Source of the DNA: Microcaldota archaeon
GTDB taxonomy: Archaea > Micrarchaeota > Micrarchaeia > Micrarchaeales > CABMGC01
Reading direction: 5' to 3'
Length of the DNA stretch: 64,000 nucleotides
Assembly (NCBI GenBank): GCA_021818995.1
Contig: JAKASP010000001.1
Location: 1-64,000 of the forward strand
A program made the translations under genes and the position numbers. Shown in pieces: positions 1 through 64,000 of this stretch. The notes beneath the pieces are model-generated. The model was not told the origin of the DNA and made no database searches. It saw only the letters and a list, made by a program, of their open reading frames with translations. Numbering within the stretch: position 1 is the stretch's first letter; each line of letters opens with the position of its first letter.

Positions 1-132
1 GTACTTTGTGATTAAGGTAAAATAAAAACCAATTAGAATTGTTCGGAATTGTTTTTCGGACTATTTGTCTATTTAAAGCCAATTGTCGAAATAAGCATGT
101 GTCAGTGTCCGCTTTTCGTTGCCTCCACTTTC

Positions 133-543
133 CTACTTGCTGAACAGCATCTCCCGAACCCTGGAGCCGGCGTATCCGCCAAGCACCGCAAACACTATTG
201 TCTGCGCTATGAGGAAGATAGGTCCAAGGGAGAAGAAGAAGGTGAAGAGGCTTCCTCCAAAGCCGGAAAGAGGGCCTTCGGTCACCACGAATACCTCGGT
301 GCTGACAACGTAGAAGAGCCACGCAAGTATTACCGCGCTGACCGCTCCGACTATGAAGCAGAAGGTTACGCTCTCCCTTCGGCCCTTGATATGCATCCCG
401 ATCACGTATCCTGCTACGAACGCTCCAGCTACAGGTATCCAACCGAGCCCGATTAGCAGCAGCACGCCTAGGGCTACTCCCAAAACACTCAACCCCGACG
501 CCATACCCATGCTATTACTCCTGAGATTTATACGGATTTGCAT
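133..543 (-). CDS. small integral membrane protein, unknown function
   Basis: 136 aa ORF with several hydrophobic segments (GLSVLGVALGVLLLIGLGWIPVAGAFVAGYVIG...). Confidence 0.6.
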   Translation of the reverse strand: MQIRINLRSNSMGMASGLSVLGVALGVLLLIGLGWIPVAGAFVAGYVIGMHIKGRRESVTFCFIVGAVSAVILAWLFYVVSTEVFVVTEGPLSGFGGSLFTFFFSLGPIFLIAQTIVFAVLGGYAGSRVREMLFSK

Positions 544-566
544 TAGGGTTGGCTCAGGTTAAATAA

Positions 567-1235
567 CTACTGTGCGAGTTCCTTCGCCTTCTTGAGCACA
601 TCTACGAACATCTTCTCGGTCAGCTTTCCAGTGTATGTGTTCATTGGAGAGACGTGATACGAGGTAAGTATCGTGTAGGGGCCCGCCTTGTGCACGTTCC
701 CATGCCCGAAATCTTCCACGCCGCTAGTATCGATTCCTATTTCCTTGAGCGCGAAGCCCAGCCACTTTAAGGCGAATCCCCCAAGAGGAATTATGACTTT
801 TACATTCTTCAACGCCAGGAGTTCATTCACAAAGAAGGTGCTCGTGCACCTGTGCGCCTCTATCCTCTCTGGCTTGTTCTCCGGGGGCGCGCACTTGACG
901 ATGGCTGTAACGTACACGTTCTTCAGCATAAGACCGTCGTCCCTGCTCGCTGATGTCGATTGGTTAGATAAGCCGGCCTTATAGATCGCGTCAAAGAGGA
1001 AGTTGCCAGAGGGGTCGCCTGTGAATACGCGGCCGGTTCTGTTGCCACCGTGCGCGGATGGTGCAAGGCCAACGATGAGAATCTTTGCGTTTATGTCGCC
1101 GAAGCCGGGCACTGGCCTGTGCCAGTACTTCCAGTCGGAGAACCTCTTCGCCGGCTTGACCGACTCCCTGTACCTTACGAGCCTGGGGCAGAGCCTGCAG
1201 GCCGCTATCTTGTCCTTTAGGATTGAGCTTTGCAC
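567..1235 (-). CDS. uracil-DNA glycosylase, type 4/5 (UDGb-like)
   Basis: CRLCPRL N-terminal motif, GLAPSAHGGNRTGRVFTGD active-site region. Confidence 0.85.
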   Translation of the reverse strand: MQSSILKDKIAACRLCPRLVRYRESVKPAKRFSDWKYWHRPVPGFGDINAKILIVGLAPSAHGGNRTGRVFTGDPSGNFLFDAIYKAGLSNQSTSASRDDGLMLKNVYVTAIVKCAPPENKPERIEAHRCTSTFFVNELLALKNVKVIIPLGGFALKWLGFALKEIGIDTSGVEDFGHGNVHKAGPYTILTSYHVSPMNTYTGKLTEKMFVDVLKKAKELAQ

Positions 1236-1255
1236 GCTGCTACTTGCAAATCAGG

Positions 1256-1963
1256 CTATATATTGTTTAGCCTGACCTTCAGCTCCTCGCCGTTCAGTTT
1301 CGTGGTCAGAAGCGGTATCTTCTCTATCTGCGCTATCTTTATCGCGAGCTTGTCCACCTGGTCCACGTTCTGTATGACGACGAGCTTGGGCTTTATCGGC
1401 GCGACGCGTATGACAACCATCGGCGACCTGCCTGTAGAGACCTGGTCGAAGACGAAGGCGCGCTCGGTCGTAGTGCCGAAGAGCTTCGGGTACTCTGTGG
1501 GCGATATCTCCAGTATGACCCTGAGGCTGTCGAGGAGCGTGTAGCCGAAGAGCTTGACCGTGTCGAGGAGGCCAGGGTTCGCTGCTATCTTCGCCTCTAT
1601 CAAACGAGAGAAGTCCATGCCGCTTATGGGCGTGGAGAAGTCCTTGATGAAGTAGAAGCTGCCAGTCTCCTCTTTCTTCGCGTTGAACTTTTCCAGGTTC
1701 CTTGTAACCTCGGAGCCTCTCTGCTCGTCAAGGGTGAGAAGCGCCTTCACGAACCTCTTGATTATGCCTACTCCCGGGCTCGCCCTCCTGTTGCCCTCGT
1801 AGTCGCTTATCGTGCTCGCCGAGATCTTCAGATATTTGGCTAGCTCCACCTGCGAGATGCCGAAAAGCTCACGCCACTTCTTCATGGCGCTGCCGGCGCT
1901 CTCTGCCATGGATATCTCGCCCCCGATCCTTTCCTCTAGGCTGTCCATGCGAGGAATAGGCAA
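1256..1963 (-). CDS. archaeal XRE-type HTH transcriptional regulator
   Basis: HTH: WRELFGISQVELAKYLKISASTISDYEGNRRASPGVGIIKRFVKAL. Confidence 0.8.
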   Translation of the reverse strand: MPIPRMDSLEERIGGEISMAESAGSAMKKWRELFGISQVELAKYLKISASTISDYEGNRRASPGVGIIKRFVKALLTLDEQRGSEVTRNLEKFNAKKEETGSFYFIKDFSTPISGMDFSRLIEAKIAANPGLLDTVKLFGYTLLDSLRVILEISPTEYPKLFGTTTERAFVFDQVSTGRSPMVVIRVAPIKPKLVVIQNVDQVDKLAIKIAQIEKIPLLTTKLNGEELKVRLNNI

Positions 1964-2256
1964 AAGAGGTTTAATAAGGTATATGTCTAAGTTGGGTTCG
2001 TCAAATAATCACGAGGAAGCCGTGTATTCCTGTATAGCAGCGAAATAAGAGTATTTTTAAAGCTTTGAGACTCATTCACTTTACAAGAAGTGGAAAGATG
2101 CGAATAACAACGCGAATGAATACAACGGTATTTGTGATTTCGAACAACAGCAACAACTGTCCTAGAATGCTTGCACATGAAAGCGAGTTGTCTATTAAAG
2201 ACGACTACAAAGGCAAAGTGAAGATGACAAAGGCTCTAATGAACAAGCTTTGCTTG

Positions 2257-3285
2257 CTATAATTCTTTCTTTATCTCTGAGACATCCTTTAGTTGCTGTT
2301 TGTACTGCTCCAAATGAAATGGCCACTTTCCAGTAAGTAAACTTGTCAAGATTACCTTTTCTATTCTTGCATCTTCATCTTTCCATAGATTCCTCAGTAT
2401 TTCAGGTCCTCTTTTGGCTGCTACTTCTCCATCTTCAAATGCACATATGTATAATCCATCACAGAAGCCGTTCGTATCGCACATAAGCCCATAATCATTT
2501 GATGCCTCGTGGAGATCTTCTCTAGTTATTTCTTCGAGGAAATTCAGCAAGAGCTTTTTGTGCCATTTGCCAGGAGTATCTGATATAGCATATGCAGCAA
2601 GTAAACGCTTATCGGGCTGTTGCACCAACGTAGTATATCTTTTGATCACTCCTTTCTCCTTCAGTTTTTTCATTATGTAGATAACGCGCATTTGCGTCAA
2701 CTTGCTCTTCTTTACAAGCTCGCTTAATTTTATCCTCGAATCTTCGTTAAGCAAAAGTAATACTTTCTTCTCATTATCACTCAAGATTGTGCTTTCTGCA
2801 ATAAGCTCATTTCTAAGAGGAAATGCACCAATTGGATAGAATGTTATTGTCGCAAACCTAAGGTTCGGTTTGTATTCGCTGAAGTCCACTCTGAATTTGT
2901 ATTGCCAGAAGTTAAAATCTTTGTTAGTCAGACCAACGACATAGAGCAGCAGATCGAAATCACCACTGCCGAGATATGCACATTGTACAAAAATATCTTT
3001 CTTGAATCTTTCTTTGAGTGCCTCTACGTTAGGCATGTTTCCAAATTTTATTGCTATGATCCTACCCTCGGTAAATCCAAGAGCTTGCTCATTCAAATCC
3101 AATGTGTAGGACAAGACGTACTTTTCTTCCAGTTTTTTGAGCACCTCCGAAACTGTATGGTAGCTGATGTTGAACTCCCTTCCCAGGGCCTTGAGCGGCG
3201 CCCGGGAGTCGTCGTAGAGGTACATGAGCAGCTTGTAGGGCAGCTCCTTCTCCACAAACTCCTGTGTTTTCTTCGAAGCGGGCAT
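2257..3285 (-). CDS. Lrp/AsnC-family regulator with two HTH segments
   Basis: Two HTH segments (LLMYLYDDSRAPLKALGREFNISYHTVSEVLKKLEEK; VLLLLNEDSRIKLSELVKKSKLTQMRVIYIMKKLKEKGVIKRY), each followed by a RAM-like region. Confidence 0.75.
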   Translation of the reverse strand: MPASKKTQEFVEKELPYKLLMYLYDDSRAPLKALGREFNISYHTVSEVLKKLEEKYVLSYTLDLNEQALGFTEGRIIAIKFGNMPNVEALKERFKKDIFVQCAYLGSGDFDLLLYVVGLTNKDFNFWQYKFRVDFSEYKPNLRFATITFYPIGAFPLRNELIAESTILSDNEKKVLLLLNEDSRIKLSELVKKSKLTQMRVIYIMKKLKEKGVIKRYTTLVQQPDKRLLAAYAISDTPGKWHKKLLLNFLEEITREDLHEASNDYGLMCDTNGFCDGLYICAFEDGEVAAKRGPEILRNLWKDEDARIEKVILTSLLTGKWPFHLEQYKQQLKDVSEIKKEL

Positions 3286-3362
3286 AATGCATCTCTTTGT
3301 TATACTTTTAACGTATGATTACTCGGATTTCTCTCAATATATTGGTATTTGTTGTCCAATAA

Positions 3363-3378
3363 GTATTTATATAAATAC
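3363..3378. promoter_or_regulatory. 16-bp perfect palindrome containing a TATA-like core
   Basis: GTATTTATATAAATAC; lies between the Lrp-like gene (-) and the candidate ncRNA (+). Confidence 0.45.
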
Positions 3379-3395
3379 GAGAATATCATATACTC

Positions 3396-3499
3396 ATGGG
3401 AAGGGGGATATTGGGCACATGGCATATTTTGTATGCTAATGCTAATTCTGTGAGATTTACCACCCACCCTACGAACTCACACGCCCTACCCTTTCCCAT
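3396..3499 (+). ncRNA. candidate structured RNA
   Basis: Ends pair (ATGGGAAGGGG 3396-3406 with CCCTTTCCCAT 3489-3499, one G-U); inner GGGC 3413-3416/GCCC 3483-3486; hairpins GCATA(TTTTG)TATGC 3422-3436 and TGTGAG/CTCACA 3449-3454/3476-3481; TATA-like box just upstream. Confidence 0.3.
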
Positions 3500-3562
3500 A
3501 CCCACTCTATTCTGCTGAAATTGTTTGACGCTTAGCTGTGGCTCTTGCCTGAAGGGGAAGTT

Positions 3563-3841
3563 ATGGGGAACGGAAAAGAGGACGCGAAGACAGGGCATCA
3601 TCCCAGGATGTGTTTCCTGATGCTGGAGCCCAGGGGACTGTGCAACTCCGGAGAGATGGCCAAGAGAATAGTGAAGCTCAAGGGCGTCAGGGAGGTGCAT
3701 CTGACAAGCGGCAGGTACGGTTTCGTCGTGTCTGCAAACGCATCGACGACCATAGACCTCGAGCACCTGAGCTCTGAAGTGAAGAAGGCATCGAAGAGCA
3801 GGTCTGTCAACGTAGCGGTAAGCCATCTTGTATATAGGTGA
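3563..3841 (+). CDS. small RAM (Lrp ligand-binding)-like protein
   Basis: RMCFLMLEPRGLCNSGEMAKRIVKLKGVREVHLTSGRYGFVVSA pattern; ATG at 3563 preferred over the TTG at 3545. Confidence 0.55.
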   Translation: MGNGKEDAKTGHHPRMCFLMLEPRGLCNSGEMAKRIVKLKGVREVHLTSGRYGFVVSANASTTIDLEHLSSEVKKASKSRSVNVAVSHLVYR

Positions 3842-3845
3842 TGTC

Positions 3846-3989
3846 ATGTTTGGGCGCAGAAACCTCACGATCAAGCAGTGTTACAGCGACGAAGAAAAGA
3901 AGCGCATAAAATTCGTGCAGGAGAAGCCGAATGTCTGGCGCGTGGTCTACGCCGACGAGCCGATTATCTCAGATGCGAGTAGTCGTTGA
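3846..3989 (+). CDS. 47-aa small protein
   Basis: Translated by eye: MFGRRNLTIKQCYSDEEKKRIKFVQEKPNVWRVVYADEPIISDASSR; starts 4 nt after the preceding CDS; too short for the ORF track. Confidence 0.4.
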   Translation: MFGRRNLTIKQCYSDEEKKRIKFVQEKPNVWRVVYADEPIISDASSR

Positions 3990-4587
3990 AGGTGCGCAGT
4001 CTCCACAAACGCTTCTCCGTGTACTCCAACTCTGTTATGCCAGTATTCTTCGCATGGAAATGCCTGTGAATTCGAAAATAATCTTCAGGCATCGTCTCCT
4101 TTCCGAAGATCGCCACAGTTATGATCATGTCTATGAACGCGCCGTGCGTTATCGCGAGCACAGACCTCTTCCCCATCCTCCTCACGTAGTTTAGGAACCT
4201 GATGGCCCTGTCGCGAAGCTCGAATTCGTTCTCCTCGTCGGAGAAGTGCCATGATGGATCGTGAAGATGCTTCGCACTTTTCTTCTGTATCTCCATGATG
4301 AACTTTGATCCTGAGACCATGCCTTGAATTTCGCTCGGCATCCTGTGTTCGTTGAGCATCTGCGTGTATCTTATCCTCTTCCTCAGAACCTTGTTGATTA
4401 TCTCAGAGGTCTGAACGGCCCTCAGGTACTTGCTGCAGAGCACGGCGTCGAACTTTATTCCCTTCAGCTTCCTTGCGACAAGCCTCGCCTGCTCTCTCCC
4501 CTCTGGCGAAAGAGGGGTTGTCGGGGTCTGGTGGGTCTTGACCTTGTTGAGCGTGCTCTGCCCGTGCCTCACCAGGAAAAGTTTCAT
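3964..4587 (-). CDS. histidine phosphatase (phosphoglycerate mutase-like)
   Basis: LFLVRHGQSTLN; AITHGAFID. Confidence 0.9.
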   Translation of the reverse strand: MKLFLVRHGQSTLNKVKTHQTPTTPLSPEGREQARLVARKLKGIKFDAVLCSKYLRAVQTSEIINKVLRKRIRYTQMLNEHRMPSEIQGMVSGSKFIMEIQKKSAKHLHDPSWHFSDEENEFELRDRAIRFLNYVRRMGKRSVLAITHGAFIDMIITVAIFGKETMPEDYFRIHRHFHAKNTGITELEYTEKRLWRLRTFNDYSHLR

Positions 4588-5327
4588 CTCTTGCTGCCCC
4601 TCTTGCCCTTCTTATCCAACTTCGCGTACTCTTTTGCTGCCTCCGCATCTGTGGCTGCTTGCTCCTTGCTCGTGTCCTTAGCTATGAACGAGTAGACCGT
4701 AAGGCCAACGCCGACCACGAATAACACAGCTGCTATTGCGAGGTAGTTGCCCACGGAGGCCTCCCCGTTCTGTATCTTCGATATGGATATGGCGAGATAG
4801 GTTATGCCAACCTGTGCGGTTGCGTTGCCGCCGTTATAGAAAGCGGCGTAGTAGGTTCCTGCCGGCATCGCGCTTACGTTGAGCAGGTAGTTTGGTGCTG
4901 TGGTGTTCTGGTAGCCAGCGTATGGGAACGCGCCGCTTGTGCTGTTCTCGTATACCTCGTACACGCCATTACCCTCAAGCCCCAGCGCGGTCCTGGTCGC
5001 GTTCGCTCCAGCGCTGCCTATCGCTCCGAACGCTGTCGCGTTTGCCACGTAGAAATTTATCTTAGAGATCGAGTTGAACGTAAGAACTATCAGCCCGGAC
5101 TCGTTGAGCTGGATCGGGAGGTTGCCCACGCTTCCCGCTGCGACGCTCACGCTCTGCGAAGCGGGGCTCGGAAAGAGCGAGGGTATGACAGATCCGGGGG
5201 CCACGAACCCGACCCCGAGCCCCAGGACCACCAGCACTATTCCTATGTAGAACAGATTCCTCTTCACGCAATCACGATAACCTAGCTCTTCACCCTTAAA
5301 ACTTTTTCCTTGAATCCACTGGAACAT
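4584..5327 (-). CDS. membrane protein with two TM segments and an extracellular domain
   Basis: N-terminal and C-terminal hydrophobic segments flanking an Asn/Ser/Thr-rich region; charged tail. Confidence 0.6.
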   Translation of the reverse strand: MFQWIQGKSFKGEELGYRDCVKRNLFYIGIVLVVLGLGVGFVAPGSVIPSLFPSPASQSVSVAAGSVGNLPIQLNESGLIVLTFNSISKINFYVANATAFGAIGSAGANATRTALGLEGNGVYEVYENSTSGAFPYAGYQNTTAPNYLLNVSAMPAGTYYAAFYNGGNATAQVGITYLAISISKIQNGEASVGNYLAIAAVLFVVGVGLTVYSFIAKDTSKEQAATDAEAAKEYAKLDKKGKRGSKR

Positions 5328-5365
5328 TATTTAAAGCATTTAGTAGTAATAGTCTGAGTGGTAAG

Positions 5366-6106
5366 TTGCCCAGCTTTGTAAAGACAGGAATAGACGGCCT
5401 CGATGCGATGCTCTACGGCGGCATAGAGGAGGGCAACCAGGTGATGCTTGCGGGAGGCCCGGGGGCCGGCAAGACACTGCTCTCGTTCGAGTACCTGTAC
5501 AAGAACGCGAAGATGGGAATAACCTCCGTCTTCTTCGCCCTTGAGGAGGACCCTGCGCGCGTCATCATGAACGCGAAGTCTGCCTTCAGCGATTTCAAGG
5601 ACATAGACCAGTTGATCAAGAGCAAGAAACTGATAGTAGATGGCGAGGACCCGGCAACTCTGCTTCACAGCGGCGGCGGATCCAGCGACGGCTCCTCGCA
5701 GTACGAGTTCGGGAAGGTTGTTTCTGACATAGAGTCGACTATCGCGTCGACCGGCGCGAAGCGCGTGGTCATAGACTCGCTCTCCGTGTTCGACATGCTC
5801 ATCAACGACCAGGTGGCGTACAGGCGCTCGATGCTCGCCCTTGTGAGCAACCTTCGCAGACTCGGTGTTACCTCGATACTCACAGCCGAGATGACCACAC
5901 CGGAGCGAAGCAAGCTGAGGTTCCGCACCGAGTACTTCGTCTTCGACGGCATAATAATAATGTACGAGAAGGGCGAGGAGGACAAGAGGATGCTTGCCAT
6001 GGAAGTGATAAAGACGCGTGGCTCGAGGCACAGCTTCGTGACAACGCCCTACGACATAACATCAAAGGGCATAAACGTCCTATCTGCAGAGGAGATGGGC
6101 CTCTAG
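5366..6106 (+). CDS. KaiC/RadA-like RecA-superfamily ATPase
   Basis: Walker A GGPGAGKT; GIDGLDAMLYGGIEEGNQVML; RVVIDSLSVF. Confidence 0.85.
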   Translation: MPSFVKTGIDGLDAMLYGGIEEGNQVMLAGGPGAGKTLLSFEYLYKNAKMGITSVFFALEEDPARVIMNAKSAFSDFKDIDQLIKSKKLIVDGEDPATLLHSGGGSSDGSSQYEFGKVVSDIESTIASTGAKRVVIDSLSVFDMLINDQVAYRRSMLALVSNLRRLGVTSILTAEMTTPERSKLRFRTEYFVFDGIIIMYEKGEEDKRMLAMEVIKTRGSRHSFVTTPYDITSKGINVLSAEEMGL

Positions 6107-6124
6107 TTCTGCCAAGCTGGTTTA

Positions 6125-7159
6125 ATGCTGGAAGAAGGCAAGGAAGCTGATCCCGCAAGAAGGCTCAGGGTCTATCTCGCGCTCACAGTGTTGGTAGTGG
6201 TCATAGCCGCGCTCTCGTTTCTCATCGTACCGCAGGGCAACACGCTCGGCGGCTGCGAGAGGCTTGTCTTCGCCAGCAGCAAGTACACGTGCATAACCGG
6301 GCTTGCGCTCTCGCAGGAGAACGCGAGCCTCTGCTCATACGCCAACGGCACGTACGCGGACTCGTGCTACATGCAAGTTGCAGAGAAGAGCGGGAACGCG
6401 GGCACGTGCGGCAGCGTAAGCAACGGCACCTCCGCAAGCATCTGCTTCTCAACGATCGCGAGCGCCGATGGGAACTACGCCCTCTGCTCTCGCGCGCAGG
6501 CGCCGTACTCGTGGCAGTGCCAGTCCGGCATAGCTGTGAAGCAGGGCAACGCAACGCTCTGTGCCTCGATATCCAATTCAACATACTCTGCTGAGTGCTC
6601 CTCCATCGTCATGACCCGCTACGCCACGCTCACAGGCAACGCGGCCTACTGCAGGAACGTGAGTGCGTCTAACAGCAAGAATCTCACCAACTACGTGATT
6701 GCAAACTTGACAGCAGGAGGCGCATACTCGCAGAACAGCTTCCTGCTGAGCTCGCTCTCGCTCCTGCCCAACACGACCTACACGGCCAGGGACTACTGCT
6801 ACATAAGCGTCGCGTCCAAGGTGCTGAACCCGGCGCTCTGCACGAACGTAAGCGCGGGCGAAGCTTCGACAATCTGCCTCGAGCAGTCCGGAGCCTACTC
6901 GTACAACTCAAGCATCGTGGAGAACTACACAGCGCTGCTCGCCGCATGCTACCAGGCTGGCGCGTACGAGCAGGCATGCGTCCAGTCCGTAACTCTCTCG
7001 CATGCAGTGTCTACAAGAAACGCGACACTCTGTTCGCAGCTTACCGGGAGCGAGGTCGTGAGCTGCTACAGCCTGCTCGCTAGCACGTACAAGAACGCAA
7101 CATACTGCAACGGAATAGGCAACGCGACTCTGCGCGCCGGCTGCGTTTCCAACTCATAG
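6125..7159 (+). CDS. secreted/anchored Cys-repeat protein
   Basis: N-terminal TM then repeated units such as ENASLCSYANGTYADSCYMQVA / GNAGTCGSVSNGTSASICFSTIA / GNATLCASISNSTYSAECSS. Confidence 0.6.
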   Translation: MLEEGKEADPARRLRVYLALTVLVVVIAALSFLIVPQGNTLGGCERLVFASSKYTCITGLALSQENASLCSYANGTYADSCYMQVAEKSGNAGTCGSVSNGTSASICFSTIASADGNYALCSRAQAPYSWQCQSGIAVKQGNATLCASISNSTYSAECSSIVMTRYATLTGNAAYCRNVSASNSKNLTNYVIANLTAGGAYSQNSFLLSSLSLLPNTTYTARDYCYISVASKVLNPALCTNVSAGEASTICLEQSGAYSYNSSIVENYTALLAACYQAGAYEQACVQSVTLSHAVSTRNATLCSQLTGSEVVSCYSLLASTYKNATYCNGIGNATLRAGCVSNS

Positions 7160-7166
7160 TGATCGA

Positions 7167-8579
7167 TTGAAGGGACTCGTATCCTGCATAAGGCGCCGCC
7201 AGAGCGCTGACGATACCGAGTACTTCATAGTGACGCACGACAAGACCCTCAGGACGCACTCCCTGCGCAGCAAGCTCTCGCTCAACGCCGGTGAGCTCGG
7301 CGAGCTCTCCATAGCTGAGGGCTTCGTCTCGGCATTCGAGGCCACCGAGAAGGGCAGAGCGGAGCTCGACAAAGAGATAGCGAAGGCATCGGCAAGCATG
7401 ATGAAGGGCGCGCTGCATCGCACTATGGTCCCGGAGCTTGACCTTGTGACCGAGAAGATGGAGGGCAAGCTCAAGAACGCGATGCTCCTTCTGGCGCACA
7501 AGCTCACGATGGGCGCGCCGATAGTCATAAGGTTCCACAACGACATCGACGGCTCGAGCGGCGCGTACGCGCTCTACAAGTCGATATCTTTCGCTGTAGA
7601 GACGAGCGAGCACATGGCCTACAAGCCGAACATATCGTGGCGCATGCACGGCTCTGTGTCGTACTCGCGCGAGGACGCAACAGCTGATGTGCTGAACTGC
7701 AACAACTACGAGTGCGTCGAGAAACCTCTGCTCCTCATACTCGACTTCGGCACGAGCGAGGAGAGCAACCCTGGGATAGAGATAGCTAAGGGCAGGTTCG
7801 ACATCATCTGGCTCGACCACCACCCTGTGCTGGACAAGTTCGAGGGCAAGAAGCTCGAGCACTACATCAACCCGTGGAGCTTCGGCGGCGACTCCAACTA
7901 CACCGCCGGCTTCCTCGCCTGCGTCTTCGCGAAGACGCTAGCGAACATAGACACGAAGGAGATGGAGGAGGCGTCGTTCATCGGGGACTACAGCGAGTAC
8001 TCGAAGCCGAGCGCAGGCAGCAGGAGGCTCTCCGCGCTCCTCGACCTGCTCACGAGCGACACGCGCGTGATCGCGGGAGTGAAGGGCAACCTCACCCCGG
8101 AGGACATCGACTCGGTGCTCAAGGACAAGGCGAAGAGCGAGGAGCTGATCGCATACGCTGAGAACAGGGTGAGCGAGATGCTCGACCTCGCCATAAGGTC
8201 TGTGAAGATCTACAAGGCGGCGAAGACGCAGATATACGTGGCGGACTTCGAGGACATACGCATAAACGAGCAGGAGAGGTACCCGCTCCCTGGGAGGTTC
8301 GCGTCCAGGCTCCTCGGGAGGATAGAGGAACTGAACAAGAGCCCATGCATACTCATGCTCCACTTCGGCCATTTCATATCTGTGCGCATGAGCAAGAAGC
8401 TGATAGGCAAGGTGGAGCTGCTGAAAGTACTGGAGGGCGTGCGCGCGGACTATTCGCAGTACGTAGATTCGACAGGAGGCCACAGCAACGCCGCAAGCAT
8501 AAAGCTCAAGGACGAGGGCATGAAGAAGGAGATAATCAAGCTTACTGTCGAGAAGCTCAAGGCGGAACTCGACAAGTGA
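7167..8579 (+). CDS. DHH-family phosphoesterase (RecJ-like)
   Basis: FHNDIDGSSGA, WLDHHPV, TGGHSNAASI motifs. Confidence 0.85.
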   Translation: MKGLVSCIRRRQSADDTEYFIVTHDKTLRTHSLRSKLSLNAGELGELSIAEGFVSAFEATEKGRAELDKEIAKASASMMKGALHRTMVPELDLVTEKMEGKLKNAMLLLAHKLTMGAPIVIRFHNDIDGSSGAYALYKSISFAVETSEHMAYKPNISWRMHGSVSYSREDATADVLNCNNYECVEKPLLLILDFGTSEESNPGIEIAKGRFDIIWLDHHPVLDKFEGKKLEHYINPWSFGGDSNYTAGFLACVFAKTLANIDTKEMEEASFIGDYSEYSKPSAGSRRLSALLDLLTSDTRVIAGVKGNLTPEDIDSVLKDKAKSEELIAYAENRVSEMLDLAIRSVKIYKAAKTQIYVADFEDIRINEQERYPLPGRFASRLLGRIEELNKSPCILMLHFGHFISVRMSKKLIGKVELLKVLEGVRADYSQYVDSTGGHSNAASIKLKDEGMKKEIIKLTVEKLKAELDK

Positions 8580-8581
8580 AG

Positions 8582-9160
8582 CTACTTCGGCGTCACGGTC
8601 ATGTAGCCCATAACCTGCGCAGCCTGCACGCCGGCCAAGGCGCTTGCGAAGGTTATCACGATGTTCGCGCTGAATCTGCCCTTTCCTGTGGGCACGTACC
8701 CGCTAGCGCCGCCGCTCATGGTCATGTTGAGTATCTCGCCCGAGAACATCGACGCTATCTTCTTCGACTTGGGGAAGAGCGATGCCTGAGCGGGCGTGAA
8801 GTTCGAGGAGAAGGGCACTGCATAGAGCGTGACGTTGTAGAGTGTCGCGCCGGTATTTTGCAGGAAGGAGAAGGTTATGTTGCCGTTGGATAGCAGCGCG
8901 GGGTTGCTGCAGCCGTAAGAGGATATGAATCCGCAGGCGTTCGTCGCGTTGGGCGAGGTTCCTGGAAGAAGGGAGTATAGATGCGTGGCGATCGGCACAG
9001 CGAGCACAGCGATCAGGTATATGGCCGTTGCGATAATCGCTATCGCCCTTACCGCTGTCCAGAACAGGCTGCGCCTCGGAGTGAAGTACTCCTCCTCCTT
9101 GGGCGGCTCCTCTCCGAAATACTCGAGGGGCTTTCCGCTGTCATCGTCGTCGCTGCCCAT
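8582..9160 (-). CDS. membrane-anchored extracellular protein with pilin-like Cys-pair domain
   Basis: One TM then NACGFISSYGCSNPALLSNGNITFSF. Confidence 0.55.
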   Translation of the reverse strand: MGSDDDDSGKPLEYFGEEPPKEEEYFTPRRSLFWTAVRAIAIIATAIYLIAVLAVPIATHLYSLLPGTSPNATNACGFISSYGCSNPALLSNGNITFSFLQNTGATLYNVTLYAVPFSSNFTPAQASLFPKSKKIASMFSGEILNMTMSGGASGYVPTGKGRFSANIVITFASALAGVQAAQVMGYMTVTPK

Positions 9161-9197
9161 CTATGATTCTTGGACTTGATAGTTTAAAGAAATAGCG

Positions 9198-18428: not shown

Positions 18429-18986
18429 ATGCCGATTAAAGGTAGAAAAGGGATTTGGATGAATAGAATTGGAGCTAAGAGATTGAAAGCGCAGAGCGCG
18501 ATGGAGTACCTGATGACCTACGGGTGGGCGATACTGATTATCGCGGTGGTGCTCGGCGCATTGTTCAGCCTGGGAGTGTTCAGCAGCAGCAACCTGCTCG
18601 GAACCAGCTGCATAGCCTATTCCGGCTATACGTGCACAAACCCCCTGCTTCACTCGAGCACTTTCACAGCAACTGTAGGCCAGGCAACGGGAACCTCGTG
18701 GACAGCAACCAACGTACTGCTTCTGCAGTACGGCACTGGAACCCCGGTAGCTGCGGCGTTCGCTGCTGCGGGATGCTCTGACCCAGTAACGGGCGGACTC
18801 TCATCGGGCCAGACGTTCAACGTAATATTCACTCAAGCTGCGACAACCACAAGCACGTGCTCTGCTACGCCGCTTGCTGTGAGCGTGGGAAGCTCATTCT
18901 CTGGCAGCATATGGGCGTTCTACACGGCCGCAGGAACGAGCGGGCTCATATCGCAGGTAGCCACGCTGAACGTGAAGGCATCATAG
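18429..18986 (+). CDS. class III signal peptide pilin (copy 2)
   Basis: KAQSAMEYLMTYGWAILIIAVVLGALFSLGVFSSSNLLGTSC, near-identical to copy 1. Confidence 0.85.
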   Translation: MPIKGRKGIWMNRIGAKRLKAQSAMEYLMTYGWAILIIAVVLGALFSLGVFSSSNLLGTSCIAYSGYTCTNPLLHSSTFTATVGQATGTSWTATNVLLLQYGTGTPVAAAFAAAGCSDPVTGGLSSGQTFNVIFTQAATTTSTCSATPLAVSVGSSFSGSIWAFYTAAGTSGLISQVATLNVKAS

Positions 18987-19062
18987 AACTCAGGTTTGAG
19001 AACAAGTTTCTCGCGGTCAGCCATAGCTATAAGAATATAGCCGACGAAGTTGGAGTTGGCGC

Positions 19063-19650
19063 GTGCCCAGAGTTGCTTGCATGATCCCGGCGAAGAAGGA
19101 GCACCTTATCATCTATCTGTGGGCCGTGGCCATAACTGTGGCCGGCCTGCTGGCAGTCTACAACCTCAGCGTCCTGAGCCTCACGAGCTGGGAAACGGTC
19201 TCGTGCGTCGCTCAGCCTGGCTTCGTATGCGAGAGCCCCCTGCTCGACGTATACGGCAACCTCTCCCTGGTGCTCGGCCAGCGCCTGAACACCACGCTTT
19301 ACAATGTTGGCCTGTCGTGCACGACCAACGTCAGCTCGTACGGACTTCCTGACCCGCAGAGCGCGATGGTTGAGATTTCGGGAAATGCCACAAACTTCGG
19401 AGCCGCAACGTCCCAGCCCGCTTCACCCGAAGCGAACCCGACACGCTACACGCCATTGAACATCTCGACAAACCAGAGCGTAGTCGTAACCAACCTGAAC
19501 TGTTTCAGGTATAACGGCAAGCCCTACATAAGGCCCAGACCCACCGAGGGCTTTTCGGCTTACATACTGATCAACTACACCACCAACTCCAGCACAAGCA
19601 GGGGATCGTGGCTTACCGCCGAGGTGGCTAGGATCGCCTCAAGGACCTAA
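19063..19650 (+). CDS. pilin-like secreted protein without the class III motif
   Basis: One TM, then SCVAQPGFVCESPLLDVYGNLSLVLGQ matching the pilin Cys-pair domain. Confidence 0.55.
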   Translation: MPRVACMIPAKKEHLIIYLWAVAITVAGLLAVYNLSVLSLTSWETVSCVAQPGFVCESPLLDVYGNLSLVLGQRLNTTLYNVGLSCTTNVSSYGLPDPQSAMVEISGNATNFGAATSQPASPEANPTRYTPLNISTNQSVVVTNLNCFRYNGKPYIRPRPTEGFSAYILINYTTNSSTSRGSWLTAEVARIASRT

Positions 19651-19653
19651 TCG

Positions 19654-20178
19654 ATGATAAAGATGCGTAAGAACATGAAAGCGCAAAGCGCGATGGAGTA
19701 CCTGATGACCTACGGGTGGGCCATCCTCATAATCGCAGTGGTGCTCGGAGCGCTTTTCAGTCTTGGACTTTTCAACAGCAATGTTGCGCTTGGCACCAGC
19801 TGCCTCGCCTATTCAGGATACTCGTGCCAAAATCCCACGCTGCACATGGGCACCTTTACCGCGACACTCAATAAGGTGTCGGGGTCGTCCTGGTTGTCGA
19901 CAAACATAATAATCGTGCTGAGCGCAGCGGGTACGCCATCGGTCTCGTCGTTCTCAGTTGCGGCATGCCTGCCAATGTCGGTCGGCACCCTAAACGACGG
20001 ACAGGGTTTTTCGTTCAGCACAGTAAACGCTATCACCGGGAGCTCTGGGACCACATGCTTTACGCTGCCAAACACTGTCGGGACCTCGGTCAACGGGGCC
20101 ATCTGGGCCGAGTACACGGTGGGCAGCACCACTGGAGTAATCTCGAAACTGGCGACACTGAACGTCAAGGCTACGTAG
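19654..20178 (+). CDS. class III signal peptide pilin (copy 3)
   Basis: KAQSAMEYLMTYGWAILIIAVVLGALFSLGLF. Confidence 0.85.
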   Translation: MIKMRKNMKAQSAMEYLMTYGWAILIIAVVLGALFSLGLFNSNVALGTSCLAYSGYSCQNPTLHMGTFTATLNKVSGSSWLSTNIIIVLSAAGTPSVSSFSVAACLPMSVGTLNDGQGFSFSTVNAITGSSGTTCFTLPNTVGTSVNGAIWAEYTVGSTTGVISKLATLNVKAT

Positions 20179-20184
20179 TCTGCC

Positions 20185-21114
20185 TTACTTTTCCTCCTTA
20201 GCCCGAACTCCTGCCTCTATGAGGTTGAGAACTTCGATCAGCTCGTTGGCGCTGAGCAGCGGCTTACGCAATCTGTCCACGTCGTCTATCGCTATGCGAG
20301 GGCACGCGGTGTTGACGAACGCGTCGAACTCGAGCATGTTGTTTATGCTCTCGAAGTCGAGCGTGCCCGAAACAAGGACCGCGGCCGTGAGACCGCTCGC
20401 CTCTATCCTCTTCTTGAGTATCGTAGCGAGGTTCATGTTGTACTGACCGTTCTTAGTGCTGACCAGTATCCCGAAGCTCTTCGCCTTGAGCGATGTGAGC
20501 ACCTTGCCCCTGCTCCTCTTCCTGTACGTCTCGCGCATCTCGTCCATGCGCCAAGTCCTGTTCTGGAACGGGTCTACTATCAGGAAGGGCTTTGTCGTCT
20601 GCAGCAGGGCGCCGAGCGGGTGGAAGATCCCGCCGCCGAAGTAGACGAATGCGTCGACCTGCCTGTCTATGACCATGACGTTGCCGTCGTCGCATCCAAG
20701 AATCTGGCCGTTGACCTTTGCGAAGCCGTTCGGCCTGTTGAGCACTACCTCCTTGCCGTTCTCCTCGTAGAACCTCCTTACCGAGTCGAGCTGGTGCACG
20801 TGCTGGACAGTGGTGAGCAAACATATCCTGTTCATGCCCGAGAGGGCCTTCAGCGACTCCGGCAGTATCTCCAGCGAGGCGTCTATCAGGTATGGGACGT
20901 ACTCTACGTTGAAATCGACGTGGTGGAACTCGGAGTGGCCGAAATGCACGAGCTTCTCGGCTCCAACTTTCTTAGCCTCGTCTATCGCGAGGTCGCACGC
21001 GCCGAAGGTGGGCGACGCAGATATTATGACCTCGTTGCCCTCGCTCTCTAGCTTCTTTGCGTGCTTGAGCGCTTCCTGCTTCAGCCCCTCAGGGAACTGC
21101 AAGAGTAACCTCAT
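20185..21114 (-). CDS. dph2: diphthamide biosynthesis protein Dph2 (radical ACP transferase)
   Basis: LLQFPEGLKQEALKHAKKLESEGNEVIISASPTFGACDLA; YFGGGIFHPLG; FVNTACPRIAIDD. Confidence 0.9.
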   Translation of the reverse strand: MRLLLQFPEGLKQEALKHAKKLESEGNEVIISASPTFGACDLAIDEAKKVGAEKLVHFGHSEFHHVDFNVEYVPYLIDASLEILPESLKALSGMNRICLLTTVQHVHQLDSVRRFYEENGKEVVLNRPNGFAKVNGQILGCDDGNVMVIDRQVDAFVYFGGGIFHPLGALLQTTKPFLIVDPFQNRTWRMDEMRETYRKRSRGKVLTSLKAKSFGILVSTKNGQYNMNLATILKKRIEASGLTAAVLVSGTLDFESINNMLEFDAFVNTACPRIAIDDVDRLRKPLLSANELIEVLNLIEAGVRAKEEK

Positions 21115-21133
21115 GAGATCAACGAAAACGAGA

Positions 21134-21676
21134 TCATGATGCCGCGGTCGGCTTCTGGCCGAAGGCGAGCGTTATGGAATATGTGCCTGAGAGCTTGTCT
21201 GACGCGCGCCTCAGTGCCTCTCGCGCCACCTCTTTGTTCGCGGCGTTGGTCATAAGATCGAAGACCATCTGGCCCTCGAAGACCCTCGCGGCAACTGCGG
21301 ATGGCTTGCCGAAAGAGAGCGTCATTCCCTGCGAGACTCGGTCTGCGCCTGCGCCAGTGGCGAACTTCTTCTCGCGCACGACGTTGTGCGGGAACGGGAC
21401 CACGCGCATGAAGTACGCTCCGGGTATCTCGCGTTCGAGGTACTTGTTGGCCGCCTGGCGCGCGGCCTCCAGCGCGTTCGAGCGGAGCTGCACGTTCTGC
21501 CTCGACTTGAGCGTGAGCTCGAGGTCGTAGCCGTCGCTCTTTGTGCCCATGTTGAAGATCAGGAGCGAGGTCCTGGGGAGCGCCTTGATGTAGTTCTTCT
21601 TCGGCTTCTTTATCGAGTACCTTGCCCAAGCCTGGCTATTGATCTTGCGCACCGTCCTCCCGGGTCTAAGCTTCAT
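21134..21676 (-). CDS. rpl10e: ribosomal protein L10e (uL16)
   Basis: MKLRPGRTVRKINSQAWARYSIKKPKKNYIKALP; FPHNVVREKKFATGAGADRVSQGM. Confidence 0.92.
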   Translation of the reverse strand: MKLRPGRTVRKINSQAWARYSIKKPKKNYIKALPRTSLLIFNMGTKSDGYDLELTLKSRQNVQLRSNALEAARQAANKYLEREIPGAYFMRVVPFPHNVVREKKFATGAGADRVSQGMTLSFGKPSAVAARVFEGQMVFDLMTNAANKEVAREALRRASDKLSGTYSITLAFGQKPTAAS

Positions 21677-21746
21677 GCTGGCTCACCTAATTAGCATAGT
21701 TTGTTGTCTTGGAAGCTATATATTGCTTTCTGATAAGGCAAGCCGG

Positions 21747-22550
21747 CTAGCGCCTTACGCGGATTGGTTGCTTGCCGGATGAGCGCGAGAGATCCAAGCC
21801 TGTCCTTATATTCAGTTGCACCGCAACATACTCGGGGCTGCTGGTCCTTAGCGCATCCCTGATACTGCCGACCGCATCGTCTATGGCCTCGTCCGCTTCT
21901 TTACTGCGTCCGAAGTGTTTGCTGAGCAGGATTACAGTTTCCTTTATTTCAGGGTTCTTGGGAGATGAGGAGGAACCGAGTCTCTTCAGGTCATCTGCGG
22001 ATATGTGGTCTAGGAATTCCTCCTTTTGGGCCAGCAGTTCCCTTACATCCTTCACAGACTGCATGTCGACTGCGCACTCGAGCAGCCCGTAGGCAAGGTT
22101 GGAGACATAGAATGTCGAAGCGACGTGCTCCCTGTCTTCCTGCACGCCTTTCCTCTTCCTGAAAACCTCTAGCGCGCCGCTCCCTTTTACCTCTTCAGAC
22201 AGGTGATCCATCACGCCTTGCAGTTCCCGTCCAAGCAGCGAGCCTGCCAACGAATCCAACGAGCCTTTCGCCTCGGAACCGGAAATGAGGCCGAGCGCCA
22301 TCTTCGCTGCGCCGTAGGTCACTAACGACCTGCAGTAGTCGCTATCAAGAAATGCGAGTGCAGCTGCACGGTTATCGGATTGAACGGCTGTGAGAATCGC
22401 CTCGTCCACGAAAGCGCGGCCGAAATCCTCTTTCACATGTCTCTCCATCTCTTTCCTGTTACTCCAGGATATCGGAGACCTGCCTGCCTTGATCGCCTCG
22501 AGCTCTTTGTCGTGCCTGTCAACATACCAGTAGTCGTTGATTGCGTCCAT
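21747..22550 (-). CDS. hypothetical protein
   Basis: 267 aa ORF, soluble, no recognised motif. Confidence 0.45.
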   Translation of the reverse strand: MDAINDYWYVDRHDKELEAIKAGRSPISWSNRKEMERHVKEDFGRAFVDEAILTAVQSDNRAAALAFLDSDYCRSLVTYGAAKMALGLISGSEAKGSLDSLAGSLLGRELQGVMDHLSEEVKGSGALEVFRKRKGVQEDREHVASTFYVSNLAYGLLECAVDMQSVKDVRELLAQKEEFLDHISADDLKRLGSSSSPKNPEIKETVILLSKHFGRSKEADEAIDDAVGSIRDALRTSSPEYVAVQLNIRTGLDLSRSSGKQPIRVRR

Positions 22551-22620
22551 TTTTCCACCTCGGTTGCGGGAAAAAGGTTACAGCTCAAGGGATAAAAGGC
22601 GCTCGGAAATGAAAGTTTAC

Positions 22621-23262
22621 TTACTTCTTCGCGGCCTCAAACCTCTTCGCCACGTCCTCCCAGTTGACGACGTGCCACCAGGCGTCGACATAGGCGCCGC
22701 GGTCCGAGAAGTACTGAAGATAGTAGCTATGTTCCCATACGTCAAGGCCGAGTATCGGCGTCTTGCCCTGCGTCACCGGCGAGTCCTGGTTCGGGGTGCT
22801 CATTAGAGCCAGCTTGCCGTTGTCAAGAACGAGCCACTCCCATCCGGATCCGAATATCTTCTTTGCCGCATCTCCGAACTGCGTCTTGAATGCATCGACG
22901 CTGCCGAACTGCTTGGTTATCTCGTCGACGACCCCGCCGGAAGGCGCCTGGTCTTTCTTTGGCGACATCATGAGCCAGAAGAGCGAATGGTTGTAGAAGC
23001 CGCCTCCGTGGTTCCTGAGCGCGTTCTTTATGTCATCTGGTGCGCTCGCGTATGTCTTCAGTATCTCCTCTATGCTCTTGTTCCCCCACTCAGCATGCTT
23101 CTCTATCGCGGCGTTGAGGTTGTTCGTGTATGCTACATGGTGCTTGTCGTGGTGCAGTTTCATTATCTGCTCTGAGATGTACGGTTCCAGAGCGTTGTAT
23201 GCATACGGCAGAGCTGGCACTTCAAATTTTGCTATTCTATCACCAAGTTCTAATGGAGCCAA
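22621..23262 (-). CDS. sod: Fe/Mn superoxide dismutase
   Basis: LPYAYNALEPYISEQIMKLHHDKHHVAYTNNLN; DVWEHSYYLQYFSDRGAYVDAWWHVVNW. Confidence 0.95.
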   Translation of the reverse strand: MAPLELGDRIAKFEVPALPYAYNALEPYISEQIMKLHHDKHHVAYTNNLNAAIEKHAEWGNKSIEEILKTYASAPDDIKNALRNHGGGFYNHSLFWLMMSPKKDQAPSGGVVDEITKQFGSVDAFKTQFGDAAKKIFGSGWEWLVLDNGKLALMSTPNQDSPVTQGKTPILGLDVWEHSYYLQYFSDRGAYVDAWWHVVNWEDVAKRFEAAKK

Positions 23263-23294
23263 AAATATTTAACACTTGGGTGATGGAATGCCAT

Positions 23295-23666
23295 TTAGAA
23301 GAATTCGAGGCCTTTGAATTGATTAAAATCTTTGTGGTTGTTCGTGAGTAATTTGCAATGGTTGTTTATGGCCACTGCGGCAATCATAGAATCTAATCTC
23401 AACTTTGCATCACTCTTTTCTTCAATTTCAGCTTCTAGCCTTGATGAAAGTATAGCATCAGTCTTGGTATACTCGAGCACAGGGATGAGCAATGATTTGT
23501 CTACTAATTCCGCACGCTTGATGTAACCATAAAGTATTTCATGGAGATTTACAGCAGACGTACAAAACCGTTCGCCGCTAGCCATAACCTTTTTTGAAGC
23601 TTTGTCTCCTAAGTCTGAATGCTTGTCAAGTATCTCAATAAGCATGTCGGTGTCTATAAGTATCAT
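23295..23666 (-). CDS. vapC: PIN-domain toxin (VapC-like)
   Basis: MILIDTDMLIEIL; LRLDSMIAAVAINNHCKLLTNNHKDF. Confidence 0.85.
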   Translation of the reverse strand: MILIDTDMLIEILDKHSDLGDKASKKVMASGERFCTSAVNLHEILYGYIKRAELVDKSLLIPVLEYTKTDAILSSRLEAEIEEKSDAKLRLDSMIAAVAINNHCKLLTNNHKDFNQFKGLEFF

Positions 23667-23672
23667 TTTGGA

Positions 23673-23879
23673 TCACCTTCCTCCTCTTTTTGCGCGGATT
23701 TCAGACAACAGTTTCTCTTTATCCTTCCAAACCACTGAACCGCGCATGCGTTTCATAAGTAGCACAGGAGACGCCGTTTCTAGCAACCTGTCAAGGAGAT
23801 CGCTGAAACTCTCTTTTCCTACTTTTGCCTTTACCAGTTTTTCGTACACGCCGGTCTTAATAGTTATTGTTTTCACCAC
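23673..23879 (-). CDS. vapB: VapB-like antitoxin
   Basis: ITIKTGVYEKLVKAKVGKESFSDLLDRLLE; directly upstream of vapC. Confidence 0.8.
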   Translation of the reverse strand: MVKTITIKTGVYEKLVKAKVGKESFSDLLDRLLETASPVLLMKRMRGSVVWKDKEKLLSEIRAKRGGR

Positions 23880-23885
23880 GTAATC

Positions 23886-23905
23886 GTTTAAACATATGTT
23901 TAAAC
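23886..23905. promoter_or_regulatory. 20-bp perfect palindrome, putative VapB operator
   Basis: GTTTAAACATATGTTTAAAC immediately upstream of the vapB start; A/T-rich TATA-like sequence (GATATTTATACC) follows on + strand. Confidence 0.6.
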
Positions 23906-23952
23906 TGATATTTATACCTTTCCTTAGCTGCTTCTTATTACTCTGGAAAAGC

Positions 23953-23960
23953 TTATATAC
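23953..23960 (+). promoter_or_regulatory. TATA box of the transfer-like operon
   Basis: aaaagcTTATATACttttac ~40 nt upstream of the ATG at 23999; GAGGT near 23987-23991. Confidence 0.5.
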
Positions 23961-23998
23961 TTTTACTTAAATAAATGATTAGCTATTGAGGTAAATAA

Positions 23999-24376
23999 AT
24001 GAGGATTAAGAGTTATGCGTTATTGTTTCTGAAGTTCGTTAAAAGATATGCGAAAGTGATGTGGTTATTGTTAGCGTTATTTCCAAGCAAATCCTATGCC
24101 GCAGTTTTCTCACTTGATATAGTAAGCACGCTTACGGGCATCCAAAGCGTATTGGCTCACTTAGGTCCTGTGCTTAGCGCGGTTCTTTTCATAGTTGCGG
24201 GAATCTTCTACGCTATAGGCCAGCTGTTTCCGGCAACGAAGAGGGCAAACTTCCATGCGACTGCCATCGACATACTTGTAGGCGCTATAATCGTCGCTGT
24301 GCTCTCCGTGGCTTCCAACGGCCTTGCGCTTGCTTCGACACATCTTCTCACTAACATAACCAACTCCTCGGTGTAG
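23999..24376 (+). CDS. VirB2/CedA1-like small membrane pilin subunit (putative)
   Basis: Signal-like N-terminus, two hydrophobic helices joined by a short basic loop (LSAVLFIVAGIFYAIGQLFPATKRANFHATAIDILVGAIIVAVLSVA). Confidence 0.5.
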   Translation: MRIKSYALLFLKFVKRYAKVMWLLLALFPSKSYAAVFSLDIVSTLTGIQSVLAHLGPVLSAVLFIVAGIFYAIGQLFPATKRANFHATAIDILVGAIIVAVLSVASNGLALASTHLLTNITNSSV

Positions 24377-24379
24377 CAG

Positions 24380-25381
24380 ATGCAGATTGTTCCGTTCGGG
24401 GCATACGGCCTAAACATATCAATACTGCTGGTCAGCATCATGCTAGCATTAGGCGGAATGCTGCTCGGGGCAGGCTACGCTCTCGAAGACAAGAAGCTAA
24501 AGGAGCTCGGCAGGAACGAAGTGATGCAGTCGCTGATAAACGGCGCGCTTGTAGGCGGCTTTCTTCTACTGTTCGTAAACGGAGGTGTTGTTGGCTCGTT
24601 TGTCAACTCCCTGGTGCTTTCAAACGGCACAAGCACAAGCTGCAGCTCCTTCCTTCAGTACAATGCCGCAATCTGCTTCGCTTACAACTATCTTGTGGGA
24701 CCGAACCAGTATTACTACATGGGCGCTTACCATTCCTCAATTCTTAGCACCGTGTCGATAGTAATTGCGGGCCTTGTCTCGCTTTATGCGGTGCTGGGGC
24801 TCTTCAAACTCTTTCTGAGCCCTGTGCTTGCGCAGATGCAGGGCGCAGTGCAGGTGCTTGGAACAGCGGCCGTAAGCGCAACCGTGCAGGCATCTATCCT
24901 GGCTTTCATATCTGTGAGCGCTTTGACAGTTATTCTGCCTGCGGGGCTGGTACTTAGGACGTTTTACCCAACGAGGAAGACCGGCAGTTTTCTGATAGCT
25001 CTGACTATCGGCCTCTACATCGTGCTCCCGCTCACCTATCTGATGAACGCTACGATAGCCAGCCAGTACTCGCTCGTGTCGAACCAGACAGGCCTCACAA
25101 CGCTCTCGCTCAATCTCGGCAGCATAAAAAGCACGGCGCTGTCATATGTGAACACCGCAACGAACAACACAGGAATTGTGCCAGATCTGGCAAACATCGG
25201 AAGCCAGATTGCGGTGCAGATGTCGAACCTGATGGGCTATCTATTCGACGCCATGGCCTACTTCATAGTCTACACATTCATACTCCCTACTTTCAGCCTG
25301 ATGCTTACCACAATCTCGGTAAAGGAGCTCTCCTCGCTGCTCGGGTCCGAGAGCTTCTTCGGCAAGTTCAGCCTTCTGTGA
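24380..25381 (+). CDS. polytopic membrane protein, VirB6/TrbL/CedA-like (putative)
   Basis: Multi-TM 333 aa protein following the VirB2-like gene. Confidence 0.5.
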   Translation: MQIVPFGAYGLNISILLVSIMLALGGMLLGAGYALEDKKLKELGRNEVMQSLINGALVGGFLLLFVNGGVVGSFVNSLVLSNGTSTSCSSFLQYNAAICFAYNYLVGPNQYYYMGAYHSSILSTVSIVIAGLVSLYAVLGLFKLFLSPVLAQMQGAVQVLGTAAVSATVQASILAFISVSALTVILPAGLVLRTFYPTRKTGSFLIALTIGLYIVLPLTYLMNATIASQYSLVSNQTGLTTLSLNLGSIKSTALSYVNTATNNTGIVPDLANIGSQIAVQMSNLMGYLFDAMAYFIVYTFILPTFSLMLTTISVKELSSLLGSESFFGKFSLL

Positions 25382-25385
25382 TCAT

Positions 25386-26117
25386 ATGCTTCAATTCGAA
25401 AACGGTAACAGGCTTTATTCCTACGCCTTCTATGCGCTTGCGGCCGGCGTGTTTGTGTCCAGTCTTGTCGCGCAGAACGGATATCTTGCAACTTTGAGCG
25501 CGGTGCTGCTGTTTGCCTCGGCCGCATACTTCAGCTCTGGGCACATAGTCAACAACATGCTCCTGAAGCGCGGAGTGGTCGTGGAGGTCTGCAACGGCTA
25601 CAGGTTGAGCGAAGGCCTGGCTTCCGCGGTGAAACAGATAGGCAGCGAGTATTTCGCGGTATCGTGCGTGCTACTCAAGAACGCGCCTACCGAACGCAAC
25701 GGCGAGCAGATAACCTCGCTTGTCTACAATGCGAACTTCCCGTTCGAATTCAGCATCGGGCTGAAGAGCGTCGACCAGGGCAGGCTTCTCGACTCGCTCG
25801 AGGAGAGGAGGAGGATGAAGGAGATAGAGATTGCGAGGAGCGACCCGAAGAAATATGACAAAGTGAACGGCCTCAGGAGAGAGCTGGCCCTTATGGAGAG
25901 CGAGATACGAAGCATAAGGGGCGGAAGGTTGCTTGCGACGTCTACGAAACTGAAGACCTTCGCGAAGTCTACAAGCGAGTTCGAAGCTTCTAGGGAAGCC
26001 GCGAGAAACGCCGAACAGATAGCTAATTCGTTTGCATCGGCTCTGGGTTTCGAGCACGAAATCCTCAAGGGCGAAAGGCTGCTTGAAGAGTTGGAAATTG
26101 AGCGTGAGGTCGCATGA
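25386..26117 (+). CDS. two-TM protein with soluble domain, VirB3/VirB4-N-terminal-like (putative)
   Basis: Two N-terminal TMs then FEFSIGLKSVDQGRLLDSLEERRRMKEIEIA... helical region; directly precedes the VirB4/HerA-like ATPase. Confidence 0.4.
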   Translation: MLQFENGNRLYSYAFYALAAGVFVSSLVAQNGYLATLSAVLLFASAAYFSSGHIVNNMLLKRGVVVEVCNGYRLSEGLASAVKQIGSEYFAVSCVLLKNAPTERNGEQITSLVYNANFPFEFSIGLKSVDQGRLLDSLEERRRMKEIEIARSDPKKYDKVNGLRRELALMESEIRSIRGGRLLATSTKLKTFAKSTSEFEASREAARNAEQIANSFASALGFEHEILKGERLLEELEIEREVA

Positions 26118-27226
26118 GAACTACAACTTTTGCAGGAGTGGATTCTGTGTCAGACCTTATCCAGTTCCCGGACCTCAGCACACAGGATCTCGAGCTCGTC
26201 TTTTCCGGAGCAGCGAAGGGCGTTCTGGTCGGCAGGATGCACAACCTTCCCTATTTCCTTGACTTCGAGAATGCAATCAATCCGCACATCTTCGTGTGCG
26301 GCATAACCGGAAGCGGAAAAACCTACCTGATGAAGAACCTGATGCTTAAGTTGAACAAAATCCTAGGCTCGAAGGTACTGCTTCTGGATTTTACAGGGGA
26401 GTATGCTGAGTTCGTAGAGCTGGCTGGCGAATCGCAGGTGGATGCTGCCGTTTTTGAGGAACAATTGGGTCGGGGAGCGGCAGGCATTACCTACATAAAT
26501 CTGAAGAGGTGTGGCAGCGAGAAGGCGAGAGTGACTGCGGCTGAGGAGATTCTCGGGCGCTTGTCTGAGAAGATGAGGGCCGGGGACACGAGAGGTGACC
26601 GCGTCTTCGTCATGCTCGACGAGGCATGGAAGCTGCTGGGTACAAGCAAGGCGCTCCAGATGCTGCTGAGGGAAGGCAGAAAGTACGGTTACGGGCTAAT
26701 CTTCTCGTCGCAGCTGATAGAAGATATAGACATCGCCATGCTCTCAAATGCTGCCACGCTTTTTGTCTTCAGGCTGCAGAACAAGCAGGGCCTCATCAAG
26801 CTCGCGAGCAACTACGGACTCAGCCTAAAGCGTGTTGAAATTATACAGAAGCTGGGGGTGGGCAGCTGTGTGGCTATGCAGATGCGGACTTCAGGAAAGA
26901 GGGACTTCTGCGTAATAGAACGAGTGCACGGAATGGAGATAGATGAGGTTGTCAGGTTTAGAGTCGGTGTTGAGATGCAGATGGAAATAACGAAGAAAAA
27001 ATTCGAGGAAGTGATGGATAGCGTATGTGGGAGAGAGATTGTGACCATTGCGCTGGGTGTGGCCGAACGGAACGGCTACATAGACCTCTCCGCCCTGATA
27101 GAGCTTCTTATGGAAAACAGAGTGCCGAGAAGGAAGACGCTGTCCGCGCTGCGCAAACTCGGAATAGACGAGGGAACGATAGCGGATTCGTTCGCGGTTG
27201 CGGTATCGTCGATGGCGAGTAAATGA
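26114..27226 (+). CDS. VirB4/HerA-superfamily ATPase
   Basis: Walker A CGITGSGKTYLMKNLML; Walker B RVFVMLDEAWKLLG; LIFSSQLIEDIDIAMLSNAATLFVFRLQN. Confidence 0.85.
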   Translation: MRTTTFAGVDSVSDLIQFPDLSTQDLELVFSGAAKGVLVGRMHNLPYFLDFENAINPHIFVCGITGSGKTYLMKNLMLKLNKILGSKVLLLDFTGEYAEFVELAGESQVDAAVFEEQLGRGAAGITYINLKRCGSEKARVTAAEEILGRLSEKMRAGDTRGDRVFVMLDEAWKLLGTSKALQMLLREGRKYGYGLIFSSQLIEDIDIAMLSNAATLFVFRLQNKQGLIKLASNYGLSLKRVEIIQKLGVGSCVAMQMRTSGKRDFCVIERVHGMEIDEVVRFRVGVEMQMEITKKKFEEVMDSVCGREIVTIALGVAERNGYIDLSALIELLMENRVPRRKTLSALRKLGIDEGTIADSFAVAVSSMASK

Positions 27227-27906
27227 GAAAGAAGGAGGTTTCGGTAGGAGAGGGATATCTCTTCAGCCGAATCTGCGTGGACGCAGGACTTAAATCAAAA
27301 ACCTCGAAAGTGAAAGACGCGCTAGAGGCTTATCACGGGATGCAGCTCATTGAAGAGGGGACTTCGCTCAAGTACTTGCTGAAAGGAAGCGAAGCAGACG
27401 ATCACTTCTATGGGCTAGAGCTGGCAAGAGACCTGATTGCAATCACGATCTATTCAAAACAGACGCCTTCTTCATTCATGCAGGAGGCCATGCTCAGGCT
27501 GCTAGGGATTGTGCAGACCCTTTCCGATGACTATGAAGTGAAAGTTTCATCTCTGTATCCGTACTTGATAATGACCATTGCGGCGCAGCAGTTGAACGCG
27601 ATTGCTCATGTGGAAAGAAAGGCAGATAACACTCTTGCAGACTTGATCCTTTCGAAGAGGCTCATAACCCTGATGCGCGAGAACGAGCACAATCGCGATA
27701 AACTGACCAAAAACCTCGAGAAATTCAGGAGGGTGGTGTTGAAGGCAGCATCGCTTTATAGTGCATCGGGAATGGATGTGGAGGAGATTGCGGCCGAGTT
27801 GGGGATAAGCAATAAGGAAGTAATCGACTCGTTGGACATGGCGGGCTCTTTCGGACAGAGAATCGTGCGCGCAGGAAAGGATATTTTTAGCGTGGTGAAG
27901 ATTTGA
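27223..27906 (+). CDS. hypothetical protein with C-terminal HTH-like segment
   Basis: Overlaps the ATPase stop; SASGMDVEEIAAELGISNKEVIDSLDM. Confidence 0.5.
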   Translation: MRKKEVSVGEGYLFSRICVDAGLKSKTSKVKDALEAYHGMQLIEEGTSLKYLLKGSEADDHFYGLELARDLIAITIYSKQTPSSFMQEAMLRLLGIVQTLSDDYEVKVSSLYPYLIMTIAAQQLNAIAHVERKADNTLADLILSKRLITLMRENEHNRDKLTKNLEKFRRVVLKAASLYSASGMDVEEIAAELGISNKEVIDSLDMAGSFGQRIVRAGKDIFSVVKI

Positions 27907-28490
27907 CAAGCATAGTCGTTGAGTATGTAATCCAAATTATGCCGATATTCGCGGGCGCTGCATTCGTTCTGCTGATTAGGCTCATGGCAACGAAGGAGGA
28001 CATGCTTGTGATCAGGAGCGCGGCGCATGCATCGACAAAGAGTTTGCATGCAGATACGGGATTTGACACTCATGGTTTCGAATTGCCTGTGCCACTTTCC
28101 GAGCTAGGAGACTCAGAGTATATGCAGAAAGCATTCGTTGCGATGAATGCCCTGCAAGGCGACAAGCTGCGCGCTTGGAGAGGATACGTCGGCACATCTG
28201 AGCGGATGAGAGACAGCGTATTCGAGAGGCTGGCGTACGATTCGCTTGTTGTAAACGGAAATGTTCCGAGAAGCAGATCGGCGCACAGTATCAGGAAATA
28301 TGCTGCGGAAAAACTGGGTTTCATTGATTTGGATTCACTTCAGAGCGCAATGCGGCACAGTCACGCCAGGCTGCGCGTCTATGCGCCCGATAAGAGAGAG
28401 TTGCTGGCCCGCATCATCTTGTTCGGAGCCGATTCTGGCCTTTTGCTTCATGATTTGGCGGGCTACAGTTTGGAAATCGAGGAGATTTAG
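27903..28490 (+). CDS. single-TM protein of the transfer-like operon
   Basis: N-terminal TM (YVIQIMPIFAGAAFVLLIRLM); TTG start overlapping the previous stop. Confidence 0.5.
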   Translation: MTSIVVEYVIQIMPIFAGAAFVLLIRLMATKEDMLVIRSAAHASTKSLHADTGFDTHGFELPVPLSELGDSEYMQKAFVAMNALQGDKLRAWRGYVGTSERMRDSVFERLAYDSLVVNGNVPRSRSAHSIRKYAAEKLGFIDLDSLQSAMRHSHARLRVYAPDKRELLARIILFGADSGLLLHDLAGYSLEIEEI

Positions 28491-28491
28491 G

Positions 28492-28674
28492 ATGGGCATC
28501 GAGAAACTGCTTGACACCAATGTACTTAAGGCGAGCGCGATTGTTTCTAGCGTTTACATCTCAATTCTTATCGCAGGCTTTCCGTTTTCCCGCAAGAGCG
28601 AGACTGTTGTTAAGCAGGCGGTTGGTTTTGTTACGCTGTTCTTCATTGCGCTTTTCGTTTACTTGGTGGTGTAA
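28492..28674 (+). CDS. 60-aa two-TM protein
   Basis: MGIEKLLDTNVLKASAIVSSVYISILIAGFPFSRKSETVVKQAVGFVTLFFIALFVYLVV; internal ATG of the longer ORF, immediately after the preceding CDS. Confidence 0.5.
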   Translation: MGIEKLLDTNVLKASAIVSSVYISILIAGFPFSRKSETVVKQAVGFVTLFFIALFVYLVV

Positions 28675-28952
28675 TGCGATGGATGCAGAAGATATACAAG
28701 CAAGGCATAATGGAAAATAGGTTTGCGATAGCAGTGTCTGTTTTCGCGAGTCTCGCAATCACCTTTGCGGTGATACTAGAACTGTTCGGCGCCGCTGTTT
28801 ATTGGCCGATTGGCTTGATTGCGGATTTTGCGTTTAGCGCGGCTCTATATCGCACTTGCAAGCCCTACGAGATTAACGCTGGTGTCGGAGAAGTTGCGCT
28901 GCTTATTGCTCTCAATCTTTTCATCTTCTGCACCTGCACATTCGTTGCGTGA
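28674..28952 (+). CDS. small multi-TM membrane protein
   Basis: 92 aa hydrophobic ORF overlapping the previous stop. Confidence 0.5.
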   Translation: MRWMQKIYKQGIMENRFAIAVSVFASLAITFAVILELFGAAVYWPIGLIADFAFSAALYRTCKPYEINAGVGEVALLIALNLFIFCTCTFVA

Positions 28953-29032
28953 ATGCGAGCAGTGCATGCTTAACTAAATGTTTTTAAACCAGGGAAAGCA
29001 TAGACACGGTATCAAACGTATGAGTGAAGGGA

Positions 29033-29797
29033 ATGGAGAAAGCGATAGCAATCGTCGGATGCATGGACTGGAGACTTGTTGGCCTTTTTGCTGTTCTGGA
29101 CAACGAGCAGATGAGCCTGGAGTCAAAGACGGATGCGGCGCGCAAGCTGTTCAAGAACCCAGGAAGCGAAGGGTACAGAAAATTCATCGAACTAGTAAAG
29201 CGTACACACGGGCATCACGTAATCGTGCTTGCGAATGCAGGCGCGAACCCGCAGGGCCTGCCGAAGTCTCTCGCCGATATAGCAGGCAGCAGGGAACTGG
29301 AAGCAATCATAACGGTTGGCCACCTTTCCTCTACCGACGGCTTCAAACTTGGATGTGGAGGCAAGAAGGCAGTAGTGGGAATGCTGACCGACATGGCTAA
29401 CGGCAAAGCTCCTAACGATGATGCTTACAGGCACTTCGATTTGGCCATGTTCGCGCAGGAGATGGAAAACCGCGGAACAACGCTCGACAAGTTCAAGGAG
29501 ATGGGCGACACAGGAAAACTCGAATGCGTAGACAAGGCGTGGCCATCGGTCGTGACAAACGCCGCGAAGAAGTTTTCCAAGCAGGTGGATTTTCTAGTCA
29601 TAGACACCAACGACCTGAAGCTACATTCCGATGGAGCCCACATCTACAGGATAACGGGTGACAAGGAAGACACTAAGATCGATATAGGCTTTGCTGTCTC
29701 GCGCATGCCTGTTGAATTGAACAAAACGCTCTTTCTGAATGACTGGAAAGTGGCTGGATATTCTAAGTCGCAGGCAAAGAAGACAAAGGTCGCCTGA
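29033..29797 (+). CDS. beta-carbonic anhydrase-like protein with altered metal site
   Basis: GCMDWR (cf. CxDSR), VIVLANAGAN (cf. RNAG), IITVGH (cf. GHxxCG, Cys missing). Confidence 0.5.
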   Translation: MEKAIAIVGCMDWRLVGLFAVLDNEQMSLESKTDAARKLFKNPGSEGYRKFIELVKRTHGHHVIVLANAGANPQGLPKSLADIAGSRELEAIITVGHLSSTDGFKLGCGGKKAVVGMLTDMANGKAPNDDAYRHFDLAMFAQEMENRGTTLDKFKEMGDTGKLECVDKAWPSVVTNAAKKFSKQVDFLVIDTNDLKLHSDGAHIYRITGDKEDTKIDIGFAVSRMPVELNKTLFLNDWKVAGYSKSQAKKTKVA

Positions 29798-29823
29798 ACT
29801 TGGGAGTCACGCAGGAAAATGTC

Positions 29824-29837
29824 CGTGGGCCCGGAGA
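29824..29837. repeat. putative distal att site
   Basis: CGTGGGCCCGGAGA, same orientation as 33355-33368; similarity continues with gaps (GATTT...CTCG.TC). Confidence 0.55.
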
Positions 29838-29854
29838 TTTCCGACCCCTCGCTC

Positions 29855-29874
29855 GTGCGCTCTTGGGAGCGCAC
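29855..29874. repeat. inverted repeat/hairpin
   Basis: GTGCGCTC-TTGG-GAGCGCAC, 8-bp perfect stem. Confidence 0.6.
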
Positions 29875-29979
29875 TCGCTTCTCTCTTCTTTTTCGCTGAA
29901 CCGATATTGCTTGCCAGCGAGCGAGACCACAAGGGCGAGCGAGCGTACTGCCCGGATTTCAGCGTTTGCCCTCAGCGGC

Positions 29980-30020
29980 GCGGGCTCCTCGTGGGCTTCA
30001 AAGCCCACGTTTCCGCCCGC
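29980..30020. repeat. two-stem inverted repeat
   Basis: GCGGGC-tcct-CGTGGGCT-TCAA-AGCCCACG-tttcc-GCCCGC. Confidence 0.6.
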
Positions 30021-30083
30021 CTATTCCTACGAGTCAAGAACGTCAGGCTCAAGCCCGACGCTTGCATTTGTAGGTGAAATAAT

Positions 30084-30989
30084 ATGTACAGAGGATATCC
30101 GAGCGTACAAGAGAACCGAACCCATTTCGAGGTTTTGAATATGAGAGTGAGTGGAAACAGCGTACAGATGCAAGGCTTCGCTTATAGGAAGCTACCAGAA
30201 CCCACAGGCAAGCCTAAGGACTACGTAAAGGAAAGGCTACCACAGATGGCCAAGTGGGAGATAGAGGAGCTAAGGAGCGAGATAAAGGAGCACTACCTGA
30301 GCCGTTTCAAGAGACCGCGCATAGCCAAGTACGGCACGCTCAACAAGGGCTTCGAGGAGCAGGAGCTCAGGGTATTCCTCGCTCACATAGACAACGAGAA
30401 GCATCGACTTTTGTTCGAGTATCAGGCCAATCTCGCCTTGCGGGTAGGTGAAGCTGTAAAAGTAAATATTAAGGATATCAAGCCAGAGAGCAGGGAACTC
30501 ATAGTCTATACCGAGAAGGCGAGGCAGCCCGACAGCCTACGTATTCCTCTCCCGCTATTCAAGGAGACGCTTGACTTCATACACGCACACAGCAGCGAGA
30601 TAGAGCAGCACGAGGGCTATATCTTCTTCAAGGATTCGCGCTACAGCAAGCACGGAGGCCCACATCTTGACCTTAATTATGTGCGAAACATATTCAGAGA
30701 GTACATAGCTGATACTGGGCTCGATGAAACCTACGACGTGAGCGAAGAAAGGAATGGGAGAAGGCCCAGACGCCTACACAGATTGACTACGCACTCTCTA
30801 AGGCATTACGCGATAACCCGCTTTGCGCGGAGCACGAACGGGAACGTGGTGCTTACAGCACACTTCGCGCGGCATAGGAATCCGAGCACTACGAACACCT
30901 ACATCGCGCTTGACAAGAAGGAGCTCTACGACACTATTGACGCGATTAGCGTGAGCGAGATTGCGATGCTTAAGAAAAAAATGAAATAA
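30084..30989 (+). CDS. tyrosine recombinase/integrase
   Basis: ANLALRVGEAVKVNIKDI (Arg box I), THSLRHYAITRFA, HFARHRNPSTTNTYIALDK (H..R...H...Y); start could be the internal ATG at 30141. Confidence 0.85.
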   Translation: MYRGYPSVQENRTHFEVLNMRVSGNSVQMQGFAYRKLPEPTGKPKDYVKERLPQMAKWEIEELRSEIKEHYLSRFKRPRIAKYGTLNKGFEEQELRVFLAHIDNEKHRLLFEYQANLALRVGEAVKVNIKDIKPESRELIVYTEKARQPDSLRIPLPLFKETLDFIHAHSSEIEQHEGYIFFKDSRYSKHGGPHLDLNYVRNIFREYIADTGLDETYDVSEERNGRRPRRLHRLTTHSLRHYAITRFARSTNGNVVLTAHFARHRNPSTTNTYIALDKKELYDTIDAISVSEIAMLKKKMK

Positions 30990-30994
30990 AATCA

Positions 30995-31879
30995 CTAAGA
31001 AAAACCTTTGAAAGAACCATTGTTAAACTCGTTATAAATACGTTCTCCATCGTTATTAAATATAAAAATGCTATGTCTTGCAACCCCATTTGGCGCTTCT
31101 TGACTTGGTGTAGGTTTTTCTTTAAAAACATACGGACTACCTTTCAGAGATTCTTCATATGCTTGTCCGATTTTTTTAACTTTAGAAACATTAGAACCAG
31201 CACCATGAACGGCTATGTATTTTTTATTTTGCTTTATCAAATCAGATATTTTCTCGATGATTTCAGCTTCGCTCGTTTTTTTATGAACAAAAAAGATGCT
31301 TTCATAAGCAGTTATGTCTACTAATATTTTTTCTATGATTTCTTTATCACGTAATCCTATATCATTGATGTAACCTAATGCTTCTGGGATATATCCTGCT
31401 GTGTATAAATTACAAAAATGTCTAACAAAAATATTATCTCTGCCAAGCTCCTCTTTCCTTTGTGCTGCGATATCACGATCTCCTGCTTCGTATAAATCTT
31501 TTATATATTGTGAAGCTTTAATTAGTCCTTTGAATTTAGCACTTAACTCATTGACAAACGGAAATGGAAATTCGTGAGTTTTATTATATTCGGAATAATC
31601 CTTATACTCCTCTTCAAAGTCAGGATATACGAGCTCGGAATTCGAGCCTTTGCTCAATAATTCTTTGATTACCTCAGCGTTAGTTGAGACATTGCCAAAA
31701 TATACGTGGGCGCCTTTTTCTATTATGAAAACATTTGGATTATTCGCATTGATTGCATAATTTTTAAGTTCTTGATTAAGTTCTTCATTTTTAAATCTGA
31801 ATGGTTGTTTTGGGCCAGATTTTATCTTACTGAGAAGAAACTCGGCTGCTTTTAATAGGAAGGCGGTGATCGGGTCCAT
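30995..31879 (-). CDS. hypothetical island cargo protein
   Basis: 294 aa AT-rich ORF; no recognised motif. Confidence 0.5.
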   Translation of the reverse strand: MDPITAFLLKAAEFLLSKIKSGPKQPFRFKNEELNQELKNYAINANNPNVFIIEKGAHVYFGNVSTNAEVIKELLSKGSNSELVYPDFEEEYKDYSEYNKTHEFPFPFVNELSAKFKGLIKASQYIKDLYEAGDRDIAAQRKEELGRDNIFVRHFCNLYTAGYIPEALGYINDIGLRDKEIIEKILVDITAYESIFFVHKKTSEAEIIEKISDLIKQNKKYIAVHGAGSNVSKVKKIGQAYEESLKGSPYVFKEKPTPSQEAPNGVARHSIFIFNNDGERIYNEFNNGSFKGFS

Positions 31880-31884
31880 TAGTT

Positions 31885-32181
31885 CTACCTGCTCGCCAAA
31901 TATTCACTTAGACTATTTAGATTGTTTTTAATGAAAACATGTGGCGAATTCGCAGGTTTAATTATGCCAATTTCTCTGACTTTGATATCGCTACCGCTTG
32001 ATTGAACTCTTATTCCTTCTGGAGATAATACGTATCCTTCAGAATCAATAGTGTACCCTAAAATTTTGACAATCTCTCGAATCTGTGCTCTTTTTGCATA
32101 TATAGTGACGGCTCCTTCTCCCTTTAATTCTTCTGGAGTTAGTTCTTCTATTTCAAAATCAGAAATTTCGGATATAGCCAT
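31885..32181 (-). CDS. hypothetical island cargo protein (98 aa)
   Basis: MAISEISDFEIEELTPEELKGEGAVTIYAKRAQIREIVKILGY...; start at ATG 32181 preferred over 32439. Confidence 0.45.
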   Translation of the reverse strand: MAISEISDFEIEELTPEELKGEGAVTIYAKRAQIREIVKILGYTIDSEGYVLSPEGIRVQSSGSDIKVREIGIIKPANSPHVFIKNNLNSLSEYLASR

Positions 32182-32414
32182 CTTCTTGCCTCTCTCCTCA
32201 AAAACATTAAAACCGATACGCTTAAAGTCCTTCCTTTTTTGTGGCAGTTTGCTTCTTTTCTTAATAGCATTAGTATTTTTGTCATTATAAGCTTTGGCTT
32301 TACGCTTCGGTTTTGCTATCGTTTTTCTCAATGCCTGCTTTCCGAAGGGTTTTTGCTTAAATTTCCTCAAGTGCACTACCTCTAAGAAAGCGGTACAGAA
32401 GAAGACTAACAAGG

Positions 32415-32666
32415 TTGCTGGACACAACCCTGCAAGCATTAGTGAGAATTGATGCGATGCTGAAGCTTAAAAGCAGAAAGGATTCAGAAATATTTTTCTT
32501 GAGTATCTTTCTGTTCTCGCTTTTATATGCCGTATTGATATTATACAATCAAATGTTATTCTTTATCCTTTTGTCTTCTGTAATTATCTCAGTTCTCCTT
32601 TTCGCTAAGCCATTTGATTATGACAAAAATAGAGAAGAAAAACAGAAAGAAAAACCCCCCAACTAA
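32415..32666 (+). CDS. small two-TM protein
   Basis: FFLSIFLFSLLYAVLILYNQMLFFILLSSVIISVLLFA; start uncertain. Confidence 0.35.
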   Translation: MLDTTLQALVRIDAMLKLKSRKDSEIFFLSIFLFSLLYAVLILYNQMLFFILLSSVIISVLLFAKPFDYDKNREEKQKEKPPN

Positions 32667-33224
32667 ATGTCGATAGTTATTCATATCGAGTATAAGTCCT
32701 CCGATAAGACCTGCAATTAATACAGGAATCCAGATAAATTGCTTCTGAAAAAGTTTTTGTTTATTTCGGTACGCATCTGGTAACATAATTATGAGAATGA
32801 TGACCATTAACGAAAAAGTAATTATCGAAGTGCCTGTTGCAGGATAACCTTCGTAATACCAAGTCACTATGCCTGCCAATAAAGTTGCAATTATGCTATT
32901 TAGGAAAACCCATTTGCTCGCTAAGAATTGCCTAAAATTTCGAGATATACTGCGATAAAAATCATAGAGAAAAAGCAAAAGCATAGGTAAAAAGAAAGTG
33001 ACAAACAGACCTTCGGCGACGTTAGGCATAGTACGTATTTCTTCGCCATTAAACGCCGACGTTATCAGACAAATGCTCTTTACAAAATTTGTATTGTTGA
33101 GCCCATTTATGCAATCTATCTGAGTAAAAGTCATAAGGAGGAGTACGACAAAATATGCAACCATAAAGATGAATGGCATTTTCATCATTGGAGAAGTTAT
33201 ATGATAGAGTTCCCGCAAGTTCAT
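32589..33224 (-). CDS. multi-TM island membrane protein
   Basis: MNLRELYHITSPMMKMPFIFMVAYFVVLLLMTF...; the longer ORF to 33401 would overlap the tRNA. Confidence 0.5.
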   Translation of the reverse strand: MNLRELYHITSPMMKMPFIFMVAYFVVLLLMTFTQIDCINGLNNTNFVKSICLITSAFNGEEIRTMPNVAEGLFVTFFLPMLLLFLYDFYRSISRNFRQFLASKWVFLNSIIATLLAGIVTWYYEGYPATGTSIITFSLMVIILIIMLPDAYRNKQKLFQKQFIWIPVLIAGLIGGLILDMNNYRHLVGGFFFLFFFSIFVIIKWLSEKEN

Positions 33225-33356
33225 AGCTGCGTCTGAACCCCACTTCTTTAAATACTCTCCCAGAGAGCTAACAGCAGTTTTCAGCTGCGTTTTATGTCTC
33301 AGAATACCCCTCTTTTTCCAGCACCGAACTCTTACACTATCGACGATAAGTATACG

Positions 33357-33445
33357 TGGGCCCGGAGAGATTTGAACTCTCGATCTCCCGATTTCTGCCA
33401 TTTGGCTATCAGTCGGACGCTCTAACCAAGCTGAGCTACGAGCCC
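33357..33445 (-). tRNA. tRNA-Ile (GAT) with 14-nt intron at 33393-33406
   Basis: Acceptor GGGCTCG/CGGGCCC, anticodon stem TCCGA/TCGGG, loop CTGATA^intron^A, T arm GAGAG-TTCAAAT-CTCTC; CCA not encoded. Confidence 0.92.
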
Positions 33446-33482
33446 GCGCTTATTCCTCTATTCTTGAGGTTATAATTCTTTT

Positions 33483-35042
33483 CTATCCCCACAGCAGGTT
33501 GTAGGAGAAGCACTGCGCAGCGAGAATGTTGCGCTGTACAGTCTGGTTGCTTATCGCACGCGTGGGCAGGTTGTAGAACCAGGAATAGAACCGATCGTAG
33601 CTCTGGCACGAAGGCTGGTTCGCGGGCAGATCGGCCAGGGGGATTATCATGTACGTGCCCGCGATCATCTCGGACGAGTTCGATGCCTGGAGCTCGAGGT
33701 TCGTGTTGTACACAAGGAACTCTGTGTTGTTCGAGATCAGGTCGAAGACCTGCTCCTCCGCCCCCTTTGAGTTGAAGAACCGCATCTGACCGAGGACAGT
33801 GTTGTTGCTAGAGAGCCCGCTCAGCACGTTGCTGTTCGGCGAGCTGAGGAAGAGCAGCATTGCGTTCGTCACGTTTATAGTGCGGTTGGTCAGGGTTATG
33901 AAGACGCTGGTGCCGTTGGGGTTGGAGATTGCGGCGTAGACGAACTTGCCCCTGCTCAGCGCCCCCTGCACCGCGCTTACCGCGAGAGGGTTGCTGTAAT
34001 TGAAAATCAGCCTGTTCTGCAGCGCAAGCGGCGAGATCGCCAGCGCAGTGGAGTAGTTGAGCGTCATGAGCACGTATGCTATACTTAGCGCGAATGCCAG
34101 CGCGATCGGCCACAGCGGCGCGTTTGTTGCCCGTTCCTTCTTCCTGTGCTTTGCCCGTTTCGCGATCTCGAGTCCGAAGAATTTCGACGTGAGGATCATT
34201 GCGATTATCGCGACGTAGAAGAGTATCACGCCGATGAAGTTGTGGATCAGGAGTGCGGTTGCGTTGGGGCCGTTGTTCAGCCAGAAGACAGATATACCGA
34301 GCATCCTCGCGATGTTGAGCACGAAGAGCAAGGCTATGCCTGCCGCAACCCAGATCGCCTTATCCTTAATCCTGCCCTCGTAGAAGTACGCTACCGGGAT
34401 AAGGAAGAGCGCCAGTGCCACAAATATGCCTATGCTCACGCACGCCTGCCCTATGCCTATGGAGTAGCCGTTGGCGCTTATCGTTATCGGCGCGGAGTAC
34501 TGCACCGCGCTCACGAACGGCTTGAGCATGTTGTAGATAAGCAGAGTGTTGAACTGGGTGAACGCATTGAACTGGAGCAGGAGGGGAAAGAGCACGATTG
34601 GCGATGCGAGGAGCGTGTATGCGATTGCGCCCCTGAACTTCTTCGCGTTGCCGATTCCGAAGAGCAGGCAGACAAGCGAGAAGAGGGCGAGCGGCATGAG
34701 CAGCATGTCTATCCTGAAGCTTGTGAAGAAGACTGTGAAGTAGAGCCTTGAAAGCAGGATAAGCGCCAGGAAGAGGACGAACGCTGACGCGCCAACAATT
34801 GCGCTCTTCCTGTCAACATTCGGCTCCGGCCTGGACTTAAGCGAGAAGAGCAGGAAGAGGGGCAGCATCAGTATCGGGACTATAACGTACGTCGAAGGGT
34901 CCGCGTCGCTCACTGCCGCTGGCGTTATGTACAGGGAGGTCGAGAGCAGGATTATTGTCGCGGCAACGAGGAGCACTCCTGCAATGTTCCTGTCGTATCG
35001 CATCGTATCATCATTGTCCTCAGCCGATATAGACCTCATCAC
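33483..35042 (-). CDS. exosortase/archaeosortase-family membrane protein
   Basis: Polytopic; GIGQACVSIGIF (catalytic Cys region), VLNIARMLGI (Arg), LIHNFIGVILFYVAI (His); large extracellular C-terminal domain. Confidence 0.75.
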   Translation of the reverse strand: MMRSISAEDNDDTMRYDRNIAGVLLVAATIILLSTSLYITPAAVSDADPSTYVIVPILMLPLFLLFSLKSRPEPNVDRKSAIVGASAFVLFLALILLSRLYFTVFFTSFRIDMLLMPLALFSLVCLLFGIGNAKKFRGAIAYTLLASPIVLFPLLLQFNAFTQFNTLLIYNMLKPFVSAVQYSAPITISANGYSIGIGQACVSIGIFVALALFLIPVAYFYEGRIKDKAIWVAAGIALLFVLNIARMLGISVFWLNNGPNATALLIHNFIGVILFYVAIIAMILTSKFFGLEIAKRAKHRKKERATNAPLWPIALAFALSIAYVLMTLNYSTALAISPLALQNRLIFNYSNPLAVSAVQGALSRGKFVYAAISNPNGTSVFITLTNRTINVTNAMLLFLSSPNSNVLSGLSSNNTVLGQMRFFNSKGAEEQVFDLISNNTEFLVYNTNLELQASNSSEMIAGTYMIIPLADLPANQPSCQSYDRFYSWFYNLPTRAISNQTVQRNILAAQCFSYNLLWG

Positions 35043-35122
35043 TTTTCAGTAGTTACTCTGTTCTTCACAGGACCAGCTTATAATGAAATCAGCATTATAT
35101 AAACGTATTGCGAATTTTGAGC

Positions 35123-35563
35123 ATGGGGAAGGCGAAGTTCAGGTATTTGCCGCACACGGCTGACGTTGCTTTCGTAGCATACGGCAAGAGCTTCAGGGAA
35201 ACGATCGAGAACTCGGCGCTAGCAATGCTAGGCCTCATGTTCGAGACCAAGAAGATAAAGGCGGAGAAGGGAAAGACGAAGACGCTGCGGATCACTGAGA
35301 GGGCTTCCGGGAAGGAAGACCTGCTCTGGTTCACGCTGCAGGCCATCGTTTCCAAGGTGGACGAGAAGGGCGCGAGCGCGTTCCGGTTCAAGGTGAACAG
35401 CATCTCCGAAAGCGGAAGCGGGCTGGTCCTGCACGGCTGCATCTTCTACAAGCGCATGCGCGAGTACTCTTCACTCCTTGACGTGAAGGGCGTGACGCCG
35501 CACGAGCTCGCGGTCAGCAGGACGAGAAATGGGTACAGCGCGCGCGTCCTGGTGGATGTCTGA
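35123..35563 (+). CDS. archease
   Basis: KFRYLPHTADVAFVAYGKSFRETIENSALAMLGLM; DLLWFTLQAIVSKVDEKGA; ATG 35123 preferred over TTG 35108. Confidence 0.88.
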   Translation: MGKAKFRYLPHTADVAFVAYGKSFRETIENSALAMLGLMFETKKIKAEKGKTKTLRITERASGKEDLLWFTLQAIVSKVDEKGASAFRFKVNSISESGSGLVLHGCIFYKRMREYSSLLDVKGVTPHELAVSRTRNGYSARVLVDV

Positions 35564-35625
35564 GATATCAGGCAGGCAGCATCAGATTTTAAAGAGTTCG
35601 CATTGTATGCTAAGCGAGTGGTCGG

Positions 35626-36000
35626 ATGGCAAAGAAAAACAACATGACGCAGTTTGGAGGGGTCCTCACCTTTTTGGGCTCCTTGGTGTACCTCTACGTG
35701 TACTTCACGTGGTACAACGGCGGCTATGCGCTTAGCGCGTGGCTGAACGCGGCATCGTTCCTTGCGCCCTTCGTGATAGCGGTTGCGCTCTTCAGCGCAG
35801 TGTCGCTGTTCTTCCTGGGCATAGGAAAGATAACCGGAAGGGGACCTTCGGATCCGAAGATGGCCATGAACATAAACTGGCAGTTCGTGATGTGGGCAGC
35901 GATAACCTTCGTCATAGTGACCGGAGGCACAGGCTGGTACTACTGGTCCGTGTTCGCACTGCTGCTGACATTCGTGGGAGCGATGCTCTCATCGCAGTAG
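35626..36000 (+). CDS. four-TM membrane protein
   Basis: 124 aa, four hydrophobic segments. Confidence 0.6.
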   Translation: MAKKNNMTQFGGVLTFLGSLVYLYVYFTWYNGGYALSAWLNAASFLAPFVIAVALFSAVSLFFLGIGKITGRGPSDPKMAMNINWQFVMWAAITFVIVTGGTGWYYWSVFALLLTFVGAMLSSQ

Positions 36001-36046
36001 CCGATTGGTTTTTTGTTTATTTTTTCTTTCCAGAAATCGTTAGCAG

Positions 36047-36117
36047 AGCCAGGAGGGGGAGTCGAACCCCCCTTTACCGCTCTGCAGGCGGTCGCATAGC
36101 CGATCTGCCATCCTGGC
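36047..36117 (-). tRNA. tRNA-Cys (GCA)
   Basis: GCCAGGA/TCCTGGC acceptor, CCGC-CTGCAGA-GCGG anticodon arm, GGGGG-TTCGACT-CCCCC T arm. Confidence 0.92.
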
Positions 36118-36167
36118 GAATGTGTATTTAATCCTTATCAGGGGAATATTTTAAAGGGAGAAGGTTT

Positions 36168-37319
36168 ATGCCTGCTTTATTCGAATCGATGCCGAAGGAG
36201 TTCGTGTCCAGCACCTCGTTCTACGATTACAAGACGCCGATAACAGAGACCCTGGAGAGGGTCAGGAAGCAGGGCGCTGTGGTGGTCCTGCGCGACAAGG
36301 AGTACTACGGGATGGTGGACGACAGGTCCCTGTTCAGGACAAGGAACCTGAAGCCATTGAGCTTCTCGAAGAGCTTCCCCGTTGGCAAGTTCGCCAGGAA
36401 GCTGCCGGTCCTCGACTCGGACACGTCGCTCGGCATGCTGATCAGCTACTTCCACGACTTTTCTGCGAAGGCGCTGCCCTACCAGGAGGGCAGCAAGATA
36501 GCCGGCATAGTCAAGAGAGACGTAGTAGTAAGCACGATAATCTCGCTGCACATGCTCTCAAAGGCCAAGGTTTCAGACATAATGTCATCGCCCGTAGTCT
36601 CTATAGACCGCGAAGCCAACATCGCCCAGGCTGTCAGCGCGATGGGAAAGAACAACATCGCGAGGCTCGTTGTGCTCGATAGCGGGGACAGGCTCTCGGG
36701 CCTGCTCTCCATGCGCGACGTCTCAGACATGCTGGCCAAGCCGCAGGAGAGGCTTCCTGAGAGGAAGTCGTACACGTTCTCGCCTTCCAACGTCCCGGTT
36801 TCAAGCGTTATGCGCACTCCGGTGTACACGATAGACTCCAACAAGTCCGCAGAAGATGCTGCGCGCCAGTTGCTGGAGAAGAGGGTGTCGTCGCTCGTGG
36901 TCGTGCACAACGCCAGGCCTGTCGGGATCGTCTCTACAAGGGACATAATAGAGAGCGCGGCTGCTACCACGGCCAAGACCCAGAGCCGGGTCGTTCTCTC
37001 GGGCCTCGATGAGAACACGCGCGAGTACGAGCAGGAGCTGCGCGACGCGGTCAACAGGCTCGTTTCGAAGATCGACAGGTTCGAGAGGATCGACGTCGAT
37101 TACGTTGCGGTCAACGTGAAGAGGCACAGGGAGAGGAACTATGAGATGCACGCGAGGCTCGCACTGCGAAAGCGCGGAACTGTCTTCGCGCACGCATCCG
37201 GCTACACGCTGGACAGCACGCTTTCAGATCTCACTGACAGCATCTACAAGCGCGTGCGCGAGAGGAAGGAGGGTTTCCTCGACAAGAGGAGGCTCGCGGA
37301 GAGGAGATATGAGGAATAG
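36168..37319 (+). CDS. CBS-domain protein with C-terminal HPF/RaiA-like domain
   Basis: CBS repeats (VSDIMSSPVVSIDREANIAQAVSAMGKNNIARLVVLD; VSSVMRTPVYTIDSNKSAEDAARQLLEKRVSSLVVV); C-terminus YEQELRDAVNRLVSKIDRFERIDVDYVAVNVKRH...AHASGYTLDSTLSDLTDSIYKRVRERKE. Confidence 0.75.
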   Translation: MPALFESMPKEFVSSTSFYDYKTPITETLERVRKQGAVVVLRDKEYYGMVDDRSLFRTRNLKPLSFSKSFPVGKFARKLPVLDSDTSLGMLISYFHDFSAKALPYQEGSKIAGIVKRDVVVSTIISLHMLSKAKVSDIMSSPVVSIDREANIAQAVSAMGKNNIARLVVLDSGDRLSGLLSMRDVSDMLAKPQERLPERKSYTFSPSNVPVSSVMRTPVYTIDSNKSAEDAARQLLEKRVSSLVVVHNARPVGIVSTRDIIESAAATTAKTQSRVVLSGLDENTREYEQELRDAVNRLVSKIDRFERIDVDYVAVNVKRHRERNYEMHARLALRKRGTVFAHASGYTLDSTLSDLTDSIYKRVRERKEGFLDKRRLAERRYEE

Positions 37320-37776
37320 GATGAGGCTTCAGTCGAGTTTCGAGCTTCTAGTCACGCTTGCGTTCGGACTCGCGATACTGCTTCCGCTCGTGATAATCGC
37401 CTTCATCCAGCTCGCAGGGGCGAACGCGAACCTGTCAGCGATAGAGTCGCAGCAGGCTGCAAGCAAGCTCGCCAGCGTCGCCACCCTCATAGGCAGCCAG
37501 GGGCCCCCTGCAAAGCAGCTGGTCCAGATACAGGTGCCGCCGAACGTGAGGTTCATCTACGTGGGCAACGTCAACAACACGGTAGGGCACGAGGTGATAT
37601 TCGTGATAACCTCGCCATCGGGCCTGAGCTACGTGACCGCGTACACGCCGGTCAACGTAAGCGGGAGCCTTGGCGGCATAACCTCGACAGGCGCATACCT
37701 TGTTAACGTAACAGCGACCTCCGCGTGCCCGAGCAACAACGCTGTGCCCTGCGTGTACATGACGCCGAAGGTATAG
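37309..37776 (+). CDS. pilin-like protein
   Basis: MRNRMRLQSSFELLVTLAFGLAILLPLVIIAFIQ N-terminus; start ATG 37309. Confidence 0.65.
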   Translation: MRNRMRLQSSFELLVTLAFGLAILLPLVIIAFIQLAGANANLSAIESQQAASKLASVATLIGSQGPPAKQLVQIQVPPNVRFIYVGNVNNTVGHEVIFVITSPSGLSYVTAYTPVNVSGSLGGITSTGAYLVNVTATSACPSNNAVPCVYMTPKV

Positions 37777-37777
37777 A

Positions 37778-40700
37778 ATGCAAGCAAAGAAGCTGCAGAT
37801 CGCCCTGGAATACATGATCATCTTCGCCTTTGTGCTAGTCGTATTCCTGTTCATATTCGCCCTTGTAGCGAGCCAGCGCGCCCAGACGTCGAGCAGCCAG
37901 ATATACTCGCAGGAGCAGCTGATAGCGCAGAGCGTGGCAACGCAGCTCGACACCGCGCTGCGTGCTGGTAACGGCTACGTCGCAAGGATTCCGATCACCG
38001 GAGCGATAGGCACGCTCGCCTACCAACTCCTGGTAACGAAGAACGGCGGGGTCATAGTAAACGCGACCGTGGGCAACGAGGCGCTTCAGGCGTTTGCGTT
38101 CAGCACAGCGAGGAACGTGCTATCGCAAAGCTCGTACATACAGACCAACACCTTCTACTACAACCTGCCGATAGCTAACGGCACGCTCTACATACAGAAC
38201 TCCTTCGGCACGATCTGCGTAGACTACTCGTGCCCCAACACGAGCACGCAGGCGGCTAACATCAGCCTTTCGAGCCAACTGGTCCACGCGCTGCCTCTCA
38301 ACCATACCGCGGGCTCGTACGTTGCGCTTGGAACAACAGGAAACAACATTGCCGCTCAGGTGACGGTATCTGGCTGGATAAACCCTGCGAGCCCGAACGG
38401 AGGATACAACTACGTATTCTCAAATGACCGCGACTGCTGCGGAAGCTATAAAGGATACGACCTTCGCGTGGCTTCGAACAAGGCGTGCTTCCAGATATGG
38501 GATTCGGGATCGATCAACCACGGGGTTTGTAGCGCGGCGACAATACAGGCTAACAAATGGTACTTCGTGGCTGGCACGTATGACGGCAGCAACGTTAGAG
38601 TGTATCTAAATGGAGTACTGGCAGGCACGCTCGCCTTCTCGGGCACGATAGGCACGCCTGCTTCGTACAATAGCGCAATAGGAGGTCTGGGTCTCAATCC
38701 TGCTCAGTATGATGTTAACGGCATGCTTGCGAACGTACAGCTCTACAACATCTCGCTTTCCGGAACGCAGATCACGCAACTGTACAGCGAGGGCATAGCC
38801 GGAACGCCGCTCATACCAGCGAACACAGTGGGCTGGTGGCCCCTCAACGGAAACGCCAATGACTACAGCGGCAACGGCAACACGGGCACGATCCATGGAC
38901 CGGCTTTCTTCCCTTCTGTTGCACAGCTCTTCGCAAAAGTGACGAGCCCGCAGGGTTTCGTGCTCGGCAACACGCTCGTTGGATTCGAGACCTCGCTAGG
39001 CACGTTCTTCAGTGCTAACCAGTTCGCGACCAACTTCACTAACGCGAATGGCGTGGCAACAGCGCTCTTCACCCAACAGTCGAACAGCGGACAGGCGACT
39101 GTCAGGGTAACGGCCTACAACGGGAATACGGCGTTGCAGGGCAACCTCATCGGCTGGTGGCCTTTGGGACTTGGGCAGGTCAACAGCACCTTCGATCTCA
39201 GCGGGAGCAGCAATGCAGGAATGCTCAAGGGTGCGGCAGGCTGGGTAAACCCCAACTTTGTAGCAAACCTCGGAGGGCAGAGCAGCTACATTTATGCTAC
39301 CAACGCACTTACCGTCACTTCGGCCGGCACATACGACGTCATATCGTTCTGGATGTACTGGAGTGGAAAACCCAACGTTGTGCCATTCTCGTTCGGTTCC
39401 CCGAGCAACTACAACCTCTGGATAAACGGCGCGTCGTGCCTGGGATTCAACACAGGCAACGGCGACGACTATGGCATTAATTTCTTGAACTACACCAACA
39501 GGTGGATATTCGTGACCGCCGAGTTCTACAACGGCGCGTACAACAAGAACAGCTTCCTGTACATCAACGGCGCGAATCAGTCGCTGACGCAGTGCGCGGG
39601 CAGCGCGGGCTCGCAGACAGCGTCTAACGTGCTGGTCGTGGGAGACAATAGCGGGCTGAACAGCTTCTACTACAACGGCTCGATCGCGAACGTGCAGGTA
39701 TACAACGGCATAATGGCAGCTTCACAGATAACGCAGCTTTACAATCTTGGCATATCGGCAACACCGTACTCGACAAACCTCGTTGCCTGGCTTCCGCTCA
39801 ACGGGAACGCGAACGACTACAGCGGCTACAACAACAATGGCACAGTCTACGGCAACACAAACTTCGTGAGTTCGCCCACGAATGAGAGTACCGGAAACAA
39901 TGCCACCTCTGTGCTGAGCGCAAGATTCAACGGAATAGACAGCAAGGTCACAGGCAACCTTCAGAGTTCGCTCTTTCCCATAACGGCGACCACATGGATA
40001 AGCGTCAATGCGTACGCGCCAAATGACATAGCCGAAGTTGCATATTTCGACAACGGAAAATGGCAGGCATTCATACAAACGAGCGGCTACTCCCAATGCA
40101 AGCTCGGCTCGCTTTGGTGGTGGAACTCTTCGGAGTCCATGTGCACCGAATTCACGGTGCCCCTCAGCACCTGGACCATGCTCACCTACGAGGCCAATTC
40201 CACACAGATGAGAGCGTGCATCAACGCCGTCTGCCAGTCTTATTACCACAGCGTCAACGCCCCTATCTCCGGAGTCCTTCCTTTCACGATAGGCGGACCG
40301 GGCCACAAGTACTTCAACGGAAACATAACCAACTTTCAGGTCTACAATAAAACGCTGTCATTGCAGCAGCTGCGGCAGATATACCAGCAGGGCGTGGGCG
40401 GTGTTCCGCTCTCAAACAGCAGCCTGGTCGCGTGGTGGCCGCTTGTCGGCAATGCCAACGACTACAGCGGGAACGGGAATAACGCCACAGCCACAAATGT
40501 GATTTATACAGCAAGCACAGTGGGGCTTCCTGCCACACCGTCTCCATTCGCAGGAACGGGCGTGGAGTTCAACGGACAGAGCTCTTATGTGCAACTTGCG
40601 CAGCAACCCGGCTGGACCTCAGCACTCACTATTTCTGCATGGGCGAACACCTACGCTCCACCGACCACAGGGAAGTCCAGGGAAGTATTCAACAACAATC

Positions 40701-41107
40701 AGCTATTCCTGAGGCTGAGCGGAGATGCCAACAACCACGGCTACGACTGCTTCCTGCGGCTTTCAGACGGCACAGTCGAGCCCCGTGCAGCGAGTCACTT
40801 CTCACCCAACGTGAATACGTGGAACATGGTGACGTGCAGTTGGGACGGAACGACGCTGTCTATATACGTTAACGGCGTGCTGAAAGGCACTTCAACGCGA
40901 AGCGGTACAATAAACTCGATAACAGAAGGCCCGTACGTAGGTGCCACGGAGCAGCAGAACCTGCCACCGAACAACGAGTGGAACGGATCGATAAGCGACG
41001 TGCAGATGTACAAGACCGCGCTGACTGCGCAGCAGATCCAGCAACTTTACAATTCCCAGGCTCCGCCTTCTGCTTCCGCATTAATACCGGTGAGTTGGTA
41101 CCCATGA
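37778..41107 (+). CDS. large pilin-anchored protein with multiple LamG-like modules
   Basis: N-terminus MQAKKLQIALEYMIIFAFVLVVFLFIFAL; repeated LamG-like segments each ending QI.QLY..GI.G.PL then WWPLNGNANDYSG. Confidence 0.8.
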   Translation: MQAKKLQIALEYMIIFAFVLVVFLFIFALVASQRAQTSSSQIYSQEQLIAQSVATQLDTALRAGNGYVARIPITGAIGTLAYQLLVTKNGGVIVNATVGNEALQAFAFSTARNVLSQSSYIQTNTFYYNLPIANGTLYIQNSFGTICVDYSCPNTSTQAANISLSSQLVHALPLNHTAGSYVALGTTGNNIAAQVTVSGWINPASPNGGYNYVFSNDRDCCGSYKGYDLRVASNKACFQIWDSGSINHGVCSAATIQANKWYFVAGTYDGSNVRVYLNGVLAGTLAFSGTIGTPASYNSAIGGLGLNPAQYDVNGMLANVQLYNISLSGTQITQLYSEGIAGTPLIPANTVGWWPLNGNANDYSGNGNTGTIHGPAFFPSVAQLFAKVTSPQGFVLGNTLVGFETSLGTFFSANQFATNFTNANGVATALFTQQSNSGQATVRVTAYNGNTALQGNLIGWWPLGLGQVNSTFDLSGSSNAGMLKGAAGWVNPNFVANLGGQSSYIYATNALTVTSAGTYDVISFWMYWSGKPNVVPFSFGSPSNYNLWINGASCLGFNTGNGDDYGINFLNYTNRWIFVTAEFYNGAYNKNSFLYINGANQSLTQCAGSAGSQTASNVLVVGDNSGLNSFYYNGSIANVQVYNGIMAASQITQLYNLGISATPYSTNLVAWLPLNGNANDYSGYNNNGTVYGNTNFVSSPTNESTGNNATSVLSARFNGIDSKVTGNLQSSLFPITATTWISVNAYAPNDIAEVAYFDNGKWQAFIQTSGYSQCKLGSLWWWNSSESMCTEFTVPLSTWTMLTYEANSTQMRACINAVCQSYYHSVNAPISGVLPFTIGGPGHKYFNGNITNFQVYNKTLSLQQLRQIYQQGVGGVPLSNSSLVAWWPLVGNANDYSGNGNNATATNVIYTASTVGLPATPSPFAGTGVEFNGQSSYVQLAQQPGWTSALTISAWANTYAPPTTGKSREVFNNNQLFLRLSGDANNHGYDCFLRLSDGTVEPRAASHFSPNVNTWNMVTCSWDGTTLSIYVNGVLKGTSTRSGTINSITEGPYVGATEQQNLPPNNEWNGSISDVQMYKTALTAQQIQQLYNSQAPPSASALIPVSWYP

Positions 41108-41643
41108 AAGCGCAATTCTGGTCTTTTGACGTTATCTTCGCGATGATAGTATTCGGCTCAGCGTTGATACTACTCACTTTCGTCTGGGTCAACGTGAGCA
41201 GCCAGTACGACACAGCCTACAGCTTTGGTCTGCAGACGATGCAGGCGCAGCTCCAGAGCCTCCAGTCAAGGCTACTGCTACAGGGTGTGCCGGCAAACTG
41301 GGCCTCGGTTGTCAACGTGACGAACACTAGCACATGGACCGGCGTAAGCGTGGGCCTCGGAACCGGCTTCGGGAATCGGCTGTCGCTCAGCAAGATATCA
41401 ACGCTGGCCGCGATGAGCAACTACAACCCCGGCGCATACCAAGCAACCAAGTCGCTGCTGGGCGTGGGCTACGATTATTACATAGCGATAAACAACAGCA
41501 ACTCGACGATAACCATGGGCCTATATCCATACACACGCAACCCGTATGCAATACAGGTAGCGAGGCAGTCCGCCGTGCTGAACGGTATGCCGGTGAGCGT
41601 CCAGATAATACTCTGGACCAACAAGAGCTTCGGTGTTAGTTAA
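41104..41643 (+). CDS. minor pilin-like protein
   Basis: MKAQFWSFDVIFAMIVFGSALILLTFVWVNVSSQ; ATG 41104. Confidence 0.65.
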   Translation: MKAQFWSFDVIFAMIVFGSALILLTFVWVNVSSQYDTAYSFGLQTMQAQLQSLQSRLLLQGVPANWASVVNVTNTSTWTGVSVGLGTGFGNRLSLSKISTLAAMSNYNPGAYQATKSLLGVGYDYYIAINNSNSTITMGLYPYTRNPYAIQVARQSAVLNGMPVSVQIILWTNKSFGVS

Positions 41644-43814
41644 TGAAAGCAGTAGTCTTCACCATGGACGCTATCTTCTCGCTAGTCATAACAGTGGTCG
41701 GCATCTCCCTGCTCCTCTTCTTCCAGTACTATGCGCAGGCACCGTACAGCCTGCACTATTCCAACGCGCAGGCAATCTTCACGAACCTCGCCTCGACAAG
41801 CGTGGACTCGGTGCGTAACGGCAGCGCGATCGCGAAGTCGCTCTCCAACCAGTACATGGGAGCGAACGAAACGTGGCCTATGTTCATGGGCGGCCAGTTC
41901 TCTAACAGCAGCAACCCAATCGGACCCCTGTATCCGATACTTGCGTACAGCTTCAACCCAGCGAATACGATAACAACAGGCATAGTTGCGGGCTACGGCA
42001 ACATCTATTTTGCCGCTAACTCGATACTCTATGCGGTCAACGCCACTACTAACAGGACCGCTTGGACTACGAACACTGTGTCGAACGTGGTCAGCAGCCC
42101 CGCGCTTTACTACGGCACGATCTTCTACGCCAACGCGACGAACCTCACAGCAGCTAACGCGAACACGAATAGCATACTCTGGACCACGAATTCGATAAAG
42201 AGCGTATCTCTCACCACGCCGCTGCTTGTGTACGACAATCTCGTGTTCTTCGGGAGCAGCGACAACAAGATAAACGCGTTCTTCGCGAACAACGGGACAA
42301 ACGCCTGGTCTAAGAGCATAGGCGCGGTGCCAGTTTCGATAGCGATCGCTGGTGGTAGCCTTGCTATAAAGACAAGCACAAATGTGGTTTACGTAGCTGC
42401 ATATTCAGGAGCGTTGGCACCGGTGCCGGTTACAAGCGTAACATACTCTTCTGGCATAGCGCCAACAACGCCCGCCTATGGGGCAAACGCATTGTATATG
42501 GGCAACGGCGCGACAGCGAACGCAATGTATACGAACGGCACCGTGGTGCCTGGCTTCCCGCTCGGCGAGGCGTCGACAATCTCCGGGGTCGCCACCTACA
42601 AGAACTACACAGCGTACCAAACCGGCAGCACTGTTACCATAATTTCACCGACAGGAGGCACAGGTTGGTTGGCTTCGGTGCCTTCATATTTTGGGGTGAA
42701 TGTGGTAAACGCAACTCCCTTGATCTCCGGATCAATGGTATACACGCTCTGGACGAACGGACTTGCGGCCGAGAACCTGACAAGCGGATCGCTGCAGTGG
42801 TTCGCGCGCGTCTCCGGCGCGCCCTCATACTCATACATGACGCTGGCCTACGGCAGGATCTACATTGAGGTCAACAACCGCATCTACGCCTATGGCTCTT
42901 GCTACTCGCCGGTGCACGCGACGCTGTTATACGCGGTGGCAACTATGTCGTACAATGGACAGGGCGGATGCGAGACCGCTCTGCTGAACAGCGTATACCC
43001 GTCTGCAAACTACACGCTATTCGCAAATTCGCCGTCTACGAACACGATCGAAGCTGCAAGCTTCAACGGTGCGAAGGGATACTCGATTGCGAGGAACCTT
43101 GGAGTGCTGAACACATCATACATGAGCGTCTCGTTCTGGGTCAACATCAGCGCGTACGACCCAAGCGGGGACAGGCTCGTTAATTATGGGGACAACGGCG
43201 GCTGCCTTGCGCCGACCACTGATTGCGGGTGGTTCGTCTACCTCGGCAGCACCGGCGCCATACAGTTCGCGATAATGGCGAACGGAATGGAGACCAACGC
43301 GAACGGGCCTACGCTCAGCCTGAACAAGTGGTACATGATAACGGGAACGTACAACGGGACTAGCGTCGACGTGTATGTCAATGCAAACACGCCCTCCACT
43401 ACCAGCTTCACGGGCGCGATCTCACCGGCAAGCACGAACATCAATCTGACCATAGGGGCCGGAAGGCCGAGCGATTCGAGATACTTCACGGGCAACATTG
43501 CAAACGTGCAGCTCTACAGCCAGTCGCTCGGAGTGCAGCAGATAGCCGCGCTATACAGGGGAGGGGCTGCAGGGGTACCGGTAAAGGGCTACGGCCTGGT
43601 GTCGTGGTATCCGCTTGCTGGAGACACGAACGATTACGCTGGCTTCAACACCGGTTTCGCGGTTGGCAGCATGAAGTTCATAACCAAGACGTACACCTCG
43701 CCTGCGTTCTCCAACGCTTACGAGGTGTCGAGAGCGAGCACGCTGCTGCCTGTGCTAAACTACACGAGCGGAGCCAGCAACACGATAAGCGTTGGCATAT
43801 ATTCATGGGGATGA
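41643..43814 (+). CDS. pilin-like TM + PQQ/BamB-like beta-propeller + LamG-like protein
   Basis: MKAVVFTMDAIFSLVITVVGISLLLFFQ; repeated NRTAWTTNTVSNVVSSPALYYGTIFYAN blades; LamG-like MSVSFWVNIS...QIAALYRGGAAGVPVKGYGLVSWYPLAGDTNDY. Confidence 0.7.
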   Translation: MKAVVFTMDAIFSLVITVVGISLLLFFQYYAQAPYSLHYSNAQAIFTNLASTSVDSVRNGSAIAKSLSNQYMGANETWPMFMGGQFSNSSNPIGPLYPILAYSFNPANTITTGIVAGYGNIYFAANSILYAVNATTNRTAWTTNTVSNVVSSPALYYGTIFYANATNLTAANANTNSILWTTNSIKSVSLTTPLLVYDNLVFFGSSDNKINAFFANNGTNAWSKSIGAVPVSIAIAGGSLAIKTSTNVVYVAAYSGALAPVPVTSVTYSSGIAPTTPAYGANALYMGNGATANAMYTNGTVVPGFPLGEASTISGVATYKNYTAYQTGSTVTIISPTGGTGWLASVPSYFGVNVVNATPLISGSMVYTLWTNGLAAENLTSGSLQWFARVSGAPSYSYMTLAYGRIYIEVNNRIYAYGSCYSPVHATLLYAVATMSYNGQGGCETALLNSVYPSANYTLFANSPSTNTIEAASFNGAKGYSIARNLGVLNTSYMSVSFWVNISAYDPSGDRLVNYGDNGGCLAPTTDCGWFVYLGSTGAIQFAIMANGMETNANGPTLSLNKWYMITGTYNGTSVDVYVNANTPSTTSFTGAISPASTNINLTIGAGRPSDSRYFTGNIANVQLYSQSLGVQQIAALYRGGAAGVPVKGYGLVSWYPLAGDTNDYAGFNTGFAVGSMKFITKTYTSPAFSNAYEVSRASTLLPVLNYTSGASNTISVGIYSWG

Positions 43815-43818
43815 ATGC

Positions 43819-46425
43819 ATGAGGTTCGGAAACAGCAAAGGGCAACTGATGACGCTCATTATGCTAGTCGTATTCATACTCATGCTTGCGGAGCTATTCG
43901 CCTTCGCGCTCCTAAACATAAGCTCCAACAGCATAGCGCAATCGCTGACGGTCAGCTCCTCGTCCGCGAACTACGGCAGCCTGTTCAAGCTGAGCGCGAA
44001 CAACTTTGCGTCAGCGAGCCTCAGCAGGGCGATATCTACGCTAGCGACCTACGAGTCGACGCCGGCATACAGGAAGGCGAACCTCATCTCGAACACCAGC
44101 CAATATCTCTCGTACCTTGTCACAAACGGCGTGCTTCCTAACGACACATCTGGCTACCCGCAGAATGCGATGGGGAACCTCACGCTCAAGCTGTACAATC
44201 TTTCTGTTGCGAACGTCATCGGGTTCGTGGCGCAGTCTGTTGCAGTGAACGAGACGCAGCCGATCATATTCCAGACGGACCCGTACCACGTGCGCGCCTC
44301 ATACATAGAGAACATCGCGGTCAACTCTTCCGGGAACAACTACATGTACACAATACCTGTAAACGTTTCCGTGCCACTGAACGGAACGCCAGACCTGTTC
44401 TACGCGCAGCAGGGCATCACGAGCCAGATCAGGTTCGCGAACATCGGCAACCTGACCTCGGTTGTTGGGGGAGCTACCGCTTATTCCGGAAACGCGCTCA
44501 CCTACTCCTACGGCACTGTCTACTGGCTCTCGAGCAGCGCGAGCAGCGGGGCAACATGCGCGCAGGTGCCCGCAGGATTATCTGCGGCTTCGGCAAGCGG
44601 GAACATAATACTCGCGACGTACAACGCGATAGGTCTCGAGACCTGCGAGAACAACTACGCCGGGCTCATAGCCTATATTGCGCCCACAACGCTTCCGACC
44701 GTGCCGTACCTCATATATCCCAGCTCCTCTAACCTGCTCAGGTACATGCCTTCGGGCATGAAAGTACTCCTCTACGGCCCCGCGCTCGAGACGCTGAACA
44801 TCGAGGCGCTGAGGAGCGCTGTGACGAACGGCTACTACTTCTCCTCCCCGTTCGCATCCTCATACCTCGACAGGGCCGATGGCAACTTCAACAACCAGTC
44901 GCTCAACGGCATTTTCACGTTCTCAAACTACAACACCCAGGCGGCTGTGTTCAACGGCGGGAGCACCTACGCGTATGCCAACGCCCTGCTCGTCAACACT
45001 GCTGCAGGAGGGTACAACACGGTCTCGTTCTGGATGGACTGGAACGGCATAACGAACGTTGTTCCTTTCACATTCTCCAACCCATATCAGCTGTACCTCG
45101 ATACCGCCACATGCTTCGGGTTCAACACGGACCACAGCGATGCCTACGGGATTAACCCGACCGGCCTCTCAGGCAACTGGGTCTTCGTCACGGCTGTCTT
45201 CTACAACGGCGGAATAACCGGCAACTCGCTGATATACATCAACGGCAACCTGCAGCCTGAGACGCAGTGCGCTGGGAGCGCGAACAGCGGAACAGCATCC
45301 ACGGCAGTGCATCTAGGAACGAACGATGGGATAGGCGGGTATTATTTCGGAGGCGACCTGGCCAACGTGCAGATATACAACACGTCGCTCACTCCTCCGC
45401 AGGTGCAGAAACTCTACCAAGAGGGCATATCCGCGGTTCCGCTCTCCAACAACGCGCTGGTCAGCTGGTGGCCCCTCAACGGCAACGCCAATGACTACAG
45501 CGGGCACAGCAGCGGGAACGCGGCACTCCACAACGGCATCTTCTTCTCCCTGCTGCCGTATTACAACAGGGACAGCATCCTCAATGTCCCGGTATCCACA
45601 TCACTCTCGGCCATACCCGGAGTGCTGTCGTGCACAACAATGAACGGCTGCAGTTCGACCAAGCTCCCGAACCTCTTCCTCGGGTCGATGCCTTTGGAGA
45701 CGCAAGCCGTACAGGGCGAGGCGATGTTCAACGGCAGGAACGGCTACATAGAATCCAAGGGCACGCTACCCGCGCTCGGGACTGCGACGATACTCTGGTG
45801 GACCAACGTCAACTCCGTGCTCGGTTCCGGCGCCGGAGTCGGACCATCTGCATGCCAGATATACGAGCCTGGAGCGACAGGCTCCACTTTCGCGGTGCAG
45901 TTCGACCCGTGCACGTGCACCGGCTACACCACGTGCAGCTCAAACGCCGCAATCTCACCTCCGACAAAGACGTGGGTGATGGTCGCGTTCGTGATAAACG
46001 GCAACCTGATAAACTCGTACGCGTACTACGGCAACACGGTGCTGCAGAACAACGCGCTCATTGCCACGACAACGCTTACAATTCCGTCTACGCACTTCTA
46101 CATCAGCAGCTACGCCGGCAGTGCAATCTACAACCACTTCAGCGGCGGAGTGCTTAATGTGCAACTCTACAACACGCCGCTTACCATAAGCCAGATAGGC
46201 TCGCAGTACCGTCTCGGCGCATATGGTCTGCCCCTGACAGCCAACCTGATAGGCTGGTGGCCGCTCAGCGGGGACCCCCGCGATTACAGCGGGAACGGAT
46301 ATAACGGCATGGCGGTCAACGTCACGTTCCCATACTTCTCCGGCGTGAACACCGATCCGGGAATATCGTCTCTGCCAGCGTTCGCGAACGAGTGGCAAGC
46401 TCTCGGACTGACGGCGCCGCAGTAG
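43819..46425 (+). CDS. membrane-anchored LamG-like surface protein
   Basis: MRFGNSKGQLMTLIMLVVFILMLAELFAFALL; two LamG-like modules; WWPLNGNANDYSG, WWPLSGDPRDYSG; start ATG 43819. Confidence 0.7.
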   Translation: MRFGNSKGQLMTLIMLVVFILMLAELFAFALLNISSNSIAQSLTVSSSSANYGSLFKLSANNFASASLSRAISTLATYESTPAYRKANLISNTSQYLSYLVTNGVLPNDTSGYPQNAMGNLTLKLYNLSVANVIGFVAQSVAVNETQPIIFQTDPYHVRASYIENIAVNSSGNNYMYTIPVNVSVPLNGTPDLFYAQQGITSQIRFANIGNLTSVVGGATAYSGNALTYSYGTVYWLSSSASSGATCAQVPAGLSAASASGNIILATYNAIGLETCENNYAGLIAYIAPTTLPTVPYLIYPSSSNLLRYMPSGMKVLLYGPALETLNIEALRSAVTNGYYFSSPFASSYLDRADGNFNNQSLNGIFTFSNYNTQAAVFNGGSTYAYANALLVNTAAGGYNTVSFWMDWNGITNVVPFTFSNPYQLYLDTATCFGFNTDHSDAYGINPTGLSGNWVFVTAVFYNGGITGNSLIYINGNLQPETQCAGSANSGTASTAVHLGTNDGIGGYYFGGDLANVQIYNTSLTPPQVQKLYQEGISAVPLSNNALVSWWPLNGNANDYSGHSSGNAALHNGIFFSLLPYYNRDSILNVPVSTSLSAIPGVLSCTTMNGCSSTKLPNLFLGSMPLETQAVQGEAMFNGRNGYIESKGTLPALGTATILWWTNVNSVLGSGAGVGPSACQIYEPGATGSTFAVQFDPCTCTGYTTCSSNAAISPPTKTWVMVAFVINGNLINSYAYYGNTVLQNNALIATTTLTIPSTHFYISSYAGSAIYNHFSGGVLNVQLYNTPLTISQIGSQYRLGAYGLPLTANLIGWWPLSGDPRDYSGNGYNGMAVNVTFPYFSGVNTDPGISSLPAFANEWQALGLTAPQ

Positions 46426-46437
46426 CGCGGGCATGGT

Positions 46438-47430
46438 TCACACTCCGCTTATGCTGGTGAATATACCGCCTATTAGCGACGAGACCACGAAGAAGACCCC
46501 GAGCCCGACTAGCAGGAATGCGGGCAGATACCGTAACCCTTTGAGCACCGAGCCCGTAGATATAGCCGACACTATGAACGCACCGAAGCCGCAGATAAGT
46601 ATAACGCTTGCAAGAGCGAAGTTGTGATATGCTTCTACCGTTATCTTCGGAGGGCTCGGCCTCAGGAAGGAGACGCCGGCTGTAGGCAGGCCTCCGGGGT
46701 TCTGTTTGAGTATTCCGGCCCAGACCGTATCCGTAACCCCGATCATCTGCGATGTGAGCGCGTAGAGCACCGGGGCCCCGATAAGCGCCGCGAATGCTAT
46801 GAATATTGTATACATGAACAATTGTCCCGATATCTCCCTCTGGACCATGTGCTGGTTTCGTATGTCCTTCGCTATCTGGTTGAGAAGGTCGGTCATGCCT
46901 CCACCGTACTGTATGCCCTCGGTCATCATGCGTATCGTGTGCTGCAGCTGTAGCGACCTGTACCTCTTGCCGAGGTCGACCAGCGCCTGCTGGAGCGTCG
47001 TTCCGCTGTACAGCTCCTTGTTCATCTCCTTGACGTCCTCGCTGAAGAACCCGAATTCTGGCCTCGCGGCGAGCACCATCGACTTGTCAAGTGCTATTCC
47101 GCTTCGCACGTTCGCAGATGCGAGCTGCAGGTAGTCCGGGAGAAGGTCCTCAACGAACGTCTTTCTCTGCTCGATCTTGAACTCGAGCAGGCCGTAGATC
47201 ACGACCTCGAAGATCGCCGCGGAGATTATGCCAGCAAGAGCGGATATCTCGACGTTTATTCCTGCGCCGAGTGTGAGCGCGAACGGGATCACTATGAAGA
47301 GTCCGAGACCGCCAACTATCAGGATCTGCAGGAACTTGTTTATGTTCATCTTCACGCCTGCGAGCTGGAGCTCGCGGGCGAGCAGGTTTACGACGCTCCT
47401 TGATATCAGTCTCTCGTATTCTATCTTCAT
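46438..47430 (-). CDS. tadC: type IV pilus assembly membrane protein (TadC/ArlJ-like)
   Basis: DLLPDYLQLASANVRSGIALDKSMVLAARPEFGFFSEDVKEMNKELYSGTTLQQALVDLGKR (T2SSF). Confidence 0.85.
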   Translation of the reverse strand: MKIEYERLISRSVVNLLARELQLAGVKMNINKFLQILIVGGLGLFIVIPFALTLGAGINVEISALAGIISAAIFEVVIYGLLEFKIEQRKTFVEDLLPDYLQLASANVRSGIALDKSMVLAARPEFGFFSEDVKEMNKELYSGTTLQQALVDLGKRYRSLQLQHTIRMMTEGIQYGGGMTDLLNQIAKDIRNQHMVQREISGQLFMYTIFIAFAALIGAPVLYALTSQMIGVTDTVWAGILKQNPGGLPTAGVSFLRPSPPKITVEAYHNFALASVILICGFGAFIVSAISTGSVLKGLRYLPAFLLVGLGVFFVVSSLIGGIFTSISGV

Positions 47431-47434
47431 GAAC

Positions 47435-48595
47435 TCACATGGCGAAAGTTGGCCTCGATGACCTCATTATGTTAAGGAATATGACCTGCAGGAAGAAGAT
47501 GCCTATGACCGCGAAGAGCAGCGTGTTCTCATCAACTGTGAAGAGGTTGATGAACGTGGTGAGTATGGCCGCTACCGCTATCCCCATGCTCGGGAAGATC
47601 ACCCCGAAAAGCATGTAGAACATGGCGAGCGCGTTTAGCCTCTGCCCATACCTCCTCAACTCTATCACACGCTCCTGCTCGACCTCGTCGACAACACCCT
47701 GGAGCGCGCTGACCACGTCGGCGCCTGCCTTCAGGCTGACAGTCGCCTGAAGCATTATCCTCTTGAACGTCTTTGACTGCGACCTGTTGCTGACCTCGTC
47801 GAGCGCCTGCTCTATCGGAGTGCCCAGCTGCACCAGCTCCACGACCTTGGCGAACTCCAGGCTCGCGGCGCCGTAGCCGGTGCTGACAGCGGTGATCGCG
47901 TTGAAGAGCGGCATTCCGGATCGCATGCTTATGACAAGGTCCCTGGCTGCGAAGAGTATGTCCTTCTCTATGTCCTTGCCCAGCACCTTGCTCCTGTCAA
48001 GCGGGTATCGTATGAACCTATTGAATAGGCCGAAGTAGCACGCGGCTCCGAGGACAATCGCGAGGATGGGAGTCAGGCCGTAGATGATCAGAAGGGCGCC
48101 CACAGATACCATGATTACCGCGCTTATCGCTACCGAGTAGATGAACATCTTCCTGACGAACTCGTAGGGGCTCTCCTTTATGTTCTGCGCCCTGAGCGCG
48201 GCCTCGAGATCCTTGTGCATGCCTGCTACGCTCATCAGGTAGAGCTGGAGCTGGTTGGGCCTGCCCTGCGGATGCTGGAGTTTTGTCGAGACCTGCTGAC
48301 GCATCTGCGAGGAACTCGGAATCTCTTGTTTCTCAGCCTTGGGTCTCGGCTTCATGAAGCTCGGAATGGATATCGGCTTGCGCGGCTGCTGCTCAATCTC
48401 CATTCCAAATCTGGGCTGGGGTTGGGGCTGCGGTTTGGGCTGCTGCTTGGTCTGCGGCTGCGGCGGCTGCCCGCTGTCAGAGTATATCGGCTTTGACTTT
48501 ATCTTGAAAAAAAGGAACTTTTTGGGTTTGGTGAAGCCTACAAGCGGGCCTTTGCTCTCTTCCTTATCATCCTTCTTCTTGCCGAACAACGCCAT
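47435..48595 (-). CDS. tadC: type IV pilus assembly membrane protein (TadC/ArlJ-like) with Pro/Gln-rich N-terminal extension
   Basis: DILFAARDLVISMRSGMPLFNAITAVSTGYGAASLEFAKVVELVQLGTPIEQALDEVSNR; PPQPQTKQQPKPQPQPQPRFG. Confidence 0.85.
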   Translation of the reverse strand: MALFGKKKDDKEESKGPLVGFTKPKKFLFFKIKSKPIYSDSGQPPQPQTKQQPKPQPQPQPRFGMEIEQQPRKPISIPSFMKPRPKAEKQEIPSSSQMRQQVSTKLQHPQGRPNQLQLYLMSVAGMHKDLEAALRAQNIKESPYEFVRKMFIYSVAISAVIMVSVGALLIIYGLTPILAIVLGAACYFGLFNRFIRYPLDRSKVLGKDIEKDILFAARDLVISMRSGMPLFNAITAVSTGYGAASLEFAKVVELVQLGTPIEQALDEVSNRSQSKTFKRIMLQATVSLKAGADVVSALQGVVDEVEQERVIELRRYGQRLNALAMFYMLFGVIFPSMGIAVAAILTTFINLFTVDENTLLFAVIGIFFLQVIFLNIMRSSRPTFAM

Positions 48596-48612
48596 TGGAC
48601 CACGCAGGCTGC

Positions 48613-49227
48613 TTACTTGATATTCAGTCTGCCTTTTATCTCTTTAATTCTTTGGTTTCTCATGAGGACGAGTTCGCGCTGGTCCGCGCTCATCCTGCTC
48701 GTGTCCTCCCGCGCGGATATCTGCGACATCCCCTTTATCTCGTCGACTATTATGCCGAGCTGCTCGTCGTTGAAGACGTTCTCGTTGAGCCCTTCCTTTA
48801 TCTTCTCAAGGTCCGAGAGCTGGTCCTGCACCGAAAGCTTCGGCATCACCAGCTCTGCCTCCTTCGCCTGTTCCATCTTGGTCGAGACGCTTTCGGCAAG
48901 TTCCTTTCCGGCGCCGCCCACCATGCTCCTGAGCCTCGATGCTGCGCTCACCGTCTCTCTGGTGACCTCGCGCTTCGGCACGCGGACCTGCACCTGAGCC
49001 TGCGCCTGCGGTCTCGGCTGCTGAGGCGCTGCGGGAACCGTCTCGGTTCTCCGCACCTCGCCCCTCTCGAGAATCCGGTCGGCTTCGGCGTACTTGAGGG
49101 TCTTCACCTCCAGCCTGTTGGCAAAGACATCGCCAACGTCTATCGTGGCCTGCTCACCCACGTTCGAGGCCTCCATCGAGTCCACGAGCGACGCAGCACT
49201 TTCGTAATCTGAATAGGAATCCAACAA
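48613..49227 (-). CDS. hypothetical helical protein of the pilus machinery operon
   Basis: 204 aa between tadC and tadA, Q/P-rich linker. Confidence 0.5.
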   Translation of the reverse strand: MLDSYSDYESAASLVDSMEASNVGEQATIDVGDVFANRLEVKTLKYAEADRILERGEVRRTETVPAAPQQPRPQAQAQVQVRVPKREVTRETVSAASRLRSMVGGAGKELAESVSTKMEQAKEAELVMPKLSVQDQLSDLEKIKEGLNENVFNDEQLGIIVDEIKGMSQISAREDTSRMSADQRELVLMRNQRIKEIKGRLNIK

Positions 49228-49232
49228 AACAC

Positions 49233-50750
49233 CTACAACCTCTCCATCAGCTCCTTCGAGTACGGCTGGTTGCTCTCGACCATCTTGAGCACGCCATCGG
49301 GGCTCCTGTAGTAGCTCGAGACAACGTAACCCGCGGCATCGACGTCCACAACGTTGTTCTTGACCATCCAGTTGAGTACCTTCTTCTTGTCTTCGAGGTT
49401 ATTGGCTATCTCGCTCCTCTCGTAGCCTCCGTACAGGGATATCGTCTCGCTCATCCTCGCCAGCTCAGCTATCTGCGTGAATGCGTCGTTCCTGGTGTCC
49501 CACCTGTATATCACGTTGACGTCGCCGCTCCTGAGCATCTCCGAGAACTCGAGTACGCGCCTTATTCCGAGCCTCCTGTGCCTGAAGAGCGATATCACTC
49601 CTCCGAATGCGTTGAGCATGAGCTTCGGCACCTCGATTGGCGGGTTGGTCATACGCACTATAGTGTCCTGCGCGTTATCCGCGTGCACAGTGCCGTAGAC
49701 CGCGTGGCCTGTGTGTATTGCCTCGAAGAGCGTCTGCGCGTCGTCCTTGGTACGCACCTCTCCTACGAGCATCACGTCGGGCCTCTGCCTGAGCGCGTTG
49801 ATCATGAGGTTATAGAGAGACACTTCGCCCTTGCCCTCCGGGTTCGGCTGCCTTGTGAGCATGGGCACCCAGTGCAGGAAATTGGGAAGCGTGAGCTCGC
49901 GGTCCTGCTCTACAGAGATTATCCTATGCGTCGTTGGTATGAAGATGCTCATCGCGTTGAGGAAACTGGTCTTTCCGCTTGCGGTTCCTCCGGAGATGAG
50001 TATGCTGACCTCGTTCTCCACAGCCAGCCAGGTGAGCGCCGCGACATCGAGGTTTAGCGTTCCGTTGGCGATCATCGCGGTCATGGTCCACGGGTTCTTT
50101 CCGAACTTCCTTATCGTGATCGTGTTTCCTTTCTGCGATATCGGGTAGAGTGTCGCGTTGACTCGCGAGCCATCCGGAAGCTCGGCGTCCATGAGGGGCG
50201 AGAGGTTGCTTATCTGCCTGCCTATCCTCCTCCCTATCTGCTGCGCATCGTCGTAGATGACGTCCTCGCTCTGTATCAGCAGGTTGGTCTTGCACCACCC
50301 GAACTTCTTGTGGTAGACCCAGACCGGCTCCTTGGACGTATTCACTGCGATTTCCTCTAGGTTGTCGTCAGCCAGGGGTATCTCCAGGTCGCCCAGGCCG
50401 AGCATGAAGTTGACAACGTAAGCTATCAGCACCTTCTTCGTGTCCGGCGTGGAACCGGGCAGGTACCTGTCTATGATTATGTTCGCGGCCTCTATGTACT
50501 TCTGCGTAAGCTCGTCTACGTATTCCCTGTCCTCTATCCTCGACGGGTCTATGGGGACCATCGAGAGAAGCTCCTGCCTGAGCGAGATGAGTAGAACCTT
50601 GGTTGCGTCGCCGAGGCCAGGCACGGTCACCTCGTATATCGGTATGAAGCTGCCCTTGTCGGCTATGTTTATCTTTACCTTCAGCCCGTGGGCGTCGAGC
50701 TCGTAGGAAGCGTACTCCTTTCCTCCGTGTGTTGGTTGCGCATCCTGCAT
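49233..50750 (-). CDS. tadA: TadA/VirB11-like secretion ATPase
   Basis: ILISGGTASGKTSFLNAMSIFIP; RQRPDVMLVGEVRTKDDAQTLFEAIHTGHAVYGTVHAD. Confidence 0.95.
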   Translation of the reverse strand: MQDAQPTHGGKEYASYELDAHGLKVKINIADKGSFIPIYEVTVPGLGDATKVLLISLRQELLSMVPIDPSRIEDREYVDELTQKYIEAANIIIDRYLPGSTPDTKKVLIAYVVNFMLGLGDLEIPLADDNLEEIAVNTSKEPVWVYHKKFGWCKTNLLIQSEDVIYDDAQQIGRRIGRQISNLSPLMDAELPDGSRVNATLYPISQKGNTITIRKFGKNPWTMTAMIANGTLNLDVAALTWLAVENEVSILISGGTASGKTSFLNAMSIFIPTTHRIISVEQDRELTLPNFLHWVPMLTRQPNPEGKGEVSLYNLMINALRQRPDVMLVGEVRTKDDAQTLFEAIHTGHAVYGTVHADNAQDTIVRMTNPPIEVPKLMLNAFGGVISLFRHRRLGIRRVLEFSEMLRSGDVNVIYRWDTRNDAFTQIAELARMSETISLYGGYERSEIANNLEDKKKVLNWMVKNNVVDVDAAGYVVSSYYRSPDGVLKMVESNQPYSKELMERL

Positions 50751-50754
50751 CTGT

Positions 50755-51954
50755 TCACTTCGCCATCTCGTCGATGCCCTTCTTCACGTCCTCTACCTTC
50801 TTGTTCACCATCTCCACCTTCTTCGCGGTTTCGTTCATGCGCCCTTCGACCTGCTGCATCTGCATGCTCTTCTCAGCCACCTTTGACGTGTCGAGAGCCG
50901 AGATCGCCCTCAATTGCTCCTGGAGCTCGTCGAGCTCCTTCTTGAGATCGTCCTTCTCCCTTGATATAGAATCTATGCTATTTTTAATCCCATTCAGCCT
51001 GTCGCTGAGGTCCGAGAAGCCTCCGAACTGGGCCTTCATGTCAGAGAGCGTCTTCTTCACGTCGCCTATCTGCCTCTCTGCCACGGAGTACACCTTCCTG
51101 GCGTCGTCGCTGGATTTGGCTATGTCGTCGAGCATACGGGCGCGCTCGCGCGTTACCTGACGCTTCATAGCATCAGATTCCTGCTTGTATGCGCGCAGTG
51201 AGGAGTCGTAGTCCTGCACCTCCTTCTCCCTCTGGCCGAGCGTATCCTTCAATAGCTTTGTCTCTTCCTTCACGCTCTCTGCGAGTTCTGCGAAACCGCG
51301 CCTGCTCTGGTCCAGCGTAGAGTTCACGCTTGCGTTTAGCGCCTTCAGCCTGCCCTCAGAATCATCGAGCTTGGCCCTTATGTCGGCTATCGTGCGCCTC
51401 GAGTCGCTGTCGTTTCCGGTTATCGCTGAAGCAGCCTTGGCCTTCTCCTCTATCTCGGCAGCTTCCTTGTCGAGCTTTGCAGAGAGCTGGTCTATGAAGT
51501 CCTTCTTCTCCTTCAGCCTCTTGTAGGAGCCGTCGACCTGCAGGCTCAGCCTGTCTATCTGGTCGATTGCCTCCTTGACCTGTCCGGCTTTCTGCTTGAA
51601 TGCGCCCTCCGCGCCAGATACGTATTTCCTGAACTCGTCAAGCTTGACGTTGACCTGGTTGATCATGTTTACTTGGCTGGCGAGCTCAGCCTCCGCAACG
51701 CCCCTCTTCAGCTCTACTGTCTTCTTCGCTACCTCCACGCCCTCCTTTGTGACAGTCATCGGCGAGACGAACATCTTGCCGAGCTTGTAATTGACCCTTA
51801 CTATCTGCGCCTTCTCGAGCACGTCGGCCCATGTCTCTATTATGCCCTCGCTCACCTTCAGTGCCGCGGCTAGCGTCGTTGAATCCGTTTCGCCGTGCTC
51901 ATTGAGGTACCTGACAAGGTCGTCGATACTAGTGGTAATGGGCTGGTCGGCCAT
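50755..51954 (-). CDS. N-terminal winged-helix-like + long coiled-coil protein
   Basis: LVRYLNEHGETDSTTLAAALKVSEGIIETWADVLEKAQIVRVNY then ~300 aa heptad-rich. Confidence 0.6.
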   Translation of the reverse strand: MADQPITTSIDDLVRYLNEHGETDSTTLAAALKVSEGIIETWADVLEKAQIVRVNYKLGKMFVSPMTVTKEGVEVAKKTVELKRGVAEAELASQVNMINQVNVKLDEFRKYVSGAEGAFKQKAGQVKEAIDQIDRLSLQVDGSYKRLKEKKDFIDQLSAKLDKEAAEIEEKAKAASAITGNDSDSRRTIADIRAKLDDSEGRLKALNASVNSTLDQSRRGFAELAESVKEETKLLKDTLGQREKEVQDYDSSLRAYKQESDAMKRQVTRERARMLDDIAKSSDDARKVYSVAERQIGDVKKTLSDMKAQFGGFSDLSDRLNGIKNSIDSISREKDDLKKELDELQEQLRAISALDTSKVAEKSMQMQQVEGRMNETAKKVEMVNKKVEDVKKGIDEMAK

Positions 51955-52024
51955 GGTATACCATAAGGGTATCCCCTTTAAAGATTTAACTCTTTCTGGA
52001 CGAACAGGTAATCGTCGGCAAAAT

Positions 52025-52750
52025 CTAGCCGCTTGCGACCAGGAAGTCGCTCATCTCTATGCCCACCGCAGCTTCCGGCAGTATGATCCTGCGCGCCCCC
52101 GACCTTTCCATCTTCGGTATGTCGTCAAGGCGCTTTATCCTTGAGAGCACCCTCGTCTGCCTTCCCCCCCTGCGCGCCTCTATGGTTACCAGCGTGTTCT
52201 TTATGTCGTCGTCGTACAGGGTGCAGAGAGCGATCGCGCTGCCGAGGCGCGCCTGGTCCAGCGTTTCCTGCTTTGTAGGGTCGCCGTGGATCGCAAGCAG
52301 GCCGTTGCGGTGCGCCTTCCTCACCTCTGACTTGTTCTCGTCTATGAACACCGCCTGTATCTTGCTCTCGCTGAGCCTCTTCGAGAGCTCTATGCCCATG
52401 CCGTTTATCGGGGTTATGACCACGTGGCCCGACATGCCGCGCAGCCTCTGCTTGGTTATCGCGTAGCGCACGTCCACGCTGACAAGAAGCTGGTAGAAGA
52501 TGGTTGCGAAGGTTATCGTGAAGGCTATGTTGCCTATGCCCGCGAGCGTTAGAGAGAGCAGTATGAACGGGCTATTTGCGTCTACTAGGCTGGCGGACGG
52601 CGGGAACGTGGCCCCGATTATGTTCATGAAAGTGAAGAGCGCTGCTGCGAAGAAGCTGTAGTTCTCTGTCATGATCAGGGCAGTAGAGATGAAGAAGATT
52701 ACGACTATGAGCAGTATAGAAATAAGCTGTATCGCCCTGAACCTCACCAT
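52025..52750 (-). CDS. membrane protein with TrkA-N/RCK-like domain
   Basis: TM segments then GHVVITPINGMGIELSKRLSESKIQAVFIDENKSEVRKAHRNGLLAIHGDPT. Confidence 0.75.
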   Translation of the reverse strand: MVRFRAIQLISILLIVVIFFISTALIMTENYSFFAAALFTFMNIIGATFPPSASLVDANSPFILLSLTLAGIGNIAFTITFATIFYQLLVSVDVRYAITKQRLRGMSGHVVITPINGMGIELSKRLSESKIQAVFIDENKSEVRKAHRNGLLAIHGDPTKQETLDQARLGSAIALCTLYDDDIKNTLVTIEARRGGRQTRVLSRIKRLDDIPKMERSGARRIILPEAAVGIEMSDFLVASG

Positions 52751-53518
52751 CTAAACACCAGTTGACCTCACCATGTACTCTCCCATCTCTATGCCGGCCA
52801 GGTACTCCGGTATGACGGCCATATCAGCTCCTATCCCGTACACCTGCTTCCTTATGCCCTCGTCGGCCAGTCTCACAAGCACCTTTATCCTTGGGTTGAG
52901 CCTGCGCGCAACCATCGCCGACGTAACGTTGTTTACGTCGCTGTCAGAGACGAAGGCTATGGCGTATGCACGACCTATCCTGGCTGTGCTCAGCAGGTCT
53001 TGGCTAGTGAAGTCCCCGACTATGCCGAGTATGCGCTTCTCCGCGAACTCTGTGTCGCGGCCCTTCGTAGGGTCCAGGACTATGTAGCTTGTGTGCTGCT
53101 CCTCGAGCTTCTTGATCAGCCTATCGGCTATGTCGTTATACCCGCAGATTATGACGTGGTTCTTCAGGCCTCGCGCCTTGAAGACGTTTATTATCTGCTC
53201 CACGTTCGCGTATGTGAGGAAGTCTATCACCGCGGCTATGATGAAGCTCACTATGAGTATCCTGCTCAGGTTGTCGATCACTACTATCAGGACTATCGGT
53301 ACCCACTGTGAGGGGCTTTCGGCGAAAGCTATCGCTGCCAGTTCGGTCGAGGCCGCGGTGTTCTGCGCGTCGAAGAACGCCTCCAGAGTGAAGTAGGAGT
53401 CGAGGTAGAAGTTGTGCGTAATCGCCGAGAGCGCGAATGCAGAGAACGCTATGACCACGAACGCAATAACAATCGTGAGGACCATAACGTTGAACGCGTC
53501 TTCCTTGCTTGTCTGCAT
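52751..53518 (-). CDS. membrane protein with TrkA-N/RCK-like domain
   Basis: TMs then NHVIICGYNDIADRLIKKLEEQHTSYIVLDPTKGRDTEFAEKRILGIVGDFT. Confidence 0.8.
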   Translation of the reverse strand: MQTSKEDAFNVMVLTIVIAFVVIAFSAFALSAITHNFYLDSYFTLEAFFDAQNTAASTELAAIAFAESPSQWVPIVLIVVIDNLSRILIVSFIIAAVIDFLTYANVEQIINVFKARGLKNHVIICGYNDIADRLIKKLEEQHTSYIVLDPTKGRDTEFAEKRILGIVGDFTSQDLLSTARIGRAYAIAFVSDSDVNNVTSAMVARRLNPRIKVLVRLADEGIRKQVYGIGADMAVIPEYLAGIEMGEYMVRSTGV

Positions 53519-53521
53519 GAC

Positions 53522-53974
53522 TCAGACACCCTTTGTGAGCTCCCTGAAGAGCTCGTCGCTCGCGGATTTGTTTGGAGTGGCCACGAACTTCGCTCCGGCT
53601 TCCTTCAGCTTGTCCTTCAGGAACTCGTCGTTAGCTCGCGTCGCTATGACTATCTTGTCGTTCAGGCTGCGCGCGGTGATGACAGCGAATAGGTTCTTTG
53701 CGTCGTCGTCCATCGCGATCGCTATTGCCCTCGCCCTCTCTATCCCTGCGGACCTGAGCACCTTCGATGAGGTGGCGTCGCCGAGGATCGCAGGAACGCC
53801 GCGCTCGTTGAGCGCGTCTATCTTGTTCTTGTCCTCGTCTATCACAACTATGTCGACATTGTGCTGCAGGAGTATGTCGACTATTTTCTCGCCCACGAGC
53901 CCGTAGCCGCAGATAATGATGTGGTCGCTAGGTTCGGTCGCCATGCTTTCGAGTGATTCTACAAAAGCAAGCAT
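53522..53974 (-). CDS. soluble TrkA-N/RCK protein
   Basis: DHIIICGYGLVGEKIVDILLQHNVDIVVIDEDKNKIDALNERGVPAILGDAT. Confidence 0.85.
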   Translation of the reverse strand: MLAFVESLESMATEPSDHIIICGYGLVGEKIVDILLQHNVDIVVIDEDKNKIDALNERGVPAILGDATSSKVLRSAGIERARAIAIAMDDDAKNLFAVITARSLNDKIVIATRANDEFLKDKLKEAGAKFVATPNKSASDELFRELTKGV

Positions 53975-54001
53975 AAAAAAGTATGCATGAGACTGTCAGA
54001 G

Positions 54002-54505
54002 CTAGTGCTGCTGCGGCGACTTGAGGAAAGCGAGTATATCTTTTATTCTCGTGGGGTCTGTCTCAAGCCCCAGGCTGTTGACCAATGAGAGTATCTCAGC
54101 TTCAGACCCCGGCTTTCCAAGGGAAAGCAGGAAGTAGTATGCGTATATGTATACAAGATGGCTTTTGACGTTCGCCTTGAAGAGAAGCTTTGTGATTTCG
54201 GGATTCGCGTCTATGCCCACGCTCTTCAGCGTTTTCGAGATATTCTCCTGGTTTATCTCTCTGCCCGAGAAACTCAGGAACCCTGCCGCATATATGTACG
54301 GCATTACCTCCTTCATGTGCATCTTGACGTTCTCGTTGTCGAAAAGCCGCCTCAGTTCCGCCTCGAGGAAACCCTTTGTAGAGTCGGAGAGAGAATCTAT
54401 GATTGCCTTTAGCGTGGAAAAAGAAACGTCGGCATAAGCATCGGAATCTACGCTTTCACCAATTGCCACTCGCCCACCCCAGTTTGGATTATGCCTCTCT
54501 GTCAA
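54002..54505 (-). CDS. protein with two P1/L12-stalk-like N-terminal domains
   Basis: YIYAAGFLSFSGREINQENISKTLKSVGIDANPEITKLLFKA and YIYAYYFLLSLGKPGSEAEILSLVNSLGLETDPTRIKDILAFL. Confidence 0.5.
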   Translation of the reverse strand: MTERHNPNWGGRVAIGESVDSDAYADVSFSTLKAIIDSLSDSTKGFLEAELRRLFDNENVKMHMKEVMPYIYAAGFLSFSGREINQENISKTLKSVGIDANPEITKLLFKANVKSHLVYIYAYYFLLSLGKPGSEAEILSLVNSLGLETDPTRIKDILAFLKSPQQH

Positions 54506-54546
54506 TTTAAAGGTTTATGTTAAGATGTGCTTAGGTTACGGATAGA

Positions 54547-54924
54547 TTATTTTGACAGCTCATCTTCTATCAGTTTTGCATCTTTCAGATCTTTTTCTCT
54601 GCCGAAAGCTTTCTTCCACTCAAGCACATCTTCTAGCTTTACCACGCGGACTCCGTCAATGTTCTCGGCTTCTCTGATCAGCTTCGCTACCTCCTTGTCG
54701 AAGGAGTTGAAACGCCATTCATCGGCGATTTCGAAGCAGTCCTTCCTAAGGACTTTGCTACCTCTAGGAAGCTGGAGTTCTTCCCATCCCTCTCGTTTCA
54801 ATCTCGCGTATACATCTGGCACGACTATGATGTCTATGTCATGCGTCTCCCTGATTTCATGAGCCGTGAGGGGCACGGAGCCAAACAGGGCGTATTTTCC
54901 TTCTGGAAGATTGAGCCTTTTCAC
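54547..54924 (-). CDS. nucleotidyltransferase-fold protein
   Basis: KYALFGSVPLTAHEIRETHDIDIIVVPDVY (GS...DxD). Confidence 0.6.
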   Translation of the reverse strand: MKRLNLPEGKYALFGSVPLTAHEIRETHDIDIIVVPDVYARLKREGWEELQLPRGSKVLRKDCFEIADEWRFNSFDKEVAKLIREAENIDGVRVVKLEDVLEWKKAFGREKDLKDAKLIEDELSK

Positions 54925-54970
54925 TTTATCTCTTATTTCCGTGAAATCCGCAATCTCACCATCAATATCC

Positions 54971-55043
54971 TAGCTCCAGCCAGATTCGAACTGGCGTCAG
55001 CGGGTCCAGAGCCCGCCGTCCTTGACCGCTAGACGATGGAGCT
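54971..55043 (-). tRNA. tRNA-Gln (CTG)
   Basis: AGCTCCA/TGGAGCT acceptor, GCGGG-CTCTGGA-CCCGC anticodon arm, GCCAG-TTCGAAT-CTGGC T arm. Confidence 0.92.
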
Positions 55044-55100
55044 GCGCATCCTATTCCGCACTCGCATTTAATAAGATTTTAGCCATATAGGAATGTTTCG

Positions 55101-55835
55101 ATGAGGATAGCGGGCGGCTTCAGCCTTTCCAGGGAGGTAGAGGACATACTCATAGCGGACGCTGCGCTGACCATCGGCTTCGCGCTCGTGCTCTCAGGCG
55201 GCGTCTTCGGGGTGTCTTCCTTCGGGTTCATACTCATGCTCCCGATCGCGCTCGTGGCTGTGTCTCTCTCCTTCGTGCTCCACGAGCTGATGCACAAGTT
55301 CGTGGCGCAGCGCTTTGGGGCCATGGCCGCATTTAGGAAGTCCGACTACGGCATAATAATAACGCTGATAACCAGCGTTTTCGGCTTCCTCATAGGGCTA
55401 CCAGGGGCAACGGTCATCTACGCACCACACTTCACTAGAAAAGAGGAAGGCTACGTCTCGCTCGCGGGCCCGCTGACCAACTTCGCGGTCTTCGCCGTGT
55501 TCTTCGTGATCGGCAGCGTAGCTTTCAGCGGCTTCTCGCAGAACTTCCTGGGCTCATTGCAGACAACTTCGCTAACGGCAGGCACATACCTGCGCGCTGT
55601 GGTCGGGTTCACGGTATTCATCAGCATCTACCTCGCCTTCTTCAACATGCTGCCGATCATGCCGCTGGACGGAAGCAAGGTGCTGAAGTGGAGCAAGCCT
55701 GTCTACTTCACAATGATGGCCACCATTTTTGTGCTCCTGTTCATGATCACGGGCCTCGCTCTGATACCCAACCTCGTGTTCATACTGATAATAGCGCTGG
55801 TGTTGTCGATGGTCTACAGGTCTATCATCTTCTGA
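55101..55835 (+). CDS. site-2 protease-like M50 metallopeptidase
   Basis: VLHELMHKFVAQRFG; FFNMLPIMPLDGSKVL. Confidence 0.88.
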   Translation: MRIAGGFSLSREVEDILIADAALTIGFALVLSGGVFGVSSFGFILMLPIALVAVSLSFVLHELMHKFVAQRFGAMAAFRKSDYGIIITLITSVFGFLIGLPGATVIYAPHFTRKEEGYVSLAGPLTNFAVFAVFFVIGSVAFSGFSQNFLGSLQTTSLTAGTYLRAVVGFTVFISIYLAFFNMLPIMPLDGSKVLKWSKPVYFTMMATIFVLLFMITGLALIPNLVFILIIALVLSMVYRSIIF

Positions 55836-55902
55836 ACGTCGACGAGCCGCAAAGCATTTATTAACTTTCATAGGCATATTCTAAGTTAAGGGGGTCAACC
55901 TC

Positions 55903-58059
55903 ATGGCTAACGGCATAGAACTTACTGTCAGCGACGCGCTTATCACTGATTCGGGACGAGGCATAGCCAGGCTCGACTCCAAGTCGCAGAAGGCCCTCGG
56001 AGTGGTTTCCGGAGAGGCCGTAGAGATTAAGGGCAAGACCAAGTCCACTGCCGCGATAGTCTGGCAGGCGCACCCGAGCGACGAGGGCCTGGGATTCGTC
56101 AGGATAGACGGTTACCTGAGGCAGAACATAGGCGTGGGCATAGGAGACAAGGTCTTCGTTTCAAAGGCAGAGGTCAAGGAGGCTGAGAAGGTGACGATAG
56201 CACCACCGATGAACCAGAGGCCGCCGCTCTCACCGGATTTCGCTGACTACGCGAAACGCAGGCTCGAGAACAGGCCTCTTGTCAAGGGCGACTCCATACC
56301 GATTCCCATGTTCGGCCTCGTCTTCAACTTCATAGTCGTGCAGGTCTCGCCGCACGGCGTAGTCAAGATAACCAAGGACACCGTACTCACTGTCAAGGAG
56401 GAGCCGGTATCTGAATCTGAGGTTCGCGTGGCGGACGTGCACTACGAGGACATCGGTGGCCTGAGGGGCGAGATACAGAAGATAAGGGAGATGGTAGAGT
56501 ACCCGATACGCTACCCCGAGGTCTTCGAGCGACTCGGCATAGAACCGCCCAAGGGCGTGCTGCTTTACGGATCGCCAGGAACTGGAAAGACGCTGCTAGC
56601 GAAGGCTGTCGCTAACGAGAGCGACGCGCACTTCATCTCGATCTCTGGACCCGAGCTCGTGAGCAAGTTCGTGGGAGAGAGCGAGGAGAAGCTCAGAGAG
56701 ATATTCAGGGAGGCGAACGAGAAGGCGCCGAGCATTATATTCATGGACGAGATCGACGCGATAGCCCCGAAGAGGGAGGAGGCGACGAACGAAGTGGAGA
56801 GAAGGATGGTCTCGCAGCTGCTCACGCTTCTTGACGGAATGCCTGCAAGGGGACAGGTGATCGTGCTCGCGGCCACGAACAGGCCCGACGCCATAGACCC
56901 CGCGCTCAGGAGGCCAGGCAGGTTCGACAGGGAGATCGAGATAGGAATTCCTGACCGCACCGCGAGGAAGGAGATAATCCAGATACACACAAGGAACATG
57001 CCCGTGGCAAAGGACGTGAGCGTCGACGAGCTCTCAGCAATAACGCACGGGTACACCGGCGCTGACCTTAGCGCGCTTGCAAAGGAGGCCGCTATGGCTT
57101 CGCTCAGGGACATCTGGCCGCAGATAACTGACAAGAAGCGCATACCAGAGGAGATACTCACATCGCTCACTGTGAAGAGGGACAACTTCATGGAAGCGCT
57201 GAAGAACATAAGGCCCAGCGCGCTGCGCGAGGTCTTCGTGGAGAGGCCGAACGTGCACTGGGGAGACATCGGAAACCTGGAGAAGGTGAAGGAGGAGATC
57301 AAGGAGGCTGTAGAGCTGCCGCTCAAGGAGCCTCAGGCATTCGACAAGATCGGGATAAGGCCGATAAAGGGCATACTGCTGGTCGGGCCTCCCGGTACGG
57401 GCAAGACGCTGCTCGCAAAGGCTGTCGCTACAGAGCGAGAATCAAACTTCATCTCAATCAAGGGGCCCGAGGTACTGAGCAAGTACGTGGGCGAGAGCGA
57501 GAAGACGATGAGGGAGATGTTCAGGAAGGCGAGGATGGCGGCGCCGTGCATCATATTCATAGACGAGATAGACGCGCTTGCGCACTCGCGCGGCAGCGGC
57601 TACATGGACTCGGGTGTATCGGAGCGGGTCGTCGACACGCTGCTCACCGAGATGGACGGACTGAGCGACCTGAAGAACGTGGTCGTACTCGCAGCGACTA
57701 ACAGGCCGGAGGACGTTGACCCCGCGCTGCTGCGACCGGGCAGGTTCGACAAGGTGATAGAGATACTCATGCCGGACGCGAACGCGAGGTTCGAGATATT
57801 CAAGGTGCACACCAAGCGCATGCCAATAGACAAGGACGTGGACCTCACGGAGCTGGCGAACATAACAGAGGAGTACACGGGCGCAGAGATAGAGAACATA
57901 GTGCGCGAGGCTGGAATGAACGCGATAAGGAACAAGCGCGACGTCGTCAGGAAGGAGGACTTCATGAAGGCGCTGCAGGAGATAAAGCCTGCTGTTCCGA
58001 AGGAAGTGGCTGAGCGCATAAAGCGGTTCAAGGAGGAGCCGGAGAGCATGTACAGATGA
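55903..58059 (+). CDS. cdc48: CDC48/VCP-type AAA+ ATPase
   Basis: Double-psi beta-barrel N-domain and two AAA modules ([34 protein letters not shown]). Confidence 0.97.
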
Positions 58060-58063
58060 GCTT

Positions 58064-58471
58064 ATGAAGATAATTTTCTCTGACAAGAAGAACGGAAAGA
58101 CAGCGCAGCTGGAGGTGGCGAAAGAGAGCGAGTCCACGCTGATGGGAAAGAGGATAGGGGAGGTGATAGAGGGCGGTGTCGTCGGACTCGACGGCTTCAA
58201 GCTGCAGATCACAGGCCTGAGCGACAAGATGGGCTCGCCGAGCAGGAAGGAGATAGACGGAACAAGGAAGGCATACGCGCTACTGAGCAGTGGCCCAGGC
58301 ATAGTCGGCGCGCGAAAGGGCAAGCGTGTCAGGAAGCTTGTGCGCGGAAACGCGATAAGCGCGGACACGAGCCAGGTGAACACAGTCATAGCTGAATACG
58401 GAGCCAAGGGCGCTGACGAGCTCTTCCCAAAGAAGGCCGTGGCGAAGGAAGAGGCCGCGGAAGGGAAGTAG
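58064..58471 (+). CDS. rps6e: ribosomal protein S6e
   Basis: MKIIFSDKKNGKTAQLEV...LMGKRIGEVIEGGVVGLDGFKLQITGLSDKMGSPSRKEIDGTRKAYALLSSGPGI. Confidence 0.93.
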   Translation: MKIIFSDKKNGKTAQLEVAKESESTLMGKRIGEVIEGGVVGLDGFKLQITGLSDKMGSPSRKEIDGTRKAYALLSSGPGIVGARKGKRVRKLVRGNAISADTSQVNTVIAEYGAKGADELFPKKAVAKEEAAEGK

Positions 58472-58501
58472 CGCGCTTCATTTCATCTTTACTTTACGAT
58501 T

Positions 58502-59725
58502 ATGGAAGGCACTTTGAAGCAGAGCCAGCTGAACGTTGGAACGCTCGGTCACGTTGACCACGGAAAGACGACGCTAACCTATGCCATAACCCGCGTCTGG
58601 ACCGACGTCCACAGCGAGAGCATAAAGAGGAGCATGACCATAAAGCTCGGCTACTCCGACGCCACGATAAGGATGTGCGGCGAGAAGAACGAGCCCGAAG
58701 CATACACAACTGAAGAGAAGTGCAAGGACGGGAAGCAGGCAAAACCCGTAAGGCGCATCTCGATGCTCGACGCGCCTGGCCACGAGACGCTTATGGCAAC
58801 CGCAATAGCCGGAAGCAACATAATCGACGCTGCGCTCTTCGTGATCGCTGCAACGGAGCCGGTGCCGATGCCGCAGACCAAGGAGCATCTAATGCTGATA
58901 AACGCCCTAGGAATAAAGAACGCGATAATTGCACAGACCAAGGTCGACATAGTGGGCAAGGAGCGCGCGGTGAAGAACTACGAGCAGATCAAGAGCTTCA
59001 TAAAAAAGAGCAGCATAGAGAACGCGAAGATAATACCGGTCATGCCTAACAGGAACGTCAACGTAGACGTTGTGCTACAGGAACTCGCCAACATCCGGGT
59101 GCCGGAGCGCGACACTTCCTCGGACCCCGCGATGTACATAGCGAGGTCCTTCGACGTGAACAGGCCGGGCACAAGGATTAAGGACGTCAAGGGCGGGATA
59201 ATCGGCGGTTCGATAATAAGGGGAAAGTTCAAAGTGGGCGACGAGATAGAGATAAGGCCGGGGGCAACATTCGCGAAGGACAAGCAGAAGCGCGAGTCGT
59301 ATGAGCCGATAATCACGAAGATAGAGAGCCTGTCAGCTGACAAGGACAGGCTCGACGAGGCCATAGCCGGCGGCCTCATCGCCATAGGAACTGACCTCGA
59401 TCCCGCGATGACAAAAGCTGATACGCTGGTCGGCCAGATGGTCGGCAGGGTGGGCAAGCTGCCAGATGTCACTTTCACGCTGGACATGCGGTACGAGTCG
59501 CTGAACCGCGACGACCTCCCGAAGCAGGCCTTCAAGCCTGACGAGCCGCTGCTCCTTGGCATAGGCACGGGAACGAACGTCGGATACGTGAAGAGCGTAA
59601 AGAAGAACGCGATGGTGGTCGAGCTGAGGCACGCGGCCTGCGTCGACAAGAACGCGAAGGTGTCGGTGCTGCGCAACTTCAGCCAGAGATGGAGGCTCTC
59701 TGGCTATGGAGTGCTGAACGGCTGA
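58502..59725 (+). CDS. eif2g: translation initiation factor aIF2 subunit gamma
   Basis: NVGTLGHVDHGKTTLTYAITRVWTDVHSESIKRSMTIKLGYSDA; ISMLDAPGHETLMATAI. Confidence 0.95.
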   Translation: MEGTLKQSQLNVGTLGHVDHGKTTLTYAITRVWTDVHSESIKRSMTIKLGYSDATIRMCGEKNEPEAYTTEEKCKDGKQAKPVRRISMLDAPGHETLMATAIAGSNIIDAALFVIAATEPVPMPQTKEHLMLINALGIKNAIIAQTKVDIVGKERAVKNYEQIKSFIKKSSIENAKIIPVMPNRNVNVDVVLQELANIRVPERDTSSDPAMYIARSFDVNRPGTRIKDVKGGIIGGSIIRGKFKVGDEIEIRPGATFAKDKQKRESYEPIITKIESLSADKDRLDEAIAGGLIAIGTDLDPAMTKADTLVGQMVGRVGKLPDVTFTLDMRYESLNRDDLPKQAFKPDEPLLLGIGTGTNVGYVKSVKKNAMVVELRHAACVDKNAKVSVLRNFSQRWRLSGYGVLNG

Positions 59726-60715
59726 CTACGGCAAGCCTGCGCCGCTTATCTTCTTCTTCAGCACCTCTGCGAAACGCCACCTCTCCTGTTTTGTCCTGAA
59801 GAAGTTGTACTTCTTGAGATCTACGCTGAACCCGGACGCGTGCGGATGGCCCCCGCCGCCGAGGCTGTTTGCCAGCGGCACTGTGTTGACCCTCGTGCTC
59901 CTTATGCTGCAATGGCCGGTGTCTGTCTTCACGAGAACTGATACCTCTGCCCCGGACTCGACCAGCATGCTGTGGCACGCGTCAGTTGAATCGACCTGCT
60001 TTGAGAAAGCAAGCATGGTGCCTCTCGATAAGTGGGTCATGCTCTTCAGCACTAGAGCTATCCTCTCGTCGTTTAGCTTCTTGAACTTCGCTGCAGCCGC
60101 GTGTATCCTGCTGTCTGTGAACCTCCCGGACGCGATGACCGCTGCGAGGTGCCTTAGCCTCTTCTGCTGCGACTCGTGGGAGCCGCGCATCAGGTAGTGG
60201 CCTATGCTCAGCTTGTACTCCTCGGACCTTCTTGCGTACTCCTTGTTCCGCGTGGGCAGGAAGAGGTCTATGTAGTGCACCATGTCCGCAAACTCGTTCG
60301 CGAATCTCGTGTCCAGCCCGAGGAACCTGTGGACCAGCTGAGTTGCGCACATCTCGCTGTTCTCCCCGAAGACAGCGATGTCGCACTTCCTCGCTATCCT
60401 GTCGATCGCCTCCTGCTTCCATACGTGGTGGTCTAGCCAGACCACTCTACCCCCATGGCCCTTGATTCTTTTGACTAGGCGCTCGTAGATCCGAGCCGAG
60501 TCTGCACTGGGGTTGAGGTCTGTTATGAAGAGCGTGAAGCCTTTCCTTGACATGCGCCCTATGACCGAGGCACACTCCGCGACCTCGTCACGGTCGTGGC
60601 CAGTAAGAAAGATGTTACCGAGCGGTATCCTGTACCTCATCTTCACGAGAGCCGCAGACCCGACGCCGTCTATGTCGGCTATGTGCGATAGCACCGCTAC
60701 GTTCCTCATGCGCAT
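59726..60715 (-). CDS. DHH-family phosphoesterase
   Basis: SHIADIDGVGSAAL; VVWLDHHVWKQ; GGGGHPHASGFSV; start at ATG 60715. Confidence 0.85.
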   Translation of the reverse strand: MRMRNVAVLSHIADIDGVGSAALVKMRYRIPLGNIFLTGHDRDEVAECASVIGRMSRKGFTLFITDLNPSADSARIYERLVKRIKGHGGRVVWLDHHVWKQEAIDRIARKCDIAVFGENSEMCATQLVHRFLGLDTRFANEFADMVHYIDLFLPTRNKEYARRSEEYKLSIGHYLMRGSHESQQKRLRHLAAVIASGRFTDSRIHAAAAKFKKLNDERIALVLKSMTHLSRGTMLAFSKQVDSTDACHSMLVESGAEVSVLVKTDTGHCSIRSTRVNTVPLANSLGGGGHPHASGFSVDLKKYNFFRTKQERWRFAEVLKKKISGAGLP

Positions 60716-60774
60716 ATTCAGAGGCTCAGCTATAAATTGATTATAGCGGCCTGGCAACGCCGCCAAAAATAGTA

Positions 60775-60805
60775 GGGACCCGCTCTTGGGGGAAGACGCG
60801 GGCCC
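60775..60805 (-). terminator. hairpin with T-rich flanks, likely terminator of the HTH gene
   Basis: Minus strand GGGCCCGCGTCTTCCCCCAAGAGCGGGTCCC followed by TACTATTTTTGG. Confidence 0.4.
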
Positions 60806-60812
60806 ATTTTTC

Positions 60813-61361
60813 TTACTGTGGAGGTGATACAATAAGTTTCATGGTCGCCTTGCCAGCATAATACACACGATGGCCGAGCCTGTGTGTCTCAAGCAGGCCC
60901 ATCATCCTGAGCCTGTTCATCCTCGCGCACGCGGCGTTATTTCCTTTGTATCCCATGTACTTCCTAACATCTGCCGCGCAGGCCATTCCCTGCGGTTGCG
61001 TCTGGACAAAGTTGAGTATCTTTACGTCTACCTGCGAGAGCTCTACAGGCTCGTCGCGCTGTACCTCGTAGGCCTCCTGCTGACCCTCTCCGAGGGCCAT
61101 GTCGGCCACGCTCTCCTCGAGTATCTTCATGCGCTCGCTCAGCGAGCTGAGGATCATGTTCGTCTTCTCGCGCTGCTCGCCCAGGTATCTGTACCAGCCC
61201 TCGGCGCTCAGGTTTGATGGTATTGCCGCGTTATTCCGCTGAAGGAGCTCGCTTACCTGCTTCTTTAGCTCCTGAAGCTCAATCTCCATCTGCTTCTTGT
61301 CCATTACTCCACTCCACGCATGACTGTCTCCCGACCCTTTCATGAGAGAATCATGAAACAA
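60813..61361 (-). CDS. coiled-coil + winged-helix DNA-binding protein
   Basis: Heptad-rich N-terminus; VDVKILNFVQTQPQGMACAADVRKYMGYKGNNAACARMNRLRMMGLLETHRLGHRVYY. Confidence 0.65.
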   Translation of the reverse strand: MFHDSLMKGSGDSHAWSGVMDKKQMEIELQELKKQVSELLQRNNAAIPSNLSAEGWYRYLGEQREKTNMILSSLSERMKILEESVADMALGEGQQEAYEVQRDEPVELSQVDVKILNFVQTQPQGMACAADVRKYMGYKGNNAACARMNRLRMMGLLETHRLGHRVYYAGKATMKLIVSPPQ

Positions 61362-61499
61362 TCATATGTGTGTAATTGTCAAGATATTTAAATATTGCGC
61401 TTTAGCGGAATAGGATAATACTCGCGCTTCCACTAATTCCTCCGACTGCGACACGTCGGCATTGGAAAGGGTAAAAAGGCTGTTCGGCTCTTTCTTAGC

Positions 61500-62582
61500 A
61501 TGGGAAAGCTCCTGATCGTGATTGCGCTTGCTGTACTGCTTGCGCTCGTTTTGTACCTTGCATATGCTGGCCTATACCAGCGCCCCGAAGCGCTCCCGCA
61601 GACAACGAGCTCGTGGCTGTCGCAGCAGAACGAGAGCCTCGCAGGCACTCCGGCATATCCTACGCTGAAGGCCGGAGAGCTCCTCGGGATAAGCTATGGC
61701 AACATAGCTTCTGCAAGCGAGAACAGGAGCGGTGCCGCAGCGGATCTGGGCATGCTATACGACGCGAACGTGACAGCAATCAGGATAGACCTCAACTACG
61801 GCCCCTGGATCGACGGCAACGCGACGCAGATCTCTACGTACGACGCCTTCGTGTACAATATCAGCGCTAACAACAAGACGCTCATAATAGCAGACGCGGC
61901 CGCCGAATACTACAGGCAGCACCAGCTCCCGTGGAGCCAGTTCAAGGCAGCGTGGGTGCAGCGCGTTGCTGAGATATCCGCAAGATACCATCCCGCATAC
62001 TACATAGTGGTGAAGGAGCCGCCGTGGTACTTCCCGATGATAAGCGGGTCGCCGTTGTTAGTTCCGTTCAACGCTTCGGACTGGGCCAACCTTACCGCGC
62101 AGCTTGCGGCCGCTGTCAAGCGCGCTTCGCCGGACACGCAGGTGGGCGTCGCGGTCTCCGGCGACGTCTATCACCAGCAGCGCGGGCCCCTGGACCTGCA
62201 GTACCTGGAGCAGGTTGAGAAGATACAGAACGTCAGCTTCATCGGCTTCGACGTCTACGGGCCGACCGCCTGGAACGACACGCAGAGGTTCATTGACACG
62301 TACGGCGCCGGAGGGAAGCAGGTCTGGATTGCGGAGACATGGAGCAGCACCAGCACCCAGCTCTTCAACCAGAGCAGGGAGGCGCTTGACTCGCAATGGA
62401 TAAGCACAGTATATCTCTTCGCCGAAAGCCTGCATGCGCAGTACATAGTTCCCTTCTTCACCAACCTGTTCGCTTCGTACCGGCAGACTGCCAACGGCAC
62501 CTACATCCCCGCCTCCTTTTACCAGAACCGCACTCCAGCCTTTTACGCTTATAAGAATATTACTCCGATAAATAATCCGTAA
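61500..62582 (+). CDS. membrane-anchored TIM-barrel glycoside hydrolase-like protein
   Basis: N-terminal TM; AYYIVVKEPPWYF and GGKQVWIAETWSSTS resemble acid/base and nucleophile strands of GH-A clan enzymes. Confidence 0.5.
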   Translation: MGKLLIVIALAVLLALVLYLAYAGLYQRPEALPQTTSSWLSQQNESLAGTPAYPTLKAGELLGISYGNIASASENRSGAAADLGMLYDANVTAIRIDLNYGPWIDGNATQISTYDAFVYNISANNKTLIIADAAAEYYRQHQLPWSQFKAAWVQRVAEISARYHPAYYIVVKEPPWYFPMISGSPLLVPFNASDWANLTAQLAAAVKRASPDTQVGVAVSGDVYHQQRGPLDLQYLEQVEKIQNVSFIGFDVYGPTAWNDTQRFIDTYGAGGKQVWIAETWSSTSTQLFNQSREALDSQWISTVYLFAESLHAQYIVPFFTNLFASYRQTANGTYIPASFYQNRTPAFYAYKNITPINNP

Positions 62583-62596
62583 ACGCCGGTGCGCAA

Positions 62597-63103
62597 GTGC
62601 ATCAACTTCTTATACCCACGAAGAGGGCAGAGCTGCTGAAGGGCAAGGGGCTCATAGATAGCGCGCAGAAGCGCCTCGGCTGCAGGCTCGAGATAAGGGA
62701 CGAGAACGAGCTGGTCATTGACGGAGACGCGTTCAGCGAGTACAACGCGCGCGTCGTCATGCAGGCATTCGCCCGCGGATTCGAGTTTGAGACCGCGTGC
62801 AAGCTGCTTAGCGACGACCGCTTCTTCGAGAGCATAGACATGAAGCAGCTTTTTAAGAACGAGGAGCAGATAAAGAGGATAAAGGCGAGGGTCATAGGAA
62901 CCGATGGGAAGACCAAGAGCTATGTGCAGAGCGTGAGCGGCGCAGACATAGCGATATACGGCGACACGGTCAGCATGATAGGCACTGTTGACGAGATAAG
63001 GATAGCGAAGGCGGCGCTGGAGATCCTGCTCGAAGGCGGGACCCACAAGAAGGCCTATGCGATAATGGAGAAGGCGAAGCGCAGGCTCAGAGAAGGGAGA
63101 TGA
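62597..63103 (+). CDS. KH-domain RNA-binding protein (Pno1/Krr1-like)
   Basis: IKARVIGTDGKTKSYVQSVSGADIAIYGDTVSMIGTVDEIRIAKAALEILLEGGTHKKAYAIMEKAKRRLR; GTG start. Confidence 0.82.
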   Translation: MHQLLIPTKRAELLKGKGLIDSAQKRLGCRLEIRDENELVIDGDAFSEYNARVVMQAFARGFEFETACKLLSDDRFFESIDMKQLFKNEEQIKRIKARVIGTDGKTKSYVQSVSGADIAIYGDTVSMIGTVDEIRIAKAALEILLEGGTHKKAYAIMEKAKRRLREGR

Positions 63104-63104
63104 G

Positions 63105-64000
63105 ATGGCTGAGGAGAAGACCAAGAGCGCGGACGAGATATTCAAGGAGTTCAAGGAGCACTCGATCACCGAGTTCTTCAGGAAGAACAGCCAGATGCTC
63201 GGCTACGCTGGCAAGGTCAGGTCCCTGACCACGATAGTGCACGAGTACATAACAAACTCCCTTGACGCATGCGAGGAAGCGAACATACTCCCGGAGATAG
63301 AGATCAGGGTGAAGGAGCTGTCGGAGAACAAGTACAGCGTGTACGTGCGCGACAACGGGCCCGGCATACCATCGAAGCACGTAGGCAAGGCGCTCGCGAG
63401 TGTGCTGACAGGCACCAAGTTCCACAGGTACATGCAGCAGCGAGGCCAGCAGGGCATTGGCGCCGGCGGTTGCACCATCTTCGCGCTCATAACGACAGGC
63501 AAGGGCGTGCACGTCAAGTCGAGCACAGGCAAGGAGGCGTACACGTGCGACCTCAGCGTTGACATAAAAGGCAACAGGCCGCTTGTGAGCGGCCTGAACG
63601 CAATAAAGCCCGACTTCCGCGGGCTGATAGTCGAGGGCGAGTTCGGCGACGTTAAGTACGAGAAGAGCGAGCACGGAGTATACGAGTACGTGCGCCGAAC
63701 TGCTCTCTCAAACCCGCACACCAGCATAAAGCTCATAGAGCCGGACGGCAACGAGGCCATATTCCCGAGATCCGTAAACACGATGCCGCGGAAGCCGAGG
63801 CAGATACTGCCGCACCCTCTTGGCATATCGGCCAGCGACCTCCTCGATTTCGCGCACGTGAGCGAGAGCAGGAAGGTTACCTCGTTCCTCGTAGACTCGT
63901 TCTCAAGGGTGACGCACGACAAGGTGAAGGAGCTGATGGACATAGCCAAGGACGTCGACTTCGAGAAGGCGCCGAAGCAGCTCACCTGGGAGGACGCAAC
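63105..64000 (+). CDS. top6B: DNA topoisomerase VI subunit B (partial, runs off the window)
   Basis: FFRKNSQMLGYAGKVRSLTTIVHEYITNSLDACEEANILPEI; VRDNGPGIPSKHVGKALASVLTGTKFHRYMQQRGQQGIGAGG. Confidence 0.93.
   Translation, partial: MAEEKTKSADEIFKEFKEHSITEFFRKNSQMLGYAGKVRSLTTIVHEYITNSLDACEEANILPEIEIRVKELSENKYSVYVRDNGPGIPSKHVGKALASVLTGTKFHRYMQQRGQQGIGAGGCTIFALITTGKGVHVKSSTGKEAYTCDLSVDIKGNRPLVSGLNAIKPDFRGLIVEGEFGDVKYEKSEHGVYEYVRRTALSNPHTSIKLIEPDGNEAIFPRSVNTMPRKPRQILPHPLGISASDLLDFAHVSESRKVTSFLVDSFSRVTHDKVKELMDIAKDVDFEKAPKQLTWEDA

Follow-up and report, generated by a model that had tools for sequence, protein, structure and literature searches.

A relaxase-less type IV secretion-like operon with a divided VirB4 in Micrarchaeota suggests DNA transfer between cells

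We identified an eight-gene operon in the genome of a Microcaldota archaeon (Micrarchaeota) whose products show strong homology to components of type IV secretion systems (T4SSs), and which is best read as encoding a domesticated, chromosomal machine. This relaxase-less, T4SS-like machine most likely carries DNA from one cell to another, much as the crenarchaeal Ced and Ted systems do, a reading that we hold as probable, with the DNA transfer and its direction being what we infer from the homology. The finding suggests that, like some heat-loving archaea, Micrarchaeota symbionts transfer DNA from cell to cell. Conjugation machines domesticated for DNA exchange have been described in Crenarchaea, the papers defining Ced and Ted make no mention of DPANN, and the open-access literature searched held no report of such a system in DPANN. 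If DNA is moved, the machine would provide a concrete route by which Micrarchaeota could exchange genes among themselves or with their hosts.

Layout and conservation of the operon

The operon was identified at positions 23999–28952 on the + strand of the window (the whole stretch of 64,000 nucleotides that was analyzed), with 8 same-strand open reading frames, g1 to g8, separated by gaps of 1–4 nt or overlapping by 1–4 nt. All eight near-touching genes described in an earlier note on this DNA were found where it had placed them, and its single TATA box, TTATATA, was seen at approximately 23953–23959, preceded by a BRE-like purine-rich stretch within the promoter (23945–23959, + strand). All genomes compared were MAGs. 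In other genomes of the same Micrarchaeota order, g1, g2, g3, and g4 keep one order and strand at 38 of 39 loci, g5 comes next at 37 of 39, and g6 to g8 are recognizable at many loci within the same family. The same operon order was identified in named Micrarchaeota species in a separate scan, and a shorter version is present in other families of the class. The operon is not a chance arrangement, because its gene order is kept across 38 of 39 loci; the eight-gene operon is real, and the gene-neighborhood comparison proposed in the earlier note found its order to be widely conserved, not unique to one genome.

Relaxase genes (PF03432) were identified in 0 of 59 family genomes, and VirD4 was found in no member of the genus, with four weak matches only across the family, in agreement with the earlier note, which had seen neither gene. 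VirB5 and VirB7–B11 were not recognized in the operon system. DprA, a bacterial competence marker, was essentially absent, with weak matches only, and was uninformative. A tyrosine recombinase at 30084–30989, 1.1 kb downstream of the operon, and a low-GC stretch at 31–33 kb could point to a mobile element that integrated here with the operon as its conjugation module. However, an integrase relative was identified at only one other compared locus, g2 and g4 have no plasmid relatives, the operon is kept in most family genomes while its flanks differ, and the pairwise divergences of the operon genes correlate. We consider such a module very improbable, and a conjugative element was ruled out by the PF03432 search, the rarity of the integrase, and the lack of plasmid relatives.

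Predicted pilin, channel, and split VirB4

The first gene, g1 (23999–24376, + strand, 125 aa), is a VirB2/TrbC-type pilin as judged by sequence families. Hydropathy gave 2 transmembrane (TM) helices with a KR loop between them, and the alignment predicted a signal peptide with likely cleavage at about SYA-AVF. The VirB2 identity put forward earlier was borne out, with the Pfam families TrbC and T4SS_pilin matching 20 and 16 of 39 members of the g1 family, respectively (best E 4.8e-7). The window's own g1 scored under the curated cut-off of the pilin families, and the best PDB match of the g1 profile was TrwL/VirB2, at E 0.34.

The polytopic g2 protein (24380–25381, + strand, 333 aa) has 6 TM helices by hydropathy and 2 cysteines, C88 and C99, that are invariant in the alignment. 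Its profile search returned no relevant family match. In a Foldseek search with the AF2 model (pLDDT 79), TrwI/VirB6 came at ranks 2–3 with probabilities of 0.89 and 0.85 and E > 0.1, so the VirB6 likeness proposed earlier persists as a weak resemblance of fold, although it is not significant alone; on this weak structural evidence, g2 is probably a VirB6/CedA-like channel. Homology between CedA1 and CedA has been reported for Ced, whereas in a profile comparison of their counterparts g1 and g2, a plausible region aligned without reaching significance.

We predict that g3 (25386–26117, + strand, 243 aa) is a membrane-anchored VirB4 N-terminal domain. Its AF2 model (pLDDT 88) has 2 N-terminal TM helices, and Foldseek ranks 1–12 were all R388 TrwK/VirB4 or T4SS inner-membrane-complex entries, the best at E 2.7e-4 and probability 1.00. 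Sequence-only searches of PDB and Pfam gave coiled-coil noise, and the fold search alone was informative. The protein had been taken for VirB3, and its two TM helices stand, but its fold is that of the VirB4 N-domain and it is not simply VirB3.

The next gene, g4 (26114–27226, + strand, 370 aa), encodes an ATPase domain with a Walker A motif, GITGSGKT, at residue 63 and DEAW at 169, and is VirB4/CedB-like by family scans, as the earlier note had proposed. CedB was the top NCBIfam match of the window's g4, and the CedB model matched 34 of 34 g4 relatives scanned (best E 3.4e-32), as did a VirB4 family, with HerA models weaker. The window's g4 lies far below the CedB equivalog cut-off (51 vs 700 bits). 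Pfam matches were DUF87, AAA_10, and TrwB. Since g3 matches the VirB4 N-domain and g4 is the ATPase, VirB4 would be split over two genes, here divided into a docking domain and a motor.

HerA-type chains came first when the g4 profile was compared with PDB, and HerA entries were matched in PADLOC, as could be expected of a HerA-type DNA repair or anti-phage defense operon. That reading is extremely unlikely, as the partners of g4 are a VirB2-like pilin and a VirB4 N-domain, NurA was identified in 0 of 59 family genomes, and the other operon proteins match no defense family. The HerA/NurA reading was ruled out on gene content; neither a HerA/NurA grouping of the ATPase nor a lack of any VirB2/VirB6 likeness, both raised in the earlier note against its own proposal, was what we found.

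The cytosolic g5 protein (27223–27906, + strand, 227 aa) has a helical/coiled-coil middle and a C-terminal winged helix, with weak winged-helix-type PDB matches at residues 160–220. Its description as an HTH protein holds for this C-terminal winged helix, which is, however, poorly conserved in the alignment. A sigma factor match (E 2e-6) was rejected, with the C-terminal winged helix alone aligning. The g6 protein (27903–28490, + strand, 195 aa) begins at a TTG codon backed by the alignment, matched no known family in profile scans, and has 1 N-terminal TM helix, with the domain that follows probably cytoplasmic. The two-TM proteins g7 (28492–28674, + strand, 60 aa) and g8 (28674–28952, + strand, 92 aa) may be small membrane accessories comparable to CedA2. 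The membrane helices listed in the earlier note agree with hydropathy for g1, g2, g6, and g8, with the model for g3, and with relatives for g7.

A shared operator, a second ATPase, and a type IV pilus

Between the TATA box and g1 lies a palindromic operator, TTTACTTAAGTAAA, which the earlier note had overlooked and which is often present as two copies 19–20 bp apart. The copy at 23962–23975 (TTTACTTAAATAAA) has 1 mismatch, and a degenerate second copy 20 bp downstream at 23982–23995 (GCTATTGAGGTAAA, 5 mismatches) overlaps a Shine-Dalgarno-like GAGGT and is weak in the window itself. At least one copy with ≤2 mismatches was identified in the −70 to +12 region of g1 at 36 of 51 orthologous loci (background expectation, 0.0008 per locus), and 20 of the 51 had a pair spaced 19–20 bp, with only 2 operator sites in 485 kb of the window's genome. 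The arrangement of TATA box and operator ahead of g1 is repeated in relatives L034–L043.

The operator is shared by g9, a ninth gene encoding a HerA/TrwB-type ATPase, even where it is distant from the operon, with such distant sites identified in four genomes. This gene lies downstream of the operon in many relatives and elsewhere, outside the window, in the genus of the Microcaldota archaeon, and had also been overlooked. Both g9 and the operon were present in 38 genomes and both absent from 10, and the discordant genomes numbered 5 and 3 (Fisher p 1.8e-5, uncorrected for phylogeny). The g9 N-domain matched neither g3 nor the other proteins compared. Though located elsewhere in this genus, g9 appears to belong to the operon's system, where it may have a part comparable to that of CedD, either as a second motor or in feeding the substrate.

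Further, the operator was identified at the start of the type IV pilus ATPase gene at 23 of 30 loci, with 116 kb of flank holding no further match. In the window's genus it overlaps the opening codons predicted for the ATPase gene, and in most other genera it lies upstream. A conserved winged-helix gene adjoins the pilus ATPase at 27 of 30 loci, with the type IV pilus operon divergent from it, and at L116 and L119 the winged-helix gene is arranged divergently to g1, with operators in the gap separating the two. Genomes do not strictly inherit the type IV pilus ATPase and the g1–g8 operon together. Judged by these sites, the operator, itself new here, would mark three units, namely the g1–g8 operon, g9, and the type IV pilus operon, and the g1–g8 operon is apparently switched on together with the pilus.

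Such an operator link between T4SS and type IV pilus within one genome parallels the pairing of Ced with Ups in Sulfolobales, where both are induced by DNA damage and both are required for exchange (PMC11868833, PMC9905601). The doubled TTTACTTAAGTAAA sites would be bound by a regulator, for which the conserved winged-helix protein is a candidate, that controls the operon, g9, and the type IV pilus operon together; the pilus would hold on to partner cells, the part that Ups plays for Ced. A phylum-wide DPANN regulon, in which one switch commands both the type IV pilus and a T4SS with split VirB4 that takes up DNA from the host or siblings, is a tentative extension that we regard as rather doubtful. 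Co-regulation with the pilus operon and the VirB2-type pilin would also suit a device for adhesion or biofilm formation that transfers no cargo, but the conserved VirB4-type motor, the docking domain, and the second ATPase exceed the needs of adhesion and make this improbable.

Comparison with known systems and the likely cargo

The Micrarchaeota system resembles Ced in its VirB2-type pilin, its probable VirB6-type channel, its CedB-like ATPase, a second ATPase of HerA/VirB4 type that may correspond to CedD, its small two-TM proteins, the lack of a recognized relaxase or VirD4, and a type IV pilus apparently under shared control, as Ups is in Ced. Unlike Ced, its core genes all lie in one operon, the VirB4 N-domain is encoded apart from the ATPase, the pilin has a predicted cleavable signal, the operator is different, and g5 and g6 are extra. 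CedB and CedD together cover the VirB4 N-domain in Sulfolobales (PMC11868833, PMC9905601). NurA, proposed to make ssDNA for Ced and Ted, is missing from the Micrarchaeota family genomes. The Ted system of Thermoproteales (TedA, TedB, and TedC) has a VirB2/VirB6/VirB4 set like the one here, where VirB6 is probable, and signal peptidase cuts its pilin TedC, a cleavage likewise predicted for g1, whereas Ted loci have ParA, HerA, and Rad50 genes, none seen at the Micrarchaeota operon, and do not share the split VirB4.

With the R388 T4SS, the likeness lies in the g3 fold (TrwK/VirB4 N-domain) and in the matches of g1 to TrwL/VirB2 and g2 to TrwI/VirB6; the Micrarchaeota system differs in its split VirB4 and in having no recognized VirB5, VirB7–B11, relaxase, or VirD4. 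The relaxase-less T4SS of Patescibacteria is likewise chromosomal, widespread, and found in an ultra-small, host-dependent lineage, but it is of the bacterial FATA class, in which a VirD4-type protein is present and VirB3 is separate from VirB4, and no split VirB4 has been reported there.

Effectors could instead be what this pilus, channel, and split VirB4 export, with the symbiont delivering protein, or protein and DNA, to its archaeal host. Micrarchaeota are host-dependent (PMC5498576, PMC11329633), the relaxase-less chromosomal T4SSs found in ultra-small Patescibacteria have been interpreted as serving specialized, non-conjugative functions (PMC12102498), and g9 could serve as an effector-recruiting ATPase. 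However, the g4 family is closest to CedB, the apparent co-regulation with a type IV pilus recalls the pairing seen in DNA exchange, and no effector gene was recognized near the operon, though effectors would be hard to recognize; we regard delivery of protein as unlikely, while giving it real weight. The earlier note had proposed a Ced-like importer or other transfer apparatus, of which the transfer apparatus is upheld by homology, whereas import goes beyond a homology that gives neither direction nor cargo. If the machine transfers DNA, as we favor, g1 would be exported by Sec, cleaved, and assembled into a thin pilus on the g2 channel, and g3 would dock g4 as a hexameric motor beneath that channel, the two together remaking one VirB4.

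Genomes with the operon also carry another, expanded T4SS-like cluster, in which six paralogs are VirB6-like and which would be a new architecture. The 502-aa ATPase of most genomes was considered as HerA and rejected, being in the window's genome part of this second cluster.

The conserved operon and its genomic context

The operon (g1-g8, window 23999-28952, plus strand) was confirmed in the window sequence as the earlier note had described it, with eight touching or overlapping ORFs and a TATA box in front. The source genome is 485 kb and 63% complete, the window being the opening 64 kb of its contig 2, and Candidatus Micrarchaeota MAGs were the nearest named operon-bearing genomes. The gene order and strand of g1-g2-g3-g4 were kept in 38 of the 39 loci compared in other genomes belonging to the same taxonomic order, so the arrangement is not unique to one genome; the sole exception, L040, retained g4-g8. 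g5 came next after g4 in 37 of these 39 loci, and loci of named species, found by a further scan, showed the same gene order. g6, g7, and g8 were recognizable in 31, 17, and 17 loci, respectively, with their place elsewhere often taken by unrecognized small membrane ORFs. Other families of the class carried a compact form comprising an 81-aa pilin, g2, g3, a 478-aa g4, and g5.

The genes flanking the operon differed between loci, searches with g2 and g4 found no plasmid relatives, and the pairwise identities of g1-g5 correlated between genes (r 0.59-0.87), which together fit an inherited chromosomal system. The operon is dispensable, since it was missing from several genomes (G031, G033, G038, and G044), each >90% complete.

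Component proteins and a predicted split VirB4

The alignment of g1 showed a predicted signal peptide, 2 TM helices, and a conserved lysine-arginine loop. Its relatives matched TrbC/VirB2 (20/39) and T4SS_pilin (16/39), with a best value of 4.8e-7, and its best PDB profile match was TrwL, the VirB2 of plasmid R388, at an E of only 0.34. The polytopic g2, previously read as VirB6-like, has 6 TM helices and 2 invariant cysteines in the alignment, and the fold search placed TrwI at ranks 2 and 3 (probabilities 0.89 and 0.85, E >0.1), so that the modeled likeness to VirB6 is retained as a weak one. Family searches gave no convincing match for any of g5 to g8, in line with their earlier description as unrecognized; alignment and weak PDB matches indicated a winged helix at the C-terminal end of g5.

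Sequence searches with g3 against PDB and Pfam gave no match, and its AlphaFold2 model (mean pLDDT 88) returned R388 TrwK/VirB4 or inner-membrane-complex entries at all ranks from 1 to 12 (best E 2.7e-4). Because the g3 model matches the VirB4 N-domain and g4 lacks this domain, representing the ATPase half only, we conclude from the predicted fold that a single VirB4 is divided between them. The CedB model matched all 34 g4 relatives scanned, as did the VirB4-type family, with HerA models weaker, in agreement with the proposed VirB4/HerA-type ATPase. Against PDB, HerA entries scored first (VirB4-like 4ag5 at 1e-12), and since PDB is rich in HerA-type chains, the ATPase domain of g4 by itself does not decide between VirB4 and HerA; its partner g3 does. 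NurA was identified in 0 of 59 family genomes.

A ninth gene, g9 (~735 aa), was located directly 3' of the operon in many relatives, and its P-loop of the TrwB/HerA kind aligned with g4 across the ATPase part. Within the window's genus, g9 was found away from the operon (G001, G002, G004, and G006); the window's own genome, which is incomplete (63%), yielded no copy. Presence of the operon and of g9 agreed in 48 of 56 family genomes (Fisher p 1.8e-5, uncorrected for the genomes' relatedness).

A putative operator and the type IV pilus operon

The TATA box is followed, ahead of g1, by a palindrome with the consensus TTTACTTAAGTAAA, which frequently occurs as two copies spaced 19-20 bp apart. 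With ≤2 mismatches, it was identified in -70..+12 of g1 in 36/51 loci, against a background of 7 matches in 729 kb elsewhere and 43/10,200 for shuffled upstream segments. The window's putative operator (23962-23975) has one mismatch to the consensus and a degenerate second copy. Whole genomes held 2-6 sites in the genus and 2-12 overall, alongside 1-8 for a reversed-pattern control. The palindrome also adjoins the distant g9 in G001, G002, G006, and G024 and is present where a gene for a type II/IV secretion ATPase begins; on sequence grounds, it is a putative shared operator of the g1 operon, g9, and the type IV pilus ATPase.

The operator-bearing ATPase matched T2SSE (1.9e-20), with archaellum FlaI, TadA, and VirB11 as closest models, and is followed by 2 membrane proteins and then 2 small pilin-like proteins. 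This type IV pilus operon (L179, contig 2 of the window's genome, 318000-326000) is divergent from a winged-helix gene, with the operator in common. Of 30 pilus ATPase orthologs, 23 carried the palindrome between -250 and +200 relative to the predicted start; beyond the window's genus, its usual position was -21 to -44. The 116 kb of flank around these orthologs contained no further palindrome. In the window's genus, the palindrome overlaps the opening codons of the predicted gene (MFYLSK). Leucine is encoded there by TTA and serine by AGT, which account for only 2.8% and 3.6% of the codons used for these residues in long window ORFs, so the palindrome DNA itself seems constrained. The 112-aa winged-helix gene lay beside the pilus ATPase in 27/30 loci; L116 and L119, which are 2 close relatives, carry a homolog transcribed away from g1, and the 77 bp separating the two genes contain operators. 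Judged only by gene position, the product of the winged-helix gene is the strongest candidate for the regulator. One genome, G006, may have another regulon member, since two operator copies at a spacing of 20 lie on its contig 3 (L184:3640-3673) in the gap separating a small toxin-like gene from an AbrB-like one.

Probable role and additional T4SS-like loci

In Sulfolobales, Ced is a T4SS-like DNA importer that works with the cell-aggregating Ups type IV pili, both being DNA-damage induced, and CedB and CedD jointly cover the VirB4 N-domain (PMC11868833; PMC9905601). The Micrarchaeota set likewise combines a VirB2-type pilin and a probable VirB6-type channel with a second ATPase and small membrane proteins, and a type IV pilus shares its putative operator. 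The wiring of the set differs from Ced, and its VirB4 is split. The system very probably belongs to the T4SS in the broad sense. Because it repeats the Ced and Ups plan, we favor DNA exchange, with moderate confidence, as the most likely role, in which the VirB2-type pilus, channel, split VirB4, and second ATPase would act alongside the putatively co-controlled type IV pilus. Protein delivery to a host comes next and is rather unlikely. The Ced-like importer of the earlier note is thus kept as a broad-sense T4SS transfer apparatus probably serving DNA exchange; it should not be classed as Ced proper, since the CedA-type homology of g2 is weak and import is putative only. The lack of relaxase and VirD4 genes noted in the window extended to relatives, with relaxase (PF03432) found in 0/59 family genomes and VirD4 in none of the window's genus, with only 4 weak matches in the family.

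The open-access literature on DPANN/Micrarchaeota with VirB, Ced, or T4SS held no report of such a system. Type IV pili, as well as genomic islands containing probable conjugative elements, are described in the Mia14 paper (PMC5498576), and the VirB4-type domains that occur in giant proteins of nanohaloarchaea belong to an arrangement unlike the g1-g9 system.

A second, expanded T4SS-like cluster (L053 and L160; contig 2, 67221-82342, minus strand) lies 3 kb past the window end and encodes 6 multi-TM proteins, at least 5 matching the VirB6-like g2 profile, along with 2 g3-like proteins, a 501-aa g4-like ATPase, a g5-like protein, and a VirB2-like pilin. An ATPase match of ~500 aa resembling that of this cluster was identified in most compared genomes, so the cluster may be near universal in Micrarchaeota. 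Tandem arrays of 4 to 6 VirB6-like genes were observed in other Micrarchaeota (L144, L145, L147, L148, and L150), L147 combining 2 pilins, 4 g2-like, 2 g3-like, 1 g4-like, and 1 g5-like gene in a single cluster. A further HerA/CedD-type ATPase of 509 aa (L161, contig 2, 172031-173560) had CedD as its best NCBIfam match (2.3e-19), and NurA was not found in its genome.

Just upstream of the operon, a VapBC toxin-antitoxin pair (window 23295-23879) was identified, which adjoins the operon in a few relatives too. Downstream, at window 30084-33401, a tyrosine recombinase precedes a low-GC stretch, none of whose genes has a clear family match, which suggests a small mobile or foreign segment, and an exosortase/archaeosortase-like protein is encoded at window 33483-35042.

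What the first reader, a model, noticed from the sequence alone, without database searches (positions are those of the whole stretch)
29824..33368. Tyrosine-recombinase mini-island inserted at the 3' end of tRNA-Ile
Seen: CGTGGGCCCGGAGA, ending in the tRNA-Ile acceptor/T-arm 3' end, occurs at 33355-33368 and again in the same orientation at 29824-29837, with looser similarity continuing inward. The integrase starts ~250 bp inside the distal copy. The ORFs between are AT-rich and unrelated to the surrounding GC-rich genes. This is the geometry expected of tRNA-targeted archaeal integration.
Basis: partly seen in the sequence, partly recalled or inferred. Interest (0 to 1): 0.7.

Follow-up and report, generated by a model that had tools for sequence, protein, structure and literature searches.

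The report
Micrarchaeal tRNA mini-islands with swappable cargo
This 3.5-kb stretch is a small mobile DNA element that inserted itself at the end of a tRNA gene of a tiny archaeon, and it belongs to a widespread family in that lineage whose insertion machinery stays the same while the genes it carries are almost always different.

Summary
CGTGGGCCCGGAGA occurs at 29824 and 33355, nowhere else in the 485-kb assembly. The right copy is the 3' end of a tRNA-Ile(GAT) gene with a 14-nt intron (33357-33445, minus). Between them lie an intact tyrosine recombinase (30084-30989, all six catalytic residues) and AT-rich cargo of unknown function. Congeners have the same tRNA-Ile without the island.

The new part is what relatives show. 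The host is a Micrarchaeota archaeon. The integrase belongs to a family present in 63 of 98 related genomes, up to 12 copies each, almost always beside a tRNA gene. I defined 31 islands by repeats (median about 4 kb). Close relatives share integrase and both ends, but the cargo between is replaced: in 18 of 24 pairs with integrases at least 70% identical, under 10% of the cargo matches. Where recognisable, cargo includes restriction-modification and toxin genes. The window's integrase switched from tRNA-Val to tRNA-Ile. Many ends carry a GTTCGG motif at fixed distances from the tRNA.

The kind (tRNA-targeted archaeal integrative element) is known; this miniature, exchangeable-cargo lineage family I did not find described. 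Excision and transfer are not shown.

The parts
29824..29837 (+). Distal attachment-site copy (core CGTGGGCCCGGAGA)
   Evidence: Exact 14-bp direct repeat of 33355-33368; only two copies in the assembly; the conserved chassis of orthologous islands ends at the same point
29838..30083 (+). End A: element arm between core and integrase, with inverted repeats (e.g. GTGCGCTCTTGGGAGCGCAC; CGTGGGCTTCAAAGCCCACG)
   Evidence: Read from sequence; equivalent arm conserved between the G004 and G007 islands, only loosely with the window
30084..30989 (+). Tyrosine recombinase (integrase), 301 aa; an internal ATG at 30141 is an alternative start
   Evidence: PF00589 E 7.7e-12; phrog_216 E 9e-22; R120, K145, H237, R240, H264, Y273 conserved over 30 homologues; fold closest to archaeal Xer 4a8e, Z 19.7 over residues 84-293
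30995..31879 (-). Cargo gene, 294 aa, unknown function; stop codon 5 bp from the integrase stop
   Evidence: No family; one convincing homologue in 301 genomes, G253, in another tRNA/integrase locus
31885..32439 (-). Cargo gene, up to 184 aa (true start probably internal), unknown function
   Evidence: ORF; no family; a similarly placed 108-aa ORF precedes the 294-aa homologue in G253 but the pair similarity is not significant (78 of 1000 shuffles as high)
32415..32666 (+). Small ORF, 83 aa, doubtful gene overlapping its neighbours
   Evidence: ORF list only
32589..33224 (-). Cargo gene, 211 aa, hydrophobic (membrane) protein; the listed longer start inside the tRNA is spurious
   Evidence: ORF; weak PF23021 hit below cut-off
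33234..33354 (-). End B: conserved arm next to the tRNA, with GTTCGG (33324-33329, minus) and a TATA-like TATTTAAA (33247-33254, minus) 22 nt before the ATG of the 211-aa gene
   Evidence: 75-90% identical to end B of the G004 and G007 islands; motif at fixed distance from the tRNA in 10 of 31 islands
33355..33368 (+). Proximal attachment-site copy, overlapping the tRNA 3' end
33357..33445 (-). tRNA-Ile(GAT) gene, target site, with an intron at about 33393-33406
   Evidence: Rfam 58.9 bits; intron-aware scan; synteny with intronless tRNA-Ile in relatives

Best explanation
The stretch 29824-33368 is an integrated mobile element of about 3.5 kb. Its integrase recombined a core on the circular element with the last 12 nt of tRNA-Ile(GAT) plus two flanking bases, leaving the tRNA intact and a second core at the far end. 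It belongs to a Micrarchaeota-wide family built as a fixed chassis (core, end A, integrase ... end B, core) around a slot that holds different cargo in nearly every copy. Shown: boundaries, intact active site, island-free sites in relatives, conserved chassis with unrelated cargo, a switch of target between tRNA-Val and tRNA-Ile among close relatives. Inferred: that the integrase acts on these sites, that the TATA-like box in end B drives the cargo, that the cargo benefits the host or the element (defence or addiction), and that the element moves between cells with help from outside, since it carries no recognisable replication or transfer genes.
For: Unique 14-bp repeat at the tRNA 3' end. 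Intact catalytic residues. Same tRNA-Ile without island in G001, G004, G006, G007. For the sister island in G007 at tRNA-Val, the same flanking gene lies roughly 0.1-0.15 kb from tRNA-Val in G001, so the site is empty there. Among 50 tRNA genes with a family integrase downstream, 32 have a direct repeat of 13 bp or more on the integrase side, 2 on the other side, 0 inverted. Integrase and end B conserved with unrelated cargo. Integrase GC above cargo GC in 30 of 31 islands, p 1.3e-6. Integrase tree: target tRNA clusters (22 changes, 45.9 in shuffles) and the window's tRNA-Ile copy nests within tRNA-Val copies (100/98 support). Integrases 92-95% identical beside tRNA-Trp, -Arg and -Pro in genomes of different genera and families.
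Against: No excised circle or attP junction was seen (searched viral contigs only). No genome with the identical left flank and an empty site is held: the gene at 29024-29797 is absent from the genus. The cargo has no assigned function and the 294-aa model is poor (mean pLDDT 49). The genome is a 63%-complete assembly.
Confidence: 0.9

Rival explanations
1. The true insertion is larger, about 28953-33356: the gene at 29024-29797 came in with the element or with an earlier element at the same tRNA, since G001 has the next host gene directly after the tRNA.
For: In G001 the homologue of 28674-28952 lies 20 bp from tRNA-Ile; the 29024-29797 gene has no relative in the genus.
Against: No third core copy near 28960; the gene has host-like GC, about 52%; in G004, G006 and G007 another short gene sits at this place without an island; chassis homology in sister islands ends at the core.
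Confidence: 0.15
2. The element is a satellite of a virus or plasmid: the integrase only parks it, and a helper packages or transfers it.
For: Small size; no capsid or transfer family among the 25 Pfam families listed for the cargo of 31 islands, and one ParA-like protein; similar integrases in different genera and families imply transfer.
Against: No family integrase in phage or plasmid records, only two distant hits in viral contigs; no packaging signal known.
Confidence: 0.3
3. A cassette-capture system working like an integron: cargo plus end B is the exchangeable unit, inserted in tandem by the integrase and expressed from a promoter in the chassis.
For: Two composite islands (G004 and G080) hold an internal end B with a core-like sequence, delimiting integrase-free units of about 0.3 and 1.0 kb; cargo is swapped between the integrase stop codon and end B.
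Against: Only 2 of 31 islands are composite; no free-standing end B in 59 relatives; tandem integration followed by deletion would look the same.
Confidence: 0.12
4. Chance repeat beside a resident recombinase gene, no mobile element.
For: The repeat is only 14 bp.
Against: Unique repeat exactly at the tRNA 3' end, same layout in 30 other islands, controls near zero.
Confidence: 0.02

Closest known systems
Cryptic integrated elements of Thaumarchaeota (Krupovic et al. 2019, PMC6563490)
   Different: Those are 2.6-98 kb (median 17 kb) with integrases of several families; here one integrase family, 1.8-6.5 kb, Micrarchaeota hosts, conserved ends and swapped cargo
Archaeal pNOB8-type (non-suicidal) integrases (Badel et al. 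2021, PMC8371274)
   Same: PF00589 recombinase left intact after integration at a tRNA gene
   Different: pNOB8/Xer families carry a SAM-like N-terminal Pfam domain; none was found here, where the model has two N-terminal helices. The review's text does not contain the words DPANN, Micrarchaeum or Nanoarchae-
Tycheposons and other hitcher elements (named in PMC11389934; details from general knowledge)
   Same: tRNA-targeted tyrosine-recombinase elements with variable cargo and no transfer genes of their own
   Different: Bacterial hosts and, in part, packaging genes; sequence relation not tested
Integrons (general knowledge)
   Same: A tyrosine recombinase chassis with exchangeable cargo and a resident promoter-like box
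   Different: No IntI-type features or attC sites shown, target is a tRNA gene, arrays are rare

Membership tests
tRNA-targeted archaeal integrative element (cryptic integrated element) | Tyrosine recombinase with complete active site | tested here: met
tRNA-targeted archaeal integrative element (cryptic integrated element) | Direct repeats bounding the element, one being the 3' end of an intact tRNA gene | tested here: met
tRNA-targeted archaeal integrative element (cryptic integrated element) | Unoccupied site in relatives | tested here: met
   tRNA-Ile without island in G001, G004, G006, G007; reciprocal case at tRNA-Val. The exact left flank is not shared
tRNA-targeted archaeal integrative element (cryptic integrated element) | Excision as a circle | not testable with these tools
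   Needs reads or PCR
SSV-type suicidal integrase element | att site inside the integrase gene, which is split on integration | tested here: not met
   Core lies 247 bp before an intact integrase ORF
Archaeal XerA (chromosome dimer resolution) | NF040815 score over the curated cut-off (220 bits) | tested here: not met
   45.3 bits; 44.5
pNOB8-type integrase family | SAM-like N-terminal Pfam domain plus PF00589 | tested here: inconclusive
   Only PF00589 found; the model shows two N-terminal helices of moderate confidence
Integron | attC sites and cassette arrays | not tested
   Only a repeated end B in 2 of 31 islands was seen

The most novel reading that the evidence does not exclude
An archaeal cassette system: one integrase lineage maintains a chassis with a promoter-bearing end into which gene cassettes, mostly defence and dark-matter genes, are captured and exchanged, and which spreads them between species of ultra-small archaea by hopping among tRNA genes.
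Probability: 0.12. Interest if true: 0.85.

Novelty: new variant of a known kind. Interest (0 to 1): 0.55.

Why it matters
Micrarchaeota have very small genomes and little is known about how they gain genes. A single integrase family, in about two thirds of the sampled relatives, that carries different genes at nearly every insertion would be a main channel of gene flow in this lineage and a defined place to look for new defence genes. It also gives a natural series for asking how an integrase changes its tRNA target: the window's copy and its two nearest relatives differ in target but share about 85% of the protein.

Tried and rejected
The structure of the 294-aa cargo protein, predicted without relatives, was too poor to use. 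No family for the window cargo in Pfam, NCBIfam, PHROGs or PADLOC. No relatives of the 294-aa protein in viral contigs. The attP junction was not found in viral contigs. A few islands labelled Ser or Tyr by the intron-aware tRNA scan were relabelled Ile from sequence, and several labelled Arg were relabelled Trp; these relabels are my reading, not a program's. Some of the 31 repeat-defined islands may be wrong: the control on the other side of the tRNA gave 2 of 50. Islands from the same integrase subclade are not independent, so the motif count and the pair count overstate the number of separate events.

Full report
What was claimed and what is there. All of this is in the sequence. The repeat is found only twice in the 485-kb assembly, even with one mismatch. 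The tRNA was missed by the first scan because it has a 14-nt intron, but Rfam scores it at 58.9 bits. The loop reads CTGATA-intron-A, that is anticodon GAT, and the same gene without intron sits beside the same archaeosortase gene in relatives. The integrase is 50% GC; only the cargo is AT-rich.

Boundaries and empty sites. The host is a Micrarchaeota archaeon: the integrase relatives found in named genomes are nearly all Candidatus Micrarchaeota assemblies. In four congeners the tRNA-Ile is followed by host genes with no island. In G001 the homologue of the window gene 28674-28952 lies 20 bp after the tRNA; in G004, G006 and G007 one or more other genes lie between. The gene just left of the island, 29024-29797, has no relative in the genus, so an exact empty site with the same flank is not available. 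I place the boundary at 29824 because the sister islands end at the same core and because no further core copy exists to the left.

Sister islands. The closest integrases, 88% and 85% identical in the genome search, are in G004 and G007, both at tRNA-Val(CAC), with 18-bp repeats. Compared with the window they share the integrase (81% DNA identity) and about 110-130 bp next to the tRNA (end B, 75-90%), but nothing in the cargo. In G001 the gene that flanks the G007 island lies roughly 0.1-0.15 kb from tRNA-Val, so that site is empty there. Cargo in the window begins about 10 bp after end B and ends 5 bp from the integrase stop codon. End B holds TATTTAAA 22 nt before the first cargo ATG, the spacing expected of a leaderless archaeal promoter; that it works as one is inference. 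The G004 island has a second, internal end B with a core-like sequence, and so does the G080 island at tRNA-Trp.

The family. In 98 related genomes 63 have the integrase, some with 9 to 12 copies and many fragments. I examined 80 further loci plus the window. Almost every integrase lies beside a tRNA. Thirty-one islands have a repeat of 13 bp or more at the tRNA 3' end; their mean size is 3.9 kb and median 4.2 kb. As a control, of 50 tRNA genes with an integrase downstream, 32 have such a repeat on that side, 2 on the opposite side and none inverted. Two layouts occur: integrase at the far end facing the tRNA (as in the window) and integrase next to the tRNA facing away. In 30 of 31 islands the integrase has higher GC than the cargo.

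Fixed chassis, changing cargo. Of 24 island pairs whose integrases are at least 70% identical, 18 share under 10% of their cargo at the protein level, while end B is mostly 74-91% identical in the closer pairs, apart from the truncated island L117. Among 92 cargo ORFs from 31 islands only a handful of pairs are related. Recognisable cargo includes DNA methylases (four), Tsp45I and Mrr-type endonuclease domains, M.Eco57I, HNH, Vsr, AbiEii and a ParA-like ATPase; about half of the large cargo proteins checked one by one had no Pfam match. The window's own cargo has no known family. Its 294-aa protein has one convincing relative in 301 genomes (score 103 against a shuffle maximum of 70), in G253, beside tRNA-Lys, a broken integrase of this family and a PIN-domain toxin-like gene.

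Target choice. On a tree of 65 integrases the tRNA isotype changes 22 times against 45.9 when shuffled, so targets are inherited but do switch. The window's copy (Ile) is nested with four tRNA-Val copies (100/98). Integrases 92-95% identical lie beside tRNA-Trp, -Arg and -Pro in G001, G020 and G091, genomes of different genera and families, which indicates recent transfer. The sequence GTTCGG begins 25-29 nt from the tRNA end in 10 islands and 68-70 nt in 5 more; 0.035 islands per window were expected from interior density. I read it as a binding site for the integrase or a partner; that is inference, and related islands are counted more than once.

The integrase. R120, K145, H237, R240, H264 and Y273 are conserved. 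The model is confident for the catalytic domain, whose best structural match is an archaeal Xer recombinase (4a8e, Z 19.7). It falls far below the XerA cut-off. The N-terminal part has two predicted helices after about 40 disordered residues, so the usual N-terminal DNA-binding domain may be reduced; this was not tested separately. No relative was found in plasmid or phage records and only two distant ones in viral contigs.

Verdict. The finding is a real, intact-looking, tRNA-Ile-targeted integrated element. As a kind it is known: thaumarchaeal cryptic integrated elements are the nearest concept (PMC6563490). The family here differs by its single integrase lineage, miniature size, conserved ends and near-total turnover of cargo, in a lineage that the 2021 review of archaeal tyrosine recombinases does not discuss (PMC8371274). 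A search of held open-access papers found no description, which does not exclude one elsewhere. Excision, transfer and cargo function remain unproven.

Noticed in passing
window 33393-33406; L064 3763-3851; L060-L063: The tRNA-Ile(GAT) intron is present in the window genome and in G002 (14 nt) but absent in G001, G004, G006 and G007 of the same genus: intron gain or loss within a genus.
   Followed up: partly
window 29024-29797; L061, L062, L063 just after tRNA-Ile: Different short genes with a CMD.R motif reminiscent of beta-carbonic anhydrases occupy the spot next to tRNA-Ile in opposite orientations in different congeners; the window one has no Pfam match.
   Followed up: partly
G000-G007, whole genomes: No XerA over the curated cut-off in any of 8 genomes of the genus, including two that are over 90% complete; dimer resolution may rely on something else.
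   Followed up: no
L031 6231-6295 and 9270-9334 (G004:C6): An island at tRNA-Val(GAC) with a 65-bp perfect direct repeat, far longer than the usual 13-30 bp, suggesting a very recent insertion or a different core.
   Followed up: no
L030 5783-6652 (G000:C2 about 93.8 kb): A second family integrase in the same genome, beside a tRNA-Trp with a long intron; related copies sit at tRNA-Trp in G004 and tRNA-Lys in G007.
   Followed up: partly
L070, L074 just downstream of tRNA-Ile: In G033 and G030 the tRNA-Ile is followed by a sequence very like the integrase-upstream arm of the G028 island, but no integrase was found there: possible element remnants.
   Followed up: no
window 33483-35042: Archaeosortase/exosortase-like gene (TIGR04178) next to tRNA-Ile, syntenic across the family.
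   Followed up: partly

Follow-up and report, generated by a model that had tools for sequence, protein, structure and literature searches.

A five-gene locus in a tiny acid-loving archaeon of the Micrarchaeota (DPANN), a group believed to live attached to other archaeal cells, probably encodes the adhesive tip of a type IV pilus, built of minor pilins that carry exchangeable LamG binding modules; we give this reading a probability of about two in three. The locus is informative above all for the apparent exchange of LamG cores on a pilin scaffold that is itself kept. A preliminary description of the DNA had proposed an adhesive pilus suited to an ectosymbiotic archaeon, and the host-dependent lineage supports the latter point; its interpretation as a whole stands in part, with a minor-pilin role and LamG exchange to be added.

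In the window (the whole stretch of 64,000 nucleotides that was analysed), five + strand genes, here called P1 to P5, occupy positions 37309–46425, overlapping or abutting, and each begins with a pilin-type hydrophobic N-terminus, just as had been described from the letters. The first gene of the operon encodes a CBS-domain protein (36168..37319, +; CBS E = 1.4e-30) that overlaps P1 and, by synteny, also lies next to P1 in same-family relatives. P1 (37309..37776, +; 155 aa) is a small pilin with the class III-type N-terminus Q-S-S-F-E, followed by the modular pilin P2 (37778..41107, +; 1109 aa), in which the N-terminus Q-I-A-L-E precedes a stalk, four LamG modules and an Ig-like linker (Pfam). 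P3 (41104..41643, +; 179 aa; N-terminus KA/QFWSFD) is a second small pilin and the most conserved marker of the locus. P4 (41643..43814, +; 723 aa; KA/VVFTMD) carries a BamB/PQQ-type beta-propeller and then one LamG module, and P5 (43819..46425, +; 868 aa; KG/QLMTLI, without an acidic residue) carries two (Pfam), separated from its N-terminus by a long helix and a domain of about 280 residues without a Pfam match. A single N-terminal hydrophobic segment occurs in only 13 of 66 ORFs in the window, a scan that counts P2, P4 and P5 only since the choice of the longest ORF displaced P1 and P3. Given this rarity, and the recurrence of the signatures and gene order in tens of related genomes, the locus is not a product of chance.

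Each of the five proteins has its own N-terminal signature, retained across up to 77 loci. With numbering that presumes cleavage after K[GA], P1 has E5 in 25/25 homologues, P2 an acidic residue (E/D) at position 5 in 62/62, and P3 and P4 have D6 in 76/76 and 59/59, respectively, while none of 57 P5 homologues has an acidic residue at 5 or 6. P1–P4 thus combine a class III, prepilin-type N-terminus and an acidic residue conserved near +5, and P5 has the leader and helix only. An AF2 model of P3 (pLDDT 89) consists of a 55-residue helix (3–57) followed by further helices and four beta-strands; Foldseek returned no confident PDB pilin fold for it, only ribosomal matches at chance level. The P5 model, of middling confidence (pLDDT 69), begins with a 75-residue helix (6–80), and its Foldseek matches to pentraxin/LamG structures bear out the LamG assignment by structure prediction, which the preliminary description had proposed as a check. 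Sequence searches found no solved relatives of P3, P2 or the P5 stalk.

Twelve base pairs beyond P5, on the opposite strand, lies the pilus machinery operon on which the genes had been said to converge. It comprises two TadC-like T2SSF membrane proteins (46438..47430, −, Pfam T2SSF 6.7e-15; 47435..48595, −, 7.8e-15), a 204-aa conserved member recognised by synteny (48613..49227, −), a type IV pilus assembly ATPase (T2SSE; 49233..50750, −, Pfam 8.4e-34), whose best NCBIfam similarity, to ArlI/FlaI, falls under the cut-off, and a 399-aa coiled-coil-like conserved member, also recognised by synteny (50755..51954, −). P2–P5 are genetically linked to this operon (Pfam, synteny), and the order P2-P3-P4-P5 converging on TadC, TadC, the 204-aa protein and the ATPase recurs in most loci of sufficient length. 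Elsewhere in the window, three similar class III pilins (KAQSAMEYLMTYGWAILIIAVVLG; 17865..20175, +), accompanied by a degenerate neighbour (19063–19647), look like candidate major pilins, so P1–P5 are probably minor pilins.

Among the relatives compared, mostly MAGs, conservation of the gene set extends throughout the order: P3 is present in 51 of 59, P1 in 54 of 57 (in the second family, apart from the locus) and the P5 stalk in 45 of 57. P5 is not universal, as its stalk went undetected in 7 of the 34 relatives with a completeness of 90% or more and, in some lineages, P4 and P5 are absent beside the machinery or unlinked from it. An apparent P1-P2-P3 gene fusion in L085 and L090 proved to be an artefact of masked N runs.

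The preliminary description had placed LamG-like repeats on three of the genes, which Pfam supports, and had missed the P4 propeller (BamB-like PQQ, E 3e-14). LamG_3 (PF13385) matches P2 four times (E 7e-64), P4 once (7e-22) and P5 twice (2e-17); these are 7 of the 8 LamG matches in the genome, a share that is provisional because the genome is 63% complete. In P2 the HMM envelopes lie at 38210..38797 (LamG1, residues 145–340, with an exchangeable core), 39176..39754 (LamG2), 39815..40396 (LamG3) and 40442..41062 (LamG4), and in P5 at 44860..45429 (LamG1, exchangeable) and 45631..46221 (LamG2); the P4 module lies at about 42972–43568, after the propeller, and all are on the + strand. Homologues retain LamG in 36/36 (P2), 36/37 (P4) and 28/30 (P5) cases and the propeller in 28 of 37 P4 homologues; a few P4 and P5 homologues also have weak DUF2341 matches. 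The LamG part of a TafC family fimbrial protein (NCBIfam NF052521) matches P2, P4 and P5 at 77 bits against a cut-off of 410. The modules are predicted to bind a glycan or host surface.

Between close relatives the scaffold is 65–95% identical, while the LamG cores fall below 45% identity in 37 of 50 comparisons for P5, 42 of 81 for P2 and 6 of 40 for P4. Against the sister species L079, the transmembrane segment and stalk of P2 are 86–87% identical, compared with 32–43% for the LamG modules of P2 and 30–38% for those of P5; the P2 LamG1 core has 26% identity, as against 87% for the N-terminal scaffold. Cores reappear, at 50–85% identity, in different genes or in distantly related genomes. P2 LamG4 is 34–35% identical to the same slot in sister species and 58% to its best match, slot 1 of P2 in the distant L108; P5 LamG2 is 63% identical to L081 and 34% to the nearer relative L079; and, within our genome, the P2 LamG2 core and P5 LamG1 share 52% identity. 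The closest relative found for P2 LamG3 is only 31% identical. Elsewhere, core 1 of P5 in L084 is 85% identical to core 3 of P2 in L083, and core 4 of P2 in L121 is 76% identical to core 2 of P5 in L115, though P3 of these two is only 47% identical. L104 and L106 share 97% identity in P3 and 92% in the P5 stalk with cores at only 31, 38 and 66%; the cores of L104 and L105 are 91, 82 and 76% identical, and those of the distant pair L102 and L105 81, 24 and 83%. The P5 stalk tree supports a clade of L104, L105 and L106 (98/98), which the P5 core-1 tree rejects (dlnL 189, AU p 6e-94) and which cores 2 and 3, each taken alone, do not (p = 0.35 and 0.39).

Could the cores have stayed in their slots and simply diverged there, rapidly and under diversifying or relaxed selection? 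This would suit the observation that they are the fastest part of all three modular proteins, and the nearest relative is still the same-slot module in 276 of 387 cases. Yet cores from distant genomes or different genes can be more alike (85%, 76%) than those of sister species, the core-1 tree conflict runs against divergence in place, and selection acting there would equalise differences at four-fold sites, where third bases differ at 71% in low-identity cores and 61–62% in scaffold or conserved cores. The tree conflict and the four-fold-site differences thus disfavour positive selection in place, and we regard unexchanged cores as improbable. We also consider it very improbable that a dedicated switching device (a shufflon, silent-cassette conversion or a diversity-generating retroelement) varies LamG within one cell line: the cross-gene copy within our genome (P2 LamG2 and P5 LamG1, 52%) and tandem LamG-pilin genes in some relatives are what such a device might leave, but the window holds no downstream cassettes, P5 ending 12 bp from the convergent operon, and in the closed genome A_DKE (L106) just one LamG lies beyond the locus. 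Nor do standalone LamG pilins in the genomes examined support a local cassette reservoir, since the class III examples sampled are at most 42% identical to any locus module, with one exception that spans genomes (L151 against P5 LamG1 of L082, 58–62%). Finally, most loci come from MAG contigs, some of low coverage, so that mosaicism might stem from metagenome assembly or binning; with L106 a closed culture genome, separate records (L104 and L105) in agreement, replaced modules in frame within intact contigs with conserved flanks and seams, and the pattern seen again in several genera, such an artefact is hardly credible.

A different objection is that P1–P5 are membrane-anchored surface adhesins or shaft decorations, not a tip complex, and the machinery a mere neighbour. 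In its favour, P4 and P5 are unlinked or absent in some lineages, and LamG can also ride on other pilins, as standalone LamG pilins with a major-pilin-type N-terminus (L005) demonstrate. We consider this unlikely in view of the long-term linkage of P2–P5 to the ATPase/TadC operon, the pilin signatures with which each protein begins, which hardly vary, and the fact that just one member has lost the acidic residue, as GspK has.

A tip complex of this kind has parallels. Streptococcus sanguinis PilA/PilB/PilC are described as minor pilins of a tip complex, with a lectin among their modules (PMC9934059, PMC8179133), likewise operon-encoded, with one member lacking Glu5 and others bearing a bulky grafted module, which in PilC is a ConA-like lectin of the LamG_3 superfamily. 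That system is bacterial and has one lectin module where ours has up to seven and a propeller; we claim no sequence homology, and module exchange is not described in the available parts of those papers. GspH-I-J-K and FimU-PilV-W-X are likewise sets of different minor pilins in which one subunit is without the acidic residue, and in the published model K, without Glu5, caps the HIJK complex (PMC9934059); P3 and P4 differ in having D at about position 6, the ectodomains are unrelated and the likeness comes without shown homology. Among archaea, clade 1 type IV pili of methanococci and Thermococci have one ATPase and two TadC proteins, with at least five class III minor pilins and with large adhesin-like proteins (PMC4858521), and our locus too has two TadC proteins and at least five probable minor pilins. 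EppA, often found in clade 1 loci, is not in this locus; an A24 prepilin peptidase (G000:C2:240561) lies about 190 kb away, and such a peptidase is present in 35 of 39 genomes. Golyshina et al. (2017) assigned one Mia14 system to clade 1 and described LamG proteins as linked to type IV pilus loci (PMC5498576); MIA14_0170-0177 may correspond to our locus, judged by approximate position. Relative to these descriptions, here pilin N-termini and LamG-bearing adhesins form single proteins, and the parts available (PMC4858521, PMC5498576) do not describe module exchange.

The PilV shufflon of IncI plasmids likewise concerns a tip adhesin of a type IV pilus whose C-terminal part can be exchanged. Here PilV-type invertible downstream cassettes are absent and variation is seen between lineages. 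LamG at Micrarchaeote pilus loci (2017) and lectin-bearing minor pilins were thus already known; a report of LamG module exchange in archaea was not found in the open-licence papers searched.

We propose that P1–P5 would be delivered by the prepilin peptidase and put together by the ATPase and the two TadC proteins encoded next to them, giving an initiating or tip complex borne on a shaft that consists of other class III pilins, with P5, the only subunit without the acidic residue, placed at the very tip. P2, P4 and P5 would present their LamG modules, and P4 also its propeller, as adhesins, most likely toward a partner archaeon's surface. The LamG cores may serve as replaceable cassettes that recombination swaps between relatives and moves between the P2 and P5 slots, while the machinery and the N-termini, stalks and linkers of the pilins stay conserved, so that binding specificity could change without rebuilding the pilus. 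At within-genome module seams, DNA identity (60–73%, longest exact run 21 bp) is too low to establish homologous recombination. More tentatively, and at somewhat less than even odds, the Micrarchaeota may share a recombining LamG pool, shuffled among tip slots (P2, P5 and, less often, P4) and between species, occasionally families, letting an obligately attached archaeon retarget its pilus to new hosts; this would be an archaeal counterpart of phage receptor-binding-module swapping and bacterial tip-adhesin switching.

Few proteins have been put forward to account for how DPANN archaea recognise their hosts and hold on to them, and the locus supplies named, conserved candidates that are present in Ca. 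Micrarchaeum A_DKE, which is cultured in co-culture, and probably also in Mia14. Our reading makes a sharp prediction, that host range tracks the P5 and P2 LamG cores and not the species tree. A conserved pilus with swapped lectin-like parts suggests that the archaeon can change what it grips and, if so, tip-adhesin module exchange, familiar in bacteria and phages, would also drive archaeon–archaeon association.

Five plus-strand genes, P1 to P5, run nearly without gaps from 37309 to 46425, and all five proteins begin with a short leader and a single hydrophobic helix, bearing out the pilin-like N-termini proposed in the preliminary description. The two small ones are P1 (155 aa) and P3 (179 aa); the three large proteins carry the LamG-like repeats expected of them, with Pfam LamG_3 matching four times in P2 (1109 aa), once in P4 (723 aa) and twice in P5 (868 aa), and in P4 the module follows a BamB/PQQ-like beta-propeller that had been overlooked. 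The reported convergence on type IV pilus machinery also held: an opposite-strand operon lies 12 bases past P5. From the P5 side, its genes encode a pair of TadC-like T2SSF proteins, x204 (a protein of 204 aa), the T2SSE ATPase and a coiled-coil-like protein of 399 aa. In the window's family, a plus-strand CBS-domain gene (36168–37319, overlapping P1) with a weak Ribosomal_S30AE-like C-terminal part comes first in the pilin operon. Nearby, an exosortase/archaeosortase-like membrane protein (PF09721; 33486–35042, minus strand) suggests sorted surface proteins.

The window's genome assembly comprises 484,794 bases in 4 contigs and is 63% complete. In the named collection, P3 relatives come almost entirely from MAGs of Candidatus Micrarchaeota; a closed genome, that of Candidatus Micrarchaeum sp. 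A_DKE (locus L106), is also among them. Of 59 relatives, 51 have P3; P1 occurs in 54 of 57 and the stalk of P5 in 45 of 57, and the order P2-P3-P4-P5 converging on TadC-TadC-x204-ATPase is kept in most loci of sufficient length. CBS-P1 lies ahead of P2–P5 only in the window's family, a second family having P1 elsewhere; P3 alone adjoins the machinery in some lineages, and P5 lies on a separate contig in several. An apparent P1-P2-P3 single open frame in two loci (L085, L090) is not a true fusion, as long masked N runs lie inside P2.

Each pilin has its own N-terminal signature, numbered on the presumption of cleavage before Q or after K[GA]: QSSFE or QASFE in P1 (25/25), Q-x-x-x-[ED] in P2 (62/62), Q[FI]WS[FL]D in P3 (76/76), F[ST]xD in P4 (59/59, one FTTD included) and [KR][GA]-x-x-x-[TS]-[LIV]-[hydrophobic or small] in P5, where an acidic residue occurs in 0 of 57. 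P5 alone lacks this residue, the same pattern as K in HIJK complexes and PilA in S. sanguinis, for which PMC9934059 takes it as the mark of the first, tip-most subunit. The A24 prepilin peptidase is typically single (35 of 39 genomes searched); the window genome's, of 283 aa, is at C2:240561 (second contig). Three similar plus-strand class III pilins at 17865–20175 (KAQSAMEYLMTYGWAILIIAVVLG, 173–184 aa), beside a degenerate fourth neighbour, look like candidate major pilins, which would make P1–P5 minor pilins. Their N-terminus is common to standalone LamG pilins; one such protein in the same genome (296 aa, one LamG module, major-pilin-type N-terminus; C2:229146, locus L005 1231–2121) suggests that LamG may also occur on the pilus shaft.

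An AlphaFold2 model of P3 (60 sequences; pLDDT 89) has a helix of 55 residues and, after it, further helices and four strands, a predicted fold that fits a pilin; no known pilin was among its Foldseek matches. In the P5 model (30 sequences; pLDDT 69), a 75-residue helix and a domain that matches nothing in Pfam come first; for the LamG part, the structural matches are to pentraxin and laminin LG.

Between close relatives, the exchangeable inner parts (cores) of the LamG modules diverge within a conserved scaffold. Against sister genome L079, the window shows 90% identity in the ATPase, 94% in P1 and 83% in P3; the P2 membrane helix and stalk reach 86–87%, the P5 helix 93% and its stalk 78%, and linkers separating LamG modules 59–64%, versus 32–43% for the LamG modules of P2 and 30–38% for those of P5. 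The pattern is uneven: P4 LamG is 88% identical to L079 and 39% to L081 and L082, and P5 LamG2 is 34% identical to the nearer L079, yet 63% to L081. Close pairs in other genera show the same contrast more sharply. L104 and L106 share 97% in P3 and 92% in the P5 stalk, with P5 cores at 31, 38 and 66%, versus 91/82/76% for L104 and L105. The more distant L102 has cores 1 (81%) and 3 (83%) in common with L105 and only 24% in core 2, and L106 shares core 1 with L115 (73%). L150 and L154 have P5 cores at 27 and 35% and P2 and P4 cores at 70–86%; in P2 of L083 and L084, cores 1, 3 and 4 are at 26–32% and core 2 at 84%. At module edges, identity drops and returns over tens of residues.

The P5 stalk tree groups L104, L105 and L106 at 98/98 support, and the tree built from core 1 rejects such a grouping (a lnL loss of 189, AU p 6e-94), a large margin for a group picked after the identities were known; cores 2 and 3, each alone, do not reject it. 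Among 37 close pairs, cores below 45% identity with a conserved stalk (at least 65%) numbered 37/50 in P5, 42/81 in P2 and 6/40 in P4, which places the exchange mainly in P5 and P2; the comparisons are non-independent because genomes recur among them. Third bases at four-fold sites of identical residues differ at 71% in low-identity cores versus 61–62% elsewhere, a contrast to which chance alignment of identical residues may add; this suggests replacement by older copies rather than selection in place. At the seam of two replaced cores in L104/L106 P5 (residues 561–600), DNA is 93% identical with 0/16 four-fold differences, versus about half elsewhere in the gene, possibly a trace of recent recombination.

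Cores also match across genes: 52 cross-gene core pairs reach 45% identity over at least 75% of length, including L084 P5 core 1 with L083 P2 core 3 (85%), L121 P2 core 4 with L115 P5 core 2 (76%; their P3, 47%) and, within the window, P2 LamG2 with P5 LamG1 (52%). For P2 LamG4 of the window, the module in the first P2 slot (module position) of L108 is 58% identical. Among the genomes sampled, standalone LamG pilins of class III match locus modules at no more than 42%, with one cross-genome exception (L151 with L082 P5 LamG1, at 58% for the core and 62% for the module). No cassette array adjoins P5 within the window, and outside the locus the closed A_DKE genome carries a single LamG. In the A_DKE genome (G059), a LamG match at C1:258754 falls within a 5127-aa open frame, a candidate giant surface protein. 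A single-contig 952-kb genome (G041) holds about ten tandem LamG-pilin genes (C1:581592–604298), four matches having identical scores and a spacing of exactly 1974 bp. Module seams within one genome show 60–73% DNA identity. The simplest route would be that modules are imported from relatives through recombination within the conserved flanks.

The locus belongs to a known kind, given that accounts of Mia14 describe LamG expansion, some genes linked to type IV pilus loci, and two pilus systems, one of methanococcal/Thermococcus type (Golyshina et al. 2017, PMC5498576), a type outlined as combining DUF2341 adhesins with a pair of TadC proteins and five or more minor pilins (Makarova et al. 2016, PMC4858521), and that S. 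sanguinis PilC is presented as a minor pilin bearing a glycan-binding ConA-like module (PMC9934059). Our literature search found no earlier description of a five-pilin signature shared across the order, of the pilin-propeller-LamG architecture or of LamG core exchange. In the model we propose as probable, the prepilin peptidase would cut off the leaders of P1–P5, and the ATPase and TadC proteins would pull the subunits into a filament with P5 at the tip, as no subunit could add above it, and P4, P3 and P2 behind. The LamG modules and propeller would face outwards and are predicted to attach to a partner cell. By likeness to cultured Micrarchaeota, this partner is probably a Thermoplasmatales host, as reported for those archaea (PMC5498576, PMC8975820).
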